Below are positions 1-64,000 of a DNA stretch of 64,000 nucleotides, piece after piece. The number at the start of each line of letters is the position of its first letter. Position 1 is the stretch's first letter. Under the pieces are notes generated by a model. That model was not told the origin of the DNA, ran no database searches, and saw only the letters and a program-made list of their open reading frames with translations. The stretch comes from Plantibacter sp. ME-Dv--P-122b. Its GTDB lineage: Bacteria > Actinomycetota > Actinomycetes > Actinomycetales > Microbacteriaceae. The position numbers were made by a program, and so were the translations under genes. The stretch spans positions 1-64,000 of the forward strand of contig NZ_JARVSC010000004.1 of the NCBI RefSeq assembly GCF_030209375.1, read 5' to 3'.

Positions 1-2
1 GG

Positions 3-776
3 TCAGGCGGTCGCGGGGGCCTCGGCGGGCGCCGGCGGTACGTAGCCGAGTTCGGCGGAGATCGCGGTCGTGGTGGCGAGGAGCTGCGGCAGGAGGGCGC
101 GGACGCCGCTGTGGGGGAGGACCATCGTCGGGACCGAGATCGACACCGCCGCGGCGACCCGGCCGTCGGGACCGAAGACCGGCGCAGCCACGCAGTTCAT
201 GAAGCTCTCGTGCTCCTCGTGGTCCTCGGCCCACCCGCGTTCGGTCGACCACTCGATCTCGGCGAGCAGGGCGTCGGCGTCGGTGATGGTCTTGTCGGTG
301 TACCGCTCGAAGACGATGCCCGTGACGACGCGTCGACGCTCCGCCTCGTCGAGTCCGCCGAGGAGTACCTTCGCGACGCCGGTCGCGTAGAGGGAGGCGG
401 GCAGGCCGACGCGCGAGTACATGCGCAGGGGCTGACGGGACTCGACCTTGTCGATGTAGAAGACGGAGCCGCCCTCGTAGGCGGCGAGGTGCACCGTCTG
501 GCCCGTGGCCGCCCCGAGCGACCGGATGTGCGGAGCGGCGACGCCGCGGACGTCCTGCTCGTCGAGCGCGGTCTGGGTCAGCTCGAACATCGCCCGCCCG
601 AGGTGGTACCGGAACGACGCGTCGCGCGTGACGAAGCCGTGCTCCTCGAGCGTGTTGAGCAGGCGCAGCACCGTGGTCTTGTGCACGCCGGCCGTCGCCG
701 CGAGCGCGTCGAGGGAGTTGGTGCCCGCGACGATCTCGCGGAGGAGGTCGAGGGCCCGGGACAGTGACTGGCTCAT
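3..776 (-). CDS. IclR-family transcriptional regulator
   Basis: This is a 257-residue DNA-binding regulator. The N-terminal winged helix-turn-helix lies at about residues 5-65 (LAATAGVHKTTVLRLLNTL), followed by the IclR effector domain at about 75-245. The length is normal for the family. I start it at ATG 776 (MSQSLSRAL) because the longer reading frame upstream is low-complexity Arg-rich sequence. This ATG overlaps the stop codon of the upstream sugar kinase in an ATGA, so the two are translationally coupled. It is the obvious candidate to bind the palindromic TTGC-rich region at 1897-1924 and control the divergent sugar-acid cluster. The effector is unknown; a keto-deoxy sugar acid is likely from context. 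Confidence 0.9.
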   Translation of the reverse strand: MSQSLSRALDLLREIVAGTNSLDALAATAGVHKTTVLRLLNTLEEHGFVTRDASFRYHLGRAMFELTQTALDEQDVRGVAAPHIRSLGAATGQTVHLAAYEGGSVFYIDKVESRQPLRMYSRVGLPASLYATGVAKVLLGGLDEAERRRVVTGIVFERYTDKTITDADALLAEIEWSTERGWAEDHEEHESFMNCVAAPVFGPDGRVAAAVSISVPTMVLPHSGVRALLPQLLATTTAISAELGYVPPAPAEAPATA

Positions 777-1825
777 GCGCCGGCCGTCCCGTGCGCGCCG
801 ACGGTGCTCCACGGCAGCGGGCGGTCGGCGGTGATGCGCCATGACGCCCACTGCTCGTCCGTCGCGTCGACGATGGTGCTGACGCCCTGGGCGTCGGGCA
901 CGAGCTCAGGCCGGTCGCCGTGGCAGATGAGCGTCGACGCCGCGACGGCGTGGCCGAGCCGCGTGCAGGCGGTGTCGGAGCGTGCCGCGGCCAGCCCAGC
1001 CAGGTAGCCGGCGGCGAACGCGTCGCCGGCGCCGACCGTCTCGACGACCTCGACGGACAACGACCGCACCTCGGTGCCTGCCGCTGGGTCACGGTGGAGG
1101 GTGGTCGCGGCGTTCTCCTCGTCCTTCAGCACGATGCGCTGCAGGGTCGGCAGCTCGGCGAAGAGGCGGGCGGCGTCCGTGTGGCCGAAGAACAGCTCTG
1201 CTTCGTCGACGCCGAGGAACAGGACGGACGCCTGGTCGAGCAGGCGGTGCAGCGGGGCGGTCGAGCGACGCTCCCAGAGTCGCGGCCGGAAGTTGAGGTC
1301 GACGCTCAGGACGGTGTCTCGGGGGAGCGCCTCGCCCAGCTCGCCCACGAGCAGCGCGGTCGAGTCGGAGAGGGCCGGGGTGATGCCGGAGGTGTGCACG
1401 ATGGCCGAGGCGGTGATGGCCGCCCGGGTCGCCTCGTGCTGCAGGGTGTCGACGCCGAGCTGCGACGCTGCGGATTCGCTGCGGTAGTAGTGCATCCGCG
1501 GCCGACGATCACCGTCGGCGCTCACGACCGTCTCCTTGACGTAGAGGCCGGTGGGCCGGTGGTCGTCGCGTTCGACGGCGTCGGTGAGGACACCGTCGTG
1601 CCGGGCCGTCTCGAGGATGTAGTCGCCGAAGCCGTCGTCGCCGAGGCGCGAGATCCAGTGAGTGGGAACGCCCAGGCGCGCGAGGCTGGAGGCGACGTTG
1701 AACTCGGCACCGCCGACGGCCGTCTGGTATGCGCGCGCCTCGGCGACGGGGAGCTGGCCCTCGGGCAGGAGGACGACCATCGCTTCGCCGATCGTGCTCA
1801 CGGTGGACGGTGACGTCGTCATCAC
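773..1825 (-). CDS. PfkB-family sugar kinase, probably 2-keto-3-deoxygluconate kinase
   Basis: This 350-residue ribokinase-fold kinase carries the N-terminal substrate motif (AVGGAEFNVASSLARLG, about residues 36-52). It also has the C-terminal PfkB signature VGAGDAFAAG near residue 265, with the catalytic Asp. It probably phosphorylates 2-keto-3-deoxygluconate to KDPG, because a KDPG-type aldolase gene lies in the divergent arm of the cluster. That substrate is inference; PfkB kinases vary and fructokinase-like activity is possible. It is first in the minus-strand operon with the IclR gene and is read from a promoter at 1874-1903. A start one codon later (second Met) is equally possible. Confidence 0.85.
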   Translation of the reverse strand: MMTTSPSTVSTIGEAMVVLLPEGQLPVAEARAYQTAVGGAEFNVASSLARLGVPTHWISRLGDDGFGDYILETARHDGVLTDAVERDDHRPTGLYVKETVVSADGDRRPRMHYYRSESAASQLGVDTLQHEATRAAITASAIVHTSGITPALSDSTALLVGELGEALPRDTVLSVDLNFRPRLWERRSTAPLHRLLDQASVLFLGVDEAELFFGHTDAARLFAELPTLQRIVLKDEENAATTLHRDPAAGTEVRSLSVEVVETVGAGDAFAAGYLAGLAAARSDTACTRLGHAVAASTLICHGDRPELVPDAQGVSTIVDATDEQWASWRITADRPLPWSTVGAHGTAGA

Positions 1826-1873
1826 GGTTCCCCTCGTGTCTCGGCCGGGTCCGGTTGACGGCCTGTGGACGCA

Positions 1874-1903
1874 ATGCTAGAACAGACGTAGCGCCGGATG
1901 CAA
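1874..1903 (-). promoter_or_regulatory. Promoter of the kinase-iclR operon
   Basis: On the minus strand, TTGCAT (1903-1898) and TAGCAT (1879-1874) are separated by 18 bp. This is a good sigma-70-type match. The -35 box lies inside the operator-like element, so a bound regulator would block it. Confidence 0.55.
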
Positions 1904-1924
1904 TGTATGTTGCAATATGCGCAA
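1897..1924 (-). promoter_or_regulatory. Operator-like TTGC repeat element, shared with 54102-54129
   Basis: On the minus strand it reads TTGCGCATATTGCAAC, five bases, then TTGCATC. It contains an inverted repeat TGCAA-N6-TTGCA (1899-1914) and an overlapping TTGC/GCAA pair (1910-1924). It sits between the divergent kinase and PLP-enzyme genes and covers the minus-strand -35 box. The near-identical element at 54102-54129 supports a true binding site. IclR binding is inferred from position. Confidence 0.65.
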
Positions 1925-1979
1925 CGCTTGATGTTCACGATGTCGGCGGGTGCAGCGCTCGATCGCGAAACGAGGGACC

Positions 1980-3284
1980 ATGACGGACGAGTTCGATGCC
2001 GGCGCGCTGGGCGTGCTCGACGGCAGCCTCAAGGGCTTCCCACCGGCGTCCGTCGGGACCGACGCCGCCAGGTTCCTCGCCGGTCGGCCGGCGCTCGCCG
2101 ATTTCACGACGCCGCTCGTCACGCTCGACCGCTCGGCGGTCACCGACAACGTCGAGACCATGCGGCAGTGGTGCGACCGCTCAGGAGTCGGTCTCGCGCC
2201 GCACGGCAAGACCACGATGAACCGAGCCCTGTGGCAGCGTCAGCTCGACGCGGGTGCCTGGGGTATCACCGTCGCGACCCCCTGGCAGCTCTCCGTCGCG
2301 CTCGGCTGGTCGATCCCGCGCGTGATGCTCGCCAACGCCCTCGTGCAACTCGAACACCTGCGCGCCGTCGCGCGGGCCCTCGACACCGGCGACGCCGAGA
2401 TCGTCGTGTGGGCCGACTCCGTCCGCGCGGTGCAGATCATGTCGCGGGTGCTGGCCGAGCAGCCGCCCCGCCGCCCACTCCACGTGCTCGTCGAGCTCGG
2501 GGCCCCTGGTGGTCGCACCGGAGCCCGCGACCACGCCACGGCGCTCGAGATCGCCGAGGCGATCATCGCATCGCCCGAACTCGCACTCGCCGGCGTCAGC
2601 GGCTACGAGGGGGCGCTCGCGCACCACGGCGACGAGGGTTCACTGCAGATCGTGCGCGACTACCTGACGTCGCTCGCCGAGCTGCACACCGGGCTCCTCG
2701 CCGACGGCCGCTACGACGATCGTGTCCGGACCCTCATCGTGACCGCCGGGGGCAGCGCCTACTTCGACGTGGTCGCCGAGGTGCTCGCCGGACTGCGCGA
2801 CCTCGACGGTGCTCACGGACGCGCCGTCGACGTCCTGCTGCGCTCCGGCGCGTACGTGACCCACGACGACGGCTTCTACCGCGGGATCACCCCGCTCGGC
2901 CGCCACGAGGGCACCGGCGACTTCCGATCCGCGATCCACGGCTGGGCGACGATCGTCTCCCGCCCCGAGCCCGGCCTCGCGCTCGTCGACGGCGGCAAGC
3001 GCGACTTCCCGTTCGACGAGGGGCTTCCCGAGGTGCAGGGCGTCCGCCGCGCCGGGTCCGCCACCGTCGAACCGCTCCCGGGCGCGACGACCACGGCCAT
3101 GAACGACCAGCACACCTTCGTCTCCCTGCCGCCGGGTAGCGACGTCGAGGTCGGCGACGTCATCCGCCTGGGCCTCTCCCACCCGTGCACCACCTTCGAC
3201 AAGTGGCGCGCCCTCGTGGTCATCGACGACGTCCGTCTCGCCGAACCGAGCGCCGTCGACGCCGTCACCACCACCTTCGGCTGA
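1980..3284 (+). CDS. Fold-type III PLP enzyme (D-threonine aldolase/D-serine dehydratase family), candidate D-glucosaminate ammonia-lyase
   Basis: This 434-residue protein has an alanine-racemase-like N-terminal TIM barrel. The PLP lysine is K77 in APHGKTT. A C-terminal beta domain carries the metal-binding pair of this family, H401 and C403 in SHPCTTFDKW. Members act on D-amino acids: D-threonine aldolase, D-serine dehydratase, D-amino-acid deaminase and, as I recall, D-glucosaminate dehydratase. Next to a KDG-type kinase and a KDPG aldolase, removal of ammonia from D-glucosaminate to give 2-keto-3-deoxygluconate is the most coherent role, but it is inferred. I choose ATG 1980 because GAGGGA lies just upstream. 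It is first in a plus-strand operon of four genes. Confidence 0.8.
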   Translation: MTDEFDAGALGVLDGSLKGFPPASVGTDAARFLAGRPALADFTTPLVTLDRSAVTDNVETMRQWCDRSGVGLAPHGKTTMNRALWQRQLDAGAWGITVATPWQLSVALGWSIPRVMLANALVQLEHLRAVARALDTGDAEIVVWADSVRAVQIMSRVLAEQPPRRPLHVLVELGAPGGRTGARDHATALEIAEAIIASPELALAGVSGYEGALAHHGDEGSLQIVRDYLTSLAELHTGLLADGRYDDRVRTLIVTAGGSAYFDVVAEVLAGLRDLDGAHGRAVDVLLRSGAYVTHDDGFYRGITPLGRHEGTGDFRSAIHGWATIVSRPEPGLALVDGGKRDFPFDEGLPEVQGVRRAGSATVEPLPGATTTAMNDQHTFVSLPPGSDVEVGDVIRLGLSHPCTTFDKWRALVVIDDVRLAEPSAVDAVTTTFG

Positions 3285-3306
3285 GCCGAACCGAACAGGA
3301 GCCCCC

Positions 3307-3966
3307 ATGACGCTCGAGACCCCACCCAGCACGCCACACGCCCTCGACGCCCTGTACGCCGACCGCGCCATCGCCGTCGTCCGCGTGCCCGTCATCCCCG
3401 ACCCGGTCGAACTCTGCCGGGCGCTCGCCGCGGGCGGGATCCGTAGTGTCGAGTTCACCTTCACCACGCCGGGCGTCGAAGCGCTCATCCGCGCTGCGGC
3501 CGACGCGATCGGCGACCACGGGGCCGTGATCGGCGCGGGGACGGTCGTGGACCGCGACACCGCGCAGCGCGCCGTCGACAGTGGCGCGCAGTTCCTCGTC
3601 ACCCCCGGTCTGAGCGAGGAGGTCGCGGAGGTCGCCACCGCCGCCGGCATCCCGTTCCTGCTCGGTGCGATGACGCCCAGCGAGGTCATGCGCGCCGCGT
3701 CGCTCGGTTCCCACGCAGTGAAGATCTTCCCAGCCGCCGCCATGGGGTCCGGCTTCCTCAAGGACCTCAAGGGCCCGTTCCCGGGTCTCCGGCTCGTGCC
3801 GTCGGGCGGACTGCACGCCGGGAACGCACGGGAGTACATCCAGGCCGGTGCAGCAGCCGTGACCGCGGGGTCGAGTGTGGTCGGTGCGGCCGACGTCGCC
3901 GCGGCCGACTGGGCCGGGGTCACCGAGCGTGCGACCGCCTTCACCACGGCGGCCCTCCTGCCGTGA
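3307..3966 (+). CDS. eda: KDPG/KHG aldolase (2-keto-3-deoxy-6-phosphogluconate aldolase)
   Basis: This 219-residue class I aldolase has the normal family length. The Schiff-base lysine is K139 in [13 protein letters not shown]. The phosphate-binding [12 protein letters not shown] segment and the catalytic-Glu region VEFTFTTPG are also present. It cleaves KDPG to pyruvate and glyceraldehyde-3-phosphate in the cytosol. An AGGAG site precedes ATG 3307. Its TGA overlaps the GTG of the next gene (GTGA), indicating coupled translation. In this cluster it would be the last step of amino-sugar-acid breakdown rather than of a general Entner-Doudoroff route, since no edd is nearby. Confidence 0.9.
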
Positions 3967-5603
3967 CGCCGCGACCGACGGACGGAGCGAGCGCGGTGGT
4001 CATCCGCGGCGCTCGCATCGTCGACGGCACCGGCGGACCGAGCATGCACGGGTCGCTGCTCATCGACGGGGGCCGCATCATCGCGATCGGGGCGTCCGCC
4101 GAGGCCGACGCACCCGCCGACGCGCTGATCATCGACGCCGACGGACTCGTCGCATCGCCCGGCTTCATCGACATGCACGCCCACTCCGACCTGGCCGTCC
4201 TGCGCGACCGCGACCACCTCGCGAAGGTGTCGCAGGGGGTCACCACCGAGGTCCTCGGACAGGACGGGCTCTCCTACGCCCCGACCGACGACCGCACCAT
4301 GGCGATCGTCCGACAGCAGATCGCCGGCTGGAACGGGCAGCCCGACGACGTCGACTTCGCTTGGCGGACCGTCAGCGAGTACCTCGACCGGGTCGACCGC
4401 GGCGCGGCGCTGAACGTCGCCTACCTCGTGCCGCAGGGCTCCGTCCGGATGCTCGTGGTCGGCACCGAGAACCGCCCGGCGACCCCTGACGAGATCACCC
4501 GCATGCAGGAGCTGGTCGCCGCCGGTATGCGGGACGGGGCGGTCGGGATGTCCTCCGGCCTCACCTACGTGCCCGGCATGTTCGCCGACACCGAGGAACT
4601 CGTCGCGCTGTGCCGCACCGTCGCCGAGCACGGCGGCTTCTACGCACCGCACCAGCGCTCGTACGGCAAGGGCGCGCTCGAGGCCTACGCGGAGATGATC
4701 GACGTCAGTCGTCGTTCCGGCTGCGCGCTGCACCTCACGCACGCGACGATGAACTTCGGCGTCAACGCCGGCCGGGCCGCCGAACTCGTCGCCCTCATCG
4801 ACGACGCCATCGCGGACGGCGTCGACATCACGCTCGACACGTACCCCTACCTGCCGGGATCGACGACCCTGTCTGCGCTGCTGCCGAGCTGGGCGGCGGT
4901 CGGCGGGCCGGACGCGACGATCGAGCGCCTCGGCGACGACGACGTCCGAGCGCGGATCCGGTACGAGCTCGAAGTCGTCGGCACGGACGGCTGCCACGGC
5001 GTCGTCACCGACTGGGCCACGATCGAGATCTCCGGTGTCGCGAACCCCGAGCTCGCCGGCTTTGTCGGCCGGACCGTCGCCGACATCGCCGCGGAGGATG
5101 CGGGACACGCGTGGTCGGGCGACCCGACGGCCCTGTTCTTCGCGCTGCTCGAAGCCGATCGGCTCGCGACCGGCATCCTCCAGCACGTCGGCGACGAGGC
5201 CAACGTGCGCACGATGATGGTGCATCCCGCCCACACCAGTGGGAGCGACGGGATCCTCATCGGTGCGAAGCCCCACCCGCGCGCGTGGGGCACCTTCCCG
5301 CGCTACCTCGGCCACTACGTCCGCGAGGAGGGGGTGCTCGAGCTGGAAGACGCCGTCGCGCACCTCACCTCGCGTCCGGCTGCCCGGCTCGGTCTCACCG
5401 ACCGCGGTGTGCTCCGCGTCGGAGCCGTCGCCGACGTCGTCCTCTTCGACCCGGCGACCATCGCCGACCGCGCGACGTTCGCCGAGCCCCGGCAGCAGGC
5501 CGCCGGCATCCCGTGGGTGTTCGTGAACGGCGCCGCCGTCATCGCCGACGGTCGCCGCACCGACGCCGTCCCCGGTCGCTCGATCCGCCGCCGCCCGGCC
5601 TGA
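3963..5603 (+). CDS. N-acyl-D-amino-acid deacylase (D-aminoacylase family)
   Basis: This 546-residue amidohydrolase-superfamily zinc enzyme starts with GTG 3963 overlapping the eda stop. The metal motif is [10 protein letters not shown] with H72 and H74. Further family hallmarks are the EVLGQDG and [12 protein letters not shown] segments and the C-terminal [11 protein letters not shown] and [12 protein letters not shown] stretches. The length matches the family (480-550). It hydrolyses the N-acyl group of D-amino acids. N-acetyl-D-glucosaminate is formally such a substrate, and the neighbours (PLP lyase, kinase, aldolase) suggest it; ordinary N-acyl-D-amino acids are the alternative. A fragment of a paralogue occurs at 53726-54076. 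Confidence 0.88.
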
Positions 5604-5656
5604 TCGCTCCCTCGTTCCTCCCCACCTCCGCGCCTACAGACACAGAAGGTCCTCCC

Positions 5657-7126
5657 ATGCCCATCACCGCCCTCGCGCGCAGCGTCGTCGCCGCCGCACC
5701 AGCCCCGAGCGATCCCATCGGATGGCTGCAGCAGACCACCCCCGGCCTGCTCATCCTCTGCGCCGTCGCCATCGCGGTGCTGCTGTTCCTCATCATCCGG
5801 GTGAAGCTCGAACCGTTCATCTCGCTCTTCATCGTCGGCATCGGCCTGGCGCTCGCGACCGGGACGAGCATCTACCAGATCGTCGGCGTGGCCGTGCCGG
5901 ACCCCTTCGACGACGAGCAGATCAAGCCGGGGGCGTCGCTCCTCGAGACCGGCTTCGGCGGCATCCTCGGGCACATCACGATCATCATCGGTCTCGGCAC
6001 CGTGCTCGGCGCGATCCTCGAACGTTCCGGTGGTGCCGATGTCCTCATCCGGAAGCTCCTCGGTCGCTTCGGCGAACGCGGCGCTCCGATCGCGATGGGG
6101 CTTACCGGCCTCATCTTCGGCATCCCCGTGTTCTTCGACGTCGGCATCTTCGTCCTCGCGCCCCTCGTCTACATCACCGCGCGTCGCGGCGGGAAGTCGC
6201 TCGTGCTCTACGCGCTCCCGATGCTCGCCGGCCTCTCGATGACGCACGCGTTCCTGCCGCCGCACCCGGGACCGACGGCGCTCGCCGGCACCTTCGAGGT
6301 CGGCCTCGGCTGGCTCATCCTCATGGGCTTCCTGTGTGGCATCCCCGCCTTCATCGCATCGGGCATCGCCTGGCCGCTCTGGATCGGGAAGCGCGTCATG
6401 GTCTCCGTTCCCGAGGAGTACGTGCTGGAGCCCGAGGACGACGCCCCCGAGCGCAAGGACGTCTCGCTCTGGAGCGTCGGTCTCATCATCATCACGCCGA
6501 TCCTGTTGATCCTCGCCGCGACCTTCGGCGCCCTCGCCCTCCCGAACGGACCCGTCCTCGAAGCGTTGACGCTCATCGGCAACCCGGCGGTCGCACTCAC
6601 GATCGCCGTCTGCCTCGCGTACTACGTGCTCGGGGTGCGGCGTGGCATGACGCTCGCCGAGCTGGGCGAGCTCTCCGGTCAGTCGCTCCGGCCGATCGGC
6701 ATGATCCTGCTCGTCGTCGGTGCGGGTGCGTTCTTCGGAGCCGTCATCTCGGCGACGGGTGTGGGCGCGGCACTGGCCGAGGTGCTCGGTTCGCTCGGCC
6801 TGCCGATCATCGTGTCGGCGTACCTCATCAGCTCGGGCCTCCGCATCGCGCAGGGCTCGGCGACCGCGGCCATCGTCATCACGGCGGGGATCCTGCAGCC
6901 GGTCGTACTCGCCGGCGACTACTCGCAGCCGCAGCTGGCGCTCATCGGCATCGCGATCGCCGCGGGGTCGATCACGCTCTCGCACGTCAACGACGGTGGG
7001 TTCTGGATCATCGCGAAGTACTTCAACATGTCGGTGAAGCAGACGCTCGCGACCTGGACCGTCCTCGAGACGATCCTCTCGGTCGTCGGCTTCGGGATGG
7101 TCGCCCTCATCTGGCTGTTCGTCTAG
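5657..7126 (+). CDS. GntP-family gluconate/sugar-acid:H+ symporter
   Basis: This 489-residue polytopic membrane protein has about 12 hydrophobic segments. GntP landmarks include GFGGILGHITIIIGLGTVLG, GIPVFFDVGIFVLAPL and HAFLPPHPGPTA. The family imports gluconate and related aldonic acids, and some members take D-serine, by proton symport. It ends the plus-strand operon and would bring in the sugar acid used by the cluster. ATG 5657 is preceded by AGAAGG at a workable distance. The upstream continuation of the frame lies inside the deacylase gene and is not real. The gene is followed by palindrome copy 1 at 7138-7212. Confidence 0.92.
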   Translation: MPITALARSVVAAAPAPSDPIGWLQQTTPGLLILCAVAIAVLLFLIIRVKLEPFISLFIVGIGLALATGTSIYQIVGVAVPDPFDDEQIKPGASLLETGFGGILGHITIIIGLGTVLGAILERSGGADVLIRKLLGRFGERGAPIAMGLTGLIFGIPVFFDVGIFVLAPLVYITARRGGKSLVLYALPMLAGLSMTHAFLPPHPGPTALAGTFEVGLGWLILMGFLCGIPAFIASGIAWPLWIGKRVMVSVPEEYVLEPEDDAPERKDVSLWSVGLIIITPILLILAATFGALALPNGPVLEALTLIGNPAVALTIAVCLAYYVLGVRRGMTLAELGELSGQSLRPIGMILLVVGAGAFFGAVISATGVGAALAEVLGSLGLPIIVSAYLISSGLRIAQGSATAAIVITAGILQPVVLAGDYSQPQLALIGIAIAAGSITLSHVNDGGFWIIAKYFNMSVKQTLATWTVLETILSVVGFGMVALIWLFV

Positions 7127-7137
7127 TTCGCGTCCGC

Positions 7138-7212
7138 AATTCAGGACGGCTGCCGCGTGTCCGGGTCGGGCGCCGGCGTGTCGTGTCCGACGCGCCGGGG
7201 CCGTCCTGAGTT
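7138..7212. repeat. CTCAGGA palindrome family, copy 1
   Basis: An imperfect palindrome of about 75 bp. Outer arms TCAGGACGGC (7141-7150) and GCCGTCCTGA (7200-7209) pair perfectly, flanked by AAT and GTT. Inner GCGTGTC-type sequence resembles the other copies. It lies between the convergent ends of the GntP permease and nucS genes and may serve as a bidirectional terminator. Confidence 0.75.
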
Positions 7213-7220
7213 GTGGACGA

Positions 7221-7916
7221 TCAGAAGAGGCGGGAGTCGCTGTCGTCGAGGCCGCGCATCGCGTCGTAGTCGAGGACGACGCAGCGGATCCCGCGGTCCT
7301 GGGCGAGGGTGCGCGCCTGCGGCTTGATCTCCTGGGCGGCGAACACGCCCTGCACAGGGGCGAGGAGCGGGTCGCGGTTCATGAGTTCGAGGTAGCGGGT
7401 GAGCTGCTCGACGCCGTCGATGTCGCCGCGGCGCTTCAGCTCGACCGCCACGGACGCGCCGGTCGCGTCGGTGGCGAGGATGTCGACCGGGCCGATCGCG
7501 GTCATGTACTCGCGGCGGATGAGTCGGTAGCCGTCGCCGAGGAGCTCGATCTGCTCGGCGAGGAGCTTCTGCAGGTGTGCCTCGACGCCGTCCTTCTGGA
7601 GGCCGGGATCGACGCCGAGTTCGTGCGCGCTGTCGTGGTGGACCTCGTGGATCGACACGATGAGGGCGTCACCGGTCTTCTTGTGCGTGACCTTCCACAG
7701 CTCGGTGATCCCGGCCGCGGCCTGCGTCTCGTCGGGCTCGACCGTCGTGAGCACGCAGGGCGGGCTCATCCAGTTGAGCGGCTTGTAAGAGCCGCCGTCG
7801 GAGTGGACGAGCAGGCTGCCGTCGTTCTTCACCATGAGCAGCCGCTTGGCGAGCGGCAAGTGAGCCGACAACCGTCCGGCATAGTCGACCGAGCACTCCG
7901 CAATCACCAAACGCAC
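7221..7916 (-). CDS. nucS: Endonuclease NucS (mismatch-specific)
   Basis: This 231-residue protein is co-linear with actinobacterial NucS, the mismatch endonuclease that replaces MutS/MutL in this phylum. It begins [20 protein letters not shown] and has the conserved [10 protein letters not shown] motif. The C-terminal RecB-like nuclease domain holds the D...E-x-K catalytic pattern in [19 protein letters not shown]. It cuts both strands at G-T, G-G and T-T mismatches, with beta-clamp help in the characterised enzymes. GTG 7916 matches the known family start and lies 7 bases after a TAGGCT -10 box, so the mRNA is probably leaderless. Confidence 0.95.
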
Positions 7917-7923
7917 GACGACG

Positions 7924-7929
7924 AGCCTA
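7924..7929 (-). promoter_or_regulatory. -10 box of leaderless nucS
   Basis: On the minus strand TAGGCT is followed by 7 bases and then GTG 7916. No Shine-Dalgarno is present. This is the geometry of actinobacterial leaderless promoters. Confidence 0.6.
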
Positions 7930-7952
7930 CCGCGACACCACAGCACGTCCAT

Positions 7953-8000
7953 TCGCCCATCGTCGGGCGACGGAACCCTGAATCGCCCGAACGTGGGCGG
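7953..8000. repeat. Two small hairpins with TCGCCC/GGGCGA arms
   Basis: TCGCCC (7953-7958) pairs with GGGCGA (7965-7970), and TCGCCC (7983-7988) pairs with GGGCGG (7995-8000). They lie between the MFS stop and the nucS promoter and may end MFS transcription. A similar double hairpin follows glyS at 41560. Confidence 0.4.
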
Positions 8001-8011
8001 ACGAACGGGGC

Positions 8012-9256
8012 TCAGCGCTTGCGGCGGCTGCTCTCGCGGGCTGCCGGAGAGGCCAGACCGGCGAACACGATGAGCACGAGCACGACGAACAGGGCGTTGA
8101 GGAGACCGATCGCGTCGCCGAGGATGCCGATGAGCGGCGGCCCGACGAGGAACGCGCAGTAGCCGATCATCGCGACGGCGCTCACCCGAGCCGCGGCGCG
8201 CTTGGAGTCGTCGGCCGCGGCGGACATGCCCACCGGGAACCCGAGTGAGGCTCCGAGTCCCCAGAGCACGGTCCCGAGGATCATGAGTGCCGTCACCGGC
8301 GTCAGGATGAACAGGACAAGCCCCGCGATCGCGGCTCCAGCCGACACCCGAAGCACCGGCACGCGCCCGAAGCGGTCGATGAGCGGCCCGCCGACGATGC
8401 GACCGACGGTCATCGCGGTGACGAACACGCCGTAGACGAGCGCGCCGGTCGTGTTGCTCTGCCCGTGACCGTCGACGACGGCCAGTGCGAGCCAGTCGTT
8501 GGCACTGCCTTCGGCGAACGCCATGCCGAGGATGATGACGCCGATGAGGATGAGGCGGCCGTCCGCCCAGACCGAGAGGCTCTCGCGGAGTCGGTCCTGC
8601 CACGGTGTCTTCGGTGCGTCGTCGAACTCGTCGGCGACCACCTGCTCGGCCGGGACGAAGCGGACGGCGACGACGGCGACGATCGCGATGACGACCGCCA
8701 TGACGAGCGCGTGCCAGAAGACCTCGAGGCCGGCGGCGGACGCGAGCGCGCCGAGCCCCGCTCCGGCGACCGTGCCGAAGCTGAAGCACGCGTGCATCAG
8801 CGGCATCACCGTCTTGCCGAGCTCCCGCTCGGCCGCGGCCCCCTCGACGTTCATCATGACGTCGAGGGCTCCGTTGCCGAAGCCGAAGACGATGAGCCCG
8901 ACGAGGACGATACCGGCGAGCGGCACGAGGCTCGCGCCGACCCCGATGAGGAGCAGCCCTACTGCGACGAGCCCGAGCACCAGCTGCATGCCTCGCCGCG
9001 GTCCGAGCCGGGCGAGCAGGTGTTGGGAGGCGACGAGGCCGACGACCGATCCGATCGACATCCCGAGGATGAGCAACCCGATGGTGCCGGTAGTGAGTCC
9101 GAGGTTGTCGCGGATGGCGGGGATGCGCGCCACCCACGTGGCGATGCTGAGGCCGCTCAGGGCGAAGATCACGAAGATCGCGTTGCGCCAGGCGAGGAGT
9201 TCGCGGCGTGGCCGAACGGTGACGGGGGCGGTGTGCGGGTTGGTCGGCTCTGACAC
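8012..9256 (-). CDS. MFS transporter
   Basis: This 414-residue major facilitator permease has about 12 transmembrane segments. It starts [23 protein letters not shown] and carries the loop motif [10 protein letters not shown] after TM2 and an equivalent RFGRVPVLR in the second half, typical of YbjJ/sugar-permease-like MFS proteins. I choose GTG 9256 ([11 protein letters not shown]) because GAGGAC lies 5-8 bases upstream. It is divergent from the LacI gene at 9381, with a perfect palindrome between them, so it is the likely target of that repressor. The substrate cannot be read from sequence. Confidence 0.85.
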
Positions 9257-9333
9257 GGGGTCCTCGGGATCGGTGCTGGTGCGCCTGGGCGCTCGGTGGA
9301 GCGGGTGGTGAAGCCCGTGCATCGTGGTGGATC

Positions 9334-9359
9334 TGTCAAGAATCGAATCGATTCGATTC
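9334..9359. promoter_or_regulatory. LacI-type operator palindrome and adjacent -35 box
   Basis: GAATCGAATCGATTCGATTC (9340-9359) is a perfect 20-bp palindrome with the central CG typical of LacI-family operators. Beside it TTGACA reads on the minus strand (9339-9334), a consensus -35 box for the MFS gene. The operator would block both this promoter and the divergent regulator gene. Confidence 0.75.
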
Positions 9360-9366
9360 CGTCGAC

Positions 9367-9372
9367 TAAGCT
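9367..9372 (+). promoter_or_regulatory. -10 box of the lacI-type gene, leaderless candidate
   Basis: TAAGCT is followed by 8 bases and then GTG 9381. No Shine-Dalgarno is visible. Confidence 0.45.
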
Positions 9373-9380
9373 AGCAGATC

Positions 9381-10448
9381 GTGGACCAGGAATCACGCCC
9401 CGCGCGACCGACGCTCGCCGATGTCGCCGAGCGCGCGGGGGTGTCACCATCGACCGCCTCGCTCGCCTTCAGCGGTGCCGGGCCCGTGTCCGAAGCGACC
9501 AAGCAGCGGGTGCTGCAGGCGGCGGCCGACCTCGATTACGCCGGCCCCGACCCCCGGGCCCGCTCCCTCCGCCAGGGACGCAGCGGCATCGTGGGAGCCG
9601 TCGTCGCCGGTCGGATCGGGCACTCCTTCCGCGACCCGGTGATGGTGCAGACCCTCGACGGACTCGCCGACGAGCTCGGCGCGGTCGGCGCTGGTCTGCT
9701 GCTGCTGAACGATGCGCAGGAGGGCACGCTGCAGTTGAGCAACGCGCCGATGGACGGCGTCGTCCTCATCGGCTGCAGCCCGAACCTCGACAGCTCGGTC
9801 GCCGTCCTCAGCCGACGGGGCATGCCGATCGTCTCGATCGAGGGACTCGCAGCCCTCGGCGTCCCCGACATCGCCGTCGACAACCGCGGCGGCGTCCGTG
9901 AGGAGGCGCGACACCTCGCCGACCTCGGTCACGAGCGGGTCGCGGTCGTCACCCTCAACCTCGACCCGACCGAACGTCGCGGGCCGCTCACGCCGGAGTG
10001 GGAGCGGGCCGCGACGACGGTCCCGGCGATCGAACGCCTGCAGGGCCTCCGCGACGTCTTCCCCGACGCACAGGGGTTCGTCACCACGGGATCCTCCTTG
10101 GAGGAGGGTCGCGTCGCCGGACACGCGATCCTCGACGTGCCGGCGGGTCAGCGGCCGACGGCGATCGCCGCGCAGAGCGACCTCCTCGCGGCCGGCGTCA
10201 TCCGGGCGGCCGAGGAGCTCGGCATCGCCGTCCCAGCGGAGCTCAGCGTCGTCGGCTTCGACGGCATCCGGGTCGAAGGGCTCGACTACGACCTCACGAC
10301 GGTGTGGCAGCCCTCCCGGGAGAAGGGGTCGGCCGCCGGCCGGGCGATCGTCGCCATGCTCGACGGCCGCGATCCGGAGTGCGAGCAGTTCAGCGTCCGG
10401 TTCCACCCTGGAGCGACGACGGCACGCGTCCCCGCTCCACAGGGCTGA
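9381..10448 (+). CDS. LacI-family transcriptional regulator
   Basis: This 355-residue repressor has the N-terminal LacI helix-turn-helix (TLADVAERAGVSPSTASLAFSG, about residues 11-32) and hinge. A periplasmic-binding-like effector domain runs from about 65 to 345 and ends with the usual W-Q-P-S-R-E stretch before dimer contacts. It is divergent from the MFS permease and probably autoregulates through the palindrome at 9340-9359. GTG 9381 is the only start close to the HTH. The M20 hydrolase follows in the same direction, so transport, deacylation and regulation may form one unit. The effector is unknown. Confidence 0.9.
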   Translation: MDQESRPARPTLADVAERAGVSPSTASLAFSGAGPVSEATKQRVLQAAADLDYAGPDPRARSLRQGRSGIVGAVVAGRIGHSFRDPVMVQTLDGLADELGAVGAGLLLLNDAQEGTLQLSNAPMDGVVLIGCSPNLDSSVAVLSRRGMPIVSIEGLAALGVPDIAVDNRGGVREEARHLADLGHERVAVVTLNLDPTERRGPLTPEWERAATTVPAIERLQGLRDVFPDAQGFVTTGSSLEEGRVAGHAILDVPAGQRPTAIAAQSDLLAAGVIRAAEELGIAVPAELSVVGFDGIRVEGLDYDLTTVWQPSREKGSAAGRAIVAMLDGRDPECEQFSVRFHPGATTARVPAPQG

Positions 10449-10527
10449 GGTCCCGCCGGGGTTTCGACAGCCCCTGCCGTGCGGCGGACCCGCGCCGTAG
10501 GGTGGAGGCGACGCTCGAAGGAGACCC

Positions 10528-11814
10528 ATGACCGACCAGCCCATCGCCACCGCCGCACTCGTCCAGCAGGAGGCGGCGTCGCTCGCCGTGTCGCTCGCAC
10601 CGGTGTACCAGGACCTGCACGCCAATCCGGAGCTCTCCTTCGCGGAGCACCGGACGGCCGCCCTGGTCGCGGATCGCATCACCGGCCTCGGGTACGGGGT
10701 CGCGACGGGGATCGGCGGCACCGGCGTCGTCGGCGTCCTGGAGAACGGCGAAGGACCGACGGTTCTCCTGCGGGCCGACATGGACGGCCTGCCCGTCCTG
10801 GAGGAGACGGGCCTCGACTACGCGAGCGTCGCGCGCGGGGTCGACCCGGAGGGCAACGACGTCCCGGTCATGCACGCCTGCGGACACGACGTCCACGTCA
10901 CCTGTCTGCTGGGTGCCGCCGAATTGCTCGCCGCACGGCGCGACACCTGGTCCGGGACGCTCGTCGTCCTGTTCCAGCCGGCCGAGGAGGCCGGTGGCGG
11001 CGCGCAGGCGATGGTCGACGACGACCTCTACGCACGCGTCCCGAAGCCCGACATCGTGTTCGGCCAGCACGTCGGTCCACTGCCGGCCGGTGTCGTCGGC
11101 ACGCATGCCGGGCCGTCGTTCGCCGCGACCGACGCCTACCGCGTCACCTTCCACGGCCGCGGCGGGCACGGATCCCGCCCGCAGTCGACGATCGACCCGG
11201 TCGTGATGGCGGCGTCGGCGGTCGTGCGCCTCCAGAGCATCGTGTCCCGCGAGGTCGCCGGAACCGACACCGCGGTACTCACCGTCGGCACGATGCACGC
11301 CGGCACGAAGAACAACATCATCCCCGACACCGCGCAGATCGGCGTCAACATCCGCAGCTACGAACCGCACGTGCGCGACCGCGTCGTCGGCTCCATGGAG
11401 CGCATCATCCGGGCCGAGGCCGCCGCGTCGGGCGCCGAGCGGGAACCGGTGATCGAACACACGGAGGCCTTCCCGGTGCTCGTGAACGATCCCGAGGCCA
11501 CCGGTGCGGTGACGGCGGTGTTCGCCGACGCGTTCGGTGCCAATCGCGTCGTCGACCCCGGTCTCGTCACGGGCAGTGAAGACGTCGGCATGCTCGCGAC
11601 TGCGGCCGACGCCCCCATCGTCTACTGGATCCTCGGTGGTGCCGACCCACAGGCCTTCGCCGCCGCCTACGCCTCGGGGCGCATGGAGCAAGACCTCCCC
11701 GGCAACCACTCCGCGAAGTTCGCTCCGCTCATCCACCCCACCCTCGACACCGGCATCGCAGCGCTCTCGCTCGCCGCCCTGTCGCGTCTGGGCGGGACGA
11801 CGGCAACCGCATGA
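10528..11814 (+). CDS. M20-family amidohydrolase (aminoacylase/hippurate-hydrolase type)
   Basis: This 428-residue metallohydrolase belongs to the M20D group. The signature MHACGHDVH holds metal ligands, FQPAEEAGGG the catalytic/metal Glu pair, and HGRGGHGSRPQ the dimerisation-domain His. Such enzymes remove N-acyl groups from amino acids or act on indole-amino-acid conjugates and N-acetyl-diaminopimelate. GAAGGAGA precedes ATG 10528. Its stop overlaps the ATG of the YbjQ gene (ATGA). Specificity is not readable, but an aromatic or auxin-like conjugate is possible in a plant-associated actinobacterium. That is speculation. Confidence 0.88.
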   Translation: MTDQPIATAALVQQEAASLAVSLAPVYQDLHANPELSFAEHRTAALVADRITGLGYGVATGIGGTGVVGVLENGEGPTVLLRADMDGLPVLEETGLDYASVARGVDPEGNDVPVMHACGHDVHVTCLLGAAELLAARRDTWSGTLVVLFQPAEEAGGGAQAMVDDDLYARVPKPDIVFGQHVGPLPAGVVGTHAGPSFAATDAYRVTFHGRGGHGSRPQSTIDPVVMAASAVVRLQSIVSREVAGTDTAVLTVGTMHAGTKNNIIPDTAQIGVNIRSYEPHVRDRVVGSMERIIRAEAAASGAEREPVIEHTEAFPVLVNDPEATGAVTAVFADAFGANRVVDPGLVTGSEDVGMLATAADAPIVYWILGGADPQAFAAAYASGRMEQDLPGNHSAKFAPLIHPTLDTGIAALSLAALSRLGGTTATA

Positions 11815-12212
11815 TCGTCGTCACGACGGACACCGTCGCCGGACACCGCATCGACGCCGTCCTCGGCGAGGTCGTCGGACTCACTGTGCGGGCTCGCGAC
11901 TGGGGCTCCTCGATGTCGATCGGCTTCTCGGCGCTCGGCGGCGGCGAGGTCCCGGGGATGACCCAGCTGCTGTTCGAGTCCCGCCAGGAGGTCATGCGAC
12001 GCCTGGTGGCCGACGCGGAACAGCGCGGCGCGAACGCGGTCCTCGCGATGCGGCTCGAGACCACCGACATCGGCGGTGCGTGGACGCAGCTGACCGCGTA
12101 CGGCACCGCCGCGTACCTCGTCCCGATCCCCGCCGGGGAGCCCGGGGCGACCGGTCAGTCCGCGTACGCGGCGGCACAGCCCGACGCCCCGAAGCCCCGC
12201 GGCGAGGCCTGA
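11811..12212 (+). CDS. YbjQ/UPF0145 family protein
   Basis: This 133-residue cytosolic protein matches the YbjQ (heavy-metal-binding-domain, DUF74) family. Features are TTDTVAGHRIDAVLGEVVGLTVRA at the N-terminus (residues 4 onward), a Gly-rich turn, and the ANAVLAMRLETTDIGG strand-turn that closes the pentamer-forming fold. The function in bacteria is unknown. It is translationally coupled to the M20 hydrolase. The last 25 residues are a low-complexity Ala/Pro tail. Confidence 0.85.
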   Translation: MIVVTTDTVAGHRIDAVLGEVVGLTVRARDWGSSMSIGFSALGGGEVPGMTQLLFESRQEVMRRLVADAEQRGANAVLAMRLETTDIGGAWTQLTAYGTAAYLVPIPAGEPGATGQSAYAAAQPDAPKPRGEA

Positions 12213-12243
12213 CCGTCGGTCGGACGCGGGGCGGGCCCGACGG
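12213..12243. terminator. Possible hairpin between convergent genes
   Basis: CCGTCGG (12213-12219) pairs with CCGACGG (12237-12243). It lies between the convergent YbjQ and response-regulator genes. No T-run follows, so the assignment is weak. Confidence 0.3.
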
Positions 12244-12303
12244 ACTCGTGTCCATGCCGGACGGCCGGCCGTTCCAAGCCGCCCCCGCGCGGACCCCGGC
12301 GAC

Positions 12304-12933
12304 TCAGAGCAGCCGCAACTCCTGGGCGCGGGTGACGGCCCGGGTGCGATCGGCCACCTCGAGCTTCTCGAAGACGTGCAGCAGGTGCGTCTTCACCGTC
12401 GACTCCGAGATGAAGAGCGCCGCCGCGATCGCCCGGTTGCTGTTGCCGGCGGCGACGAGCGCGAGGACCTCGAGCTCGCGGGCGCTGAGCTGCGGGCGAG
12501 CGGACGTCCCGCCCTGCATGCGGCCGACGAGCGTCGCCGCGATGGTGGGCGCGAGCACCGTCTGACCGGCGACCACGGAACGGATGCCGGCCAGGATCTC
12601 CTGCTCGGGCGCCGCCTTCAACAGGTAACCGCCGGCACCGGCCTCGATCGCGCCGAGGATGTCGTCGTCGGTCTCGTAGGTCGTGAGCACGAGTACTCGG
12701 ACGCCTGGCACTCGCTGCACGATGCGCGCCGTCGCCTCGGCACCGCCGAGGACCGGCATGCGCAGGTCCATGAGCACGAGGTCCGGCCGATGCTCCTCGG
12801 CCGCCGCGACCGCCGCCGCGCCATCCGCCACTTCGGACACGACCTCCATGTCCTCCGCGCGCCCGAGCAGCGCGACGATGCCCGACCGGACGATGGGGTG
12901 GTCGTCCGCGACGACGATCCTGATCCGCGTCAT
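12304..12933 (-). CDS. NarL/FixJ-type response regulator
   Basis: This 209-residue two-component response regulator has the acidic pocket VVADDHP at the N-terminus. The phospho-acceptor Asp is in DLVLMDLRMPVLGG (about residue 54), the conserved Thr/Lys switch in LTTYE...GYLLKAA, and a LuxR HTH at about 145-205 (LSARELEVLALVAAGNSNRAIA). It is coupled to the upstream histidine kinase by an ATGA overlap. Its probable target is the promoter of the ABC exporter operon to which both belong. It is last in the minus-strand operon. Confidence 0.93.
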   Translation of the reverse strand: MTRIRIVVADDHPIVRSGIVALLGRAEDMEVVSEVADGAAAVAAAEEHRPDLVLMDLRMPVLGGAEATARIVQRVPGVRVLVLTTYETDDDILGAIEAGAGGYLLKAAPEQEILAGIRSVVAGQTVLAPTIAATLVGRMQGGTSARPQLSARELEVLALVAAGNSNRAIAAALFISESTVKTHLLHVFEKLEVADRTRAVTRAQELRLL

Positions 12934-14225
12934 CGTGTCTCCTCCTCGTTCCCCGAGCGCGTCGCAGGGCCGCCGACCGGGACGCCGTCCGCGCTCCCCG
13001 AGCCTGCCGCAGGGCCCGCTTCGATCGTCACCGGCACTCGCACCCGCACGGTCGTCCCCGCTCCGGCGGCACTCGTGAGTTCCACCGTCCCACCGAGGAG
13101 TGCGACCCGGTCGTGCATGCCGTGCAAGCCGAAGCCCGCGCCTGGGCTGGTCCCGAGCAGCGCGCCGTCCGGGTCCGCGATCCCGACGCCGTCGTCGGAG
13201 ATCCGCAGCTCGGCCCAGCCGTCCTCGACGGTGAGCGCCAGTTCGACGCGGTCGGCGGCGGCGTGCTTCCGGATGTTCGCGAGGCCCTCCTGGGCACTCC
13301 GGAGCAGCACGACCTCCGGTGCCCGCTCGAATCGTTCGGACGGGGCGTCGATGTCGACGGACACGCCGGTCTCGCGAGCGAACCGCTCGCCCAAGCGGCG
13401 GAGACTGTCGCCGAGCGTCGTGTCGGCAGCCGGCATCGCCGCCGTCGTCGCCACGAGGGACCTCGCCTCGCGGAGGGCGTCGCGCGCCGTGCTCTCGATG
13501 AGCTCGATGCTGTCGAGGGCGGCGATCGGGCGACCGTCCAGCGGGGAGGCGTCCGGCGTGCCCGCGACGGTCTCGCCGACCTCGGAACGGGCGCGTTGCG
13601 CGAGCAGCACCACGCTCGTGAGGCTCTGCGCGATCGTGTCGTGGATGTCGCGTGCCATGCGTTCGCGTTCGGCGGCAGCCCCGGCCTCCCGGCTCGCTCG
13701 TTCCGTTTCGGCTTGGGCCGCCTGCAGACTCACCAGGAGTCGGGCCTTCTCGTCACCGAGTTCCGCGATGCGAGTGATCCACAGGCCGAGGGACAGGGCG
13801 AAGACGAGCGAGACGCTCTGGATCCCGACGCCTTGCAGGATCACGTCGGGGGTGGCGCCGAGTCCGACGATGAACCCGACGGTGAGGGTCGCGGCGCTCG
13901 CGATGTTGAGGACGATCGCGGTTCGGGTGTTCGGCGTCAGCACCCACAGCAGCGGGAACACGAGGCACTGCAGCGTCAGGACGTTCGGTGAGAACGCCGT
14001 CCCGACGGCGGTGAGGGCGATGAGGGTGATCGCGAACCAGAGCCCGCCCTGGGGGCGTTCGAGGGTGCGTCGCCCGGCCGTGTAGTAGACGAGGCAGAGC
14101 GCCGCCAGCACGATCCAGACGCCGATGACCCGTTCCGGTGTCCCGGACGCGCTGACGCTCACGAGCGCGCCGACGATCACGCACCCCGCGCCGAACGCGA
14201 CATCCCACCATCGTCGTCCGTCCAT
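12930..14225 (-). CDS. Sensor histidine kinase (HisKA_3, NarX/DesK type)
   Basis: This 431-residue kinase has 5-6 N-terminal membrane segments (about residues 8-165) and a short coiled-coil. The HisKA_3 phospho-acceptor is in ERERMARDIHDTIAQSL. The HATPase domain has DDGVGIADPDG and GFGLHGMHDRVALLGG. With no large extracellular loop it probably senses the membrane or a drug in it, as in DesK/LiaS-like systems beside ABC exporters. I choose ATG 14225 (MDGRRWW), preceded by GGGAGG; the frame upstream crosses the inverted repeat and the permease gene. The final 30 residues are encoded by two degenerate copies of a REP-like repeat. Confidence 0.92.
   Translation of the reverse strand: MDGRRWWDVAFGAGCVIVGALVSVSASGTPERVIGVWIVLAALCLVYYTAGRRTLERPQGGLWFAITLIALTAVGTAFSPNVLTLQCLVFPLLWVLTPNTRTAIVLNIASAATLTVGFIVGLGATPDVILQGVGIQSVSLVFALSLGLWITRIAELGDEKARLLVSLQAAQAETERASREAGAAAERERMARDIHDTIAQSLTSVVLLAQRARSEVGETVAGTPDASPLDGRPIAALDSIELIESTARDALREARSLVATTAAMPAADTTLGDSLRRLGERFARETGVSVDIDAPSERFERAPEVVLLRSAQEGLANIRKHAAADRVELALTVEDGWAELRISDDGVGIADPDGALLGTSPGAGFGLHGMHDRVALLGGTVELTSAAGAGTTVRVRVPVTIEAGPAAGSGSADGVPVGGPATRSGNEEETR
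12949..13016. repeat. Two REP-like repeats inside the histidine-kinase 3' end
   Basis: TTCCCCGAGCGCGTCGCAGG (12949 onward) and CTCCCCGAGCCTGCCGCAGG (12994 onward) are near-copies 45 bp apart. Both continue into GGCC and resemble the TGAGCCTGTCGAAG repeats elsewhere in the window. Confidence 0.55.
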
Positions 14226-14245
14226 GTCCCAACCCTCCCATCCCT

Positions 14246-14312
14246 GCTCGCGAACTGTCACTTCCTGATAGTTCCGGCGGCCTACACCCACCGGAATTGA
14301 CAGTTCGCGAGC
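14246..14312. repeat. 15-bp perfect inverted repeat between permease and kinase genes
   Basis: GCTCGCGAACTGTCA (14246-14260) and TGACAGTTCGCGAGC (14298-14312) are exact reverse complements. Inner TTCCGG and CCGGAA arms add a second helix. The right arm abuts the permease stop codon. It could end or attenuate transcription within the operon, or be a MITE-like element. Confidence 0.75.
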
Positions 14313-15172
14313 TAGGAGCGGCGGACCCAGCGGAAGGTGAGGCGGGTCAGGACGAGGCCGACGACCGCCCAGGCGACGAGGACGAGCGCGACCATCGGGA
14401 GGTCCCAGCCACCGGACGGCTCCTGTGAGGCGAACCCCTCCGGCAGGAAGACGGAGCGCATGCCCTGCGCGATCCACTTGAGCGGGAAGACACTCGCGAC
14501 GTTCTGCAGCCACTCGGGGAGCATCGTGAACGAGAGGTAGACACCGGAGATGAACTGCAGCACGAGCACGATCGGGATGACGACGGCCGTCGCGCTCTTG
14601 CCCGTGCGGGGGAGTGCCGACAGGGCGATGCCGAGGAGGGCCGACGTCGCGATGCCGAGCAGGTAGATCCAGGCGAAGGTGAGCCACCGCTCGGGCTCGG
14701 TCGGCAGCGTGACGTCGAACAGGAACCGCGCGACGAGGAACAGCAACGCGATCTGAAGGACCGAGGTGACGAGGACCTGCCCCATCTTCCCGAGGAAGTA
14801 GGAGATGACCGGGAGCGGGCTGCCGCCGAGGCGCTTGAGCGTGCCGTCGCTCCTCTCCGTCGCGATGTCTGTCGCGAGGTTCTGGACGCCCGAGAGGAGG
14901 ATGCCTGCGGCGATCATGCCGGGCAGGTAGAACGCCGCCTGGCTGACCCCGCCGGTGCCGTCGGGTGCCTCGCCCACGTTCCCCATCGCACTGAAGGCGG
15001 TCGAGAAGATCGCGAGCATCACGACCGGGAAGAGGAAGGTGAAGAACACCTGGTCGCCCGAGCGGAAGTAGATACGGGTCTCGTAGCCGATCCGGCTCGC
15101 TCCGAGCCGCAGGGTGCGCCCGCGGGGGAGCGCCGGGACGAGGGGGGTCGTGGTGCGGTCGATGGCGGTCAT
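14312..15172 (-). CDS. ABC-2 type exporter permease
   Basis: This 286-residue membrane protein has six predicted transmembrane segments and the ABC-2 family pattern. Its cytosolic N-terminus is followed by FRSGDQVFFTFLFPVVMLAIFSTAF, and the ERSDGTLKRLGGSPLPVISYFLGK loop is characteristic of drug/antibiotic exporter permeases. It is coupled to the upstream ATPase by ATGA overlap (15169-15172). The pair likely forms a homodimeric exporter for a drug, lipid or peptide, controlled by the two-component system downstream. Confidence 0.93.
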   Translation of the reverse strand: MTAIDRTTTPLVPALPRGRTLRLGASRIGYETRIYFRSGDQVFFTFLFPVVMLAIFSTAFSAMGNVGEAPDGTGGVSQAAFYLPGMIAAGILLSGVQNLATDIATERSDGTLKRLGGSPLPVISYFLGKMGQVLVTSVLQIALLFLVARFLFDVTLPTEPERWLTFAWIYLLGIATSALLGIALSALPRTGKSATAVVIPIVLVLQFISGVYLSFTMLPEWLQNVASVFPLKWIAQGMRSVFLPEGFASQEPSGGWDLPMVALVLVAWAVVGLVLTRLTFRWVRRS

Positions 15173-16101
15173 GCGCCGACTCCTGTCGTGGTGACGTGCG
15201 TGGCTGAGGTCGGTGCCGCCGATGGGGCGGTCGACGCCGCAGCCGCGTCTGCCGCGTGGACGAGCCCGAGGTAGATGTCCTCGAGGCTCGGGCGGATGAC
15301 CTCCAGGTCGCGGAGTTCTCCACCTGCGGCGGCGGTGAGGGCGGCGACGCGGGCAGCCGGAGTCTCGGTCCGTTCCTCGCGGAGGCCGTGCTCGTCGCGC
15401 CAGCGCACCACGGGGATCCGGGCGTCGGCGCCGCCGATCTCGTCGACCGCGCCGATCTCCACGAGTCGACCCGCCGCGATGACGGCGACCCGGTCGGCGA
15501 GCTGGGCGGCTTCGTCGAGGTAGTGGGTGGTGAGGAGGATGGTCGTACCGTCGCGTTTGAGCGAGCGGATGAGGTCCCAGAACTGCCGGCGTGCTTCGGG
15601 GTCGAACCCAGTCGTCGGCTCGTCGAGGAAGAGGAGGGTCGGCCGGCCGATCACGCCGAGGGCGACGTCCACCCGTCGGCGCTGCCCGCCCGAGAGCTTG
15701 CCGATGCGCGTGCCCGCCTTGCTCGTGAGCCCGACCGCCTCGATGACCTCGTCCACGTCGCGCGGGTCCGCGTAGTAGCGGGCGAACTGCGTGAGCTGCT
15801 CCCGGACCGTGACGTTCGCGGCCTCGGCGCTCGACTGGAGGACGATGCCGAGGCGGGCCTTCCAGTCCAGGCCGCCCTTCGCCGGGTCGACGCCGAGGAC
15901 GCTCGCGTCACCGCCGGTGCGGTGACGGTAGCCCTCGAGGATCTCGATCGTGGTGCTCTTCCCGGCACCGTTCGGGCCGAGGAGGGCGAAGGTCTCGCCC
16001 TGGTGGATGTCGAAGGAGACCCCGTCGACGGCGGTGACATCGCCGTACTGCTTGCGCAGCTCGCGGACCTCGATGATCGGTCGTGTGCTCATGGTGTCCA
16101 T
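15169..16101 (-). CDS. ABC-2 type exporter ATP-binding protein
   Basis: This 310-residue ATPase has Walker A LLGPNGAGKSTT, signature LSGGQRRR, Walker B LLFLDEPTTGFD and the switch His in LLTTHYLDEA. A C-terminal extension typical of DrrA/NatA-type exporters follows. Starts at ATG 16101 (MDTMSTRP, with GGACGAG upstream) or ATG 16092 are both possible; nothing upstream resembles the family. It is first in the operon ATPase-permease-kinase-regulator and supplies energy for export. Confidence 0.93.
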   Translation of the reverse strand: MDTMSTRPIIEVRELRKQYGDVTAVDGVSFDIHQGETFALLGPNGAGKSTTIEILEGYRHRTGGDASVLGVDPAKGGLDWKARLGIVLQSSAEAANVTVREQLTQFARYYADPRDVDEVIEAVGLTSKAGTRIGKLSGGQRRRVDVALGVIGRPTLLFLDEPTTGFDPEARRQFWDLIRSLKRDGTTILLTTHYLDEAAQLADRVAVIAAGRLVEIGAVDEIGGADARIPVVRWRDEHGLREERTETPAARVAALTAAAGGELRDLEVIRPSLEDIYLGLVHAADAAAASTAPSAAPTSATHVTTTGVGA

Positions 16102-16155
16102 GCTCGTCCGCGGTGACGCGCACCGGTAGCGGTGGAGGGGCTGATCCTCGTATCC

Positions 16156-16165
16156 ACCGATCGGT
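16156..16165. promoter_or_regulatory. Palindrome upstream of the ABC exporter operon
   Basis: ACCGATCGGT is a perfect 10-bp palindrome 55 bp upstream of the ATPase start. It is a candidate site for the operon's response regulator. No clear promoter was recognised around it. Confidence 0.35.
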
Positions 16166-16255
16166 TGATGTGGGCACGGGCGGCCCCTGCGTGGCTGCAC
16201 CCCGGTGACCGGGCTCGAGCCCTGTGCTTCCTGGCCGAGCTGAGGCGCGCACACG

Positions 16256-16294
16256 GGAACGCCCGCTCATCCGGCTCGGATGGGCGGGCGTTCC
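16256..16294 (-). terminator. Terminator of the lipoprotein gene
   Basis: GGAACGCCCGCTCATCC (16256-16272) pairs with GGATGGGCGGGCGTTCC (16278-16294) with one G-T pair and a 5-base loop. It lies just downstream of the lipoprotein stop. The U-run is weak, as usual in high-GC genomes. Confidence 0.7.
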
Positions 16295-16313
16295 GTTCGG
16301 ACGGCGCGGAGGA

Positions 16314-16886
16314 TTACCCGAGCGCGGCGGTCGCGGCGATGACGACGAGGTCCTCGACGTTCTCGAACCCGGCGGTCTCCTTCGTGAGCGTGGTGAACGG
16401 CACGCCGACCACGGTCAGGCCGTCGATGGACGTCGTGAAGGTACCGCCGGCCTCGGAGACCTCGCCGCCCGCAGCCGTGGCGTTCGCAGCGGCTGCCGTG
16501 AGCGAGGCGGTGCCGCCGGAGAGGACGGCGTAGCTGCCGGAAGCCGCTCCGGCCTCGAAGCTCAACATGCACACGACCGGCAGGTCGCCCACGACGGTGG
16601 CGGGCGAGAAGGAGGCCTTCGCCGCGGCGATCCCCGCTGCCGGGACGGACATGCCGCTCGCGGCGCCGAGGGTGTTGACCTGCTCCTCCGTGCACTTCGC
16701 GCCGCTCGCAGCAGGCGCCTCTTCGGTGGTCTCGGTCTCCGGCTCGCTGCTCGACGAGGAGGTCGATGCGGGCTTGGAGTCGGCCGGCGCGCCACCGCTG
16801 CAGGCGCCGAGTCCCAACAGGCCGACGATGGCGACGGCGGTCACCGCGGAGACGCGGAGACGGTGGTGAGCGGAGTGCAGTGACAT
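16314..16886 (-). CDS. Secreted lipoprotein, function unknown
   Basis: This 190-residue protein has a signal peptide with lipobox LGAC and lipidation Cys near residue 29. A Ser/Thr/Glu-rich linker runs from about 35 to 58, and a small mature domain of about 125 residues has two further cysteines (AKCTEEQ and VVCMLSF) that may form a disulfide. It is probably anchored to the outer face of the membrane. I do not recognise the domain. It stands alone as a single gene with its own terminator. Confidence 0.75.
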   Translation of the reverse strand: MSLHSAHHRLRVSAVTAVAIVGLLGLGACSGGAPADSKPASTSSSSSEPETETTEEAPAASGAKCTEEQVNTLGAASGMSVPAAGIAAAKASFSPATVVGDLPVVCMLSFEAGAASGSYAVLSGGTASLTAAAANATAAGGEVSEAGGTFTTSIDGLTVVGVPFTTLTKETAGFENVEDLVVIAATAALG

Positions 16887-16957
16887 GGTGGTTCCCCCTG
16901 GAAAGCTGTGGACTGGTGGTCCTCCCCAGGATGGCTGGTTCGAGCGGGAGGCCTCAA

Positions 16958-16973
16958 TGGGGACAACTCCCCA
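16958..16973 (-). terminator. Short hairpin after the MATE gene
   Basis: TGGGGA (16958-16963) pairs with TCCCCA (16968-16973) around a 4-base loop. It is a weak candidate terminator. Confidence 0.3.
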
Positions 16974-16981
16974 ATCGTCGG

Positions 16982-18322
16982 TCAGACGCCGGTGCGCATC
17001 CAGGCGGTCGTGCGGGCGCGGAGCCCGAGCGTGGTGGCGCGTGCTCCGAGGTAGCCGACGAAGAAGGTGAGCGCCAGCCAGGTGAGTCCGGTCTGCCCGC
17101 CGGGTGCCCAGGCGAGGACCGCGAGCGCGAACGGCAGGAAGACGAGCGTGTTGAGCAACCCGGTGATGGCCAGGTACTTCGCGTCGCCGGCACCGATGAG
17201 GACGCCGTCGAGCACGAAGACGACACCGCCGAGCGGGGTGGTGACGGCGAGCACGATGATCGCCGGCACGATGAGCGCTGCGAGGTCGGGGTCACTCGTG
17301 AAGAGCAGGCCGATGACCGGGCTCGCGAGGGCGATGACGAGGCCGAGGACGATCCCCGAGCCGACGCCCCACTGCAGGCATCGGACGAGGACGGCACGCA
17401 CACCGCTCACGTCGCCGGCGCCGAGCCCCTTGCCGACGAGGGCCTGCGCGGCGATCGCGAGGGCGTCGAGCGCGAAAGCGAGGGTGGCGAAGAGGGTCAT
17501 GACGAGCTGGAACCCGGCGAGTTCGTCGGTGCCGAGGTCGGTCGCGACGAACACGGCGATGAGCATCGCGGCGCGGAGGCTGACCGTGCGGAGGAACAAC
17601 CATCCGCCGGAACGGGCCGCGCCACCGAGGCCGGCGCGGTGCGGGCGGAGACTCGCCCCCGTCCGACGCACGTGGCGCAGGACGACGACGAGATAGGCGA
17701 CGACCATGCCCCACTGTGCGATGACGGTGCCGATGGCGGATCCCGCGATGCCGAGTCCGAGGCCGTAGATGAAGAGGAAGTTGAGGCCGATGTTCGCGGC
17801 GAACCCGGCGCCGGCGACGACGAGGGGCGTGGTGGTGTCCTGCAGGCCGCGGAGGAGCCCGGTCGCACCGAACACGAGCAGCATGGCGGGGATGCCGAGC
17901 ATCGAGATGGCGAGGTAGGTGTCGGCCTGCTGGGCGACGGCGTCCGTCGCACCGAACAGCCCGACGAGCGTGGGGGAGAGGAACCATCCGGCAGCACCGA
18001 TCACGACACCGAGCCCGAGCGACAGCCAGAGGCCGTCCACCCCGAGCGACACCGCGCCGCGCTCGTCGCCGTGTCCGAGGCGCCGGGCGACCGCGGGCGT
18101 CGTCGCGTAGGCGAGGAACACCATGAGCCCGATGACCGTCTGCAGGACCGCGCTCGCGACGCCGAGGCCGGCGAGTGGCACGACGCCGAGGTGGCCGATC
18201 ATCGCTGAGTCGGCGAGCAGGAACAGCGGCTCCGCCATCAGCGCCCCGAGCGCCGGGACCGCGAGCCGGAGGATGTCGCGGTCGACGGGCCGCAGCCGTC
18301 GCCTGTCCTGTCCCGTGGTCAC
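16982..18322 (-). CDS. MATE-family efflux transporter (DinF-like)
   Basis: This 446-residue membrane protein has 12 predicted helices in two homologous halves. The N-terminus IRLAVPALGALMAEPLF-like segment (DILRLAVPALGALMAEPLFL) is the classical MATE start. It exports cationic drugs or metabolites by Na+ or H+ antiport. GTG 18322 lies 6 bases after TAGGCT, without a Shine-Dalgarno, so the transcript is probably leaderless. It is a single gene. Confidence 0.93.
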   Translation of the reverse strand: MTTGQDRRRLRPVDRDILRLAVPALGALMAEPLFLLADSAMIGHLGVVPLAGLGVASAVLQTVIGLMVFLAYATTPAVARRLGHGDERGAVSLGVDGLWLSLGLGVVIGAAGWFLSPTLVGLFGATDAVAQQADTYLAISMLGIPAMLLVFGATGLLRGLQDTTTPLVVAGAGFAANIGLNFLFIYGLGLGIAGSAIGTVIAQWGMVVAYLVVVLRHVRRTGASLRPHRAGLGGAARSGGWLFLRTVSLRAAMLIAVFVATDLGTDELAGFQLVMTLFATLAFALDALAIAAQALVGKGLGAGDVSGVRAVLVRCLQWGVGSGIVLGLVIALASPVIGLLFTSDPDLAALIVPAIIVLAVTTPLGGVVFVLDGVLIGAGDAKYLAITGLLNTLVFLPFALAVLAWAPGGQTGLTWLALTFFVGYLGARATTLGLRARTTAWMRTGV

Positions 18323-18328
18323 CCGCCG

Positions 18329-18334
18329 AGCCTA
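18329..18334 (-). promoter_or_regulatory. -10 box of the leaderless MATE gene
   Basis: TAGGCT on the minus strand is followed by 6 bases and GTG 18322. It is the same hexamer as at nucS and the M13 gene. Confidence 0.55.
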
Positions 18335-18387
18335 GCCGCGGGTGGTGACACGTCGCGTCGCCGTCCGAGGCGGGATGAGCCGGCGGC

Positions 18388-21300
18388 CTATCGGACGAGC
18401 AGTGAGCCGCTCAGGCCCGGGAGGTCGCGGAGGCGGATGCCGGTGAGGAAGCCGGCCGCGGCGGCGTAGGCGACCCGCGGTTGGTCGGCGTCCTCGCGGC
18501 AGGCGAGGAACAGCGGCACGGCGGTGGCACCCAGGCGCTCGGTGACGTCGGCGATCTCCGCGAAGCCGACGAGCGCGTCGACCCGGTGGGCGATGCCGGC
18601 CATCGTGCGTACAGCGACGCCGTCGGGCTCGGTGCCGTCCTGTGCCAGCCCGGAAGCAGCGAACGAGACCACGGCAGCGCCTTCGGACGCGAATCGTCGG
18701 CAGGCGTCGGCCAGGGCTCGCTCGACGGCTCGAATGGTGTGTTCCCCCGACGCTGCACCCGCACCCGCACCCGCACCCGCAGCCGTGTCGACGTCGTCGT
18801 TCGGCAGCGCGCGCCGGACCGCATCCAGCGCCCACCCGTGCACGGTGCCACCGGCCCCGGGGATCGGCACCCAGGACACCGCCGCGAGCACGGTGCCCGC
18901 GGCGTCCGTCACGACGGAGACCCGGATCGCGGCAGTCTGGTCCTGGTCGTCGCCTTCGGGGGCGTCGATGCTCGAACCCACCGTGAGACCGAGCTCGGGC
19001 ACGTGCCGGTCGGACACCCATACCGAGGACAGCGCGCGGATCTGGCTGCGGAGTTCCCACGGCAGTTCGCGAGCGGGCAGCAGGATCGAGGTCGTCGAAT
19101 CCGCACCGGTCGCTCCCGCTGGACCCGCCGGATCAGCGGGTGCTGATGCATCCGCCCCGCTGAGGTCGAGCACGAGGTCCCGTCCGAGCGGCGACACCCG
19201 CCACCCCTCGGGCACGATGCGCACGTCGCGAGTGGCGAAGACCGCCGGGGTGAGGCCCTCTTGCTCGGCCGCGGTCGCGAAGGCCGACACCGCTGCCGCT
19301 GCACCGGCCGGGTCGCCGATCGGCTCGCCGAGGGCCAGCGCGACACCGGCATGCTGCTGGTAGGCGACCGCGTGTCCACCATCCGCCGTGACGAACACCC
19401 GGTTCTCGGGTCGGAGTGCCGAGGCCGCCAGCGGTCCGCCGCCGTGTTCGCGCAGGAGTTGCGCCGCCCTGGCGCGTGCTCGCCGCGCACCCGGACCGAT
19501 CGCCCCGGGCAGGCGTCGTCTGGTCTGGTTCGCCGCGACCCGGAACGCGTGGCGCGACAGCACGAGGACCACCGCCTGTCCCGCCCACAGGACGCTCGCG
19601 GAGATCCAGATGGTCGACGCCACGAGCGGCACCTTCGCCAGCCAGGCGAGGGCGATGAGGGCGATCGTGACCAGCAGGTTGCCGACGGTGAGCGCCATCG
19701 CCGCCCACCAGGCCCAGCGATGACCCCGGCGGAGCCAGTTGGCGATCACCAGGATCGCGACGGTGTCGACCCCGACGTCGAGGATGGAGCCCTGCGTCAG
19801 GGTGGTCGAACCGAGCGGCCCGTCGAGCGGTACGAGCGTGACGAGCAGCTGCACCGCGCCGATGACGAGCAGCCCGGTGACGGCGAACAGTCGCCAGTCC
19901 CGCATGGTCGGTCGCGGGGTCGACCGGTGCTCGCCGAGCAGCAGCCTGGCCACGACGACGAAGGCGACCGTCGTGATGAAGTGCTCGAGGTCGTCGATCT
20001 TCCCGACGTAGAGGAGCGCGATCGACACACACGACAGGAGCAGCAGCCGCCAGCGCAGCCGGTAGGGGGAACGCATGAACGCGGTCGCGGTCGCGACGCA
20101 GGCGAGGATGCCGCAGCTCGGACCGACGTCGAGCGTCGTCACGAGGGACTGCGCCCACGGCCAGTCGAGCCGGGCCAGCGCCAGAGCCGCGCCGAGGGCC
20201 CCGAGGATGCCGACGAGATGGCCGGTCACGAAGATCGCCGACGCTCGCAGCGTGCCGAAGCGGACCTCGACCCACCCGCCGAACACGGCCGCGCCGACGA
20301 TCGCGATGAGGTACGCGAGCGGATCGGCGGTGATGAACATACCTGTCAGGACCGTCCACCAGCGCCCGGCTTCAAGGCTCGGCACCCCGTACGCGAACGC
20401 CGGGTACCAGGCGGCCTGGTCCATCGGGCGCCACAGACCGCCGGTCACGACGCCGAGTGCGACGAAGGCGGTGACGAAGGCGGTGGTCGCGGGGGTCGTC
20501 CGCAGGGCCCAGCGCAGCGGCGTCAGGACGACGGAGATCGCGGCGCGCAGATCGGTGCGGACGGGGGCCGAGCTGGCGGCCCGGGTGGTCGGCGTGTCCA
20601 TTCGGGCGTCGGCGTCGGTCGTGGCCGGGACCGACCCGGATGGCGACAGCAGTTCGTCGAGCTCCGCCTCGGTCATCGACACGGGCGCGCGATCGGCGGC
20701 CGGCTGGGCAGCCCGACGACGGATCCGGAACACGATGACCACCGCGATCACGACGGCCGCGGCACCGGCCAACGCGAGCGCCGCCCAGGAGAAGCGGTGC
20801 AGGAACTCGGTCGCGGCACTCCCCAGGACGGTGACGACCGTCACCACGAGCGAGGCCCAGGCGATGCCACCCGCCGCGTTGGCGACGAGGAAGTGCGGGT
20901 ACGTCATGCGGAACATACCCGCGAGCGGTCCGGAGAAGATGCGGAGGACGGCGATGAACCGTCCGACGAACACCGCCCAAGGCCCCCACCGCCGCATGAG
21001 GTGCACCGCGGCGCCCAGCCGCTTCGGCCCCACGTGCTTCGGGAACCGGCGGTTCAGCACCGACAGGAGCCGCCGGCCGTAGCGCTTGCCGATCCAGTAC
21101 CCGATCGAGTCGCCGAGGATCGCACCACCGGCGGCCGCTGCGGCGACGAACACGGGGTTCAGGCCGCTCGACGCGGCGAGGAGGGTCGCCCCGATGAGCA
21201 CGGTCTCGCCCGGCAGCGGCACGCCGAGGCTCTCGACCGCGACGACCAGGAAGACGACGAGGAGCAGGACGCCGGGCGGGAAGTCGGCCAACCAGTCCAC
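18388..21300 (-). CDS. DedA - rhomboid-like - DUF2156 (MprF C-terminal-like) fusion membrane protein
   Basis: This 970-residue protein joins three recognisable parts. Residues 1-200 are a DedA/VTT membrane domain (VPLPGETVLIGATLLA, then GDSIGYWIGKRYGRR and the FVGRFIAVLR segment). About 265-440 is a rhomboid-like six-helix domain with RWWTVLTGMF, a GPSCG Ser motif and a later helix containing His (DLEHFITTVAF). More helices run to about 590. Residues 600-970 are a DUF2156 GNAT-like domain as in MprF (aminoacyl-phosphatidylglycerol synthase). It may move and modify membrane lipids, conferring resistance to cationic peptides. GTG 21300 has AAGGAG upstream. Rhomboid activity is uncertain. Confidence 0.75.
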   Translation of the reverse strand: MDWLADFPPGVLLLVVFLVVAVESLGVPLPGETVLIGATLLAASSGLNPVFVAAAAAGGAILGDSIGYWIGKRYGRRLLSVLNRRFPKHVGPKRLGAAVHLMRRWGPWAVFVGRFIAVLRIFSGPLAGMFRMTYPHFLVANAAGGIAWASLVVTVVTVLGSAATEFLHRFSWAALALAGAAAVVIAVVIVFRIRRRAAQPAADRAPVSMTEAELDELLSPSGSVPATTDADARMDTPTTRAASSAPVRTDLRAAISVVLTPLRWALRTTPATTAFVTAFVALGVVTGGLWRPMDQAAWYPAFAYGVPSLEAGRWWTVLTGMFITADPLAYLIAIVGAAVFGGWVEVRFGTLRASAIFVTGHLVGILGALGAALALARLDWPWAQSLVTTLDVGPSCGILACVATATAFMRSPYRLRWRLLLLSCVSIALLYVGKIDDLEHFITTVAFVVVARLLLGEHRSTPRPTMRDWRLFAVTGLLVIGAVQLLVTLVPLDGPLGSTTLTQGSILDVGVDTVAILVIANWLRRGHRWAWWAAMALTVGNLLVTIALIALAWLAKVPLVASTIWISASVLWAGQAVVLVLSRHAFRVAANQTRRRLPGAIGPGARRARARAAQLLREHGGGPLAASALRPENRVFVTADGGHAVAYQQHAGVALALGEPIGDPAGAAAAVSAFATAAEQEGLTPAVFATRDVRIVPEGWRVSPLGRDLVLDLSGADASAPADPAGPAGATGADSTTSILLPARELPWELRSQIRALSSVWVSDRHVPELGLTVGSSIDAPEGDDQDQTAAIRVSVVTDAAGTVLAAVSWVPIPGAGGTVHGWALDAVRRALPNDDVDTAAGAGAGAGAASGEHTIRAVERALADACRRFASEGAAVVSFAASGLAQDGTEPDGVAVRTMAGIAHRVDALVGFAEIADVTERLGATAVPLFLACREDADQPRVAYAAAAGFLTGIRLRDLPGLSGSLLVR
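18755..18778. repeat. In-frame hexanucleotide tandem repeat (GCACCC x4)
   Basis: Four perfect GCACCC units encode a Gly-Ala tract in the DUF2156 domain of the fusion protein. The period of 6 keeps the frame whatever the copy number. Confidence 0.8.
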
Positions 21301-21437
21301 GCGGGCTCCTTCCGGCCGAGTGGGTCAACGGTAGTCCCTCGTTCCCGGAAGTGCTCGCGACGCTCCTCCACAGGACTCGGTCCAGAGCGGCACGCCCGCT
21401 CTGAGAGAACACCCGCGCCGTGGTCAGGTGCCGTCGC

Positions 21438-21443
21438 TAGGCT
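21438..21443 (+). promoter_or_regulatory. -10 box of the leaderless M13 peptidase gene
   Basis: TAGGCT is followed by 7 bases and ATG 21451. No Shine-Dalgarno is present. Confidence 0.55.
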
Positions 21444-21450
21444 GATCGGC

Positions 21451-23430
21451 ATGACTGACGCGCAGCTCGCCTCCGGCATCGACCGCTCCGAACTCGACCC
21501 GGCCGTGCGGCCGCAGGACGACCTCTTCCGCCATGTGAACGGCAAGTGGATGGACCGCACCGAGATCCCCGACGACAAGGCCCGCTGGGGATCGTTCCAC
21601 CAGCTGGCGGAAGACGCCGAGAACGCCGTCCGCGACATCATCGAGGAGTCGCAGACGAACCCCGACGGCGAGGAGGGCGTGAAGATCGGCGCCCTGTACG
21701 CGAGCTTCATGGACGTCGACCGGGCCAACGCCCTCGGCGCGACGCCGCTCGCCGACCAGCTCGCCCGCGTTGCAGCGGTCGACTCCGTCGAGGCCTTCCT
21801 CCGCCTGTCCGGCGAGTTCGAGGCGGAGGGCGTCGGCGGCTTCCTGCAGCTCTTCGTCGACAACGACCCGGGCAACCCCGAGCGCTACCTCGTCTTCGCC
21901 GAACAGGGCGGCATCACGCTGCCCGACGAGTCCTACTTCCGAGAAGACACCTTCGCCGAGATCCGCGAGGCCTACCGCGCTCACCTCCAGACGATGTTCG
22001 AGCTCGCCGGCATCGACGACGCTGCCGCACGCGCCGACCGCGTGTTCGCCCTCGAGACGGCGATCGCGTCCAAGCACTGGGACAACGTCGCCACCCGCGA
22101 CAGCGAGAAGACGTACAACCTGTACTCGTGGGACGAAGCGGCGGCGCTCGCCGCGGGCGCCGACCTGGACGGCCCGGACCTCGCCGTCTGGCGCGACGCG
22201 ATCGGCGCCGCCGACGCCGTGTTCGCCGAGATCGTCGTCCGCGAGCCGAGCTTCCTCGAGGGCCTCGGGGAGCTCCTCGTCGACGAGCAGCTCGAGTCGT
22301 GGAAGGACTGGCTGGCCTGGAAGGTCGTCCACGGTGCCGCTCCGTACCTCTCCGAGGAGTTCGGTCGTGCCAACTTCGACTTCTACGGTAAGACCCTCAC
22401 CGGCACGCCGCAGCAGCGCGAGCGCTGGAAGCGCGGCGTCTCGCTCGTCGAGGGCATGCTCGGCGAGGCCGTCGGGCGCATCTACGTCGACCGGCACTTC
22501 GGCGCCACGTCGAAGGACGAGATGGACGTTCTCGTGGGCTTCCTCGTCGAGGCGTACCGCGACAGCATCGAGCACCTCGAGTGGATGAGCCCCGAGACCC
22601 GCACGCGCGCGCTGGAGAAGCTCGACAAGTTCACGCCGAAGATCGGCTTCCCCGTCAAGTGGCGCGACTACTCGGCGCTGGAGCTCGAGGCCGACGACCT
22701 CCTCGGCAATGTCCGTCGGGCCAGCCGGTTCGAGATGGACCGCGAGCTCGGCAAGATCGGCAAGCCGCTCGACCGCGACGAGTGGTTCATGACGCCGCAG
22801 ACGATCAACGCCTACTACAACCCCGGCTTCAACGAGATCGTGTTCCCCGCCGCCATCCTCCAGTACCCGTTCTTCGACGCCGGCCGCGACGCCGCCGCCA
22901 ACTACGGGGCGATCGGCGCGGTCATCGGTCACGAGATCGGGCACGGCTTCGACGACCAGGGGTCGAAGTTCGACGGCGACGGCCGACTCACCGACTGGTG
23001 GACCGAGGCCGACCGCGCGGCGTTCGAGGAGCGCACCGCGTCGCTCATCGAGCAGTACAACGCGCTGGCTCCCGCTCAGGTGCCCGACCACCACGTGAAC
23101 GGCGCCCTGACGATCGGCGAGAACATCGGCGACCTCGGCGGGCTCGGCATCGCCTGGAAGGCGTACCTGCTGTCGCTCGAGGGCGCGGAGCCGCCGGTGA
23201 TCGACGGCCTCACCGGTGCGGAGCGGTTCTTCCTCTCCTGGGCGCAGGCCTGGCAGCAGAAGGGACGCGACGCGGAGGTCATCCGACTGCTGTCGATCGA
23301 CCCGCACTCGCCGAACGAGTTCCGTTGCAACCAGATCGTGCGGAACATCGACGCCTTCTACGAGGCGTTCGGCGTGACCGAGTCCGACGCAGCGTGGCTC
23401 GCCCCCGAGGAGCGCGTCACCATCTGGTAG
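21451..23430 (+). CDS. pepO: M13-family zinc metallopeptidase (neprilysin/PepO type)
   Basis: This 659-residue endopeptidase has Zn motif HEIGH (H494, E495, H498) in GHEIGHGFDDQG. The third ligand is E557 in GENIGDLGG, and the substrate-binding NAYYNPGFNEIVFPAAILQ segment is present. There is no signal peptide, so it is probably cytosolic and degrades oligopeptides. The length fits the family (630-700). The start at ATG 21451 follows a TAGGCT -10 box. A much longer open frame upstream is antisense to the fusion membrane-protein gene and is not real. Confidence 0.95.
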   Translation: MTDAQLASGIDRSELDPAVRPQDDLFRHVNGKWMDRTEIPDDKARWGSFHQLAEDAENAVRDIIEESQTNPDGEEGVKIGALYASFMDVDRANALGATPLADQLARVAAVDSVEAFLRLSGEFEAEGVGGFLQLFVDNDPGNPERYLVFAEQGGITLPDESYFREDTFAEIREAYRAHLQTMFELAGIDDAAARADRVFALETAIASKHWDNVATRDSEKTYNLYSWDEAAALAAGADLDGPDLAVWRDAIGAADAVFAEIVVREPSFLEGLGELLVDEQLESWKDWLAWKVVHGAAPYLSEEFGRANFDFYGKTLTGTPQQRERWKRGVSLVEGMLGEAVGRIYVDRHFGATSKDEMDVLVGFLVEAYRDSIEHLEWMSPETRTRALEKLDKFTPKIGFPVKWRDYSALELEADDLLGNVRRASRFEMDRELGKIGKPLDRDEWFMTPQTINAYYNPGFNEIVFPAAILQYPFFDAGRDAAANYGAIGAVIGHEIGHGFDDQGSKFDGDGRLTDWWTEADRAAFEERTASLIEQYNALAPAQVPDHHVNGALTIGENIGDLGGLGIAWKAYLLSLEGAEPPVIDGLTGAERFFLSWAQAWQQKGRDAEVIRLLSIDPHSPNEFRCNQIVRNIDAFYEAFGVTESDAAWLAPEERVTIW

Positions 23431-25163
<1,733 letters not shown>

Positions 25164-25178
25164 TCGCACCCCGCAACG

Positions 25179-25219
25179 CAGAACGCCCGCCGCATTCCAG
25201 GAGTGCGGCGGGCGTTCTG
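25179..25219 (+). terminator. argG terminator
   Basis: CAGAACGCCCGCCGCA (25179-25194) pairs perfectly with TGCGGCGGGCGTTCTG (25204-25219), a 16-bp stem 15 bp after the stop codon. Confidence 0.85.
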
Positions 25220-25241
25220 TCGTGGTCCTCCCCGTTCCGTT

Positions 25242-25301
25242 CTCAGGAGTGCCGCGGTGCGTCGAGCAGGAGTGCTTGCGACACGCCGGACGACTCCTGA
25301 G
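25242..25301. repeat. CTCAGGA palindrome family, copy 2
   Basis: CTCAGGAGT (25242-25250) and ACTCCTGAG (25293-25301) are perfect arms around a GC-rich core containing ACACGCCGG. Confidence 0.7.
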
Positions 25302-25315
25302 TTGGGGACGGCAGG

Positions 25316-25404
25316 GGTTCACAACTCAGGACGGGTGCGGCGTGTCCCGCGGGACACGCCGGCCGGTCGATGTGACCCGCCGGGGCCGTCCTGAGTTGTG
25401 AACC
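25316..25404. repeat. CTCAGGA palindrome family, copy 3 (best preserved)
   Basis: GGTTCACAACTCAGGACGG (25316-25334) and its exact 19-bp reverse complement (25386-25404) enclose a second perfect 24-bp palindrome at 25338-25361, with arms CGGCGTGTCCCG and CGGGACACGCCG. This nested structure is the clearest member of the family. Confidence 0.85.
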
Positions 25405-25457
25405 GACCGGACCTCCGCAGGGACGGGTGACTCCGCGTGTCGACCGGGTGTTGCGTT

Positions 25458-25544
25458 GTCCCGAACTCAGGACTGCTGCGGCGTGTCGGGTGAGACACGC
25501 CGGGCGGACGGCGCGACGCGCCGAGACACTCCTGAGTCAGGGAC
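25458..25544. repeat. CTCAGGA palindrome family, copy 4
   Basis: GTCCCGAACTCAGGA (25458-25472) and TCCTGAGTCAGGGAC (25530-25544) pair with two mismatches. Inner GGCGTGTC and GACACGCC form a hairpin. The right arm contains the methyltransferase stop codon. Confidence 0.75.
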
Positions 25545-26181
25545 GGCGGCGGAGGACGAGGACGCTGTCGTCGAGCTCGGCGGGCTCGCCGTCGGGTCCG
25601 ATCGCGGCGCGCGCGACGAGGCCGGCGGTGACGACGTCCCAGTCGGACGCCTCCAGTTCCAGGGAGGCGTGGACCTCGTCGGGCGTCGGGAAGTGCGCGT
25701 GCGCGATGTGGTCGGTCGCCCAGGGTGGCGGGCCGGCGTGGCCGACGATGAGGAGGATGCCACCCGGGGCGACCGCCGATGCGGCACGGCGCAGGACCTC
25801 CTCCCGGGGGAATTCGACGGGTGAGTGCAGGAAGGTCGCGGTCACGAGGTCGAACGACGCCGACGGTTCCCACTCGACGAGGTCGGCCTGCACCCAGGTG
25901 ATGCGATCGGCGACCCCGGCCTCGCTCGCGGTCGACGCTCCGAGGGCGAGCGCGCTCGGGGAGATGTCGACGGCGGTCACGGACCAGCCCTGCCGGGCGA
26001 GCCAGACGGCGTCGGCGCCCTCCCCGCTGCCGAGCTCGAGCGCGGTGCCGGGTGCAGTTCCGCCCACCTCGCGTTCGAGTGCGGCGTTCGGCTCGCCGCT
26101 CCACACCTGGCCGCGGCTGCTGTAGCGGTGCTCCCAGAAGGCGGCGGGATCGGTGATGGCGGGCTCGTGCTCGGAGGTCAT
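25537..26181 (-). CDS. Class I SAM-dependent methyltransferase
   Basis: This 214-residue Rossmann-fold methyltransferase has motif I ALELGSGEGADAVWLARQGW, motif II AVDISPSAL and motif III FDLVTATFLHSP, resembling TehB/thiopurine-type small-molecule methyltransferases. The N-terminal segment PAAFWEHRYSSRGQVWSGEPN is typical of the TehB-like group. The substrate is unknown. I choose ATG 26181; a GTG seven codons upstream is possible. Its last codons and stop lie inside palindrome copy 4. Confidence 0.85.
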   Translation of the reverse strand: MTSEHEPAITDPAAFWEHRYSSRGQVWSGEPNAALEREVGGTAPGTALELGSGEGADAVWLARQGWSVTAVDISPSALALGASTASEAGVADRITWVQADLVEWEPSASFDLVTATFLHSPVEFPREEVLRRAASAVAPGGILLIVGHAGPPPWATDHIAHAHFPTPDEVHASLELEASDWDVVTAGLVARAAIGPDGEPAELDDSVLVLRRRP

Positions 26182-26267
26182 GGCATCAGCCTGCCGTGAC
26201 ACCGGCTGCGAACGCCCGTTTCTTGCCGGAACGGCAACGGGAGGTTGTCACCTGGCGGCCTTCGACA

Positions 26268-26365
26268 CTTCGACAGGCTCAGTGACCGGGTTGCGGCTCA
26301 GGGACCGGGTTGCGGCTCAGTGACCGGGTTGCGGATGGGCTGATCCGGTCACTGAGCCTGCGAAG
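26268..26365. repeat. TTCGACAGGCTCAG array 1, with inverted end
   Basis: CTTCGACAGGCTCAGTGACC starts at 26268. Units of about 20 bp (GGTTGCGGCTCAGKGACCG) follow, and the array closes with an inverted copy at 26345-26365 that lacks one base. It lies downstream of pepA. Confidence 0.8.
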
Positions 26366-26441
26366 TGCACGCGGGGAACGACGGTCCGGTCGCCGCCCGT
26401 CGACAGGCCCAGGGGACCGGGCATCGACGCCGCGTCCTGCG

Positions 26442-27986
26442 TCAGGCGCGGAAGTTGAGCGCCAGGTCGATCAGGAGGCGCGTGCCGTACCCGGTCGCGC
26501 CCTTCGACCGCCAGGACTCGTCCGACTCCACGAGCATGGTGCCGGCGATGTCGAGGTGCGCCCACGGGATGTCGCCGACGAACTCCGCGAGGAACAGCGC
26601 GGCGAGCGTCGAACCGGCGAACCGGCCGCCGATGTTGGCGAGGTCCGCGACGTCCGAGTCGAGCTGCTTGCGGTAGCTGCGTTCGAGCGGCAGCTGCCAC
26701 AGCTGCTCGTCGGTGGCTTTCGACGACGCGAGCGTCTGGTCGACGATGCCCTGGTCGGTGCCGTGCACGGCCGCCGTCTTCGTGCCGAGCGCCATGATCG
26801 CGGCACCGGTCAGGGTCGCGATGTCGACGATCGCGTCGGGCTCCTCCTCGACGGCGAGGCTCAGGCCGTCGGCGAGGACGAGACGACCCTCGGCGTCGGT
26901 GTTCTTGATCTCCACGGTGGTGCCGTTGCGGAACGTCAGCACGTCGCCGAGCATCGTGGCCGAGCCCGAGGGCATGTTGTCCGTGCACATGAGGAACGCC
27001 GTGACGCTGCTCGTGCAGTGCAACTCCTCCAGCGCCGTCATGGCGGACAGGATCGCTCCGGCGCCCGCCATGTCCATCTTCATCGCCGCGTGGGACGGGT
27101 CGGACGGCTTGAGCGAGATGCCGCCCGAGTCGTACATGATGCCCTTGCCGACGAGCGCGAGGTGTCCTGCGGCCTCGATCGGCGAGCCGTCGTCGTCCTT
27201 CGGGGTGTACCGGAGCTTGATCATGCGCGGTTCCTCGACGCTGCCGGCGTTGACCCCGAGCAGGCCGCCGAGACCGAGCTCGATGAGCGCGTCCTTGTCG
27301 AAGACCTCGACGTCGAGCCCGTTGGCGGCACCGAGCGTCTCGGCCACGTCGGCGAGGTCGGTCGCCGTGAGGTGTCCGGGAGGCGTGTTCGCGAGGTCGC
27401 GCGCGAGGTTCGCCGAACGGGCGAGGACCTCGCCACGGTGCGCGCCGGTCGCGGTCTCCGGCAGGTCTTCAGCGCCGGCGACGAGGTGGAGCGCGACGAG
27501 CGGGGTGCGCTTCGTCTCCCGCTTCAGCTCGGTGTAGCGGTACCGGGCGAGGAGCGCGCCCTCGACGACGAGCTGGCCGGCGGAGGCCGGGTCGAGGTCG
27601 AACGAGCGCGCCACGTCGAGGCCGATGCTCGCGAACGAGGATGCCGCACGGGCGAAGGCCGCAGCGATGTCGCGGAGGGCTGCCGGGGTGCGCTTCTCTG
27701 GGGCACCGACGCCGACCGCGATGTACGTCGGGGCGTCCTGGCTGGGGATGACGAGCGTCTGGCCGACCTCACCGGTGAACCCGGCGCGGGTCAGGGCCGC
27801 ACGGTCGAGTCCGAGCGCGGCGGGGATGTCGTCGCCGGCGCCGTCGGCTGCGGGGGCGACGGCCAGGCCGATCGCCTCGACGCCCTCGGGGAGTTCGATC
27901 GCGACGCTCAGCTCGACCGCCTCGGCGTCGAGCGAGGGTGTGCGGGAGAAGGTCGGCGGGATCAGCTTGGTGGGGCGGGATGGCAT
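26442..27986 (-). CDS. pepA: Leucyl aminopeptidase (M17)
   Basis: This 514-residue cytosolic di-metal exopeptidase has the M17 signature NTDAEGRL (N362-L369). The metal-ligand segment is VGKGIMYDSGGISLKPS and the MKMDMAGAGA stretch is also conserved. An N-terminal macro-like domain covers about the first 170 residues. It removes N-terminal amino acids in peptide turnover. ATG 27986 has GAAGGACG at good distance; the longer frame upstream is antisense to the next gene. Confidence 0.95.
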   Translation of the reverse strand: MPSRPTKLIPPTFSRTPSLDAEAVELSVAIELPEGVEAIGLAVAPAADGAGDDIPAALGLDRAALTRAGFTGEVGQTLVIPSQDAPTYIAVGVGAPEKRTPAALRDIAAAFARAASSFASIGLDVARSFDLDPASAGQLVVEGALLARYRYTELKRETKRTPLVALHLVAGAEDLPETATGAHRGEVLARSANLARDLANTPPGHLTATDLADVAETLGAANGLDVEVFDKDALIELGLGGLLGVNAGSVEEPRMIKLRYTPKDDDGSPIEAAGHLALVGKGIMYDSGGISLKPSDPSHAAMKMDMAGAGAILSAMTALEELHCTSSVTAFLMCTDNMPSGSATMLGDVLTFRNGTTVEIKNTDAEGRLVLADGLSLAVEEEPDAIVDIATLTGAAIMALGTKTAAVHGTDQGIVDQTLASSKATDEQLWQLPLERSYRKQLDSDVADLANIGGRFAGSTLAALFLAEFVGDIPWAHLDIAGTMLVESDESWRSKGATGYGTRLLIDLALNFRA

Positions 27987-28073
27987 GCAGCGTCCTTCGT
28001 CTCGGAGTCGGGCTGGATCCATCGTATGGGCCTCACCTGGCCGCTGACGCGAGGGGTCTGGCAGGATGCCGGG

Positions 28074-28850
28074 ATGGGTGCATGGGGAACGGCGATCTTC
28101 TCGAACGACACGGCGTCGGACATCCGCACCGAGTACCGCGAATACGTGCAGGACCGGGTGCCGGACGACGAGGCGACGCGACGGACCATCGCGTCCTTCG
28201 CCCACCTGGTGGAGCGGGAGGACGGCGAGCTGTGGATCCCGCTCGCGGCCGCGCAGAGCGAGGTCGGCCGGCTCGACGCCGACGTGCGGACGCGGGCGCT
28301 CGCGGCGATCGATCGCGGTGCCGACCTCGAGTTGTGGGCCGAAGCGGGCCCGGGGGAGGTCGCCAGGCGGACCGCGGCCCTCGATCGTCTCCGCGAGAAG
28401 CTCCTCGGCCCGCAGCCCGCACCGAGGCGCCTCCGTCGATCGTGGCGCCACGTGGAGGACGACCTGACGCCGGGCGACGTCCTCGCGTTCACGGCCCCCA
28501 ACGGACGGACGGCGCTGTTCCGAGTGGCCGGCATCCATCGGTCCCGATACGGCGACTCACCCGAGCTCGACGTGCTCGACTGGGTGGGCGAGCAGGTCCC
28601 CGGGCCGGAGACCCTGGCGACGCTGCGAGCGAAGCGCGAGCCGGCGTCATTCAGTCTGCCGGAGCGGCCGGTCGTCTGGCGGCCGGATCGGTTCCGCAAG
28701 ACGGACCCGGTGTGGCACGAGGTCGGCTTCGTCCGTGTCGCACGCCTCGAGGGGTGGCCGAATCGAGCGGGTCAGACGCCGGGCCACTCCGGCCTCTGGC
28801 GGGTGCTCAACCTGGTCGTGACCCGCGACCTCCTCGACGGGACCTGGTGA
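28074..28850 (+). CDS. DUF4259-like hypothetical protein
   Basis: This 258-residue soluble protein begins MGAWGTAIFSNDTASDIRTE, the hallmark of the DUF4259 family (MGAWG-x2-x-F-x-NDxAxD). A helical region with VEREDGELWIPLAAAQSEVGRLD follows. The C-terminal half, from about residue 120, is an unrecognised beta-rich domain (DDLTPGDVLAFTAPNGRTALFRVAGIH) that looks like a small barrel. DUF4259 has no known biochemical function. It is divergent from pepA and transcribed alone. Confidence 0.7.
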   Translation: MGAWGTAIFSNDTASDIRTEYREYVQDRVPDDEATRRTIASFAHLVEREDGELWIPLAAAQSEVGRLDADVRTRALAAIDRGADLELWAEAGPGEVARRTAALDRLREKLLGPQPAPRRLRRSWRHVEDDLTPGDVLAFTAPNGRTALFRVAGIHRSRYGDSPELDVLDWVGEQVPGPETLATLRAKREPASFSLPERPVVWRPDRFRKTDPVWHEVGFVRVARLEGWPNRAGQTPGHSGLWRVLNLVVTRDLLDGTW

Positions 28851-28939
28851 GGTGAGGCGGATCGCGTGCACCTCGCCACCGCGTGTGTCGGAAGCACACC
28901 GTTTGTGCCATGCGCGACCATTCCTTTGAGTGCATCATA

Positions 28940-28960
28940 TATACCCATTTGGGGTATACT
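28940..28960 (+). promoter_or_regulatory. abiEi promoter with overlapping palindromic operator
   Basis: TATACCC-N5-GGGTATA (28940-28958) overlaps the consensus -10 box TATACT (28955-28960), which is 7 bases from GTG 28968. The antitoxin of AbiE systems represses its own promoter through inverted repeats, so this is the likely operator. The mRNA would be leaderless. Confidence 0.75.
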
Positions 28961-28967
28961 CGGTGCA

Positions 28968-29627
28968 GTGAAGACGCATCGAGGTGGAGGGGCCGGCGCA
29001 GCAGCTCTCGCGCGACGTCCTCTGAGGGTGGCGCGTCCGGTGGATCTCGCTGACGTCTATCGCAATCCGTCGAAGGAGCTGTCGCGGCTCGAGCAGTCCG
29101 GCAAGGTGGTTCGGCTTGCGTATGGGTTCTACATCGCTGTGCCCGATGACCGCATCGGCACGGACTGGAGGCCCACGCTCGAGAGTGCCGGTCTGGCGAT
29201 CGCCACGGCCATGCAGGGCGATCGGGTGCCGGTCCTCATGGGCCTCGGCGCTGCTCGCTTTCATCGAGCCATCCCTCGTGCGGTCGCGGTGACCACGATC
29301 GCGGTGCCGTCGAAGCGGAATTCCATCCGGTTGTCCGCTGGTGGCGAGGTCGTGTTCGTCACGCGTGACGTGGACCGATTGGAGGCCCGCCTCGAACGGT
29401 TGGATCTCGGGAGCGGGCTCGTCACGACGGTGGAGCAGACCGCGTTCGACCTCCTCATGCGGCCTGGGCTTGGAGGCATGCCCGCAGAAGCTGCAGAGGC
29501 GGTGACCAACCTCACCCCTCGAGTCGATGCGGGTGAACTCCAACGGATCGCCTCACGCCACGGGCGGATGAACGATGCCGTGCGAGCGCTCATCTCGAGG
29601 CGGGAGGAGGCCGAGGATGGCAGCTGA
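28968..29627 (+). CDS. AbiEi-family antitoxin (type IV toxin-antitoxin)
   Basis: This 219-residue protein has an N-terminal winged HTH (about residues 18-65, with the LEQSGKVVRLAYGFYIAV turn) and an AbiEi C-terminal domain with VEQTAFDLLMRP. AbiEi proteins repress their operon and neutralise the nucleotidyltransferase toxin, giving phage resistance in lactococcal AbiE. I start it at GTG 28968 (VKTHRGGG); upstream codons overlap the promoter and operator. It overlaps the toxin gene by 11 bases. The promoter is AT-rich compared with the flanks, suggesting acquisition. Confidence 0.85.
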   Translation: MKTHRGGGAGAAALARRPLRVARPVDLADVYRNPSKELSRLEQSGKVVRLAYGFYIAVPDDRIGTDWRPTLESAGLAIATAMQGDRVPVLMGLGAARFHRAIPRAVAVTTIAVPSKRNSIRLSAGGEVVFVTRDVDRLEARLERLDLGSGLVTTVEQTAFDLLMRPGLGGMPAEAAEAVTNLTPRVDAGELQRIASRHGRMNDAVRALISRREEAEDGS

Positions 29628-30390
29628 GCGGACTCCGACCCCCGGCGTCCTCAGTGCAGCCGAGCGCAGACGAATCGAGGACCAGTTCGGCGTCGAGACC
29701 GCGCAGGTGGTTCGAGACCATCTGATCTCCCATGTGCTGGCAGTGCTTTCGGAGACCGTCGCCGACGAGGTGATCTTCTTCGGTGGCACGGCTCTCGCTC
29801 GAACCCATCTCCCGTTCCTCCGGCTGAGTGAAGACATCGACCTCATCGCCGTCGGGTCGCGGGCGCAGGTCGGCCGCCGAATCGAACAAGCGGTCCGAGG
29901 CTCACTGCAGCGGACCTTCGGTGAGGTGCTGTTCCTTCCAGGATTCGACGCGACTCGCGGATCAGAGCCGGTCGTCCTCAGCGTCGATGCCAGCAGCATC
30001 CAGCTGCAGCTGCTCGACCGTGTCGGCTACCCGAAGTGGCCGACGGAACGCCTCGAACTGGTGCAGCGGTACAGCGACGCGCCGCCCGCGTGGCTCACGG
30101 TGCCGACCCGTTCGGCGTTCGTGGCGGCGAAGGTCTCCGCCTGGGCCGATCGCAGGGCGCCGCGTGATCTGTACGACCTGTGGGCGCTCCAAGCGCACGG
30201 CGCGTTCGACGTCGAGGCGGCACGCCTGTTCGCAACCATTGGGCCGGGTGGGCGACCCAACGCACGGACCTTTGACACAGCACCGGACGGCGTCGAGTGG
30301 CAGCGCGCGCTGGCTCACCAGGGCCGTATCGACGTGGACCCGGAAACTGCGCTCACGATCGTCCGAGACGCTTGGTCGCGTCTGAGCTGA
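29617..30390 (+). CDS. AbiEii-family nucleotidyltransferase toxin
   Basis: This 257-residue protein has the AbiEii/AbiGii nucleotidyltransferase motif: FFGGTAL followed by RLSEDIDL, giving the GG-x-x-L and D-x-D catalytic set. The later Lys/RDLYDL motif (AWADRRAPRDLYDLWAL) is also present. Related toxins transfer nucleotides to RNA such as tRNA 3' ends or bind GTP. It follows the antitoxin with an 11-base overlap and GGAGG-rich sequence before ATG 29617. All expected catalytic residues are present, so it appears intact. Confidence 0.87.
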   Translation: MAAERTPTPGVLSAAERRRIEDQFGVETAQVVRDHLISHVLAVLSETVADEVIFFGGTALARTHLPFLRLSEDIDLIAVGSRAQVGRRIEQAVRGSLQRTFGEVLFLPGFDATRGSEPVVLSVDASSIQLQLLDRVGYPKWPTERLELVQRYSDAPPAWLTVPTRSAFVAAKVSAWADRRAPRDLYDLWALQAHGAFDVEAARLFATIGPGGRPNARTFDTAPDGVEWQRALAHQGRIDVDPETALTIVRDAWSRLS

Positions 30391-30415
30391 CCGTACGCCA
30401 GTCTCGACCGGCATG

Positions 30416-30472
30416 TGAGGTGGGGCGGATCGTCGCTCGCGGGGTGCGCGGGCGACGATCCGGCTCACCTCA
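30416..30472. terminator. Bidirectional terminator between toxin and oxidoreductase genes
   Basis: A 21-bp stem with two non-Watson-Crick pairs: left arm 30416-30436, right arm 30452-30472, core GGATCGTCGC/GCGACGATCC. It separates convergent genes, and its right arm includes the oxidoreductase stop codon. Confidence 0.7.
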
Positions 30473-31609
30473 GCGGGAGGCGACGAGCGCGGCCCGGACG
30501 TCGTCGCGCGGTTCCGCCTCGACGGCGTGCGCGTGCGCCTGGGCGAGCACGTCCGCGATGACCACGCGCTCGCCGGACTCGGCGGACCGCACGGCGGCCT
30601 CCACCATCGCGAGGCTCAGCACGTTGGCGTGCACCTCACCCGACGGGACACGGCCCGTGCGCAGGGCATCGACGAACTCCACGAGCGAACCGGCGATCTC
30701 CTCCGGCACGTCCGGCTCGAGCTCGGCGGTCTCGACCTCCGACGGTGACCCGCCCTGCGGTGCGAGCTGCCGCTGCGGAGCGGTGTCGCCGTCCCAGACG
30801 GCCGTGCCGTGCTCGCCGTTCACCCGCCAGCTGCCGTTCCAGGAGGTCTCGACGCCGTCCGCACACCAGCTGCCGCTGTAGGTGTAGCGGACTCCGCCGG
30901 CGAACTCGAAGATCGCGGTCGCGGCGGCGTCGGCGGAGAACCAGCTCCACCCCGGGTTGTACTCCTCGCAGTACACGGCGATCGGGTCGCTGCCGAGGAC
31001 GTAGCGGGCGGCGTCGAAGGCGTGGATCGCCATGTCGACGAGCAGCACGTGCGCCATCTCCTCGCGGAAGCCGCCGAAGTGCGGAGCCTTGAAGAACTCC
31101 GTGGTCGCGGACCCGAGCCGACCGAGCGTGGCGACCTGCTCCCGGAAGGCGGCGATCGACGCGTAGTAACGCCGCGACTGACTCGTCATGAGCAGCTGCC
31201 CGCTGGCCTCCGCCGTCGCCGCCAGTGAGAGCGCCTGTGCGACCGTCGGAGCGATCGGCTTCTCGCAGAGCACCGGCAGCTCGGCGAAGAGCGCCTCGGT
31301 GTTGACGGGGTGGTGCGCGGCGGGCACGGTGACGTTGACGACCGCGTCCGCCCCCGTCGCCTCGGCGACGACCGACACGCTGGTGCCGACGACGACACCC
31401 TCGGGGCCCACCGGGAGCCCGGCGTCGGTCACCGCCGACTCCGCGAGGGCCGTGTCGAGGTCGACGACGCCGACGAGTTCCGTGTCCGGGTTCGCGAGGA
31501 TCGTCCGCAACCACGCCCGCCCCATCCCGCCCGCACCGACGAGCACGAGCCGGACGGGCCCGGTGGCGTCCGCGAGGGTCGCGAACCCACCGTCGACAGG
31601 AGCGCTCAT
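30470..31609 (-). CDS. Gfo/Idh/MocA-family oxidoreductase
   Basis: This 379-residue NAD(P)-dependent sugar dehydrogenase has the Rossmann motif [12 protein letters not shown], the LCEKPIAPT signature with catalytic Lys, and [15 protein letters not shown] in the substrate domain. It is last in the six-gene minus-strand ABC operon and coupled to the ThuA-like gene by ATGA. In ThuA/ThuB pathways such enzymes oxidise sugars at C3; that role fits here but the substrate is unknown. Confidence 0.88.
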
Positions 31610-32385
31610 CGCGCGAGCGCCCCTTCGTACCCGCGGCCGTTGTAGAAGTCCTCGGTCTCGTACCGCAGCAGGACCGGCACCGCGCGTTCCGGACGCAGCG
31701 TCTGCGCCCAGCGCACACCGTTCGCGAGGACGCGTCGGACGTGCTCGTGGTGGTAGACGGGGTAGTCCTGGTCGCCGGGGGAGAAGAAGAAGATCTTGCC
31801 GAAGCCGCGCTTGTAGGTCATGCCGGAACGGAAGACCTCGCCACCGGTGAACGTCGACAGGAAGACGAGCTCGTCGGGTGCGGGGACGTCGAAGAACTCG
31901 CCGTACATCTCCTGTGCCGGGATGATGAACGGGTGTGGGATCCCCTGGGCGATCGGGTGGGTGGGGTCGACCGTCCAGACGATCTCGCGGTCCTCCTCCG
32001 ACCGCCAGCGGAGCGTGCACGAGGTGCCCATGAGCTTGCCGAAGATCTTCGACCAGTGGCCCGAGTGCAGCACGAGCAGGCCCATGCCGGCGAGTACGTG
32101 CTGGTGCACGCGCTCGACGACCTCGTCGGCGACCTCGCCGTGAGCCGCGTGGCCCCACCAGACGAGCACGTCGGTCGCGGCGAGCACCTCCTCGGTGAGT
32201 CCGTGCTCCGGCTCGTCGAGCGTGGTCGTGGTGACCACGGCATCGGCGCCGAGGTGCTCCTCGATGCCCTCCTTGATGGTCGTGTGCATGCCGTCCGGGT
32301 AGATGGCGCGGACCTTCTCCTCGATCTGCTCGTGGCGGTTCTCGCCCCAGACGAGGACGCGGATGGGGGTGCTGCTGTCGGACAT
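31606..32385 (-). CDS. ThuA-like protein
   Basis: This 259-residue protein of the ThuA (glutamine-amidotransferase-fold) family begins [13 protein letters not shown]. It carries [18 protein letters not shown] and [15 protein letters not shown], the conserved His-containing pocket, and [16 protein letters not shown]. ThuA of rhizobia works on 3-keto-disaccharides made by the ThuB oxidoreductase. AAGGAG precedes ATG 32385. It sits between the permease genes and a Gfo/Idh oxidoreductase, so a 3-keto-glycoside route is plausible. Confidence 0.87.
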
Positions 32386-32444
32386 GGTGGTGCTCCTTCG
32401 AGGATGCGTTGCGTGGTCGGAGAGGGGGTCGGAGTGGTCGTCGG

Positions 32445-33326
32445 TCATTTCACGGCACCGCCCGTGGCGCCGGCGGCGATGAACCGCTGGGCGATGACGA
32501 GCAGCAGGATCGCGGGCAGGGACGAGAGGACGGCGGTCGCCATCACCGCGCTCCAGTTCGAGACCTGCGAGCCGAGGTACTGGTAGATGCCGAGCGTCAC
32601 GGGCCGGACGTCCTCCGTCGTCGTCAGCGTCAGGGCGAACAGGAAGTCGCTCCAGGAGAAGAGGAAGGCGAACAAACCGGCGGTGATGAGCACGTTGCGA
32701 CTCACCGGGAGGACGATCGAGACGAAGGCACGCACGTGCCCTGCGCCGTCGACGCGTGCCGCCTCCACGATCGACGGCGGGATGGTCTGCATCGACGCCC
32801 GCAGGATGAGGATCGCGAACGGGATGGCGTGCGAGGCGTCGGCGAGGATCAGCCCGGGGATCGAGTTGAGCAGGCCGAGGTCGTTGTACGCGGAGTAGAG
32901 GGCGTTCGCGATCACGATGCCCGGGATCATCTGGGCGATCAGGATCACGAGGAGGGCGATGCTGATCCACCGGAACCGGAACTGCGCGAGGGCGTAGGCC
33001 GCTGGGGCCGCGATCGCGAGGGTCAGGACGACGGTGCCGAGTGAGATGACGAGGCTCGTGACGAGGTGCCCGCCCTGGTCAGCGATCGCCTTCTCGTACC
33101 CGGCGAAGCTCGGGTTGACCGGGAAGAAGTCCCCCGTGAGCGTGTTGCCCGACGGTTGCAAGGACGCGTTCACCATCCAGTAGACGGGGAAGAGCATGAT
33201 CGCGAGGATGAGGATGCCGAGGACGGTGTAACCGAGGTGGCGTCGGTCGCCGCGGTGTCGACGCGGGCCGACCGGGGCGAAGCGGCGCGTCTGCCGGCCG
33301 CCGGTCACGATGCTGGTCGTGGTCAT
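32445..33326 (-). CDS. ABC sugar transporter permease, MalG type
   Basis: This 293-residue inner-membrane permease of the carbohydrate-uptake-1 family has six helices. The EAA loop [20 protein letters not shown] is where the ATPase docks. ATG 33326 (MTTTSIVTG) is chosen; the N-terminal 28 residues are basic. It pairs with the MalF-type permease upstream. No ATPase gene lies in this operon, so a shared MsiK-type ATPase elsewhere is expected. Confidence 0.92.
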
Positions 33327-33340
33327 GAGGGTCCGTGTCC

Positions 33341-34339
33341 TTACTCGTCGACCGCGCGTCGGTTCACGCGCAGGTAGACGATGGCGAAGAGGAGCGAGAT
33401 GACGATGAGGATGTTGCTGAAGGCCGCACCGACACCGAACTCGAAGCCCACGAACGACTCCTGATACGACCGCACCGCGAGGGTCTGGGTGGCGTTCGCC
33501 GGCCCGCCGTTCGTGAGGCCGAGGATGATGTCGAGCACCTTGATCGTGTAGACGACGCCGAGCACGAGCACGACGCTGACCACGGGGCGGAGGTTCGGCC
33601 AGGTGATGTGGCGGAACGCCTTCCAGCCGGTCGCGCCGTCGAGCGCTCCCGCCTCGTAGAGCTCGTCGGGGATGTCCTGGAGGCCGCCGTAGAGGATCGT
33701 GACGTTGAACGGGATGCCGATCCAGATGTTGACGAGAACGACCGCGAACAGGGCCACCGACGGGCTCGTCAGCCAGGGGACGCCCGACAGGCCGATGGAT
33801 CCGAGGGCGGCGTTCAGGACGCCACTGTCCTGGTCGAGGATCGACCGCCAGGTGGCGCTCGACACGATCAGGGGGAGGAGCCAGGGGAGCAGCAGCATCG
33901 CGCGGAGGAACGAGCTCAAGGGGAAGCGTCGCTTGAAGAAGACGGCGAGCGCGAGCCCGATTACGAACTGCCCGGCGATCGACCCCACCGTGAACAGCGC
34001 CGTGTTGAGCAGTGCCGGTGTGAACAGCTGGGAGCTGAACACGGTCACGTAGTTCGCGAACCCGACCCACGGTGCCTCGCCCGTGAAGAACGTCTTCGTC
34101 GTGTACTCCTGGAAGCTCATCGTGACGTTCTTGACGACGGGGTAGCCGAAGAACAGGACGATGTAGAGCGCTGCGGGGAGGACGAAGCCGAGCTTGATCA
34201 GGTCTTCCCGGCGGAACCGTCGGCCCCGGCGGCCGGCCCCGGCGGGGGTGCGCTTGGTCGGCGCGCCCCCGTCGGTGCTGCTGGACCGCTGGTCGGTCTT
34301 CCGGTCCTGGAGCGATGCTCCGGCGATGCCACTGCTCAT
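33341..34339 (-). CDS. ABC sugar transporter permease, MalF type
   Basis: This 332-residue permease has six helices after a 45-residue charged N-terminus. The EAA loop is YEAGALDGATGWKAFRHITWP. It forms the heterodimeric channel with the MalG-type protein; the genes are 14 bp apart. It starts 5 bp after the solute-binding-protein stop, indicating one transcript. Confidence 0.92.
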   Translation of the reverse strand: MSSGIAGASLQDRKTDQRSSSTDGGAPTKRTPAGAGRRGRRFRREDLIKLGFVLPAALYIVLFFGYPVVKNVTMSFQEYTTKTFFTGEAPWVGFANYVTVFSSQLFTPALLNTALFTVGSIAGQFVIGLALAVFFKRRFPLSSFLRAMLLLPWLLPLIVSSATWRSILDQDSGVLNAALGSIGLSGVPWLTSPSVALFAVVLVNIWIGIPFNVTILYGGLQDIPDELYEAGALDGATGWKAFRHITWPNLRPVVSVVLVLGVVYTIKVLDIILGLTNGGPANATQTLAVRSYQESFVGFEFGVGAAFSNILIVISLLFAIVYLRVNRRAVDE

Positions 34340-34344
34340 CGGGA

Positions 34345-35604
34345 TCAGCCCGCGGCCGCCTGCTTGAACGCCTCTTCAGGCGTCGCCTGCCCGGTCAGGG
34401 CGAGCTGGATGGCGGTGTAGATCTCGGTCGCGGCCTCGGGCCACTCCTCGCCGAGTTCGCCGGTGCGCGAGCGGGCGTTGGCGACCTGCTCCGTGAACGC
34501 GGCCATCTCGGGGACCTTCGCGACGTACTGCTCGGCCAGGGCCGTCTTCGTCGGGACGGTGAAGCGGGCCTCGGCGAGGGCGAGCTGGTTCTCGTCGCTC
34601 GAGATGCACTCGACGAACTTCGCCGCCTTCGCCTGCTTGTCCTTGTCGCCGGTCACAGGGACGGTCCAGACCTCGCCGCCGAGCGGGGCGACAGGTGTCT
34701 GGCCGGCTTTGTTGACCGGAACCTGCACGCTGCCGTACTTGAGGTCGGTGTCGGCGCTGAGGGCCGGGATCTGCCACGGGCCGTTGATCATCATCGCGGC
34801 CTTACCGGCCATGAACTGGTCGTTCACGTCGGCCTGTGACCAGTTGATGACGCTCTTCGACGCCGAACCCGAGTTCACGAGGTCGACCTGCAGCTGGAGG
34901 GCCTCGGCGACGGCAGGCGTCGTGAGGTCGGCCTCGTCGCCGCCGTTGGTCCACATGAACGGCAGGAACTGCCAGCTGCCTTCGTAGGTGGCGATGGAGC
35001 TGAATGCCAGCCCGTAGGTGTCGCCCTCGGTCAGTGCAGCCGCGGCCGTCTTCAGTTCATCCCACGTGGTCGGCGGGGTGATGCCCTTCGCCGCGAGGAG
35101 GTCCTCGTTGTAGAAGAGGCCGAGGGTGTTGACCGTCGGCGCCAGGCCGTAGACCTCTCCCTCGTAGCTCGCGGCGTCGAGGATGCCCTTCGCGAAGCCC
35201 GAGGTGTCGACGTCGTAGTCGCTGAGCGGCGAGAGGCCCCCGGTCGCGGCGATCTCCTGGACGTCCGGGTTGTCGAGCATGAGGACGTCGGGCAGCGTCT
35301 TGGACGACGACTGCTGGAGCACCTTCTGGATGAGGTCCTTGCCGGGGACGGTCTCGCGCTTGATCTTCACGCCGACGTCGTCCGCGCACCGGTCGAGGGC
35401 GTCGCCCACGAGGGTCTTGTCGGGTTCGTTGTTGTAGTAGTCGAGGATCGTGAGGGTGCCGGCGTCGCCTCCAGCCGCCGCGCCATCGCCACCGCTGCAC
35501 GCGGTGAGGGCGAACGGGGTGATCGCGAGGATCGCGAGCGATCCGAGCACGTGCGGCCGACGGATGATGCGTGGCCGGGTGTCGCGGGTGGTCGTGGATC
35601 TCAT
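34345..35604 (-). CDS. ABC sugar transporter substrate-binding lipoprotein
   Basis: This 419-residue extracellular binding protein has a signal peptide ending in lipobox LTAC (FALTACSGG) and a cluster-B sugar-binding fold. Typical elements are LYNEDLLAAKGITPPTTWDEL-like (FYNEDLLAAKGITPP), MINGPWQIP and a Trp-rich pocket. It is lipid-anchored outside the membrane and delivers the sugar to the permeases. ATG 35604 (MRSTTTRD) is preceded by AAGGAG; a nearby ATG at 35609 leads straight to a stop. Confidence 0.93.
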   Translation of the reverse strand: MRSTTTRDTRPRIIRRPHVLGSLAILAITPFALTACSGGDGAAAGGDAGTLTILDYYNNEPDKTLVGDALDRCADDVGVKIKRETVPGKDLIQKVLQQSSSKTLPDVLMLDNPDVQEIAATGGLSPLSDYDVDTSGFAKGILDAASYEGEVYGLAPTVNTLGLFYNEDLLAAKGITPPTTWDELKTAAAALTEGDTYGLAFSSIATYEGSWQFLPFMWTNGGDEADLTTPAVAEALQLQVDLVNSGSASKSVINWSQADVNDQFMAGKAAMMINGPWQIPALSADTDLKYGSVQVPVNKAGQTPVAPLGGEVWTVPVTGDKDKQAKAAKFVECISSDENQLALAEARFTVPTKTALAEQYVAKVPEMAAFTEQVANARSRTGELGEEWPEAATEIYTAIQLALTGQATPEEAFKQAAAG

Positions 35605-35674
35605 GTCATGGCTCCTTTGCCTGGTGAGTGGTGTTCGTGATGCGGTGGTGATCGTGGTGCGGTGGGTGGTTCGG

Positions 35675-36904
35675 TCAGCGGTCGAGCGGGATCCAGGCGG
35701 CACCGGCGTCGGCGCTCGCCGAGACAGCGGTGAGCACGCGCTGCACCCGGAGGCCGTCGGCGAAGCCCGGTTCGGGCGCCCGGTCGGCGGCGAGGTCACG
35801 GGCGAGGTCGGCGACCTCGTGGATGAAGGTGTGCTCGTAGCCGAGGCCGTGCCCTGCCGGCCACCAGGCGTCCGCATACGGGTGGCCGGGTTCGGTCACG
35901 AGGATGCGCCGGAAGCCCGCCTCCTCGGCCGGAAGGGTGTGGTCGTGGAACTGCAGCTCGTTCATACGCTCGAAGTCGAAGACGAGCGATCCGTCGGAGC
36001 CGTCGACCTCGAGCCGCATCGCGTTCTTGCGGCCGGTGGCGAAGCGGGTGGCCTCGAAGGTCGCGAGGGCGCCGCCGTCGGTGCGGGCGATGAACACGAC
36101 CGCGTCGTCGACGGTCACCCGTCCGGTGAGGGATTCCGCCGCGTCTCCATCCTCAGGATCGTCGCCCGCGGTGGCGCTGAGGCCGCTCGACGAGGTGGGC
36201 AGCGGCCGCTCGGTGACGAAGGTCGAGGTCAGGGCACTCACGCCGGTCAGCTCCTGCCCGGTGACGAACTGTGCGAGATCGATGATGTGGGCGCCGAGGT
36301 CGCCGAGCGCACCGGAGCCGGCCTGGTCGGCGTCGAGTCGCCAGACGAGCGGGAACGTGGGATCCGCGATCCAGTCCTGCAGGTACTGGGCCCGGATGTG
36401 ACGGACCGTCCCGAGACGCCCGTCGGCGACGAGCCGTCGCGCATAGGCGAGCGCGGGGGTGCGTCGGTAGCTGAAGCCGACCATCGCGCGCACGCCGCGC
36501 GCCGCCGCCCGTTCGGCCGCGGCGTTCATCCGCTCGGCCTCCTCCAGCGTGTTCGCGAGCGGCTTCTCGCACAGGACGTGGATACCGGCGTCGAGAGCGG
36601 CGATCGCGATCTCGGCGTGGAGGTGGCCAGGGGTGCAGATGTCGATCACGTCGATGTCGCCGCGGGTGAGGAGCGCGCGCCAATCCGTCTCGACGTCGGC
36701 GATCCCGAACCGGTCGGCGAACCCGCGGGCGGCATCGGCGTCGCGACCGCTGACGGCGACGAGGTCGACCCCGCGGCCGAGGTCGAAGAAGCGGGGAGCG
36801 GTGGTCCAGGCCTGCGCGTGGATGGTGCCCATGAAGCTGTACCCGACGATCGCGACGCGCAGCGGCTGCTCGGACCGGTTGTCGTCGATGGTCGGTACAG
36901 GCAT
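35675..36904 (-). CDS. Gfo/Idh/MocA-family oxidoreductase
   Basis: This 409-residue sugar dehydrogenase has Rossmann motif VAIVGYSFMGTIHAQ, LCEKPLANT and GALGDLGAHIIDLAQFVTG. It is first in the ABC operon, next to the divergent LacI gene, and preceded by GAAGGAG before ATG 36904. With the second oxidoreductase and ThuA it suggests oxidation of a glycoside after uptake. The length is slightly greater than usual because of an acidic insert near residues 245-265 (AGDDPEDGDAAES). Confidence 0.88.
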   Translation of the reverse strand: MPVPTIDDNRSEQPLRVAIVGYSFMGTIHAQAWTTAPRFFDLGRGVDLVAVSGRDADAARGFADRFGIADVETDWRALLTRGDIDVIDICTPGHLHAEIAIAALDAGIHVLCEKPLANTLEEAERMNAAAERAAARGVRAMVGFSYRRTPALAYARRLVADGRLGTVRHIRAQYLQDWIADPTFPLVWRLDADQAGSGALGDLGAHIIDLAQFVTGQELTGVSALTSTFVTERPLPTSSSGLSATAGDDPEDGDAAESLTGRVTVDDAVVFIARTDGGALATFEATRFATGRKNAMRLEVDGSDGSLVFDFERMNELQFHDHTLPAEEAGFRRILVTEPGHPYADAWWPAGHGLGYEHTFIHEVADLARDLAADRAPEPGFADGLRVQRVLTAVSASADAGAAWIPLDR

Positions 36905-36952
36905 CAGCACGGCTCCTTCGCCGGTCGAGGTCGGATCGCGCAGACCGGAAAG

Positions 36953-36966
36953 TTAACCGGTTTACT
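36953..36966. promoter_or_regulatory. LacI operator O1 of the sugar ABC operon
   Basis: GTTAACCGGTTTAC is a palindrome with one mismatch and central CCGG. It lies 50 bp upstream of the oxidoreductase start. Confidence 0.75.
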
Positions 36967-37018
36967 GCGCGCTTCGGGAACCAGCATGCACCGCGTCGTC
37001 GGTGCCGTCAAGGAGTAA

Positions 37019-37032
37019 TTTAACCGGTTTAC
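37019..37032. promoter_or_regulatory. LacI operator O2 upstream of the regulator gene
   Basis: TTTAACCGGTTTAC repeats the O1 core, TTAACCGGTTTAC, exactly. The centres are 67 bp apart. The site lies 55 bp upstream of the LacI start, so both arms are probably controlled together. Confidence 0.75.
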
Positions 37033-37086
37033 CGAATCGTGATCCGTGAGAGACTGACCGGACACACCGCACCTGAACGGGGATCC

Positions 37087-38100
37087 ATGGCAACGATGCG
37101 TGACGTCGCGCGACTCGCAGGGGTCTCGGTCGCCACGGTGTCGTTCGTCGTCAACGACTCGAAGCCGGTGTCCCCGGCCACCCGCCTGCGGGTGGAGTCG
37201 GCCATGGTCGAACTGGACTTCCGCCGGAACGCGGTCGCCCGCGCGCTCGCGAGCCGACGAACGCGCATCATCGCGCTGCTGTTCCCGGTGCTCCAGCATC
37301 GACTGTCCGACAACGCGGCCCGCTTCTTCACCGGTGCTGCGGAGGCTGCCGCGGAGCTCGGGTACACCGTCGTCCTCTGGCCGGAGCCGAGCGACCCCGA
37401 CGCGCTGCGCGAGTTCACCTCCGATGGCCTCATCGACGGCGTCATCCTCATGGAGGTGCGGCTCGACGACCATCGGGTCGACCGTCTCCTCGCGGCCGGG
37501 ACGCCCCTGACCCTCATCGGTCGGACGCGCGACCCCTCCGGTCTCGACTACGTCGACGTCGACTTCGAGGGGATGGTCGAGTTGTCCATCGACCGCTTGC
37601 AGGCCCTCGGTCATCGGGAGTTCGCCCTGCTCGAGGAGGTCGAGCGGGCCGACCTCGACGGTTACGGCCCCGTGGTCCGCGTGCAGGAGACCTTCCACGC
37701 CGTGTGCGCAGCCCGTGGGCTCCGCGCTCGGACGCTCCAGTGCACCCCCGATCCGGCCGGTGGTCGCGCGATCGCGGCGACCCTCCAGGAGGAGGCTCCC
37801 GAGGTCACCGCCGTCCTCGTGCTCAACGATCGGGCGGCCCTCGGTTTCGTGAGCGAGCTCGGCAGGCGCGGCGTCTCGGTCCCCGACGACCTGTCCGTCG
37901 TCCTCGTCGCCTCCACCCGAGAGGTGTCGGAAGCGGCCGACCCGGCGCTCGCCGTCACGTTGCTTCCCGCAGCCCAGCTCGGACGGATGGGCGTCGAGAC
38001 CCTCGTCGGCCGGCTCGACGGCACCCTCGGTGAACTGCGTCACGAACTCGTCATGGGCGCCTTCCTCGAGGGCGCGTCCCTCGCGCCGCCGCCCGAATGA
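37087..38100 (+). CDS. LacI-family transcriptional regulator of the sugar ABC operon
   Basis: This 337-residue repressor starts MATMRDVARLAGVSVATVSF with the LacI HTH at once, so ATG 37087 is preferred over the upstream start. A hinge and a periplasmic-binding-like sugar domain follow (about 60-330). It is divergent from the oxidoreductase-ABC operon. The two TTAACCGGTTTAC sites between them are its expected operators. The inducer is presumably the transported sugar or its oxidised form. Confidence 0.92.
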   Translation: MATMRDVARLAGVSVATVSFVVNDSKPVSPATRLRVESAMVELDFRRNAVARALASRRTRIIALLFPVLQHRLSDNAARFFTGAAEAAAELGYTVVLWPEPSDPDALREFTSDGLIDGVILMEVRLDDHRVDRLLAAGTPLTLIGRTRDPSGLDYVDVDFEGMVELSIDRLQALGHREFALLEEVERADLDGYGPVVRVQETFHAVCAARGLRARTLQCTPDPAGGRAIAATLQEEAPEVTAVLVLNDRAALGFVSELGRRGVSVPDDLSVVLVASTREVSEAADPALAVTLLPAAQLGRMGVETLVGRLDGTLGELRHELVMGAFLEGASLAPPPE

Positions 38101-38136
38101 GTCATCTCGTCGCGTGAGCGGCCCTCGACCGACCGG

Positions 38137-38571
38137 TCACCGCACCTCAGGGTGCCGGGAGGACTCCGCCGCTCGGTTCGCGATCGCCCGGTGCCGTGCC
38201 TGTCCGATCAGTGATTGGGTGTAGCCGACGCGGTTCATGGTGTCGTGTCGGGCGAAGTCGGTCGAGATCGGGACCTGCTCGGTGTAGGTGTACGGGCCGG
38301 CCTGGACGTTCACGGAGACGAACCCCGAGACACGCCTCTCCTTCGCGAAGAGGAACAGCAGGCTGAGGAAGAAGAACCAGATCAACACGATGACCAGCAC
38401 GATGGCCCACGCCGGGGTGTGGGTGGTCGTCGAGGTCTGATCGCTCGACGTCACGTTGACGTCCGCGAGTGGCCACGTGCCGGCGGGTGTCATGATCACG
38501 TCCTCAGTGACCCTGATGTTGCCGATCTGGACGAGGAGGGGCTGTGGCATCGGCGGGAGCTGGGTGGTCAT
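38137..38571 (-). CDS. Small membrane protein of unknown function
   Basis: This 144-residue protein begins MTTQLPPMPQPLLVQIGNI and has one or two membrane segments around residues 55-78 (AWAIVLVIVLIWFFFLSLLF). It continues with KERRVSGFVSVNVQAGPYTYTEQVP, a beta-rich cytosolic part. Actinobacterial proteins of this shape are common but uncharacterised. ATG 38571 lies 8 bases after TATGGT, so it may be leaderless; ATG 38577 is the alternative. Confidence 0.7.
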   Translation of the reverse strand: MTTQLPPMPQPLLVQIGNIRVTEDVIMTPAGTWPLADVNVTSSDQTSTTTHTPAWAIVLVIVLIWFFFLSLLFLFAKERRVSGFVSVNVQAGPYTYTEQVPISTDFARHDTMNRVGYTQSLIGQARHRAIANRAAESSRHPEVR

Positions 38572-38579
38572 GGGCATCG

Positions 38580-38585
38580 ACCATA
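38580..38585 (-). promoter_or_regulatory. -10 box of the small membrane-protein gene
   Basis: TATGGT on the minus strand is followed by 8 bases and ATG 38571. Confidence 0.4.
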
Positions 38586-38659
38586 ACCAATCGGTCCAGA
38601 CCGCCGCCGAAGTTCTCCACAGCCCATGATGGAGTGGAAGCCGGGGTGGCAGAGCCCCG

Positions 38660-39964
38660 TCACGGTCGTTGGAGGCCGATCCGCGGGTAGAGCGCGCGGA
38701 GCGTCTGGTCCAGCCCGCCCGTGAGCGAGCTGACCCCGTGGTCGCCGCCCGGTATCGCGAAGGTCTGGACCTTCCAGCCGGCGGACGTCGCGGTGGCTGC
38801 GGCACGCCGCATCATGTCGGTGTAGACCGCGTCAGCCGTCCCAGCGGAGAAGAACGCCTCCGTGTCGGCGTAGTGCGTCTTCGCCATGATGGTCGCCGGT
38901 TTGATCGCGTCGTACGCGTTCTGGTCGCCGGCGAACATCGTGCGCAGACTGTCCGCAGGGACGCTGGCGCCGGGATACTCCTCACCCGAGACGCTGACGA
39001 CGTTGCCGAAGGTCTGCGGGTACTTGGCTCCGTAGTAGATCGCACAGCTGCCGCCGGCCGAGTACCCGGCGACCGTCCAGTCCTTCGGCGACTGGAGGAT
39101 GTGCAGGTTCGCCTTCGCCCACGGGAGGACGTCCTGCGTGACGTAGGTCTCCACCTTCCCGTACCGCCCGTCGATGCACAGCGGGTCGACCGAAGGGTCG
39201 CCGAGCTGGTCCACGACGAGCGCGATGGGGGCGAGCCCCTGGTGATCGGCGGCGATCGCGTCGAGCGCCTCGCCGATCCACTTCGCGTCGGGGTCACCCG
39301 GTTGTCCCATCATCATGAGCACGAAGGGGAGTGCCGGGGGATCCTTCACGAGCGCCGCGGGTGGGTAGTAGACCTGCGCCGGGCGGGCGTTGAACCCGGA
39401 GTTCGTGTTCGGGATCCGGTCGCCCGCGGGGAGCGGGCCGAACCTGCCTGTCTTCGGTAGATCGGCCGGCGGCTTCCACGTCTCGTACAGCGGCCGGGAC
39501 GGGTCACCGGTGGGCGTGCTCGTCGGCGTCACGAGGGTGATCGGCTTGCGGTTCTGGACGTGGAACATCGACCCGAGGGTGGTCTGGACGCCGTACGCGC
39601 CGTTGACGCCCAGCGCCGCAGTCGCGCCGAAGACGATGATGCACGCGGCGGCGATGACGCGCCGCTTCCACGCGACACGCCAGCAGATCGTCAGGATGGC
39701 GAGCGCGATCCCGGCGAAGGCGCCGATGAACCAGGGCTCCGCGGAGCGGATCAACGGCCCGCCGAACAGGTTGAGCACGTCGAAGACCAGCCACACCGTC
39801 CCCAGGGCGAGGAGCGCGCCGGCCAGGAGGGCGATGACGGCGCTCAGGTACCACAGCAGCCCGGAACGACGGATGACGAGGTACAGCAGGCCGGCGATGC
39901 TGAGCCCGTCGAGCACCCAGACGAGCGGACCGTCGATGACGTCGAGGTTCCACAGCCAGTCCAT
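38660..39964 (-). CDS. Membrane-anchored esterase (esterase D/antigen 85-like alpha/beta hydrolase)
   Basis: This 434-residue protein has four N-terminal transmembrane helices (about residues 12-130) and an extracellular alpha/beta-hydrolase domain. The nucleophile motif is GYSAGGSC, within the esterase/mycolyltransferase-like group, with the acid in ADTEAFFSAGTAD and the His in PGGDHGVSSL. It may act on cell-envelope lipids or peptidoglycan-linked esters. Mycolic acids are not expected in Microbacteriaceae. It is divergent from glyS. Confidence 0.82.
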   Translation of the reverse strand: MDWLWNLDVIDGPLVWVLDGLSIAGLLYLVIRRSGLLWYLSAVIALLAGALLALGTVWLVFDVLNLFGGPLIRSAEPWFIGAFAGIALAILTICWRVAWKRRVIAAACIIVFGATAALGVNGAYGVQTTLGSMFHVQNRKPITLVTPTSTPTGDPSRPLYETWKPPADLPKTGRFGPLPAGDRIPNTNSGFNARPAQVYYPPAALVKDPPALPFVLMMMGQPGDPDAKWIGEALDAIAADHQGLAPIALVVDQLGDPSVDPLCIDGRYGKVETYVTQDVLPWAKANLHILQSPKDWTVAGYSAGGSCAIYYGAKYPQTFGNVVSVSGEEYPGASVPADSLRTMFAGDQNAYDAIKPATIMAKTHYADTEAFFSAGTADAVYTDMMRRAAATATSAGWKVQTFAIPGGDHGVSSLTGGLDQTLRALYPRIGLQRP

Positions 39965-40057
39965 CGATGCTCCATCCTGCGTACCGCGATGGTTGTCAGG
40001 CTAAGCGGCCGCCCTGAGCGGGACAAGGGCCGTTGGGCGTCCTCACGGGCTCGCCCA

Positions 40058-40148
40058 TAGGATTGAGGGGTTCCGGGAGCGGGCGCCAGCCAGGCGTCAG
40101 CACCGGAAGGTACCGCCGCGTGGCAAGCGGCACGGAGGATCCACACCC
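40058..40148 (+). promoter_or_regulatory. glyS promoter and structured 5' leader
   Basis: TAGGAT (40058-40063) is a -10 box. The roughly 79-base leader can fold: TTCCGG (40071-40076) pairs with CCGGAA (40103-40108) around a GCGCC/GGCGT hairpin, then GCCGC/GCGGC precedes the ribosome site GGAGG. It may modulate glyS translation. It is too short for a T-box. Confidence 0.4.
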
Positions 40149-41540
40149 ATGGCAGAGCAGTCCCATCTCGAGTCCGTCATCACCCTGGCACAGCACCGCG
40201 GCTTCGTCTTCCCCTCGGGAGACATCTACGGCGGTACGCGGTCCGCGTGGGATTACGGGCCCTTGGGTGTCGAGCTCAAGGAGAACATCAAGCGCCAGTG
40301 GTGGAACGCGTTCGTCCGAGGCCGCGGCGACATGGTCGGTCTCGACTCCGCCGTCATCCTGCCCACCCCGGTCTGGGAGGCGTCCGGTCACGTCAAGGTC
40401 TTCAGTGACCCGCTGACCGAATCGCTCATCACCCACAAGCGGTACCGGGCCGACCACCTCTTCGAGGCGTACGAGGCCGAGCACGGCCACCCGCCGGAGA
40501 ACGGCCTCGCCGACATCCCCGACCCAGAGCACCCCTCGAAGATCGGCCAGTGGACCGAGATCCGCCAGATGTCCGGCCTCCTGAAGACCTTCCTCGGCGT
40601 CGTCGACGATGAGTCGGGTCTCCACTACCTGCGTCCCGAGACGGCGCAAGGCATCTTCACGAACTTCGCGAACGTGCTGCAGACGGCCCGCAAGAAGCCG
40701 CCGTTCGGCATCGGCCAGATCGGCAAGGCGTTCCGCAACGAGATCACGCCCGGCAACTTCATCTTCCGCACCCGTGAGTTCGAGCAGATGGAGATCGAGT
40801 TCTTCGTCGAGCCCGGCACGGACGACGAGTGGCAGCAGACCTGGATGGACCTCTGCTGGGCCTGGTTCATCGACCTCGGCATGACGCCCGACAACATCCG
40901 TTGGTTCGAGCACCCGCAGGAGAAGCTGGCGCACTACTCGAAGCGCACCGTCGACATCGAGTACAAGTTCGGCTTCGCCGGCAGCGAGTGGGGCGAGCTC
41001 ATGGGCGTCGCGAACCGCACCGACTACGACCTCAAGGTGCACGCCGAGCAGTCCGGCAAGGACCTCAGCTACTTCGACCAGGCCAAGAACGAGCGGTACA
41101 TGCCGTACGTCATCGAGCCGTCGTTCGGTCTGACCCGTGCGCTCATGGCCTTCCTCGTCGACGCGTACGAGGAGCAGGAGCTGCCGCCGAACGCCAAGGG
41201 CAAGATCGAGAAGCGCACCGTGCTGCACCTCGACCCGCGTCTCGCGCCCGTCAAGGTCGCTGTGCTGCCGCTGTCCCGCAACGAGGCGCTGTCGCCGCTC
41301 GCCCGCCAGATCGGCGACGAGCTGCGCGGCTCGTGGAACATCGACTTCGACGACTCGGGCGCGATCGGCCGCCGCTACCGTCGTCAGGACGAGATCGGCA
41401 CCCCGTACTGCGTGACCGTCGACTTCGACTCGCTCGAGGACAACGCCGTGACCGTCCGCGACCGCGACAGCATGCAGCAGGAGCGCGTCGCCATCGACGA
41501 GCTGTACGCCTACCTCGCCACCCGCCTCAAGGGCGCGTAG
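40149..41540 (+). CDS. glyS: Glycyl-tRNA synthetase (single-chain class II)
   Basis: This 463-residue alpha2-type enzyme charges tRNA-Gly. It has the N-terminal [20 protein letters not shown] signature, motif 2 around [14 protein letters not shown], motif 3 in [12 protein letters not shown], and a C-terminal anticodon-binding domain ([12 protein letters not shown]). A CGGAGGATCC ribosome site precedes ATG 40149. It is transcribed alone and ends at a strong terminator. Confidence 0.97.
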
Positions 41541-41559
41541 GCCTCCGCCGCTGCACCCG

Positions 41560-41600
41560 AACGCCCGCTCGCCCATACTCGGGCGAGCGGGCGTTTCTTC
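41560..41600 (+). terminator. glyS terminator
   Basis: AACGCCCGCTCGCCC (41560-41574) pairs perfectly with GGGCGAGCGGGCGTT (41581-41595), with a 6-base loop and TCTT after it. A second CGCCC/GGGCG hairpin follows and faces the convergent hydrolase gene. Confidence 0.85.
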
Positions 41601-41636
41601 GCCCAGAAATGGGCGAACGGATGCGGGTCGCTCAGG

Positions 41637-42380
41637 CTAGGCGTTGCCGAGTGAGGTGTCGAGGAACGCGAGCGTCTTCACCCAGGCGTCGGCGGCAGCG
41701 TCCTCGCGGTAGGTGATCGTGTTGGTGTCGTTGAAGAAGGCGTGCCCGGCGTCGGGGTAGACGGTCGCGGTGAACTCGACCCGCGCGTCCTCCATCGTCG
41801 TGGTCAGCTCGGGCAGGCTCTGCATGAGGCCCTCGTCCTGGTCGCCGTAGAACGCGAGGACGGGGCAGGCGATGCTCGTCACGGCATCGGGCTCGGGCGG
41901 GTAGCCGTAGAACGGGACGGCGGCGCGGATGCGGCGGTCGGCCGCGGCGAGCGCGAAGCTGTAGCCGCCACCGAAGCAGAAGCCGACGACGGCGACGCGG
42001 CCGTCGATCCCCTCCTCGTCGAACAGGGCGTCGACGGCCTTCCCCAGGTACCCGAGCGCCTCCTCGGCGTACTCGGGCGACTTCGAGACCGAGAGCTTCT
42101 CGCGAAGCTTCGGTTGTGCCGCGGTCCGCGTCGCCTCGTCGCTGTTGAAGACGAGGCTCTCCAACTCCGCACCGATCTCGGGCGTGACGCCGGCACCGCT
42201 CAGGATGTCGGGCGCGATGACGAGGTAGCCCTCCGCGGCGAACCGGTCGGCGACGTCGGTGATGTGCGGTACGAGGCCCCAGATCTCGTGGATGAGCACG
42301 AGCCCGCCGCGGAGCTCGACGCCCTTCGGCGGGTCGGCGCGGTAGGCGGTGAGGCCCTTGGTCAGCGTGATGGTCGTCAT
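41637..42380 (-). CDS. Dienelactone hydrolase family protein
   Basis: This 247-residue alpha/beta hydrolase has a Cys nucleophile in GFCFGGG (C135), the acid in FYGDQDEG and the His in PDAGHAFFND, the dienelactone-hydrolase triad. It may open lactones in aromatic breakdown or act as a general esterase. No aromatic pathway is nearby. ATG 42380 (MTTITLTKG) is chosen; the extra 29 upstream residues are not family-like. Confidence 0.87.
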   Translation of the reverse strand: MTTITLTKGLTAYRADPPKGVELRGGLVLIHEIWGLVPHITDVADRFAAEGYLVIAPDILSGAGVTPEIGAELESLVFNSDEATRTAAQPKLREKLSVSKSPEYAEEALGYLGKAVDALFDEEGIDGRVAVVGFCFGGGYSFALAAADRRIRAAVPFYGYPPEPDAVTSIACPVLAFYGDQDEGLMQSLPELTTTMEDARVEFTATVYPDAGHAFFNDTNTITYREDAAADAWVKTLAFLDTSLGNA

Positions 42381-42450
42381 ATCGCCAGTGTCCCAGCCGA
42401 CGCTCCGCACCGGCTGGGGGTTGCGTCGGCCTCGGGAGTTATCCACAGAT

Positions 42451-42481
42451 TCTGAATCAGCATCCACACTGATGTTTCAGA
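42451..42481. promoter_or_regulatory. Inverted-repeat element upstream of the PKS locus
   Basis: TCTGAA (42451) and TTCAGA (42476) flank CATC and GATG arms in an AT-richer stretch between the divergent hydrolase and PKS genes. It is a candidate operator for the biosynthetic operon. Confidence 0.4.
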
Positions 42482-42633
42482 TGACTACAGTCGAGTTGTG
42501 GCGTGCCCACGGGCCGGCTCTCCTCACCGCGAGGCGGCCCGAAGACCTCGACACACTCCGCCAGGAGTCGTCGACATGCCGACCTGTCCCCCTCGTTCCG
42601 TCCGCGATCAACACCCTCGGAGGTTCTCTCGTC

Positions 42634-45600
42634 GTGCCCGTTCGACCCCTCGCCATCGTCGGCCTGTCCGCCCGCTTCGGCGGCGCAGCAGACGCACACC
42701 AGTACTGGCGCAACATCCTGGCAGCCCGTCGAAACGGCTCGACCATCCCCCGGTCGAGATGGGATCATTCGACCTTCTTCGCCCCGAACGACCCGCGGGC
42801 GGTGCATCACGCCTACTCCGATCAGGGCTCCTTCCTGGAGGGCGTCGACCGGTTCCCCGCCCGGTACTTCCGCATCCCGCCCAGTCGCGCACACGCGATG
42901 GATCCGCAGCATCGCCTGCTCCTCGAAGCCGCGCGGGCCGCCTGGATCGACGCCGGATTCGAACGTCGTCGCGTCGACCGGTCGTCCATCGGCGTGTTCG
43001 TCGGGATGGCCGCGAACGACTACCGCGAACTCACCTCCCTCCGCATCCGGGCGCAGCTCCTCGGCGACGACTCCGTCCATCCCGAGCCTGCCGAAGCGGA
43101 CCTCAGGGCGGCGATGGGAGCGCGTGTCGCCGGCGTCCGTCCGTTCCACGCGTTCTCGATGCCCGGATGCCTGCCGAACATGGGGCCGGCGCTGGTGAGC
43201 AGCACGCTCGACCTCGGCGGCCCGAGCTTGGCGGTCGACGCCGCATGCTCCAGCAGCCTCGTCGCGTTGCACCAGGCGATCGCCGCGATCCGATCCGGAC
43301 AGTGCTCGGCGGCGCTCGTCGGCGGTGTCAACCTGAGCCTCGTGCCCGACGCGATGGTCGCCTTCTCGCGGATCGGCGCGCTGTCGCGGAGCGGGGTGTG
43401 TCGGCCGTTCGACGGCGATGCCGACGGGTTCCTCCTCGGCGAGGGCGTCGGCATGATCGTCGTCAAACCGCTCGAGGCGGCCATCGACGACCACGACGAC
43501 GTCTACGCGGTCCTCCGCGGGTCCGGGCTGTCCAACGACGGCAAAGCCGAAGGACCCATGACGCCGACCGCGGACGGACAGCTGGCGGCGCTCCGCCGGG
43601 CATACGAGGACGCCGCGGCCGACCCCGCCGACCTGGGGGTCGTCGAGGCGCACGGCACGGCCACCCCGGTGGGTGACCGCACCGAGCTGGAATCGCTGGC
43701 GGCGTTGCGGCGTCTCGGGGCGTCACCGCACCGCACCACCACGGTCACGGCGGTCAAGGCGCTCGTCGGACACACGATGGCGGCGGCCGGGATCGCCAGC
43801 ATCGTCAAGGCGGCGCTCATGGCGAGGCATCGGGTCGTCCCCGGTCAACCACGCCTCCGTTCGACGGCCCACGCCGACGCCCTCCGCGACGGCCGCCTGG
43901 AGCTCGCCTCCCGCACCGCCGAACCGGGTGAGGACGGTCTGGGCCTCATCGGCGTCAGCTCGTTCGGGTTCGGCGGCACCAACGCGCACGTGGTGCTCGA
44001 ATCCCCGCCGACGCGAGCAGGTCGCGCCAGTCGGCGTGCCGCCGAGGGGCCAGCCGACGAAACGCCCCCACACCTGCTCGTGTTCTCGGCGGACGACCCC
44101 ACGCTGCTCGCCGAGCACCTCCGAGCGGTGCTCGCCGTCCTCGAGGCCGCCGACGCACCGTCCATCGCCGGCCTCGCACGGACCTTGAGTTCTCGAGCGC
44201 TCGCGAGCACCCGTCTGGCGATCGTGTGCCGCACCCCTGCCGAGCTGATCTCGGGGCTGTCGGCCGCTCTGGAGCAGCTCGGCGGGGGAGACACCGGGGT
44301 GATCTCCGCGGACGTCTGCACCGGTGTCCGCGTCGTCGAGGCCGCTCGGCGGATCGCGTTCGTCTTCCCCGGGCAGGGCAGCCAGACGCCACGGATGCAG
44401 TCGGACCTCCTCGACCGGTTCCCCGCCTTCCGTGCAGCGGCCGAGACCCTGAACGACCAGGTGATCGACGAGACCGGAGTCGATGTGCTCGCAGCGCTCC
44501 GCGCGACTGATGCCGACACCCCCTCCGGGATCGACCGTCTGGCGTCCACGGAGGTCTGCCAACCCGCGCTCGCGGTGACGGCGCTCGCCGCAGTCGCGCT
44601 CTTGCGCGAGATCGGTGTCGAGCCCGACCTCGTCATCGGGCACAGCGTCGGCGAGCTTCCCGCCATGGCGACGGCGGGCGCGCTCGATGCGCCGGACGCC
44701 GTACGGCTCGCCGCCGTCCGGGGACGCCACATGCGATCGGCCGAGACGCGACCCGGCGATGGCATGACGGCACTGGGCTGTGACGCCGAACGGGCGGACG
44801 CGCTCCTCACCGGGATCGACGACGTGTGGATCGCGGCGTGCAACGATCCCCGCCAGACCGTGATCAGCGGGACCGCTGAGGCCCTGCACGCCGTCTCGGA
44901 ACGCTGTGCCGAAGACGGGGTGGCCGCGCAACCGCTCCGTGTCGCGACCGCGTTCCACTCGCCGCTGCTCGAGCCGATCCGGCCGGCTCTCGTCGCGGAC
45001 CTGTCGCGGTTCCGCCCCGGTGCACCGCGGGTGCAGCTCGTGTCCACGGTGACGGGACGCACGGTCGAGACGAGCGAGGAGCTGGGTCGTCAGCTCGAGG
45101 AGAACGTCTTCTCCACCGTGCGTTTCCGCGAGGCGATCGAGTCGGCGTCCGCATCCGATGTCGGCGTCTACGTCCAGATCGGTGGAGGTTCGGCGCTGCT
45201 CGGGTCCATCCGACGCTCCCTGGGCGATGCGCCCGACGTCCACGTCATCCCGAGCAGCGCGTCGTCGCCGGACGATGCGGCGACCTTCCTCCGACTCCTC
45301 GGTCGGCTGACGGTGCTGGGTGCCGACCTCGACCTGGCATCGCTCGTGTCGCCCGACACCGCGGGTGTGGCGCTGCCGATCGCGCCGCTGCCGACCGAAC
45401 CCTACTGGGTCATCAGACCCGACGGCCCCGAGCCGACCACCGGCCCCCGAGAACCGACCTCCGAACCACACCGATCACCCTCCCTCGTCGAACAGGAACC
45501 ACGCTCCATGCATCACCACCCCGATGACCGGCCCGCCTCTCCGCTCGCCGAAGCGCCGTCGGCACGACCGTCGGCCAGCCCGCGAGCGACCAGCGCCTCG

Positions 45601-47364
45601 GCCGACCACCTCCCCGGACTGCTCGCCCTCATGAACCGCCAGCTGAGCCTCATCGAGGGGTCCGCCCAGGCCACCCGATCCGCCCAGACCGGTCAGGCCG
45701 ATCACGCGATCTCGACCACCGACGACTTCCGGTGGTCCACGGAGCCCGGCTCACCGCAGGCCGAGGTGGTCGCGCGGATGGGCGTCGCCGACGCGCGATC
45801 GCATCGCTCCGAGTCCGACGCGGTGATCCTCGGCATGGTCTCGCGGATCAGCGGCTTCCCGCTGGATCTGATCCGTCCCAACATGGACCTCATCGAGCAG
45901 CTCGGCTTCGACTCGTTGATGCTTCGTGAGCTGATCACGCAGCTGCACACGGAGTGGCCCGTCTTGCCGGCCCCGGCCCAACTCGGCGAGCGCTTCGCTG
46001 GACGGCCGACCGTGGAACAGATACTGGACACCGTGGGCTCCCTGTTGCACCCGTTCGCCGAGGAGCACCAGGTCAGGCTCCCGAAGCACATGACGCCACC
46101 GGCGGCTGCCGGTCTCCCCGCCGCGGTCGAGCGCCCGGCCCGCTGGACCGCGGCGGACGCCCGCATCGAGTCCTTCCCCGAGGCGGTCGCCATGCGGGAA
46201 CGCCGGCAGCAGACGGACCGGAACCCCTACTTCCTGCTCCATGAGGGGATCATCGACGCGACGACGACGATCGGCGACGCCCAGCTCGTGAGCTTCTCGA
46301 GCTACAACTACCTCGGTGTCACCGGCCACCCCGTGGTCGCCGAGACGATCGCCGACGCCGTGGCCCGATACGGCAGCTCGGTGTCCGCCAGTCGGTTCCT
46401 GTCCGGTGAGCGTCCGATCCACGCCGAGCTCGAGCAGGAGCTCGCCGACCTCCTCCAGGTGGAGTCCGCGCTCACCCTGGTGAGCGGTCACGCGACGAAC
46501 GTGAGCGTCATCGGCCACCTGGTGGAACCGGGCGACCTCATCGTCCACGACAGCCTCGCGCACGACAGCATCATCCAGGGGGCGAAACTCTCCGGAGCCA
46601 CCCGGCGGTCCTTCCCCCATAACGACCTGAGCGCACTCGACGACCTCCTCGGCGCGATCCGCGGCGGGTTCCGCCGGGTCCTCATCGTCGTGGAGGGCGT
46701 CTACAGCATGGACGGCGACCTCGTACCGCTCCCGGAGCTCATCGAGCTGAAGCGGCGGCACGGCGCACTGGTGCTCGTCGACGAAGCGCACAGCATCGGG
46801 ACGGTCGGCGCGAACGGGGGTGGGGTCGGCGAACACTTCGGCGTCGACCGCTCGGACATCGACCTCTGGTGCGGCACGATGTCGAAGTCGCTCGCCGGGT
46901 GCGGCGGCTACGTCGGTGGCACCGCCGCCGCGATCGACTACCTCAAGTACTCCGTGCCCGGGTTCGTGTACAGCGTCGGCATCACCCCGGCGAACGCGGC
47001 CGCGTCGCTCGCCGCCCTCCGGCTCATGCGCGACGAGCCCGAGCGCCTCAGTCGCCTGCGGCAGAACGCCGACCTTTTCCGCGAAGCGGCCCGGGCCGCC
47101 GGCATCGACATCGGCGACAGTGCCGACTCGCCCGTCGTGCCGTGCATCGTCGGCGGCTCGGAACGGGCGCTCGCCCTGGCAACGGCGCTCTTCGACCACG
47201 GCTTCAGCGTCAACCCGATCCTGTATCCGGCCGTGCCGGACGACCAGGCGCGGCTCCGCTTCTTCATCACCGCTGAGCACACCGCCGAGCAGATCCAGCG
47301 GGTCGTGGACATCACGGCATCCGAACTCAACCGCATCACCCACGACATCGAGGTATCCGCATGA
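42634..47364 (+). CDS. Polyketide synthase - alpha-oxoamine synthase fusion (KS-AT-ACP-AOS)
   Basis: This protein has about 1576 residues. Ketosynthase 4-455: Cys C205 in DAACSSSL, with His in VEAHGTATPVGD and VGHTMAAAG. Acyltransferase about 570-880: FPGQGSQ, GHSVGE with S671, and AFHS, pointing to malonyl-CoA. ACP about 1060-1130: GFDSL with S1094. The PLP alpha-oxoamine synthase at 1190-1570 has YNYLG, DEAHSIG and MSKSLAGCGG with K1418. It lacks KR, DH, ER and TE, so it should do one or a few condensations and release by decarboxylative joining to an amino acid. GTG 42634 has GGAGG upstream; ATG 42481 (51 more residues) is the alternative. Confidence 0.88.
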   Translation: MPVRPLAIVGLSARFGGAADAHQYWRNILAARRNGSTIPRSRWDHSTFFAPNDPRAVHHAYSDQGSFLEGVDRFPARYFRIPPSRAHAMDPQHRLLLEAARAAWIDAGFERRRVDRSSIGVFVGMAANDYRELTSLRIRAQLLGDDSVHPEPAEADLRAAMGARVAGVRPFHAFSMPGCLPNMGPALVSSTLDLGGPSLAVDAACSSSLVALHQAIAAIRSGQCSAALVGGVNLSLVPDAMVAFSRIGALSRSGVCRPFDGDADGFLLGEGVGMIVVKPLEAAIDDHDDVYAVLRGSGLSNDGKAEGPMTPTADGQLAALRRAYEDAAADPADLGVVEAHGTATPVGDRTELESLAALRRLGASPHRTTTVTAVKALVGHTMAAAGIASIVKAALMARHRVVPGQPRLRSTAHADALRDGRLELASRTAEPGEDGLGLIGVSSFGFGGTNAHVVLESPPTRAGRASRRAAEGPADETPPHLLVFSADDPTLLAEHLRAVLAVLEAADAPSIAGLARTLSSRALASTRLAIVCRTPAELISGLSAALEQLGGGDTGVISADVCTGVRVVEAARRIAFVFPGQGSQTPRMQSDLLDRFPAFRAAAETLNDQVIDETGVDVLAALRATDADTPSGIDRLASTEVCQPALAVTALAAVALLREIGVEPDLVIGHSVGELPAMATAGALDAPDAVRLAAVRGRHMRSAETRPGDGMTALGCDAERADALLTGIDDVWIAACNDPRQTVISGTAEALHAVSERCAEDGVAAQPLRVATAFHSPLLEPIRPALVADLSRFRPGAPRVQLVSTVTGRTVETSEELGRQLEENVFSTVRFREAIESASASDVGVYVQIGGGSALLGSIRRSLGDAPDVHVIPSSASSPDDAATFLRLLGRLTVLGADLDLASLVSPDTAGVALPIAPLPTEPYWVIRPDGPEPTTGPREPTSEPHRSPSLVEQEPRSMHHHPDDRPASPLAEAPSARPSASPRATSASADHLPGLLALMNRQLSLIEGSAQATRSAQTGQADHAISTTDDFRWSTEPGSPQAEVVARMGVADARSHRSESDAVILGMVSRISGFPLDLIRPNMDLIEQLGFDSLMLRELITQLHTEWPVLPAPAQLGERFAGRPTVEQILDTVGSLLHPFAEEHQVRLPKHMTPPAAAGLPAAVERPARWTAADARIESFPEAVAMRERRQQTDRNPYFLLHEGIIDATTTIGDAQLVSFSSYNYLGVTGHPVVAETIADAVARYGSSVSASRFLSGERPIHAELEQELADLLQVESALTLVSGHATNVSVIGHLVEPGDLIVHDSLAHDSIIQGAKLSGATRRSFPHNDLSALDDLLGAIRGGFRRVLIVVEGVYSMDGDLVPLPELIELKRRHGALVLVDEAHSIGTVGANGGGVGEHFGVDRSDIDLWCGTMSKSLAGCGGYVGGTAAAIDYLKYSVPGFVYSVGITPANAAASLAALRLMRDEPERLSRLRQNADLFREAARAAGIDIGDSADSPVVPCIVGGSERALALATALFDHGFSVNPILYPAVPDDQARLRFFITAEHTAEQIQRVVDITASELNRITHDIEVSA

Positions 47365-49517
47365 CGAACCACTCCAGAACGACACCCAGACGACGGGCGG
47401 TGATCACGCTCCTGATCGGTCTGGTGTTCGCGATCGTGGCGGGCATCGCGGGGGCCGACGTCCTCGACAACCTCAAGACGGGCGGGTTCGACGACCCCCA
47501 GTCCGACTCCGTGGCCGCGGCTGATGTCCTCGCCGACCGGTTCCCCGGCAGCGACCCCAAGCTCGTCCTCGTCGTGGACGTCCCCGACGGACTCGACAGC
47601 ACCGCCGGCAGGGAGGCGCTCGCCGACATCGTGGGCGCCGTGGACGAGGTGGACGGCGCCAGCGTCACCGGCTCCTACGCCGACTCGGAGCAGCTGCGGA
47701 GCGGCACCGACCGCGGGGTCGTGCTCGTGGCGCTCGCCGGAGACGAGGACACCGTGCAGCGCGCGACCACCGCGCTCCGCGGGACGATCACCGAGGAGGT
47801 GACGTCGGCAACGGTCCGGTTCGGCGGCATCGCGGGGATCAACGACGACCTGAACGCGCAGGTCAAGACGGACATCATCCTCGCGGAGACGATCGCCATC
47901 CCGATCACGCTCGTGCTGCTGTTCTTCGCGTTCCGCGGTGTGGTGGCCGCACTGCTGCCGGTCGGTGTCGCGGGCGTCACGATCCTCGGTTCCCTCGGCC
48001 TGCTGAACGTGGTCGCGCAGCTCACCTCGGTCTCCCTGTTCGCGGTCAACCTGGTCACCGCGTTGGGCCTCGGACTCGCCATCGACTACTGCCTGCTGTT
48101 CCTCACCCGCTATCGGGACGAACGCTCGGGCGGAGCCACCGACGAGGAGGCGTTGCGGATCGCTCGGCGGACGACCGGCCGGACCATCGTGTTCAGCGGC
48201 GTCGTCGTCGCCGCGGCGCTCGCCACGCTGATGCTGTTCGACCAGTACTTCCTGCGCTCGTTCGCCATCGCGGGACTCGTCATCGTGGCCTGCTCCGTGG
48301 TGGGCGCGGTCGTCCTGCTGCCCGCAGCCCTCACCCTCCTGGGTCGCCGGATCGACTGGGGCCGACTGCGCTCCCGCCGCCCGGCCGGGGCCGAGGGCCG
48401 GTTCTGGTACCGGGTGGGCGACCACGCGTATCGCCGTCCGTGGTTGGCGGTGCCCGTGATCGCACTGCTCATCGCCATGGCCGCGCCGTTCGCGCACGCG
48501 GAGTTCGGGGTGCCCGACGAACGGGTGCTCCCCGCCGACGCCGAGAGTCGTGTCGTGGCGGACATCATGCGGTCCGACTTCGACGTCGCCGAGGCGGACG
48601 CCGTCTCCGTCGTCACCGAGGACTGGGCGGGGACGGACCGAGAGCTCGACGAGTACGCCACCGAACTCTCCTCGATCACAGGCGTCGAGGCCGTCACGAC
48701 GCCCCTCGGCAGCTTTGTCGACGGACGCCTCGTCGTCCCGGCCGATGCGCGGACGGAGCAGCACTTCCGCGACGGTTCGGCGCTCTGGCTGCAGGTCGCG
48801 ACCGACGTCGTCCCGTACTCGCCCGAGGGCTCGGAGCTCGTCCGCGACGTCCGCGCGGTGGACCCTGGAGCCGGCTCGACCGTCCTGGTCGGTGGCCTCG
48901 CGGCGCAGATGATCGACATCGGTGACTCCATCGCGGCGCGGCTGCCGTTCGCCGCCGCGGCCATCGCGCTCATGACGCTGATCATCCTCTTCCTGTTCAC
49001 GGGGAGCGTGCTGCTGCCGATCAAGGCGCTGGTGCTGAACGTGGTCGGGCTGGTCGGCATCCTGGGCGTCATCGTGTTCCTCTTCCAGGACGGCAACCTC
49101 TCGGACGTGCTCGGCTTCACCCCGTCGCCCATCGCCATCTCGATCCCGATCCTCCTGTTCTGCATCGCCTTCGGGCTCTCGATGGACTACGAGGTGTTCC
49201 TCCTCGCTCGCATCCAGGAGCGGTTCCGGGCCACGGGCGATCTCGCGGAGGCGGTGCGGAGCGGGCTCGGAGCGAGCGGCCCGATCATCACGGCCGCTGC
49301 AGCGATCCTCGCGGTGTCGTTCTTCGCCATGGCGACGTCAGGGGTGTCGATCATCAAGATGCTCGGCATCGGTACCGGCATCGCGATCCTCATCGACGCC
49401 ATCCTGATCCGCGGCGTGCTCGTCCCCGTCTTCATGCGCGTCGCCGGACGATACAACTGGTGGGCGCCGCGGTGGCTCGCGGCGATCCACCGCCGCATCG
49501 GGATCACGGAGGGCTGA
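47361..49517 (+). CDS. MMPL/RND-type exporter
   Basis: This 718-residue membrane transporter has 12 helices in two halves and two large extracytoplasmic loops (about residues 35-170 and 390-540). The MMPL family proton-relay Asp residues appear in LGLAIDYCLLFLTRYRDE and FGLSMDYEVFLLARIQE. It overlaps the PKS stop by ATGA, so it is made in step with the synthase. It likely exports the product or gives self-protection. Confidence 0.93.
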   Translation: MTNHSRTTPRRRAVITLLIGLVFAIVAGIAGADVLDNLKTGGFDDPQSDSVAAADVLADRFPGSDPKLVLVVDVPDGLDSTAGREALADIVGAVDEVDGASVTGSYADSEQLRSGTDRGVVLVALAGDEDTVQRATTALRGTITEEVTSATVRFGGIAGINDDLNAQVKTDIILAETIAIPITLVLLFFAFRGVVAALLPVGVAGVTILGSLGLLNVVAQLTSVSLFAVNLVTALGLGLAIDYCLLFLTRYRDERSGGATDEEALRIARRTTGRTIVFSGVVVAAALATLMLFDQYFLRSFAIAGLVIVACSVVGAVVLLPAALTLLGRRIDWGRLRSRRPAGAEGRFWYRVGDHAYRRPWLAVPVIALLIAMAAPFAHAEFGVPDERVLPADAESRVVADIMRSDFDVAEADAVSVVTEDWAGTDRELDEYATELSSITGVEAVTTPLGSFVDGRLVVPADARTEQHFRDGSALWLQVATDVVPYSPEGSELVRDVRAVDPGAGSTVLVGGLAAQMIDIGDSIAARLPFAAAAIALMTLIILFLFTGSVLLPIKALVLNVVGLVGILGVIVFLFQDGNLSDVLGFTPSPIAISIPILLFCIAFGLSMDYEVFLLARIQERFRATGDLAEAVRSGLGASGPIITAAAAILAVSFFAMATSGVSIIKMLGIGTGIAILIDAILIRGVLVPVFMRVAGRYNWWAPRWLAAIHRRIGITEG

Positions 49518-50525
49518 GTGGACGCGCGATTCAGCGGCTCATCGGCCGATGACGAGCTCTCGGAGCTCGTGTCCGAGGCGGCTCGTGCGGCGAACGCCCA
49601 CAACACACAGCCGTGGGTCGTGGACCGCCAGGGCGACGAACTCGTCCTCCGACGGGACCGCACTCGCACCCTCGGCGCGAGCGATCCGCGAGGACGCGAC
49701 ACGATGCTGTCGTTCGGGGCGTTCGTCGAGTCGCTCCTCATCTGCGCGGCGTCGGCCGGTGTCGGACTGCGGTTCGAGAGCGCTCACGATGGCGCTGAGG
49801 CGGTCGATGAGATCGGTCGGTTCTCGCGTCGTCCGGAGTGCCACAAGACGACGTTCTCCTCGGCGGACGTCCGTGGTCGACGCGTCTGGCGAGGGAAGTG
49901 GAAGGACGGCGCCCCCGCGCCTGAGCTCCTCGCGGAGGCTGCGGCGGAGGCGGAGCACTCCGGCTTCCGGCTCGTCTCGATGCCGACGCGGGACGCCCGC
50001 TCGCTCCTCGTGCGAGCCAACCGGTGGTTCTTCGGCGACCCGCCGATCGTCGCCGAGCTCCACCGGTGGACCCGACTCTCACCGCGACATCCGGCGTACG
50101 AGGAGGACGGCCTCAACGATGCGATGCTCGTGCTGTCGAAGATCGAGCGCGTGGGCCTGCGGACGCTGATCAGCCCGTCCGTGTTCCGCGCGCTTCGCGG
50201 GCTGGGGCTGCCCGGGGTGTTGGCGAGGATGTCGGCCACCGCGACCCAAGGGTCCGGTACCGTCCTCGGGGTCATCGGGCCCACCGGAGCCCAGCAGGAA
50301 CTCGCCGCGGGGAGACTGCTCACCCGGCTCTGGCTCGGATTCCAGCGTCATGGCCTGTACGTGCATCCGCAGAGCGCACCGCTCGACTGCCCCGAGACCC
50401 GGCAGGCACTCGACGAGCGCTGGCAGGTCGCGCCGGATGAGCAGCTCGTCGCCTGGTTCCGCGTCGGCATCCCCGCCGCAGAACCGGACACCCGTCCGGA
50501 TTCCCCACGTCGTACGTTCCGGTGA
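49518..50525 (+). CDS. Nitroreductase-family (Acg-like) flavoprotein
   Basis: This 335-residue protein has the nitroreductase FMN-binding start EAARAANAHNTQPWVV and a C-terminal TQGSGTVLGVIGPTG...LLTRLWLGFQRHGLYVHP stretch, as in Acg-type members. The GTG start directly abuts the MMPL stop. It may oxidise or reduce the aminoketone product, for example dehydrogenating a cyclised intermediate. Acg proteins may only sequester flavin, so catalysis is uncertain. The final 20 residues are disordered. Confidence 0.75.
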   Translation: MDARFSGSSADDELSELVSEAARAANAHNTQPWVVDRQGDELVLRRDRTRTLGASDPRGRDTMLSFGAFVESLLICAASAGVGLRFESAHDGAEAVDEIGRFSRRPECHKTTFSSADVRGRRVWRGKWKDGAPAPELLAEAAAEAEHSGFRLVSMPTRDARSLLVRANRWFFGDPPIVAELHRWTRLSPRHPAYEEDGLNDAMLVLSKIERVGLRTLISPSVFRALRGLGLPGVLARMSATATQGSGTVLGVIGPTGAQQELAAGRLLTRLWLGFQRHGLYVHPQSAPLDCPETRQALDERWQVAPDEQLVAWFRVGIPAAEPDTRPDSPRRTFR

Positions 50526-50571
50526 ATCCGCCGCGGATCGACCGATCGACAGGCGTCCGGCCGGTCCGACC

Positions 50572-51258
50572 GTGACCGGAGTCGCAGCCGCGCTGGTCGG
50601 TGCGTTGCAGCATCGGGTGCCCTCGGGCGTCGTCGTCTCGGCGGCCGACGGCGCAGTGCCCGGGCCGTTCCGAGGCCGTCCGGCCCCGTCCGGCCGCAGC
50701 CCAGAGTCCCGCTCGGCCCGCGACTGCGCCCGGGCGGCCCTTGCGGTGCTCGGGCGCGGTCACGCGGACATCCCGACGGGGGAGGGCGGGCAACCCGTCT
50801 GGCCGACCGGTTTCGTCGGGAGTCTCTCGCACTGCCCCGGACTCCGGGTCGCGGCCGTCGGTCGCATCGGTGTCGCGAGCGCCATCGGGATCGACGTCGA
50901 GGTGCACCGCCCCATCCGTCCCGCCGTCGCGGCGACGATCGTCTGCGGGAGCGAGGTGTCCATGCTCGCGCGGCTCGCTTCGAGCCATCCGGCCGTCGCG
51001 TGGAGCGCCGTGTTGTGGAGCGTCAAGGAGAGCGTCTTCAAGGCGTGGTACCCGCTCACCGGGCGATGGGTCGACTACGCGGCATGTGAGGTGGTGATGC
51101 ACCCGGATCGGGGCTCGTTCGACGCGAGGGTCGTCGCGCCGGCCGACCTGAGAGCGCAGCCGACGACGCCGCGCACCTTCGCCGGCCGATGGGTGGTGGT
51201 CGGGGCCCACGTCTGCACCGTCGTCATCGTCCCGGCCTGGCGGAGACGGAAGGCATGA
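50572..51258 (+). CDS. Sfp/EntD-type 4'-phosphopantetheinyl transferase
   Basis: This 228-residue enzyme has the Mg-binding motif GIDVE (D108, E110) and WSVKESVFKAWYPLTG (K152, E153), the two signatures of Sfp/EntD transferases. It also has the FVGSLSHCPGLRVAAV segment. It attaches the pantetheine arm to the ACP serine (S1094) of the PKS. GTG 50572 is the only start before the conserved region. Its presence shows that the cluster carries its own activation enzyme. Confidence 0.9.
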   Translation: MTGVAAALVGALQHRVPSGVVVSAADGAVPGPFRGRPAPSGRSPESRSARDCARAALAVLGRGHADIPTGEGGQPVWPTGFVGSLSHCPGLRVAAVGRIGVASAIGIDVEVHRPIRPAVAATIVCGSEVSMLARLASSHPAVAWSAVLWSVKESVFKAWYPLTGRWVDYAACEVVMHPDRGSFDARVVAPADLRAQPTTPRTFAGRWVVVGAHVCTVVIVPAWRRRKA

Positions 51259-51322
51259 TCTGCCGATTCCGCTGACGCGGGTACCGTTGACGACGATGGC
51301 GCAGACCGCAGGAGGAGGGGCC

Positions 51323-51823
51323 ATGCCGGACGAGGAACGGACGACGACGGACTGGCGCGTGCTGGTGGCAGCCCTCGCGAACGACGACGCACGGACGGTG
51401 TACGCGCAACTCGTCCTCGGTCAGGAGCCCGACCTCGGCGGTACGCAACGCGCAGCGCGAAGCGTCGAGCGGAGTGTCCGGACGCTGTCCCGGGCGGGCC
51501 TGCTGGACGACGACGGGCGCGTCTCGGGCGTGGTGTTCCGCGATCTGCTCGCAGCCGCCGCACCACCGAGGCGCGACGGGATCGACCGCTTCCTGGTCGA
51601 CGGTCGGATCGTGCAGTACCCGTCGAATCCCGCCGAGCGGCAGGCGCTGATGCAGCGCGTCGCGGCGTCGGCGCTCCAGCCGGGTGAGGTGGTCGACGAA
51701 GCCGAGATCAACGAGCGACTGGCTGCTTTCCACGACGACGTCGCGGCACTCCGGCGATACCTCGTCGACGCGCAGCTCGTCGAACGGACGCGCTCGGGGA
51801 CCGAGTACGCGCTCGTCACCTGA
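51323..51823 (+). CDS. DUF2087-domain protein, probable regulator
   Basis: This 166-residue protein has an N-terminal helical, wHTH-like part (WRVLVAALANDDARTVYAQLVLG). The C-terminal DUF2087 domain is IDRFLVDGRIVQYPSNPAER...FHDDVAALRRYLVDAQLVER. DUF2087 is often fused to ArsR-type helix-turn-helix domains, so a regulatory role is likely. ATG 51323 is preceded by AGGAGGAGG; ATG 51296, 8 bases after TACCGT, is the alternative. It is last in the biosynthetic operon or separately transcribed. Confidence 0.75.
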   Translation: MPDEERTTTDWRVLVAALANDDARTVYAQLVLGQEPDLGGTQRAARSVERSVRTLSRAGLLDDDGRVSGVVFRDLLAAAAPPRRDGIDRFLVDGRIVQYPSNPAERQALMQRVAASALQPGEVVDEAEINERLAAFHDDVAALRRYLVDAQLVERTRSGTEYALVT

Positions 51824-51841
51824 GTCGGCTGCCCGTCGACC

Positions 51842-51968
51842 GGCTCAGGGACCGGGGTTGGGGCTCAGGGACCGGGTTGGGGGCTCAGGGACCGGCTCGG
51901 GGCTGAGGGGCCGGCTCTGGGGCTCAGGGGACGAGATGGGGCTCCGGACCGGGAGACAAGCTCCGGGG
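51842..51968. repeat. TTCGACAGGCTCAG array 2 (degenerate)
   Basis: Five to six units of GGCTCAGGGACCGG separated by G/T-rich spacers lie between the convergent DUF2087 and GH20 genes. Units decay towards the GH20 stop. Confidence 0.75.
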
Positions 51969-51977
51969 CGGCCGGCG

Positions 51978-53609
51978 TCAGGCGCGGATGTCCTTCGTGA
52001 GTTCGGCGACGAGGGCGGCCCGCTGCTCGCGGGTGGACGGTCGACCTTCGGCGTCGGGACGCTCCTGCCACGGGAACGGACCCGCGGCGCGGCGGTACTC
52101 GACCCCGAGGGCGTCGAGGCGGGCGAGGTGCTGCTGCAGCCGCGCCTCGAAGCCCGCGAGGTCGCGCTCGCGGCCGACCCAGGCGACCTCGGCGAGGGCG
52201 CACAGCCGCGGGTACGCCTGGTAGTCGATCACGCGGGCGGAGTCCATGTGCTCGGTCCAGATGTTCGCCTGCACCCCGATGACGTGCTCGGCCTGCGCCT
52301 CGGTCAGCTCCGCCGGCACCGGGTCGAAGGTGTACACCTCCGCGACCGTCAGCGGCGGCCCGACCGGGATCGGCTCACCCGGCAGCTCCGACTCGCGGTA
52401 GTCGAGGTAGACGCGGTCGTCCGGGCAGGCGATGACGTCGTAGCCCTGTCGTGCGGCGGCGACCGCACCGAACTCGCCGCGCCACGAGGCGACGGTCGCG
52501 TCCTTCGGGAGTCCACCGCCCTCGAGGATCTCGTCCCAGCCGTACAGGCGTCGGCCGGCTGCGGACAGGTGCGCCTCGAGCTGACGGATGAACCACGCCT
52601 GCAGTTCTTCGACGGTGCCGAGTCCGCGCTCGGCCATGAGCGCCTGCGTCCGAGCACTCGCCGCCCATCGGGTCTTCTTCGCCTCGTCGCCACCGACCCC
52701 GATGAACGTCGACGGGAACAGCTCCATGACCTCGTCGAACACGGTGCGGAAGAACACGACCGTCTCCTCGCCCATGTCGAGGATCGCCTCGTTGATGCCC
52801 CACCGCGTCCACACCGACGGCTCGTCCGCGTCCTGCGCGACGTCCGGCACGCCCAGCTCGGGGTACGCGGCGATGATCGCTCGCGCATGACCCGGCAGGT
52901 CGATCTCGGGGACGACCGTGATGGACCGCTCAGCGGCGTACGCGACGATCTCGCGCAGATCGTCCTTCGTGTAGTAGCCGCCGTGTGGGCGGCCGTCGCC
53001 GGGGGCCTGCCGCGCTGCGCCGTGCTGGCTCTCGGTCCGCCACCCGCCGACCTCGGTGAGCTTCGGGAAGGCGTCGATCTGGATGCGCCAGCCTTGGTCA
53101 TCGGTGAGGTGGAAGTGCAGGACGTTGAGCTTGTGACGTGCGGCGAGGTCGATGAACCGCAGCACGTCGGACACGGGGAGGAAGTGCCGGGCCACGTCGA
53201 GCATGACGCCGCGCCAGCCGAAGCGCGGGGCGTCGTCGATGGTGGTCGCCGGGACGGTCCAATCGACGCCCGGGACGAGCGCGCGGCGGTTGACCGAGGG
53301 CGGGAGGAGCTGGGTGAGCGTCACCGCGCCCGAGAAGGCCCCGGAGGCGTCGGCCGCGATGATGCGCACGCCGTCCGCGTCCACCACGAGCCGGTAGCCG
53401 CCGGCCGCGACGGTGTCGTCGTGGATGAAGGCGATGCTGTCGGTCCGCAGGTCGATCCGGGCGTCGAGGTCGAACCCGGTCGACGTCTGCAGCACCCCGC
53501 GCAACCAGCGGGTCGCGGCCGTGAAGCGGCGGTCACCGCCGAGCCCGGTCGTCTCGCTCAGCGTGAAGGCGCCGTCGTGCTGCTGGATGGACGCGGGCAG
53601 TGGAAGCAT
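51978..53609 (-). CDS. Beta-N-acetylhexosaminidase (GH20)
   Basis: This 543-residue enzyme has an N-terminal GH20b domain (about 1-120) and the catalytic barrel with the D308-E309 pair in GVGGDEAKK. Also present are HFHLTDDQGWRIQIDAFP and the C-terminal W-containing IQANIWTEHM-like segment (VQANIWTEHMDSARV). It removes terminal beta-GlcNAc/GalNAc from chitin, peptidoglycan or glycoprotein fragments. It has no signal peptide, so it likely acts inside the cell after oligosaccharide uptake. GAGGAGAG precedes ATG 53609. The upstream gene is a deacylase fragment sharing its promoter. Confidence 0.93.
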   Translation of the reverse strand: MLPLPASIQQHDGAFTLSETTGLGGDRRFTAATRWLRGVLQTSTGFDLDARIDLRTDSIAFIHDDTVAAGGYRLVVDADGVRIIAADASGAFSGAVTLTQLLPPSVNRRALVPGVDWTVPATTIDDAPRFGWRGVMLDVARHFLPVSDVLRFIDLAARHKLNVLHFHLTDDQGWRIQIDAFPKLTEVGGWRTESQHGAARQAPGDGRPHGGYYTKDDLREIVAYAAERSITVVPEIDLPGHARAIIAAYPELGVPDVAQDADEPSVWTRWGINEAILDMGEETVVFFRTVFDEVMELFPSTFIGVGGDEAKKTRWAASARTQALMAERGLGTVEELQAWFIRQLEAHLSAAGRRLYGWDEILEGGGLPKDATVASWRGEFGAVAAARQGYDVIACPDDRVYLDYRESELPGEPIPVGPPLTVAEVYTFDPVPAELTEAQAEHVIGVQANIWTEHMDSARVIDYQAYPRLCALAEVAWVGRERDLAGFEARLQQHLARLDALGVEYRRAAGPFPWQERPDAEGRPSTREQRAALVAELTKDIRA

Positions 53610-53638
53610 CGGTGGTTCTCTCCTCGGGTGCTGATGGG

Positions 53639-53708
53639 CCGTTCTCAGGACATCTGCGGCGCGGCTGGCCGGCAACCCGGTGACACACCGGAGGACTCCT
53701 GAGAACGG
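53639..53708. repeat. CTCAGGA palindrome family, copy 5
   Basis: CCGTTCTCAGGA (53639-53650) and TCCTGAGAACGG (53697-53708) pair perfectly. It lies between the amidohydrolase fragment and the GH20 gene, so it may attenuate GH20 expression. Confidence 0.75.
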
Positions 53709-53725
53709 TCCCGGACGGTGCGGGG

Positions 53726-54076
53726 TCAGTGCGGGTGGTCGACGAGGGTGGTGAGGCGGTCGGCGATCAGCGTATCCGAGACGACGGCGAGCGGCGACTG
53801 ACCGGCCTCGGCGGCGAGCTCGGCGATGCTCCGGCCGACGAGCTCGCGGAGGTCGGGGTGCGACACCTGCGCGATGCGGACGGCCGACCAGTCGACGCGC
53901 TCGTCGACCGGCGGCTCGGCGAAGGCGCGTTCGAGTTCGTCGACGATGGCGTCGTCACGGAGGCGGTCGATGACGGCCTCGCCGCCACCGCCGGTCACCC
54001 AGGTGGGCAGCAGGGCGGTGAGGGCGGTTCCGCGGAGGACGCCGCCCGGAAGGATGGTGCCGGTGCCGTGATCCAT
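53726..54076 (-). pseudogene. Fragment of an N-acyl-D-amino-acid deacylase
   Basis: This 116-residue frame aligns only to the middle of the deacylase family. LTALLPTWVTGGGGEAVIDRL matches LSALLPSW...IERL, and HPDLRELVGRSIAELAAEAG matches [20 protein letters not shown] of the gene at 3963-5603. It then ends at LIADRLTTLVDHPH, before the C-terminal metal region. No metal-ligand motif is present. Yet it has a consensus promoter, the shared operator, GGAGAG and an ATG, so the 5' control region is intact. A remnant after internal and C-terminal deletions is most likely; a retained small protein is possible. Confidence 0.7.
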
Positions 54077-54101
54077 GGGCCGCTCTCCAGTCGTCGCGCG
54101 A

Positions 54102-54129
54102 TTGCGCATGTTGCAACGGGGGTTGCGTC
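54102..54129 (+). promoter_or_regulatory. Operator-like TTGC repeat element, second copy
   Basis: TTGCGCATGTTGCAAC, five bases, then TTGCGTC matches the element at 1897-1924 with two differences outside the 5-bp spacer. It sits between the transcription start and the fragment's ribosome site, where a bound repressor would block elongation. Confidence 0.65.
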
Positions 54130-54140
54130 GATGCCCGACA

Positions 54141-54169
54141 ACTGTAAAGGGTCCGAACAAACGTGTCAA
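54141..54169 (-). promoter_or_regulatory. Consensus promoter of the GH20 transcript
   Basis: On the minus strand TTGACA (54169-54164), a 17-bp spacer and TACAGT (54146-54141). It reads through the fragment into the GH20 gene. Confidence 0.7.
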
Positions 54170-54207
54170 CGGTGTGGAGACGGGGTGGCGGGGAGGGTCG
54201 CTCCGCA

Positions 54208-54370
54208 CTTCGACAGGCTCAGTGACCGGTGGAGGTGGCTCGGTGACCGGGGAGGGTTGCTCGGCACTTCGACAGGCTCAGTGACCGGGGTTGCGGCCCA
54301 GGGACCGGGGTTGCGGCTCAGCGACCGGGGTTGCAGCTCAGTGACCGGGGTTGCGGCTCGGTGACCGGGC
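54208..54370. repeat. TTCGACAGGCTCAG array 3
   Basis: Two full heads (CTTCGACAGGCTCAGTGACC) at 54208 and about 54271 are followed by units of 19-20 bp (GGGGTTGCGGCTCAGYGACC). The array lies between the DUF5060 stop and the GH20 promoter. Confidence 0.8.
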
Positions 54371-54374
54371 GCGG

Positions 54375-56117
54375 CTACTCCACCAGGCGGAGGCGGACCG
54401 CCATGAACTGGCGGCCGGGCAGGTCGACCCGGACGGTACCGGTGTGGGTGCCCGGCAGGGTCTCGACCGTCATGTTCCAGGTGTCGAGCACGTCGACGTG
54501 GAACTCGCCCTCGGGGAGGAAGACGTTGCGGAACCGCGGCCGGTTGAAGCCGAAGTAGCCGATGACGTAGCGGCCGGCGAGCCCGCCCCACGGCACGTCC
54601 CAGTCGCCGGGGAGCGGGTCGAGGACGCCCGTCGGGGACTCGGCCGAGATGCGTTCCAGGAACGCGATGCGGTCGGGACTCGAACCGATGAGCGGCCCGC
54701 CCTTCGACCAGAACAGCTCCTCCCGGTCGTTGAGGTAGGTCTCCCCGTGACCGACGTAGCCGCCGCGGATCGCGCCCTCCCAGAACCGTCGCACCATCTC
54801 CTCGCCGGTGATGTTGCCCCAGCCCTGGTCGATGTCGCCCTCATAGGCGCACTCGTCGATGACGATCGGCTTGCCCCACTGCTCGCGCCAGGCGTCGGTG
54901 TTCTCCGCGGTCCGGTAGACGTCGACGCGCTGCACGCTGCAGTGCGTGATCCAGGGCTTCGTGTAGTCGTAGAACCCCTGGCAGTTGTGGATGGAGTTGA
55001 GGTGGCCGTGCGGGTCCTCCGCGCCGACGACCGCTGCAAGCCGCTCCCAGTCGTCGTTCGTCTTCGCCCAGAGCAGGTCGTACTCGTTCGCCATCGACCA
55101 CCACACGTTCGCGAACGCGGCGAGCCGACGGACGGCGTAGCGGAGGTACCGTTCGTCGACGGCCGGACCGAGGTCAGCGAAGCCCCAGCGGTCGTAGGCG
55201 TGGAAGAGGATCAGGTCCGCCTCGATGCCGAGCGCGCCGAGCTGGGTGATGCGCCGCTCGAGGTTCGCCCAGTACGCCGGGTCGAAGCGCTCGTGGTCGA
55301 ACCCATCGGCGAGCGAGCCGACGAAGGGGAACGTCTCCGGCTCGTTCGCGTTGTAGAGGTACGACTTCGGGAACACGCACATGCGGATCTTCGTGAACGG
55401 CGCGGTCTCCAGGGCGCGCAGCGTCTGCTCCTGCAGCTCCTCGGGCTGGTGCGTCCAGGCGTAGGCGGTCGTGCCGAGCGGGCGGTGGCGGGTGCCGTCC
55501 GCATGGGCGAAGTGGAAGCCGTCGACGCGCACCGGTCCGTGGCTGCCCGTCGCCGCGGCCGACACGGTGAACGCGCCTGCGACGCCGTCGAGTGATCGGG
55601 CGGTCGAGCTCGTGGTGAACGACCACTCGCCCTGCTCCTCGGCGAGCAGCCGCACCAGGTACCGGCCGTCGCCGTCGTAGAACCCGCCGACGGTGAGCTC
55701 GCGTGCGCCGTTCGTGAACGTCGCGCCGAGTTCCACATTGACGAACGGGTTGCCGTGCGACGGCCCGTCCAGCCGGATCTCCACGACGCCGTACTGCGGG
55801 ACGTCGGCGGGGACCGTCAGGGTCGCCGAGCCGCGCGGGACGTCATCGCCCTCGTAGTCAGAAGCGGGCTCGATCGCAGCGCCGTAGGGTGCGCGGGCGT
55901 CAGGGCCGTCGTCGACCTGCGCGAGTGCCGCCCACAGTCGATCCTTCGCCGCGTCGTCCTGCAGTTCCGGCACGATCGCCGACAGCTGCCCGAGCCGGAT
56001 GCTGCGGAACTGCTTGGCCATCGGCGAGGCGGCGATACCGGGCAGGAACTGCTCGAGGACGGTGCGACCCGCCGGGCTCTCGATGACGTCTCCGAAGGCG
56101 GAACTGCGGTCGAACAT
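54375..56117 (-). CDS. DUF5060/DUF4038-type glycoside hydrolase
   Basis: This 580-residue protein has about 90 helical residues and a beta-sandwich DUF5060 domain (about 95-200, with YGVVEIRLDGPSHGNPF). An apiosidase-like TIM barrel runs from about 205 to 480, with catalytic Glu candidates E345 in WWSMANEYDLLW and E422 in VIDECAYEGD. A DUF5605 beta domain is at the C-terminus. Family members cleave plant side-chain sugars such as apiose or rhamnose-linked glycans. It has no signal peptide and lies in the rhamnosidase-glucosidase operon, so it probably acts on imported oligosaccharides. Confidence 0.83.
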   Translation of the reverse strand: MFDRSSAFGDVIESPAGRTVLEQFLPGIAASPMAKQFRSIRLGQLSAIVPELQDDAAKDRLWAALAQVDDGPDARAPYGAAIEPASDYEGDDVPRGSATLTVPADVPQYGVVEIRLDGPSHGNPFVNVELGATFTNGARELTVGGFYDGDGRYLVRLLAEEQGEWSFTTSSTARSLDGVAGAFTVSAAATGSHGPVRVDGFHFAHADGTRHRPLGTTAYAWTHQPEELQEQTLRALETAPFTKIRMCVFPKSYLYNANEPETFPFVGSLADGFDHERFDPAYWANLERRITQLGALGIEADLILFHAYDRWGFADLGPAVDERYLRYAVRRLAAFANVWWSMANEYDLLWAKTNDDWERLAAVVGAEDPHGHLNSIHNCQGFYDYTKPWITHCSVQRVDVYRTAENTDAWREQWGKPIVIDECAYEGDIDQGWGNITGEEMVRRFWEGAIRGGYVGHGETYLNDREELFWSKGGPLIGSSPDRIAFLERISAESPTGVLDPLPGDWDVPWGGLAGRYVIGYFGFNRPRFRNVFLPEGEFHVDVLDTWNMTVETLPGTHTGTVRVDLPGRQFMAVRLRLVE

Positions 56118-56206
56118 GGATCTCCTGTGATCAGCCGAGCAAGTCGGCGGCGGGTGCTACTGGTGCAGGCGGTGCGAGTGTTGCACGTGGAACGGTCGAG
56201 TGGGGG

Positions 56207-59035
56207 TTATCGCGCAACTCCTGGTGCCGGAGTGGCTGCAGCCAGCGCCGCGTCCACGTCGTCGAGCATCGACGGCGGCGTGAACATGAGGAGCTGACGG
56301 ACGGTCCGACCACGGCTCCACTGGGTGCCGCGGCGGATGCCGTCGGCCTTGGCTTGATCGTGAGCACCCACCGAGCTGAGGAGCGCGTCGTACGCGGCCG
56401 GTCGGTCGATGATCTCGGAGAGCGGCGAGTCGAGGCCGAGTGTGACGTCGTCGTCGGGATTCGAGCCGGCGTCGGGGACCTCGACCGTCCAGTCGTGGCG
56501 ACCGGACCCGACCGTCTCCTCCGCGGCACCCGGCAACGCGACCGTCGCCGTCGTGTTCGGCGGCACGACCGCCGACACCCGGAGTGCCGACCCGTCGCGA
56601 CGCCACGCCACCGACGCCTCGCCGTAGGGCGTGACATGTCGGGCCTCGGCGTGGTCGAGCCCGTCGATCGGCCGCGGTGCGATCCGGAGTTCGCGATAGC
56701 CGGGTGCCGCGGGGGCGAGGCCGGCCACGGTGCGGTGCAGCCAGTCGGCGACGGCGCCGAGCGCGTAGTGGTTGAACGAGGTCATCTCGCCCGGGTTGAC
56801 CGAGCCGTCCTCGAGCAGGCTGTCCCAACGCTCCCAGATCGTGGTCGCGCCCTTGGTGACGGGCGAGAGCCAGGAGGGGTTCTCGGTCTGGAGCATGAGG
56901 CGGCCGGCCGCGCGGAGGTGTCCGCCGTCGGCGAGTGCGTCGGTGATGAGCGGCGTCCCCACGAAGCCGGTGCCGATGCGGTACCCGTCGGCACGGACGA
57001 GGTCGGCGAGGCGGTCCGCGAGGCGCTGCCGAACGGTGGGGTCGTCGACGAGGTCGAACCGGAGGGCGAGGGCGTACGCGGTCGGTGCGTCGGACATCAT
57101 CCGGCCGGCGGGCGTCACGTACTCGGCGGTGAAGGCCGCCCGACTCCGCTCGGCCAGTCCGCCGTACCGCTCGGCGTCCGCCGTCTCACCGAGGAGTTCG
57201 GCGGTGTCGGCGAGGATCCGGAGGGATCGGGCGTGATAGGCGCTCGCTACGATGTCCGAGTCGACCCGGGCCTTGGCCGGCTGGTCCGGCGGCGCGCTCG
57301 GGTCGAGCCAGTCGCCGAGCTGGAAGGTGTTCGACCAGAGGCCGTCGGTGCTCACCCGGAGGACGGCCTCCACCCAGGAGCGCATCGACGGGTATTGCTC
57401 GCGCAGGATCCCGAGGTCGCCGTAGCGCTCGTGGAGCACCCACGGCACCACGGTCGCGGCGTCGCCCCAGGCCGCGGTCGGCCCGCCGCCGGCGAATCCG
57501 GACAGCGCGGCCGGGACCACCATGGGGACGACACCGTCCTGGTGTCCCTGCTCGAGCGCGAGGTCGCGCAGCCAGGAGTCGAGGAATGCGGAGCTGTCGT
57601 AGAGGAAGCTCGCGGTCGGGGCGAAGACCTGCAGGTCGCCCGTCCAGCCGAGTCGTTCGTCGCGCTGCGGGCAGTCGGTCGGGATGCTCAGGAAGTTGCC
57701 GCGCATGCCCCAGACGACGTTCTCGTGGAGGCGGTCCAGTAGCTCGTGCGAGGAGGAGAACCAACCGGTGCGCGTGAGGTCGCTGTGGAGGACGACGGCG
57801 GTGACCGACGCCGGGTCGAACGCGCCCGGCCAGCCGTCGATCTGCGCGTAGCGGAAGCCGTGGAAGGTGAAGCGCGGCTCGATCGTCTGTTCGCCGTCGC
57901 CCGAGAGCGTGACGTGGTCGGTGGCCGCGGCGTTGCGGAGGGGACGCAGGGCGAGTTCGCCCTCGTCGAGGACCTCGGCGTGCCGGAGTGTGAGCGTCGT
58001 GCCCCGCGGGCCGGCGACGGTGAGCCGGAGGCGGCCGACGAGGTTCTGGCCGAAGTCGAGGATGGTGGCGCCGGAGGGCGAGGTGAGCACTTCCGCCACC
58101 GCGCGCTCCTCGATGCGACGGACGGGCGCGGCGATGCGGGCCTCCGGCACCGGGTGCGCAGCGTCGTCGACGTCCACCTGGGCCCAGGTGGACGCGTCGA
58201 ACGCCGTCGTCGACCAGCCGGGTTCGGCCAGGGTGGTGTCGATCGCCTCGCCGGCGTAGATGCCGCTGTCGACGAGCTCGGCACCGTCGGCCGCCGACCA
58301 GCTCGCGTCGGTGACGAGCGTCTCCGTCGTCCCGTCGAGGTAGTCGAGCTGCAGCTGGGCGGCGAAGCGTGGCTGGTCGCCGTAGATCCGCTCGGCGAAC
58401 TGGAAGAACCCGTAGCGCTCGGTGTACCAGGCGCCGGCGACGGTCGCGGCGAGGACGTTCTCACCCGGCTCGACGAGCGCGGTGACGTCGACGGTCTCGT
58501 GCACGAGGCGGTCGCCGTAGGCGGTCCAGCCGGGGGAGAGGACGTCCTCCGAGGCGGGCATCCCGTTCAGCTGCGGTTCGGCGGCACCGAGCGCGGTCCA
58601 GAACAGCCGGGCGCGACGGACGGGCCCGCCGACCGTGAAGGTGCGGCGCACCCGGATCGGCTGCGCCGGACGCTCGGGCGCCGCGAGACCGATGAAGTGG
58701 GCGGTCCAGGCTTCGTCGGCGAGGAACGCGGCCTCGACGACGGTCGGCTCGCTCCAGGGTGTCTCCTCACCCGCGGTCGACGCGGCACGGACCTCGACGG
58801 TGCGCACCTCGTCCGGCGCGAGCGGCGGGAACGGCCAGGAGACGAGGACGGAGTCGCGCCCCTCGACACGCGCCGTGGCACCACTGCCGTCCCGGAGCTC
58901 GGCCCAGGCCTGCACCCAGTCGGAACGCGAGGTCTCGACGGTCCAGCTCAACCGAGGCGTCGGCGTCGCGACCGCCGGGCTGTCGTCCCGGGTCTCCGCC
59001 CGCAGCCGACCGATCCGCGCGACGTGCGCGGTCAT
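56207..59035 (-). CDS. Alpha-L-rhamnosidase (GH78)
   Basis: This 942-residue enzyme has N-terminal beta domains (PTPRLSWTVE, residues 25-160), a second beta-sandwich, the (alpha/alpha)6 catalytic barrel and a C-terminal beta domain. The catalytic region CPQRDERLGWTGDLQVFAPT holds the general-acid segment. It releases L-rhamnose from plant glycosides or pectic chains. No signal peptide is seen. Its start overlaps the GH3 stop by ATGA, so rhamnosidase and glucosidase are made together, as for rutinose-type glycosides. Confidence 0.93.
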   Translation of the reverse strand: MTAHVARIGRLRAETRDDSPAVATPTPRLSWTVETSRSDWVQAWAELRDGSGATARVEGRDSVLVSWPFPPLAPDEVRTVEVRAASTAGEETPWSEPTVVEAAFLADEAWTAHFIGLAAPERPAQPIRVRRTFTVGGPVRRARLFWTALGAAEPQLNGMPASEDVLSPGWTAYGDRLVHETVDVTALVEPGENVLAATVAGAWYTERYGFFQFAERIYGDQPRFAAQLQLDYLDGTTETLVTDASWSAADGAELVDSGIYAGEAIDTTLAEPGWSTTAFDASTWAQVDVDDAAHPVPEARIAAPVRRIEERAVAEVLTSPSGATILDFGQNLVGRLRLTVAGPRGTTLTLRHAEVLDEGELALRPLRNAAATDHVTLSGDGEQTIEPRFTFHGFRYAQIDGWPGAFDPASVTAVVLHSDLTRTGWFSSSHELLDRLHENVVWGMRGNFLSIPTDCPQRDERLGWTGDLQVFAPTASFLYDSSAFLDSWLRDLALEQGHQDGVVPMVVPAALSGFAGGGPTAAWGDAATVVPWVLHERYGDLGILREQYPSMRSWVEAVLRVSTDGLWSNTFQLGDWLDPSAPPDQPAKARVDSDIVASAYHARSLRILADTAELLGETADAERYGGLAERSRAAFTAEYVTPAGRMMSDAPTAYALALRFDLVDDPTVRQRLADRLADLVRADGYRIGTGFVGTPLITDALADGGHLRAAGRLMLQTENPSWLSPVTKGATTIWERWDSLLEDGSVNPGEMTSFNHYALGAVADWLHRTVAGLAPAAPGYRELRIAPRPIDGLDHAEARHVTPYGEASVAWRRDGSALRVSAVVPPNTTATVALPGAAEETVGSGRHDWTVEVPDAGSNPDDDVTLGLDSPLSEIIDRPAAYDALLSSVGAHDQAKADGIRRGTQWSRGRTVRQLLMFTPPSMLDDVDAALAAATPAPGVAR

Positions 59036-61509
59036 CGGGAGGTCCCGGCGGGGATGGTGACGACGTGCTCGTGCACGAGGTCGACGACGGACGATCCGAT
59101 CCGGAGGGTGACCTCGCCCGGCTCGACCTGCCAGCCGTCGGCCCAGTGCGCGAAGACGCGTGTCGGCAGTGCGACCTCCCAGGCCACCGACTCGCCGGCA
59201 TCCGCGCGGACGACGGCCGATCCGACGAGCCAGCGCACGGGGCGGTCGACCGAGGAGTCCGGTCGCTCGGCGTACACCTGCACGACGTGCTTGCCGGCGC
59301 GGTCACCGGTGTTCGTGGCGGTCCCGGAGACGCGTGCGTCACCGGCGGCAACGTCACCCGAGACCTCGCCACCGTCGATGGACCAGCCCGTGTACCCGAG
59401 GCCGTGGCCGAACCAGTAGGCGGGCGTGGCGCCCGAGCGGAGCCACGCGCGGTAGCCGATGTGGATGCCCTCCTCGTAGCGGAGCACGCCGTCCACCGGG
59501 GTGACGTCGAGCACCGGGACGTCGTCGAGCGCCGCAGCCCAGGTGGTGCTCAGGCGACCACCGGGTTCGGAGACCCCGAGGAGCACGTCGGCCAGGGCGT
59601 TGCCCATCTCCTGTCCGCCGAACCAGCCGAGGAGCACGGCGGCGACCTCGTCGCTCCAGGGGAGCAGGACCGGGGCGCCGGAGTTGACGATCACGACGGT
59701 GCGCGGGTTCACAGCGGCGACGGCGCGGACGAGCTCGTCCTGACGGCCAGGGAGCGTGAGGTCGCTGCGGTCCCAGCCCTCCGACTCGACCTTCGAGTTC
59801 GTGCCGACGACCACGACGGCGACATCGGCCGCGCGGGCCGCCTCGACCGCCTGGGCGATGAGGGCGTCGGGGTCGGAGTCGTCGGGAGCGCGACCGACGG
59901 TGACGCTGATCGCGCCGAGCCCGTTCTCGCTCGGGGAGAGGTCGAACTCCGCGCGGAGCTCGACGGCGACGTCGGCCTGGGCGGCGAACGCACCCGTCGC
60001 CGACGGCGGGGCGAGCAGCGCCGCGCCGAGGTCGTTCCCGACGACCACGGGCTGCTCGTCGACGAGGAGGACGCCGTCGACGAAGAGCCGGCCGTGGAGC
60101 CCCGTGGCGAAGCCGAGTCGCAGCTGCTCGGTGGCCTCCGGCGTGTATGTGGTGGTGAGCACGAGCTGCGACGCCGTGGTGACCGGGGCGTCGCCGCCGA
60201 ACCAGACGAGCGCGGTGGAGCGACGGTCCTCGGTGAAGAGTTCCGCACCGTCGGCGTCGAGGAACGTGGCGACGAGACCGGGGTCACCCGTGCGCGGGTT
60301 GGTGAGGCGCTCGAGCGGGAGTTCGGCGACTCCCTCCTGCACGATCGCGCCGACGGCGTAGTCGATCGTCGCCTCGGGGAGCGCGAGTCGGAGTCCTTCG
60401 AGCGGGCTGACGGTGTGCTCGGGCAGGACCGTCGCGCTGCCACCGCCCTGGGTGCGGGAGTCGCGGGCGTTGTGCCCGATGACGGCGACGCGGGTGAGCG
60501 CTGAGGCGTCGAGGGGCAGGGTGCCGTCGTTGTCGAGCAGCACGACGCCCTCGGTCTCGGCCTCGCGGGAGAAGGCGACCCCGTCGACCGGGGCCGGCGC
60601 CAGTGCTTCCTCGCCGAGGGCGCCGACGCGGACCGCGAGGGCGAGGAGCCGGGCGACCTTGCGGTCGACGTCGGACTCGGCGACCCGGCCGTCGCGGACG
60701 GCCTCGACGAGGGCCGCGCTCCACGCGGGAGCGGGGCCGGGCATGGCGAGGTCCTGCGACGCCGATGCCGAGCCGAGGCTGCGGACGCCGGTCCAGTCGC
60801 TGACGACGACACCGTCGAAGCCCCACTCCGAGTTGAGCGGCGTCTCCAGGAGGTCGTTCTCGCTCATCGTGACGCCGTCGACGGAGTTGTAGGCGCTCAT
60901 GATCGCCCAGGTGCCGGCCTCGGTCACCGTGCGCTCGAACGGCGCGAGGTACAGCTCGCGGAGGGCACGCTCGCTCGCGTGCACGTCGACCGTGAAGCGG
61001 TCGGTCTCGGAGTCGTTGGCGACGTAGTGCTTCGGGGTCGCGGCGACGCCGTTGTCCTGCAGGCCACTGACGTAGGCGGCCGCGAGCGAACCGGTGAGCT
61101 CCGGGTCCTCGCTGAACGCCTCGAAGTGCCGCCCGCCGAGCGGGGAGCGGTGGAGGTTGATGGTCGGGCCGAGGACGACGTCGACGCCCTTGCGGCGGGC
61201 CTCGGCTGCGGCGACCGCACCGTAGCGGTAGGCGAGCGACGGATCCCACGAGGAGGCCAGTGCGGTCGCTGACGGGAGGTTGATCGATGGCGAACGCTCG
61301 TCCCACAGCGGACCGCGGACGCCGGCCGGGCCGTCGGACAGGACCATGGCGCGGAGACCGATCTTCTCGAGCGGCACGGTGGTCCAGAAGTCGGCGCCGG
61401 AGACGAGCGCGACCTTCTCCTCGAGGTCGAGCCGGGCGACGAGGGCGTCGATGGCCGCGGTGTCGACGGGCTTCGTGGCGGCGGCGTGCCGGGGAGTGGT
61501 GATGGTCAT
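59032..61509 (-). CDS. Beta-glucosidase (GH3 with PA14 insert)
   Basis: This 825-residue enzyme has the GH3 N-terminal barrel with TPKHYVANDSE and nucleophile Asp in GVVVSDWTG. A C-terminal alpha/beta domain is interrupted by a PA14-type domain (about 390-530, LVLTTTYTPEATEQLRLGF), and a fibronectin-like end follows. It cleaves beta-linked glucose or xylose from oligosaccharides in the cytosol. ATG 61509 is chosen; no good Shine-Dalgarno is visible, and repeat array 4 begins 26 bp upstream. Confidence 0.92.
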   Translation of the reverse strand: MTITTPRHAAATKPVDTAAIDALVARLDLEEKVALVSGADFWTTVPLEKIGLRAMVLSDGPAGVRGPLWDERSPSINLPSATALASSWDPSLAYRYGAVAAAEARRKGVDVVLGPTINLHRSPLGGRHFEAFSEDPELTGSLAAAYVSGLQDNGVAATPKHYVANDSETDRFTVDVHASERALRELYLAPFERTVTEAGTWAIMSAYNSVDGVTMSENDLLETPLNSEWGFDGVVVSDWTGVRSLGSASASQDLAMPGPAPAWSAALVEAVRDGRVAESDVDRKVARLLALAVRVGALGEEALAPAPVDGVAFSREAETEGVVLLDNDGTLPLDASALTRVAVIGHNARDSRTQGGGSATVLPEHTVSPLEGLRLALPEATIDYAVGAIVQEGVAELPLERLTNPRTGDPGLVATFLDADGAELFTEDRRSTALVWFGGDAPVTTASQLVLTTTYTPEATEQLRLGFATGLHGRLFVDGVLLVDEQPVVVGNDLGAALLAPPSATGAFAAQADVAVELRAEFDLSPSENGLGAISVTVGRAPDDSDPDALIAQAVEAARAADVAVVVVGTNSKVESEGWDRSDLTLPGRQDELVRAVAAVNPRTVVIVNSGAPVLLPWSDEVAAVLLGWFGGQEMGNALADVLLGVSEPGGRLSTTWAAALDDVPVLDVTPVDGVLRYEEGIHIGYRAWLRSGATPAYWFGHGLGYTGWSIDGGEVSGDVAAGDARVSGTATNTGDRAGKHVVQVYAERPDSSVDRPVRWLVGSAVVRADAGESVAWEVALPTRVFAHWADGWQVEPGEVTLRIGSSVVDLVHEHVVTIPAGTSR

Positions 61510-61534
61510 GCGATGTGGGTCCGTTCTGGGGTGG

Positions 61535-61650
61535 CCCTTCGACAAGCTCAGGGACCGGTTGTGGGTCTCAGGGACCGGTTGTGGGTCTCAGGGACCGGAT
61601 GGTGGGTCTCAGGGACCGGATGGTTGTCCTTCGACAAGCTCAGGACCGGT
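61535..61650. repeat. TTCGACAAGCTCAG array 4
   Basis: Heads CCTTCGACAAGCTCAGG at about 61536 and 61627 bracket four units of GGTTGTGGGTCTCAGGGACC (20-22 bp). It lies inside the operon between the ABC ATPase and the GH3 gene. Confidence 0.85.
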
Positions 61651-61714
61651 GGTGCGCCCGGCCGGCCAGGTTCCTGGCCCCGGCCGACCGGGCGGTCGTG
61701 GTGATCCGGACGGA

Positions 61715-62566
61715 TCAGGCGGCGGACTCCGCCGCACGCTGCTCGTCGATGAGGCGGCGTCGCTCCACGCGGCGGTCCTCCTGGCGGTCCGGGTCGGGGA
61801 TCGGTGCCGCCATGAACAGCCGCTGCGTGTACGGGTGGGCCGGGTGCGCCGTCACCTGGTCGCCGTCGCCGGACTCGACGATCTCGCCGTGGTACATGAC
61901 CGCCACGCGGTGGCTGATGTGCCGGACGACCGCGAGGTCGTGCGAGATGAACAGGTAGGCGACGCCCGTCTGTTCCTGGATGTCGATGAAGAGGTCGAGG
62001 ACCCGCGCCTGCGTCGACAGGTCGAGGGCAGACACGGGCTCGTCGCACACGATGAGCTTCGGATCGAGGGCGAGCGCCCGGGCGATCGCGATGCGCTGCC
62101 GCTGGCCGCCCGAGAACTCCCGGGGGAGCCGTGAGGCCGCGCCGGTCGGCAGCTGCACCTGGTCGAGCAGGGATCCGACGCGCTTGCGGGCGTCGGCACC
62201 GGAGACGCCGCGGACGGTGAGCGGCTCGGTGAGGATCTGCTCGATCGTGAGCGAGGGGTTGAGCGAGGAGTACGGGTCCTGGAAGACGACCTGGATCTCC
62301 GAGCTCAGCGCCCGGCGCTCCTTGCGCTTCAGGTGCCCGATCTCCTGGTCGCGGTAGCGGATGCTGCCGCCGGTGACCGGGGCGAGGCCCAGCACGGCAC
62401 GACCGAGCGTGGTCTTGCCGGAGCCGGACTCGCCGACGAGGCCGACGGTCTCACCGGGCTTGATGTCGATCGACACGCCCTTCAGCGCCTTGAACGGCTG
62501 GGCACGGAACCCCTTGCCCGGGTACTCGACTTCGAGGTCCTTCACCTCGAGCAGTGACGACGTCAT
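61715..62566 (-). CDS. Oligopeptide/oligosaccharide ABC transporter ATPase, OppF/DppF type
   Basis: This 283-residue ATPase has Walker A GLVGESGSGKTTLG, signature FSGGQRQRI, Walker B LIVCDEPVSALD, and the C-terminal oligopeptide-type extension (HPAHPYTQRLFMAAP). It overlaps the permease-ATPase fusion by ATGA. Members of this family also import plant oligosaccharides, which fits the neighbouring glycosidases. Confidence 0.93.
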   Translation of the reverse strand: MTSSLLEVKDLEVEYPGKGFRAQPFKALKGVSIDIKPGETVGLVGESGSGKTTLGRAVLGLAPVTGGSIRYRDQEIGHLKRKERRALSSEIQVVFQDPYSSLNPSLTIEQILTEPLTVRGVSGADARKRVGSLLDQVQLPTGAASRLPREFSGGQRQRIAIARALALDPKLIVCDEPVSALDLSTQARVLDLFIDIQEQTGVAYLFISHDLAVVRHISHRVAVMYHGEIVESGDGDQVTAHPAHPYTQRLFMAAPIPDPDRQEDRRVERRRLIDEQRAAESAA

Positions 62567-64000
62567 CGGGTCTCTCCTGTCAGGTTCGTCGCGAGTGCCG
62601 GTCGGGCGGGACCCTCGTCGAGGATCGCGCCGAGCAGCGACTGCGTGTACGGGTGTTGCGCGTGGTTGAAGATCGAGCGCACCGGCCCGGTCTCCACGAT
62701 GAGGCCGTTCTGCATGACCGAGACACGGTCGCAGAGGTCGGCGACCACACCGAAGTTGTGCGTCACGAGGAGCATCGCCATGTGGCGCTCCGCCTGGAGG
62801 TCGCGCAGCAGGTCGAGGACCTCCGCCTGGACGGTCACGTCGAGGGCGGTGGTGGGCTCGTCGGCGATGATGATGTCCGGGTCCGTGGAGACGGCGCCGG
62901 CGATGAGCACGCGCTGCGCCATACCGCCCGAGACCTCGTGCGGGAACGCGGCGAAGGTGCGCTTGGGGTTCGGGATGCCGACCCGCTCGAGCAGGGCGAG
63001 CGCCTTGTCCGTCGCCTCCTTCTTACTCAGGCCGAGGGTGACGCGCAGGGGTTCGACGAGCTGGCTGCCGATCGTGAACGCCGGGTCGAGGTTCGACATC
63101 GGCTCCTGCGGGATGTAGCCGATGCGCTTGCCGCGGATGGCCGTGTACTCGCGCTCCCCGAGGGTGTCGAGCCGGGTGCCCTCGTAGCGGATCGTGCCGT
63201 CGGTGACCCGCCCGCCGCGCGGCAGGAGCCCGAGGACACCCCACGCGGTCTGGGTCTTGCCCGAGCCGGACTCGCCGATGAGGCCGTGGACCTCGCCCTT
63301 GCGGATGTCGAGGTCGACGCCGTGGACGACCTCGGTGACCCGGCCGCCCTCCTGGTCGTAGCCGACGCGGAGGTCGCGGACGCTGAGGACGAGCTCCTCG
63401 GCGCGGACGGCGGCGCGCGCGTCGTCGTCGTGGCGGATGGGCGGGACGCCGACGATCTCGTCCTCGCTGATCCCGGAGGTGCTGATCGACTGCGTGACGA
63501 TCGTGTTCGAGCCCGTCTTCGACATCGTCACGATCTTGCGACGGCGCCGACGGACGGACACGGTGCGCTCGAGCTCGTCACGCATCGCGTTGGCGAGCAG
63601 GGTGAGCGCGATGCAGGTGAGCGCGATCGCGAGCGACGGCCACACCATGAGGATCGGTGCCTTGTAGATGTTCGTGAAGCCGTCGTTGAGCATCGACCCC
63701 CAGGTCGGCACGGACAGGTCGCCGAGACCGAGGAACTCGAGGCCGGACTGGATCGCGATGGCGATGCCCGCGATGATCGCCGACTGGATGATGATCGGCG
63801 CGCGGACGACGGAGAGGATGTGCTTGCCGATGATGCGCGGGTCGCTGAGGCCGGAGACCCGGGCGGCGTCGACGTAGAGCTCCGAGCGCACGGCCGTGAC
63901 CGCCGCGTACACGAGCCGGAAGTAGGAGGGCGAGAGCAGGATGCCGAAGATCGCCATCGAGATCCAGACCGACGGGCCGAGGACGGCACGGGCGGCGAGG
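62563..64000 (-). CDS. ABC transporter permease-ATPase fusion (DppC-DppD type), 5' end outside the window
   Basis: This is a partial gene (about 478 residues visible) that remains open at the window edge. The first 160 residues are the end of a DppC-type permease, with the EAA loop YVDAARVSGLSDPRIIGKHI and two or three helices. After a linker (about 160-215) comes a DppD-type ATPase with Walker A GLIGESGSGKTQT, signature VSGGMAQRV and Walker B IIIADEPTTALD. Fusing membrane and ATPase domains is known in this transporter class. With the OppF gene downstream it forms one importer; the binding protein and second permease lie beyond the window. Confidence 0.9.
   Translation of the reverse strand, partial: LAARAVLGPSVWISMAIFGILLSPSYFRLVYAAVTAVRSELYVDAARVSGLSDPRIIGKHILSVVRAPIIIQSAIIAGIAIAIQSGLEFLGLGDLSVPTWGSMLNDGFTNIYKAPILMVWPSLAIALTCIALTLLANAMRDELERTVSVRRRRRKIVTMSKTGSNTIVTQSISTSGISEDEIVGVPPIRHDDDARAAVRAEELVLSVRDLRVGYDQEGGRVTEVVHGVDLDIRKGEVHGLIGESGSGKTQTAWGVLGLLPRGGRVTDGTIRYEGTRLDTLGEREYTAIRGKRIGYIPQEPMSNLDPAFTIGSQLVEPLRVTLGLSKKEATDKALALLERVGIPNPKRTFAAFPHEVSGGMAQRVLIAGAVSTDPDIIIADEPTTALDVTVQAEVLDLLRDLQAERHMAMLLVTHNFGVVADLCDRVSVMQNGLIVETGPVRSIFNHAQHPYTQSLLGAILDEGPARPALATNLTGETR

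Follow-up and report, generated by a model that had tools for sequence, protein, structure and literature searches.

A compact cassette in the genome of Plantibacter sp. ME-Dv--P-122b (3.92 Mb, 14 contigs) encodes a real, conserved, and selected pathway that is a variant of the known logic coupling polyketide synthases (PKSs) to alpha-oxoamine synthases (AOSs) and not a new kind. Within the window, the 64,000-nucleotide stretch of DNA analysed here, a single PKS carries ketosynthase (KS), acyltransferase (AT), acyl carrier (ACP), and AOS domains, in this order by Pfam match and in one open frame. Pfam matches to an exporter of the MMPL family, a flavin oxidoreductase, and a 4'-phosphopantetheinyl transferase (PPTase) adjoin it on the same strand, confirming the cluster reported in a preliminary description of this DNA (Table 1). 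The interesting parts are a KS that stands apart from that of RedL and an Acg-like flavoenzyme tied to PKSs of this type. The nearest named matches to the PKS, from Plantibacter sp. VKM Ac-1784 and P. flavus, share 89% identity across it, and a limited search of papers under open licence did not return a description of the cassette.

Table 1. Genes and domains of the Plantibacter cassette, with positions in the window
Feature	Position	Strand	Basis
KS-AT-ACP-AOS PKS, 1576 aa	42634..47364	+	Pfam, open frame, GC3; predicted GTG start
Ketosynthase domain	42643..43848	+	Pfam (P0001 99-500), E 3.5e-75
Acyltransferase domain	44359..45324	+	Pfam (P0001 671-992), E 5.8e-60
Acyl carrier domain, single	45823..46026	+	Pfam (P0001 1159-1226), E 1.2e-4
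Alpha-oxoamine synthase domain	46174..47361	+	Pfam aminotransferase fold, E 5.7e-47; best PDB match SPT 3a2b
MmpL3-like RND exporter (MMPL family), 718 aa	47361..49517	+	Pfam, NCBIfam, PDB
Acg-type FMN oxidoreductase ('nitroreductase', P0003), 335 aa; subfamily adjoining such PKSs	49518..50525	+	
4'-phosphopantetheinyl transferase (P0004)	about 50572..51258	+	Pfam; predicted GTG start
DUF2087 protein, doubtful member	51287..51823	+	Pfam

Gene boundaries and selection

An open PKS frame extends from 42349 to 47364, and GC1, GC2, and GC3 are 0.73, 0.52, and 0.88, respectively, from the GTG at 42634 to the stop at 47364. This GTG is most likely the start of the gene, judging from a one-base shift upstream of it in two Plantibacter relatives and from the annotated S. 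anthocyanicus protein, which begins at the KS. A 95-codon extension upstream (from 42349) was rejected as coding sequence because it is not conserved and meets the same shift. At about 42587 the window has one extra base compared with these relatives (L005 and L006, probably the same records as the G585 and G050 contigs), which opens the PKS frame up to 42349, and both relatives have an in-frame ATG in this region. The PKS and MMPL genes overlap by 4 bases, while the MMPL and nitroreductase genes abut.

Comparison of the window with L005 gave dN/dS values of 0.21 for the PKS, 0.08 for the MMPL gene, and 0.29 for the nitroreductase gene, on which basis all three look to be under purifying selection. 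The start and the genes had been placed correctly in the preliminary description, while its end at 51823 takes in the DUF2087 gene, the membership of which is doubtful because a match occurs near the cluster in four of the five Plantibacter genomes and is missing there from the fifth; a dN/dS of 1.49 for this gene (window against L005) was set aside as probably reflecting a mis-registered pairing. Synonymous difference between the window and L005 is about 0.10 for the AOS and MMPL (46174-49517), resembling the neighbouring hydrolase, and 0.28-0.35 for the KS, AT, and oxidoreductase, which may mean that recombination within Plantibacter has made a mosaic of the cluster. Promoter and terminator scans of the cluster returned no matches (shuffles expect 0.3 and 1.6), a null made uninformative by the G+C of the window. 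Downstream, the minus strand carries a run of glycoside hydrolases (51978-61545), including GH20, apiosidase-like, rhamnosidase, and GH3 members.

Domains of the synthase

The KS retains its motifs (Cys in DAACSSS, His in HGTAT and GHT) and is accompanied by a Pfam match to the KS extension. The AT motifs GHSVGE and AFHS are also intact, and the AFH motif, read as in the available text of PMC3908369, points to a malonyl-type AT. The ACP scores 22.6 bits against a Pfam cut-off of 20.8 and has its phosphopantetheine serine in GFDS. By alignment, the AOS conserves the PLP lysine (SKSL) and DEAHS, placing it in the AOS family, and NCBIfam models rank it as BioF (348 bits) over SPT (315 bits) over glycine C-acetyltransferase, all under their cut-offs. 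As proposed at the outset, the PKS has no reductive or thioesterase domain (no KR, DH, ER, or TE match in Pfam at E 0.001), and no Pfam match to a loading domain or to an N-terminal loader of acyl-AMP ligase and ACP was found in P0001.

Distribution of the cassette and its layout

The AOS domain occurs at 97-100% identity in five of seven Plantibacter genomes, and the PKS, MMPL, oxidoreductase, and PPTase keep the same order in all five (the window, L074, L075, L100, and L101). A family sample of 199 genomes yielded eight matching genomes at E 1e-60, three of them Plantibacter (≥97%) and the other five with 34-36% identity in frames of 396-503 aa. At least 8 of 396 genomes in an order sample matched at 1e-80 and at least 25 of 394 in a class sample at 1e-70, both counts including the window's own genome and both being lower bounds, with at most four candidates scored per genome. 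Matches in the order sample include three genomes from one genus of another family (L095-L097; AOS 55-56%, frames of 1259-1286 aa) with a related KS-AT-AOS arrangement, in which the KS and AT were matched and no ACP, MMPL, or oxidoreductase match was found, and four genomes at 43-49% (frames of 409-906 aa); both of the loci fetched from these four (L098 and L099) have the KS and AT several kilobases away from the AOS.

Layout was surveyed at 29 loci (4 Plantibacter and 25 others), a non-random sample because the loci were chosen as matches to the PKS or its AOS. The idea that the four-domain layout had not been seen in actinobacteria did not survive this survey, as KS, AT, ACP, and AOS follow in this order in 14 of the 25 non-Plantibacter loci (L007, L008, L054-L061, and L064-L067) and RedL ends in the same layout. 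Among these 14, L007 and L008 are near-identical, and L056 and L065 have the PKS split across frames in sequences that contain N. Two further loci (L062 and L063) lack an AT match, and the remaining nine have the AOS on a gene separate from the KS or a different order. An oxidoreductase match was present in five of the 14 (L007, L008, L056, L061, and L065), with a 73-residue piece in L057 that is 41% identical to the end of P0003, the remainder of that gene not being detected, and an MMPL match of ≥41% also in five (L007, L008, L055, L061, and L065), with a weak match (26%) in L064; the two co-occur in four. Of the nine remaining loci, two have an MMPL (L070 and L072) and none an oxidoreductase match. 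The set of PKS, MmpL3-like, and Acg-like genes is also found in S. anthocyanicus plasmids and two further actinobacterial genomes, and the full trio outside Plantibacter represents two or three lineages, since L007 and L061 are sisters in both trees (see below) and L008 is a near-copy of L007.

Other neighbours vary. A PPTase follows the PKS in L055 (Pfam), a homologue of it adjoins the PKS in L060, and an AMP ligase adjoins the PKS in L058 and L059. In L054 (6332-13544), the KS-AT-ACP-AOS protein adjoins a single protein that combines AMP-ligase and aldehyde-dehydrogenase-type domains, and in L062 (4215-10743), an ATP-grasp ligase-type protein and an epimerase are neighbours of a KS-ACP-AOS protein in which no AT was detected.

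Phylogeny of the AOS and KS domains

Trees of the AOS (37 rows) and KS (27 rows) represent part of the fetched loci, with L065 left out of the AOS tree (gap). The fused AOS domains fall together with RedL, RkpG, and several AOS enzymes of PKS loci in a 22-row AOS clade (97/92), while KBL, ALAS, BioF, two SPTs, and RedN (38-39% identical to the Plantibacter AOS) fall outside, along with L073 and L076, which have a PKS nearby. The Plantibacter AOS lies inside this clade at a position that the tree does not resolve, and long branches lead to BioF and to both SPTs. In the KS tree, a 100/100 clade of 12 rows comprises RedL, the AMP-ligase-linked KSs (L058 and L059), RkpA, and the KSs with a separate AOS; the Plantibacter KS and the other fused KSs, L054 included, are outside it, and the tree does not resolve whether they form one clade. 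FabF, L095, RkpA, and the RedL of L066 are long branches of unsure placement. The 100/100 branch separates the Plantibacter KS from that of RedL, one of the two RedL rows being long, and measured along the tree its closest KSs are those of L056, L065, and L057, all oxidoreductase-linked (53% identity). With a KS apart from that of RedL, a single condensation is not guaranteed.

Exporter, flavoenzyme, and PPTase

In both NCBIfam and PDB, the exporter matches MmpL3 best, though the protein scores 345 bits against a cut-off of 1400 on the MmpL3 model (NF052608); the MMPL proteins of S. anthocyanicus and L061 are 54-58% identical to it. To our knowledge, mycolates are not expected in the genus Plantibacter.

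The oxidoreductase resembles the Acg family (NF047509; PDB 2ymv) in its HNTQPW motif and overall length, but falls under the model cut-off of 199 bits (144.6 bits; 133-148 bits for P0003 and three PKS-linked homologues), has a conserved C-terminal HPQS...DCP stretch, and adjoins AOS-PKS genes. Its sole PDB match is Acg 2ymv, with an alignment that falls largely within the first 85 residues, where the HNTQPW motif lies. Proteins of the Acg type may be FMN binders that lack ordinary catalytic activity. P0003 was searched against 16 genomes or records, 15 with an AOS-PKS and one (G120) a Plantibacter without, and all seven matches of 42-100% identity adjoin an AOS-PKS. The next-best match (30%, E 8.2e-14) lies elsewhere in G366, no match was found at 1e-5 in G120, G337, and G485, and six AOS-PKS holders (G452, G524, G560, G303, G521, and G498) have only weak matches elsewhere in the genome (best E 1.3e-11; 27-39%, with the top values coming from short pieces). 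From this search, the Acg-like enzyme belongs to a subset of the AOS-PKS group and not to the whole of it.

All five Plantibacter genomes that carry the cluster have the PPTase. Its description as dedicated agrees with its place beside the PKS and is an argument from position, because the window genome has three ACPS-family proteins, this one included.

Amino acid choice

In the available text on a thermophilic AOS (ThAOS), Val79 is named as one determinant of which amino acid is used and is equated with Ser102 of S. paucimobilis SPT (PMC11906848). PDB entries 7poa and 8s1y, which we infer to be ThAOS and its V79A variant, differ by Val/Ala just before a conserved Arg, and this difference fixed the selectivity column in the alignment. 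The Plantibacter AOS has Ser in this column, as do the serine users SPT and RedN, and is in this respect compatible with the use of L-serine; RedL and ALAS have Thr and KBL has Val. Judging from this residue, serine is more likely than glycine to be used, a pointer weakened by its being a single position, by Ala in the oxidoreductase-linked relatives that cover the column (L007, L056, L057, and L061), and by Ser in the aligned column of E. coli BioF, an alanine user.

Proposed pathway and alternatives

We put at about even the chance that the cassette is a compact route to a nitrogen-containing, lipid-like metabolite through one malonyl extension, AOS release, ring closure, flavin adjustment, and export. 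The PPTase would arm the ACP, and the KS would be primed in trans with an acyl starter drawn from the cell's fatty acid synthesis, as acyl-ACP or acyl-CoA. Malonyl would be loaded by the AT, and one condensation would give a beta-ketoacyl-ACP that the AOS would capture with a PLP-bound amino acid, serine being more likely than alanine or glycine. Loss of CO2 and release would yield a 2-amino-3,5-diketone (a 1-amino-2,4-diketone with glycine), predicted to close to a 5-alkyl pyrrolin-3-one or 3-hydroxypyrrole that would bear a 2-hydroxymethyl group with serine. The Acg-like flavoenzyme may adjust the oxidation state, much as RedK does in the prodiginine pathway though it comes from a different family, and the MmpL3-like pump would export the amphiphile. 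The starter, the single condensation, the amino acid, the ring closure, and the flavin step are those that we infer. This pathway is supported by the domains and motifs, the module order of RedL, an AOS nearest to SPT in PDB with Ser at the selectivity position, the tied Acg-like gene, the shared MMPL, and purifying selection; counting against it, the BioF model scores above SPT and no starter-supplying enzyme was found among the window neighbours scanned, which were part of the window's genes.

AOS-type release of a beta-keto chain, as anticipated in the preliminary description, is supported by the family of the domain and, together with a five-membered ring, by analogy with RedL, PigH/RedN, and TamD. 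As far as the available texts describe, PigH/RedN releases a beta-ketothioester with serine to give 4-hydroxy-2,2'-bipyrrole-5-methanol (PMC11188435), and L-serine use and ring closure are proposed for the ACP-AOS protein TamD (PMC4698589). What these enzymes would share with the Plantibacter AOS is release of an ACP-bound beta-keto chain with serine ahead of ring closure, whereas KS and AT are absent from their protein. Of the two fates first suggested for the product, the RedL module is known to lead to a pyrrole-like ring, which may apply here by analogy, while dimerisation to a pyrazine was set aside as unlikely on chemical reasoning, because a 1-amino-2,4-diketone should normally cyclise within the molecule before it can dimerise.

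It is unlikely that the product is instead a sphingoid-type lipid, for which the chain would be reduced in trans by fatty-acid enzymes and the AOS would join it with serine to give a base resembling 3-ketosphinganine. Pseudomonas SgaAB follows such a route, and rhizobial RkpA/RkpG perhaps does too. The AOS is nearest to SPTs in PDB, sharing with SPT (3a2b; plant LCB2) the fold family, PLP lysine, DEAH/DDAH motif, and selectivity Ser, but SPT takes free acyl-CoA, whereas the Plantibacter AOS is fused to a PKS and, given this fusion, would be fed by its own ACP. In SgaAB (P. fluorescens) and RkpA/RkpG (S. meliloti), a type I PKS also passes its chain to an SPT-like AOS, which is a separate protein there. 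A PKS and AOS pair on S. meliloti pSymB (L081, 265-9185), presumably RkpA/RkpG-like, has an AOS that is 48% identical to that of Plantibacter and belongs to the same AOS clade (97/92). According to the accessible part of PMC12134224, a bacterial PKS and AOS can make sphingolipids and SgaB has SPT activity. Against a sphingoid product, the Plantibacter PKS has no KR, DH, or ER match, compared with the KS-AT-DH-ER-KR-ACP order given in the available text for a mono-modular PKS from a sponge, of a type that has been compared with RkpA (PMC3908369), the cassette has no ketoreductase, and the KS falls outside the clade of the RkpA-type KS (the RkpA row being a long branch), to which it is just 31% identical and the neighbours of which differ.

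We also doubt that the cassette is a glycine-using, RedL-like module making a 2-alkyl-4-ketopyrroline or alkylpyrrole, whether this is the final product or one half of a larger pigment. L066 and L067 are likely prodiginine clusters with KS-AT-ACP-AOS as the C-terminal module of RedL, L067 from its protein matches to RedL, RedN, RedJ, and RedH, and L066 by homology. L067 encodes a protein with AMP-ligase, ACP, KS, AT, AOS, and terminal epimerase-type domains, as well as an ACP-AOS protein, a thioesterase, and a PPDK-type protein, which we take to be RedH. The C-terminal module of RedL has the same domain order as the Plantibacter PKS, with 48-50% identity in the AOS and 36-41% in the KS. The chemistry of its pyrroline is known: in the texts available, RedL combines dodecanoyl and malonyl units and releases them with glycine as 4-keto-2-undecylpyrroline, which RedK converts to 2-undecylpyrrole (PMC11188435 and PMC12654105). 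RedL differs, however, in its N-terminal AMP-ligase and ACP (L067), in a Thr-Pro selectivity site where alignment shows Ser-Arg in the Plantibacter AOS, in a KS of another clade (100/100), and in partner genes that are not those of the Plantibacter cassette. Assignment of the cluster as a prodiginine cluster was rejected on the placement of the KS and because no prodiginine partner gene occurs among the window neighbours scanned.

An iterative non-reducing PKS, in which several malonyl condensations and AOS release would lead to an aromatising amino-polyketone, accords with the absence of reductive domains and with a KS apart from single-condensation RedL, but is improbable given that the cassette has no cyclase or aromatase and that its exporter resembles the lipid exporter MmpL3.

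Implications

We tentatively suggest, at somewhat under an even chance, that a loader-less PKS-AOS branch, equipped with an Acg-like flavoenzyme and an MmpL3-like pump of its own, makes an undescribed class of lipids, hydroxymethyl-pyrrolinones or aminodiketones, and that Streptomyces and other actinobacteria export them as Plantibacter would. In a single step, AOS release makes a carbon-nitrogen product out of a polyketide chain, and a three-to-four-gene cassette without a loading domain is small enough for reconstitution. MmpL3-like pumps and Acg-like flavoproteins have been studied mostly in mycobacteria, and the pathway would supply a natural substrate context for both; if it is correct, the Acg-like protein would be among the first members of its family to have a defined reaction in biosynthesis.
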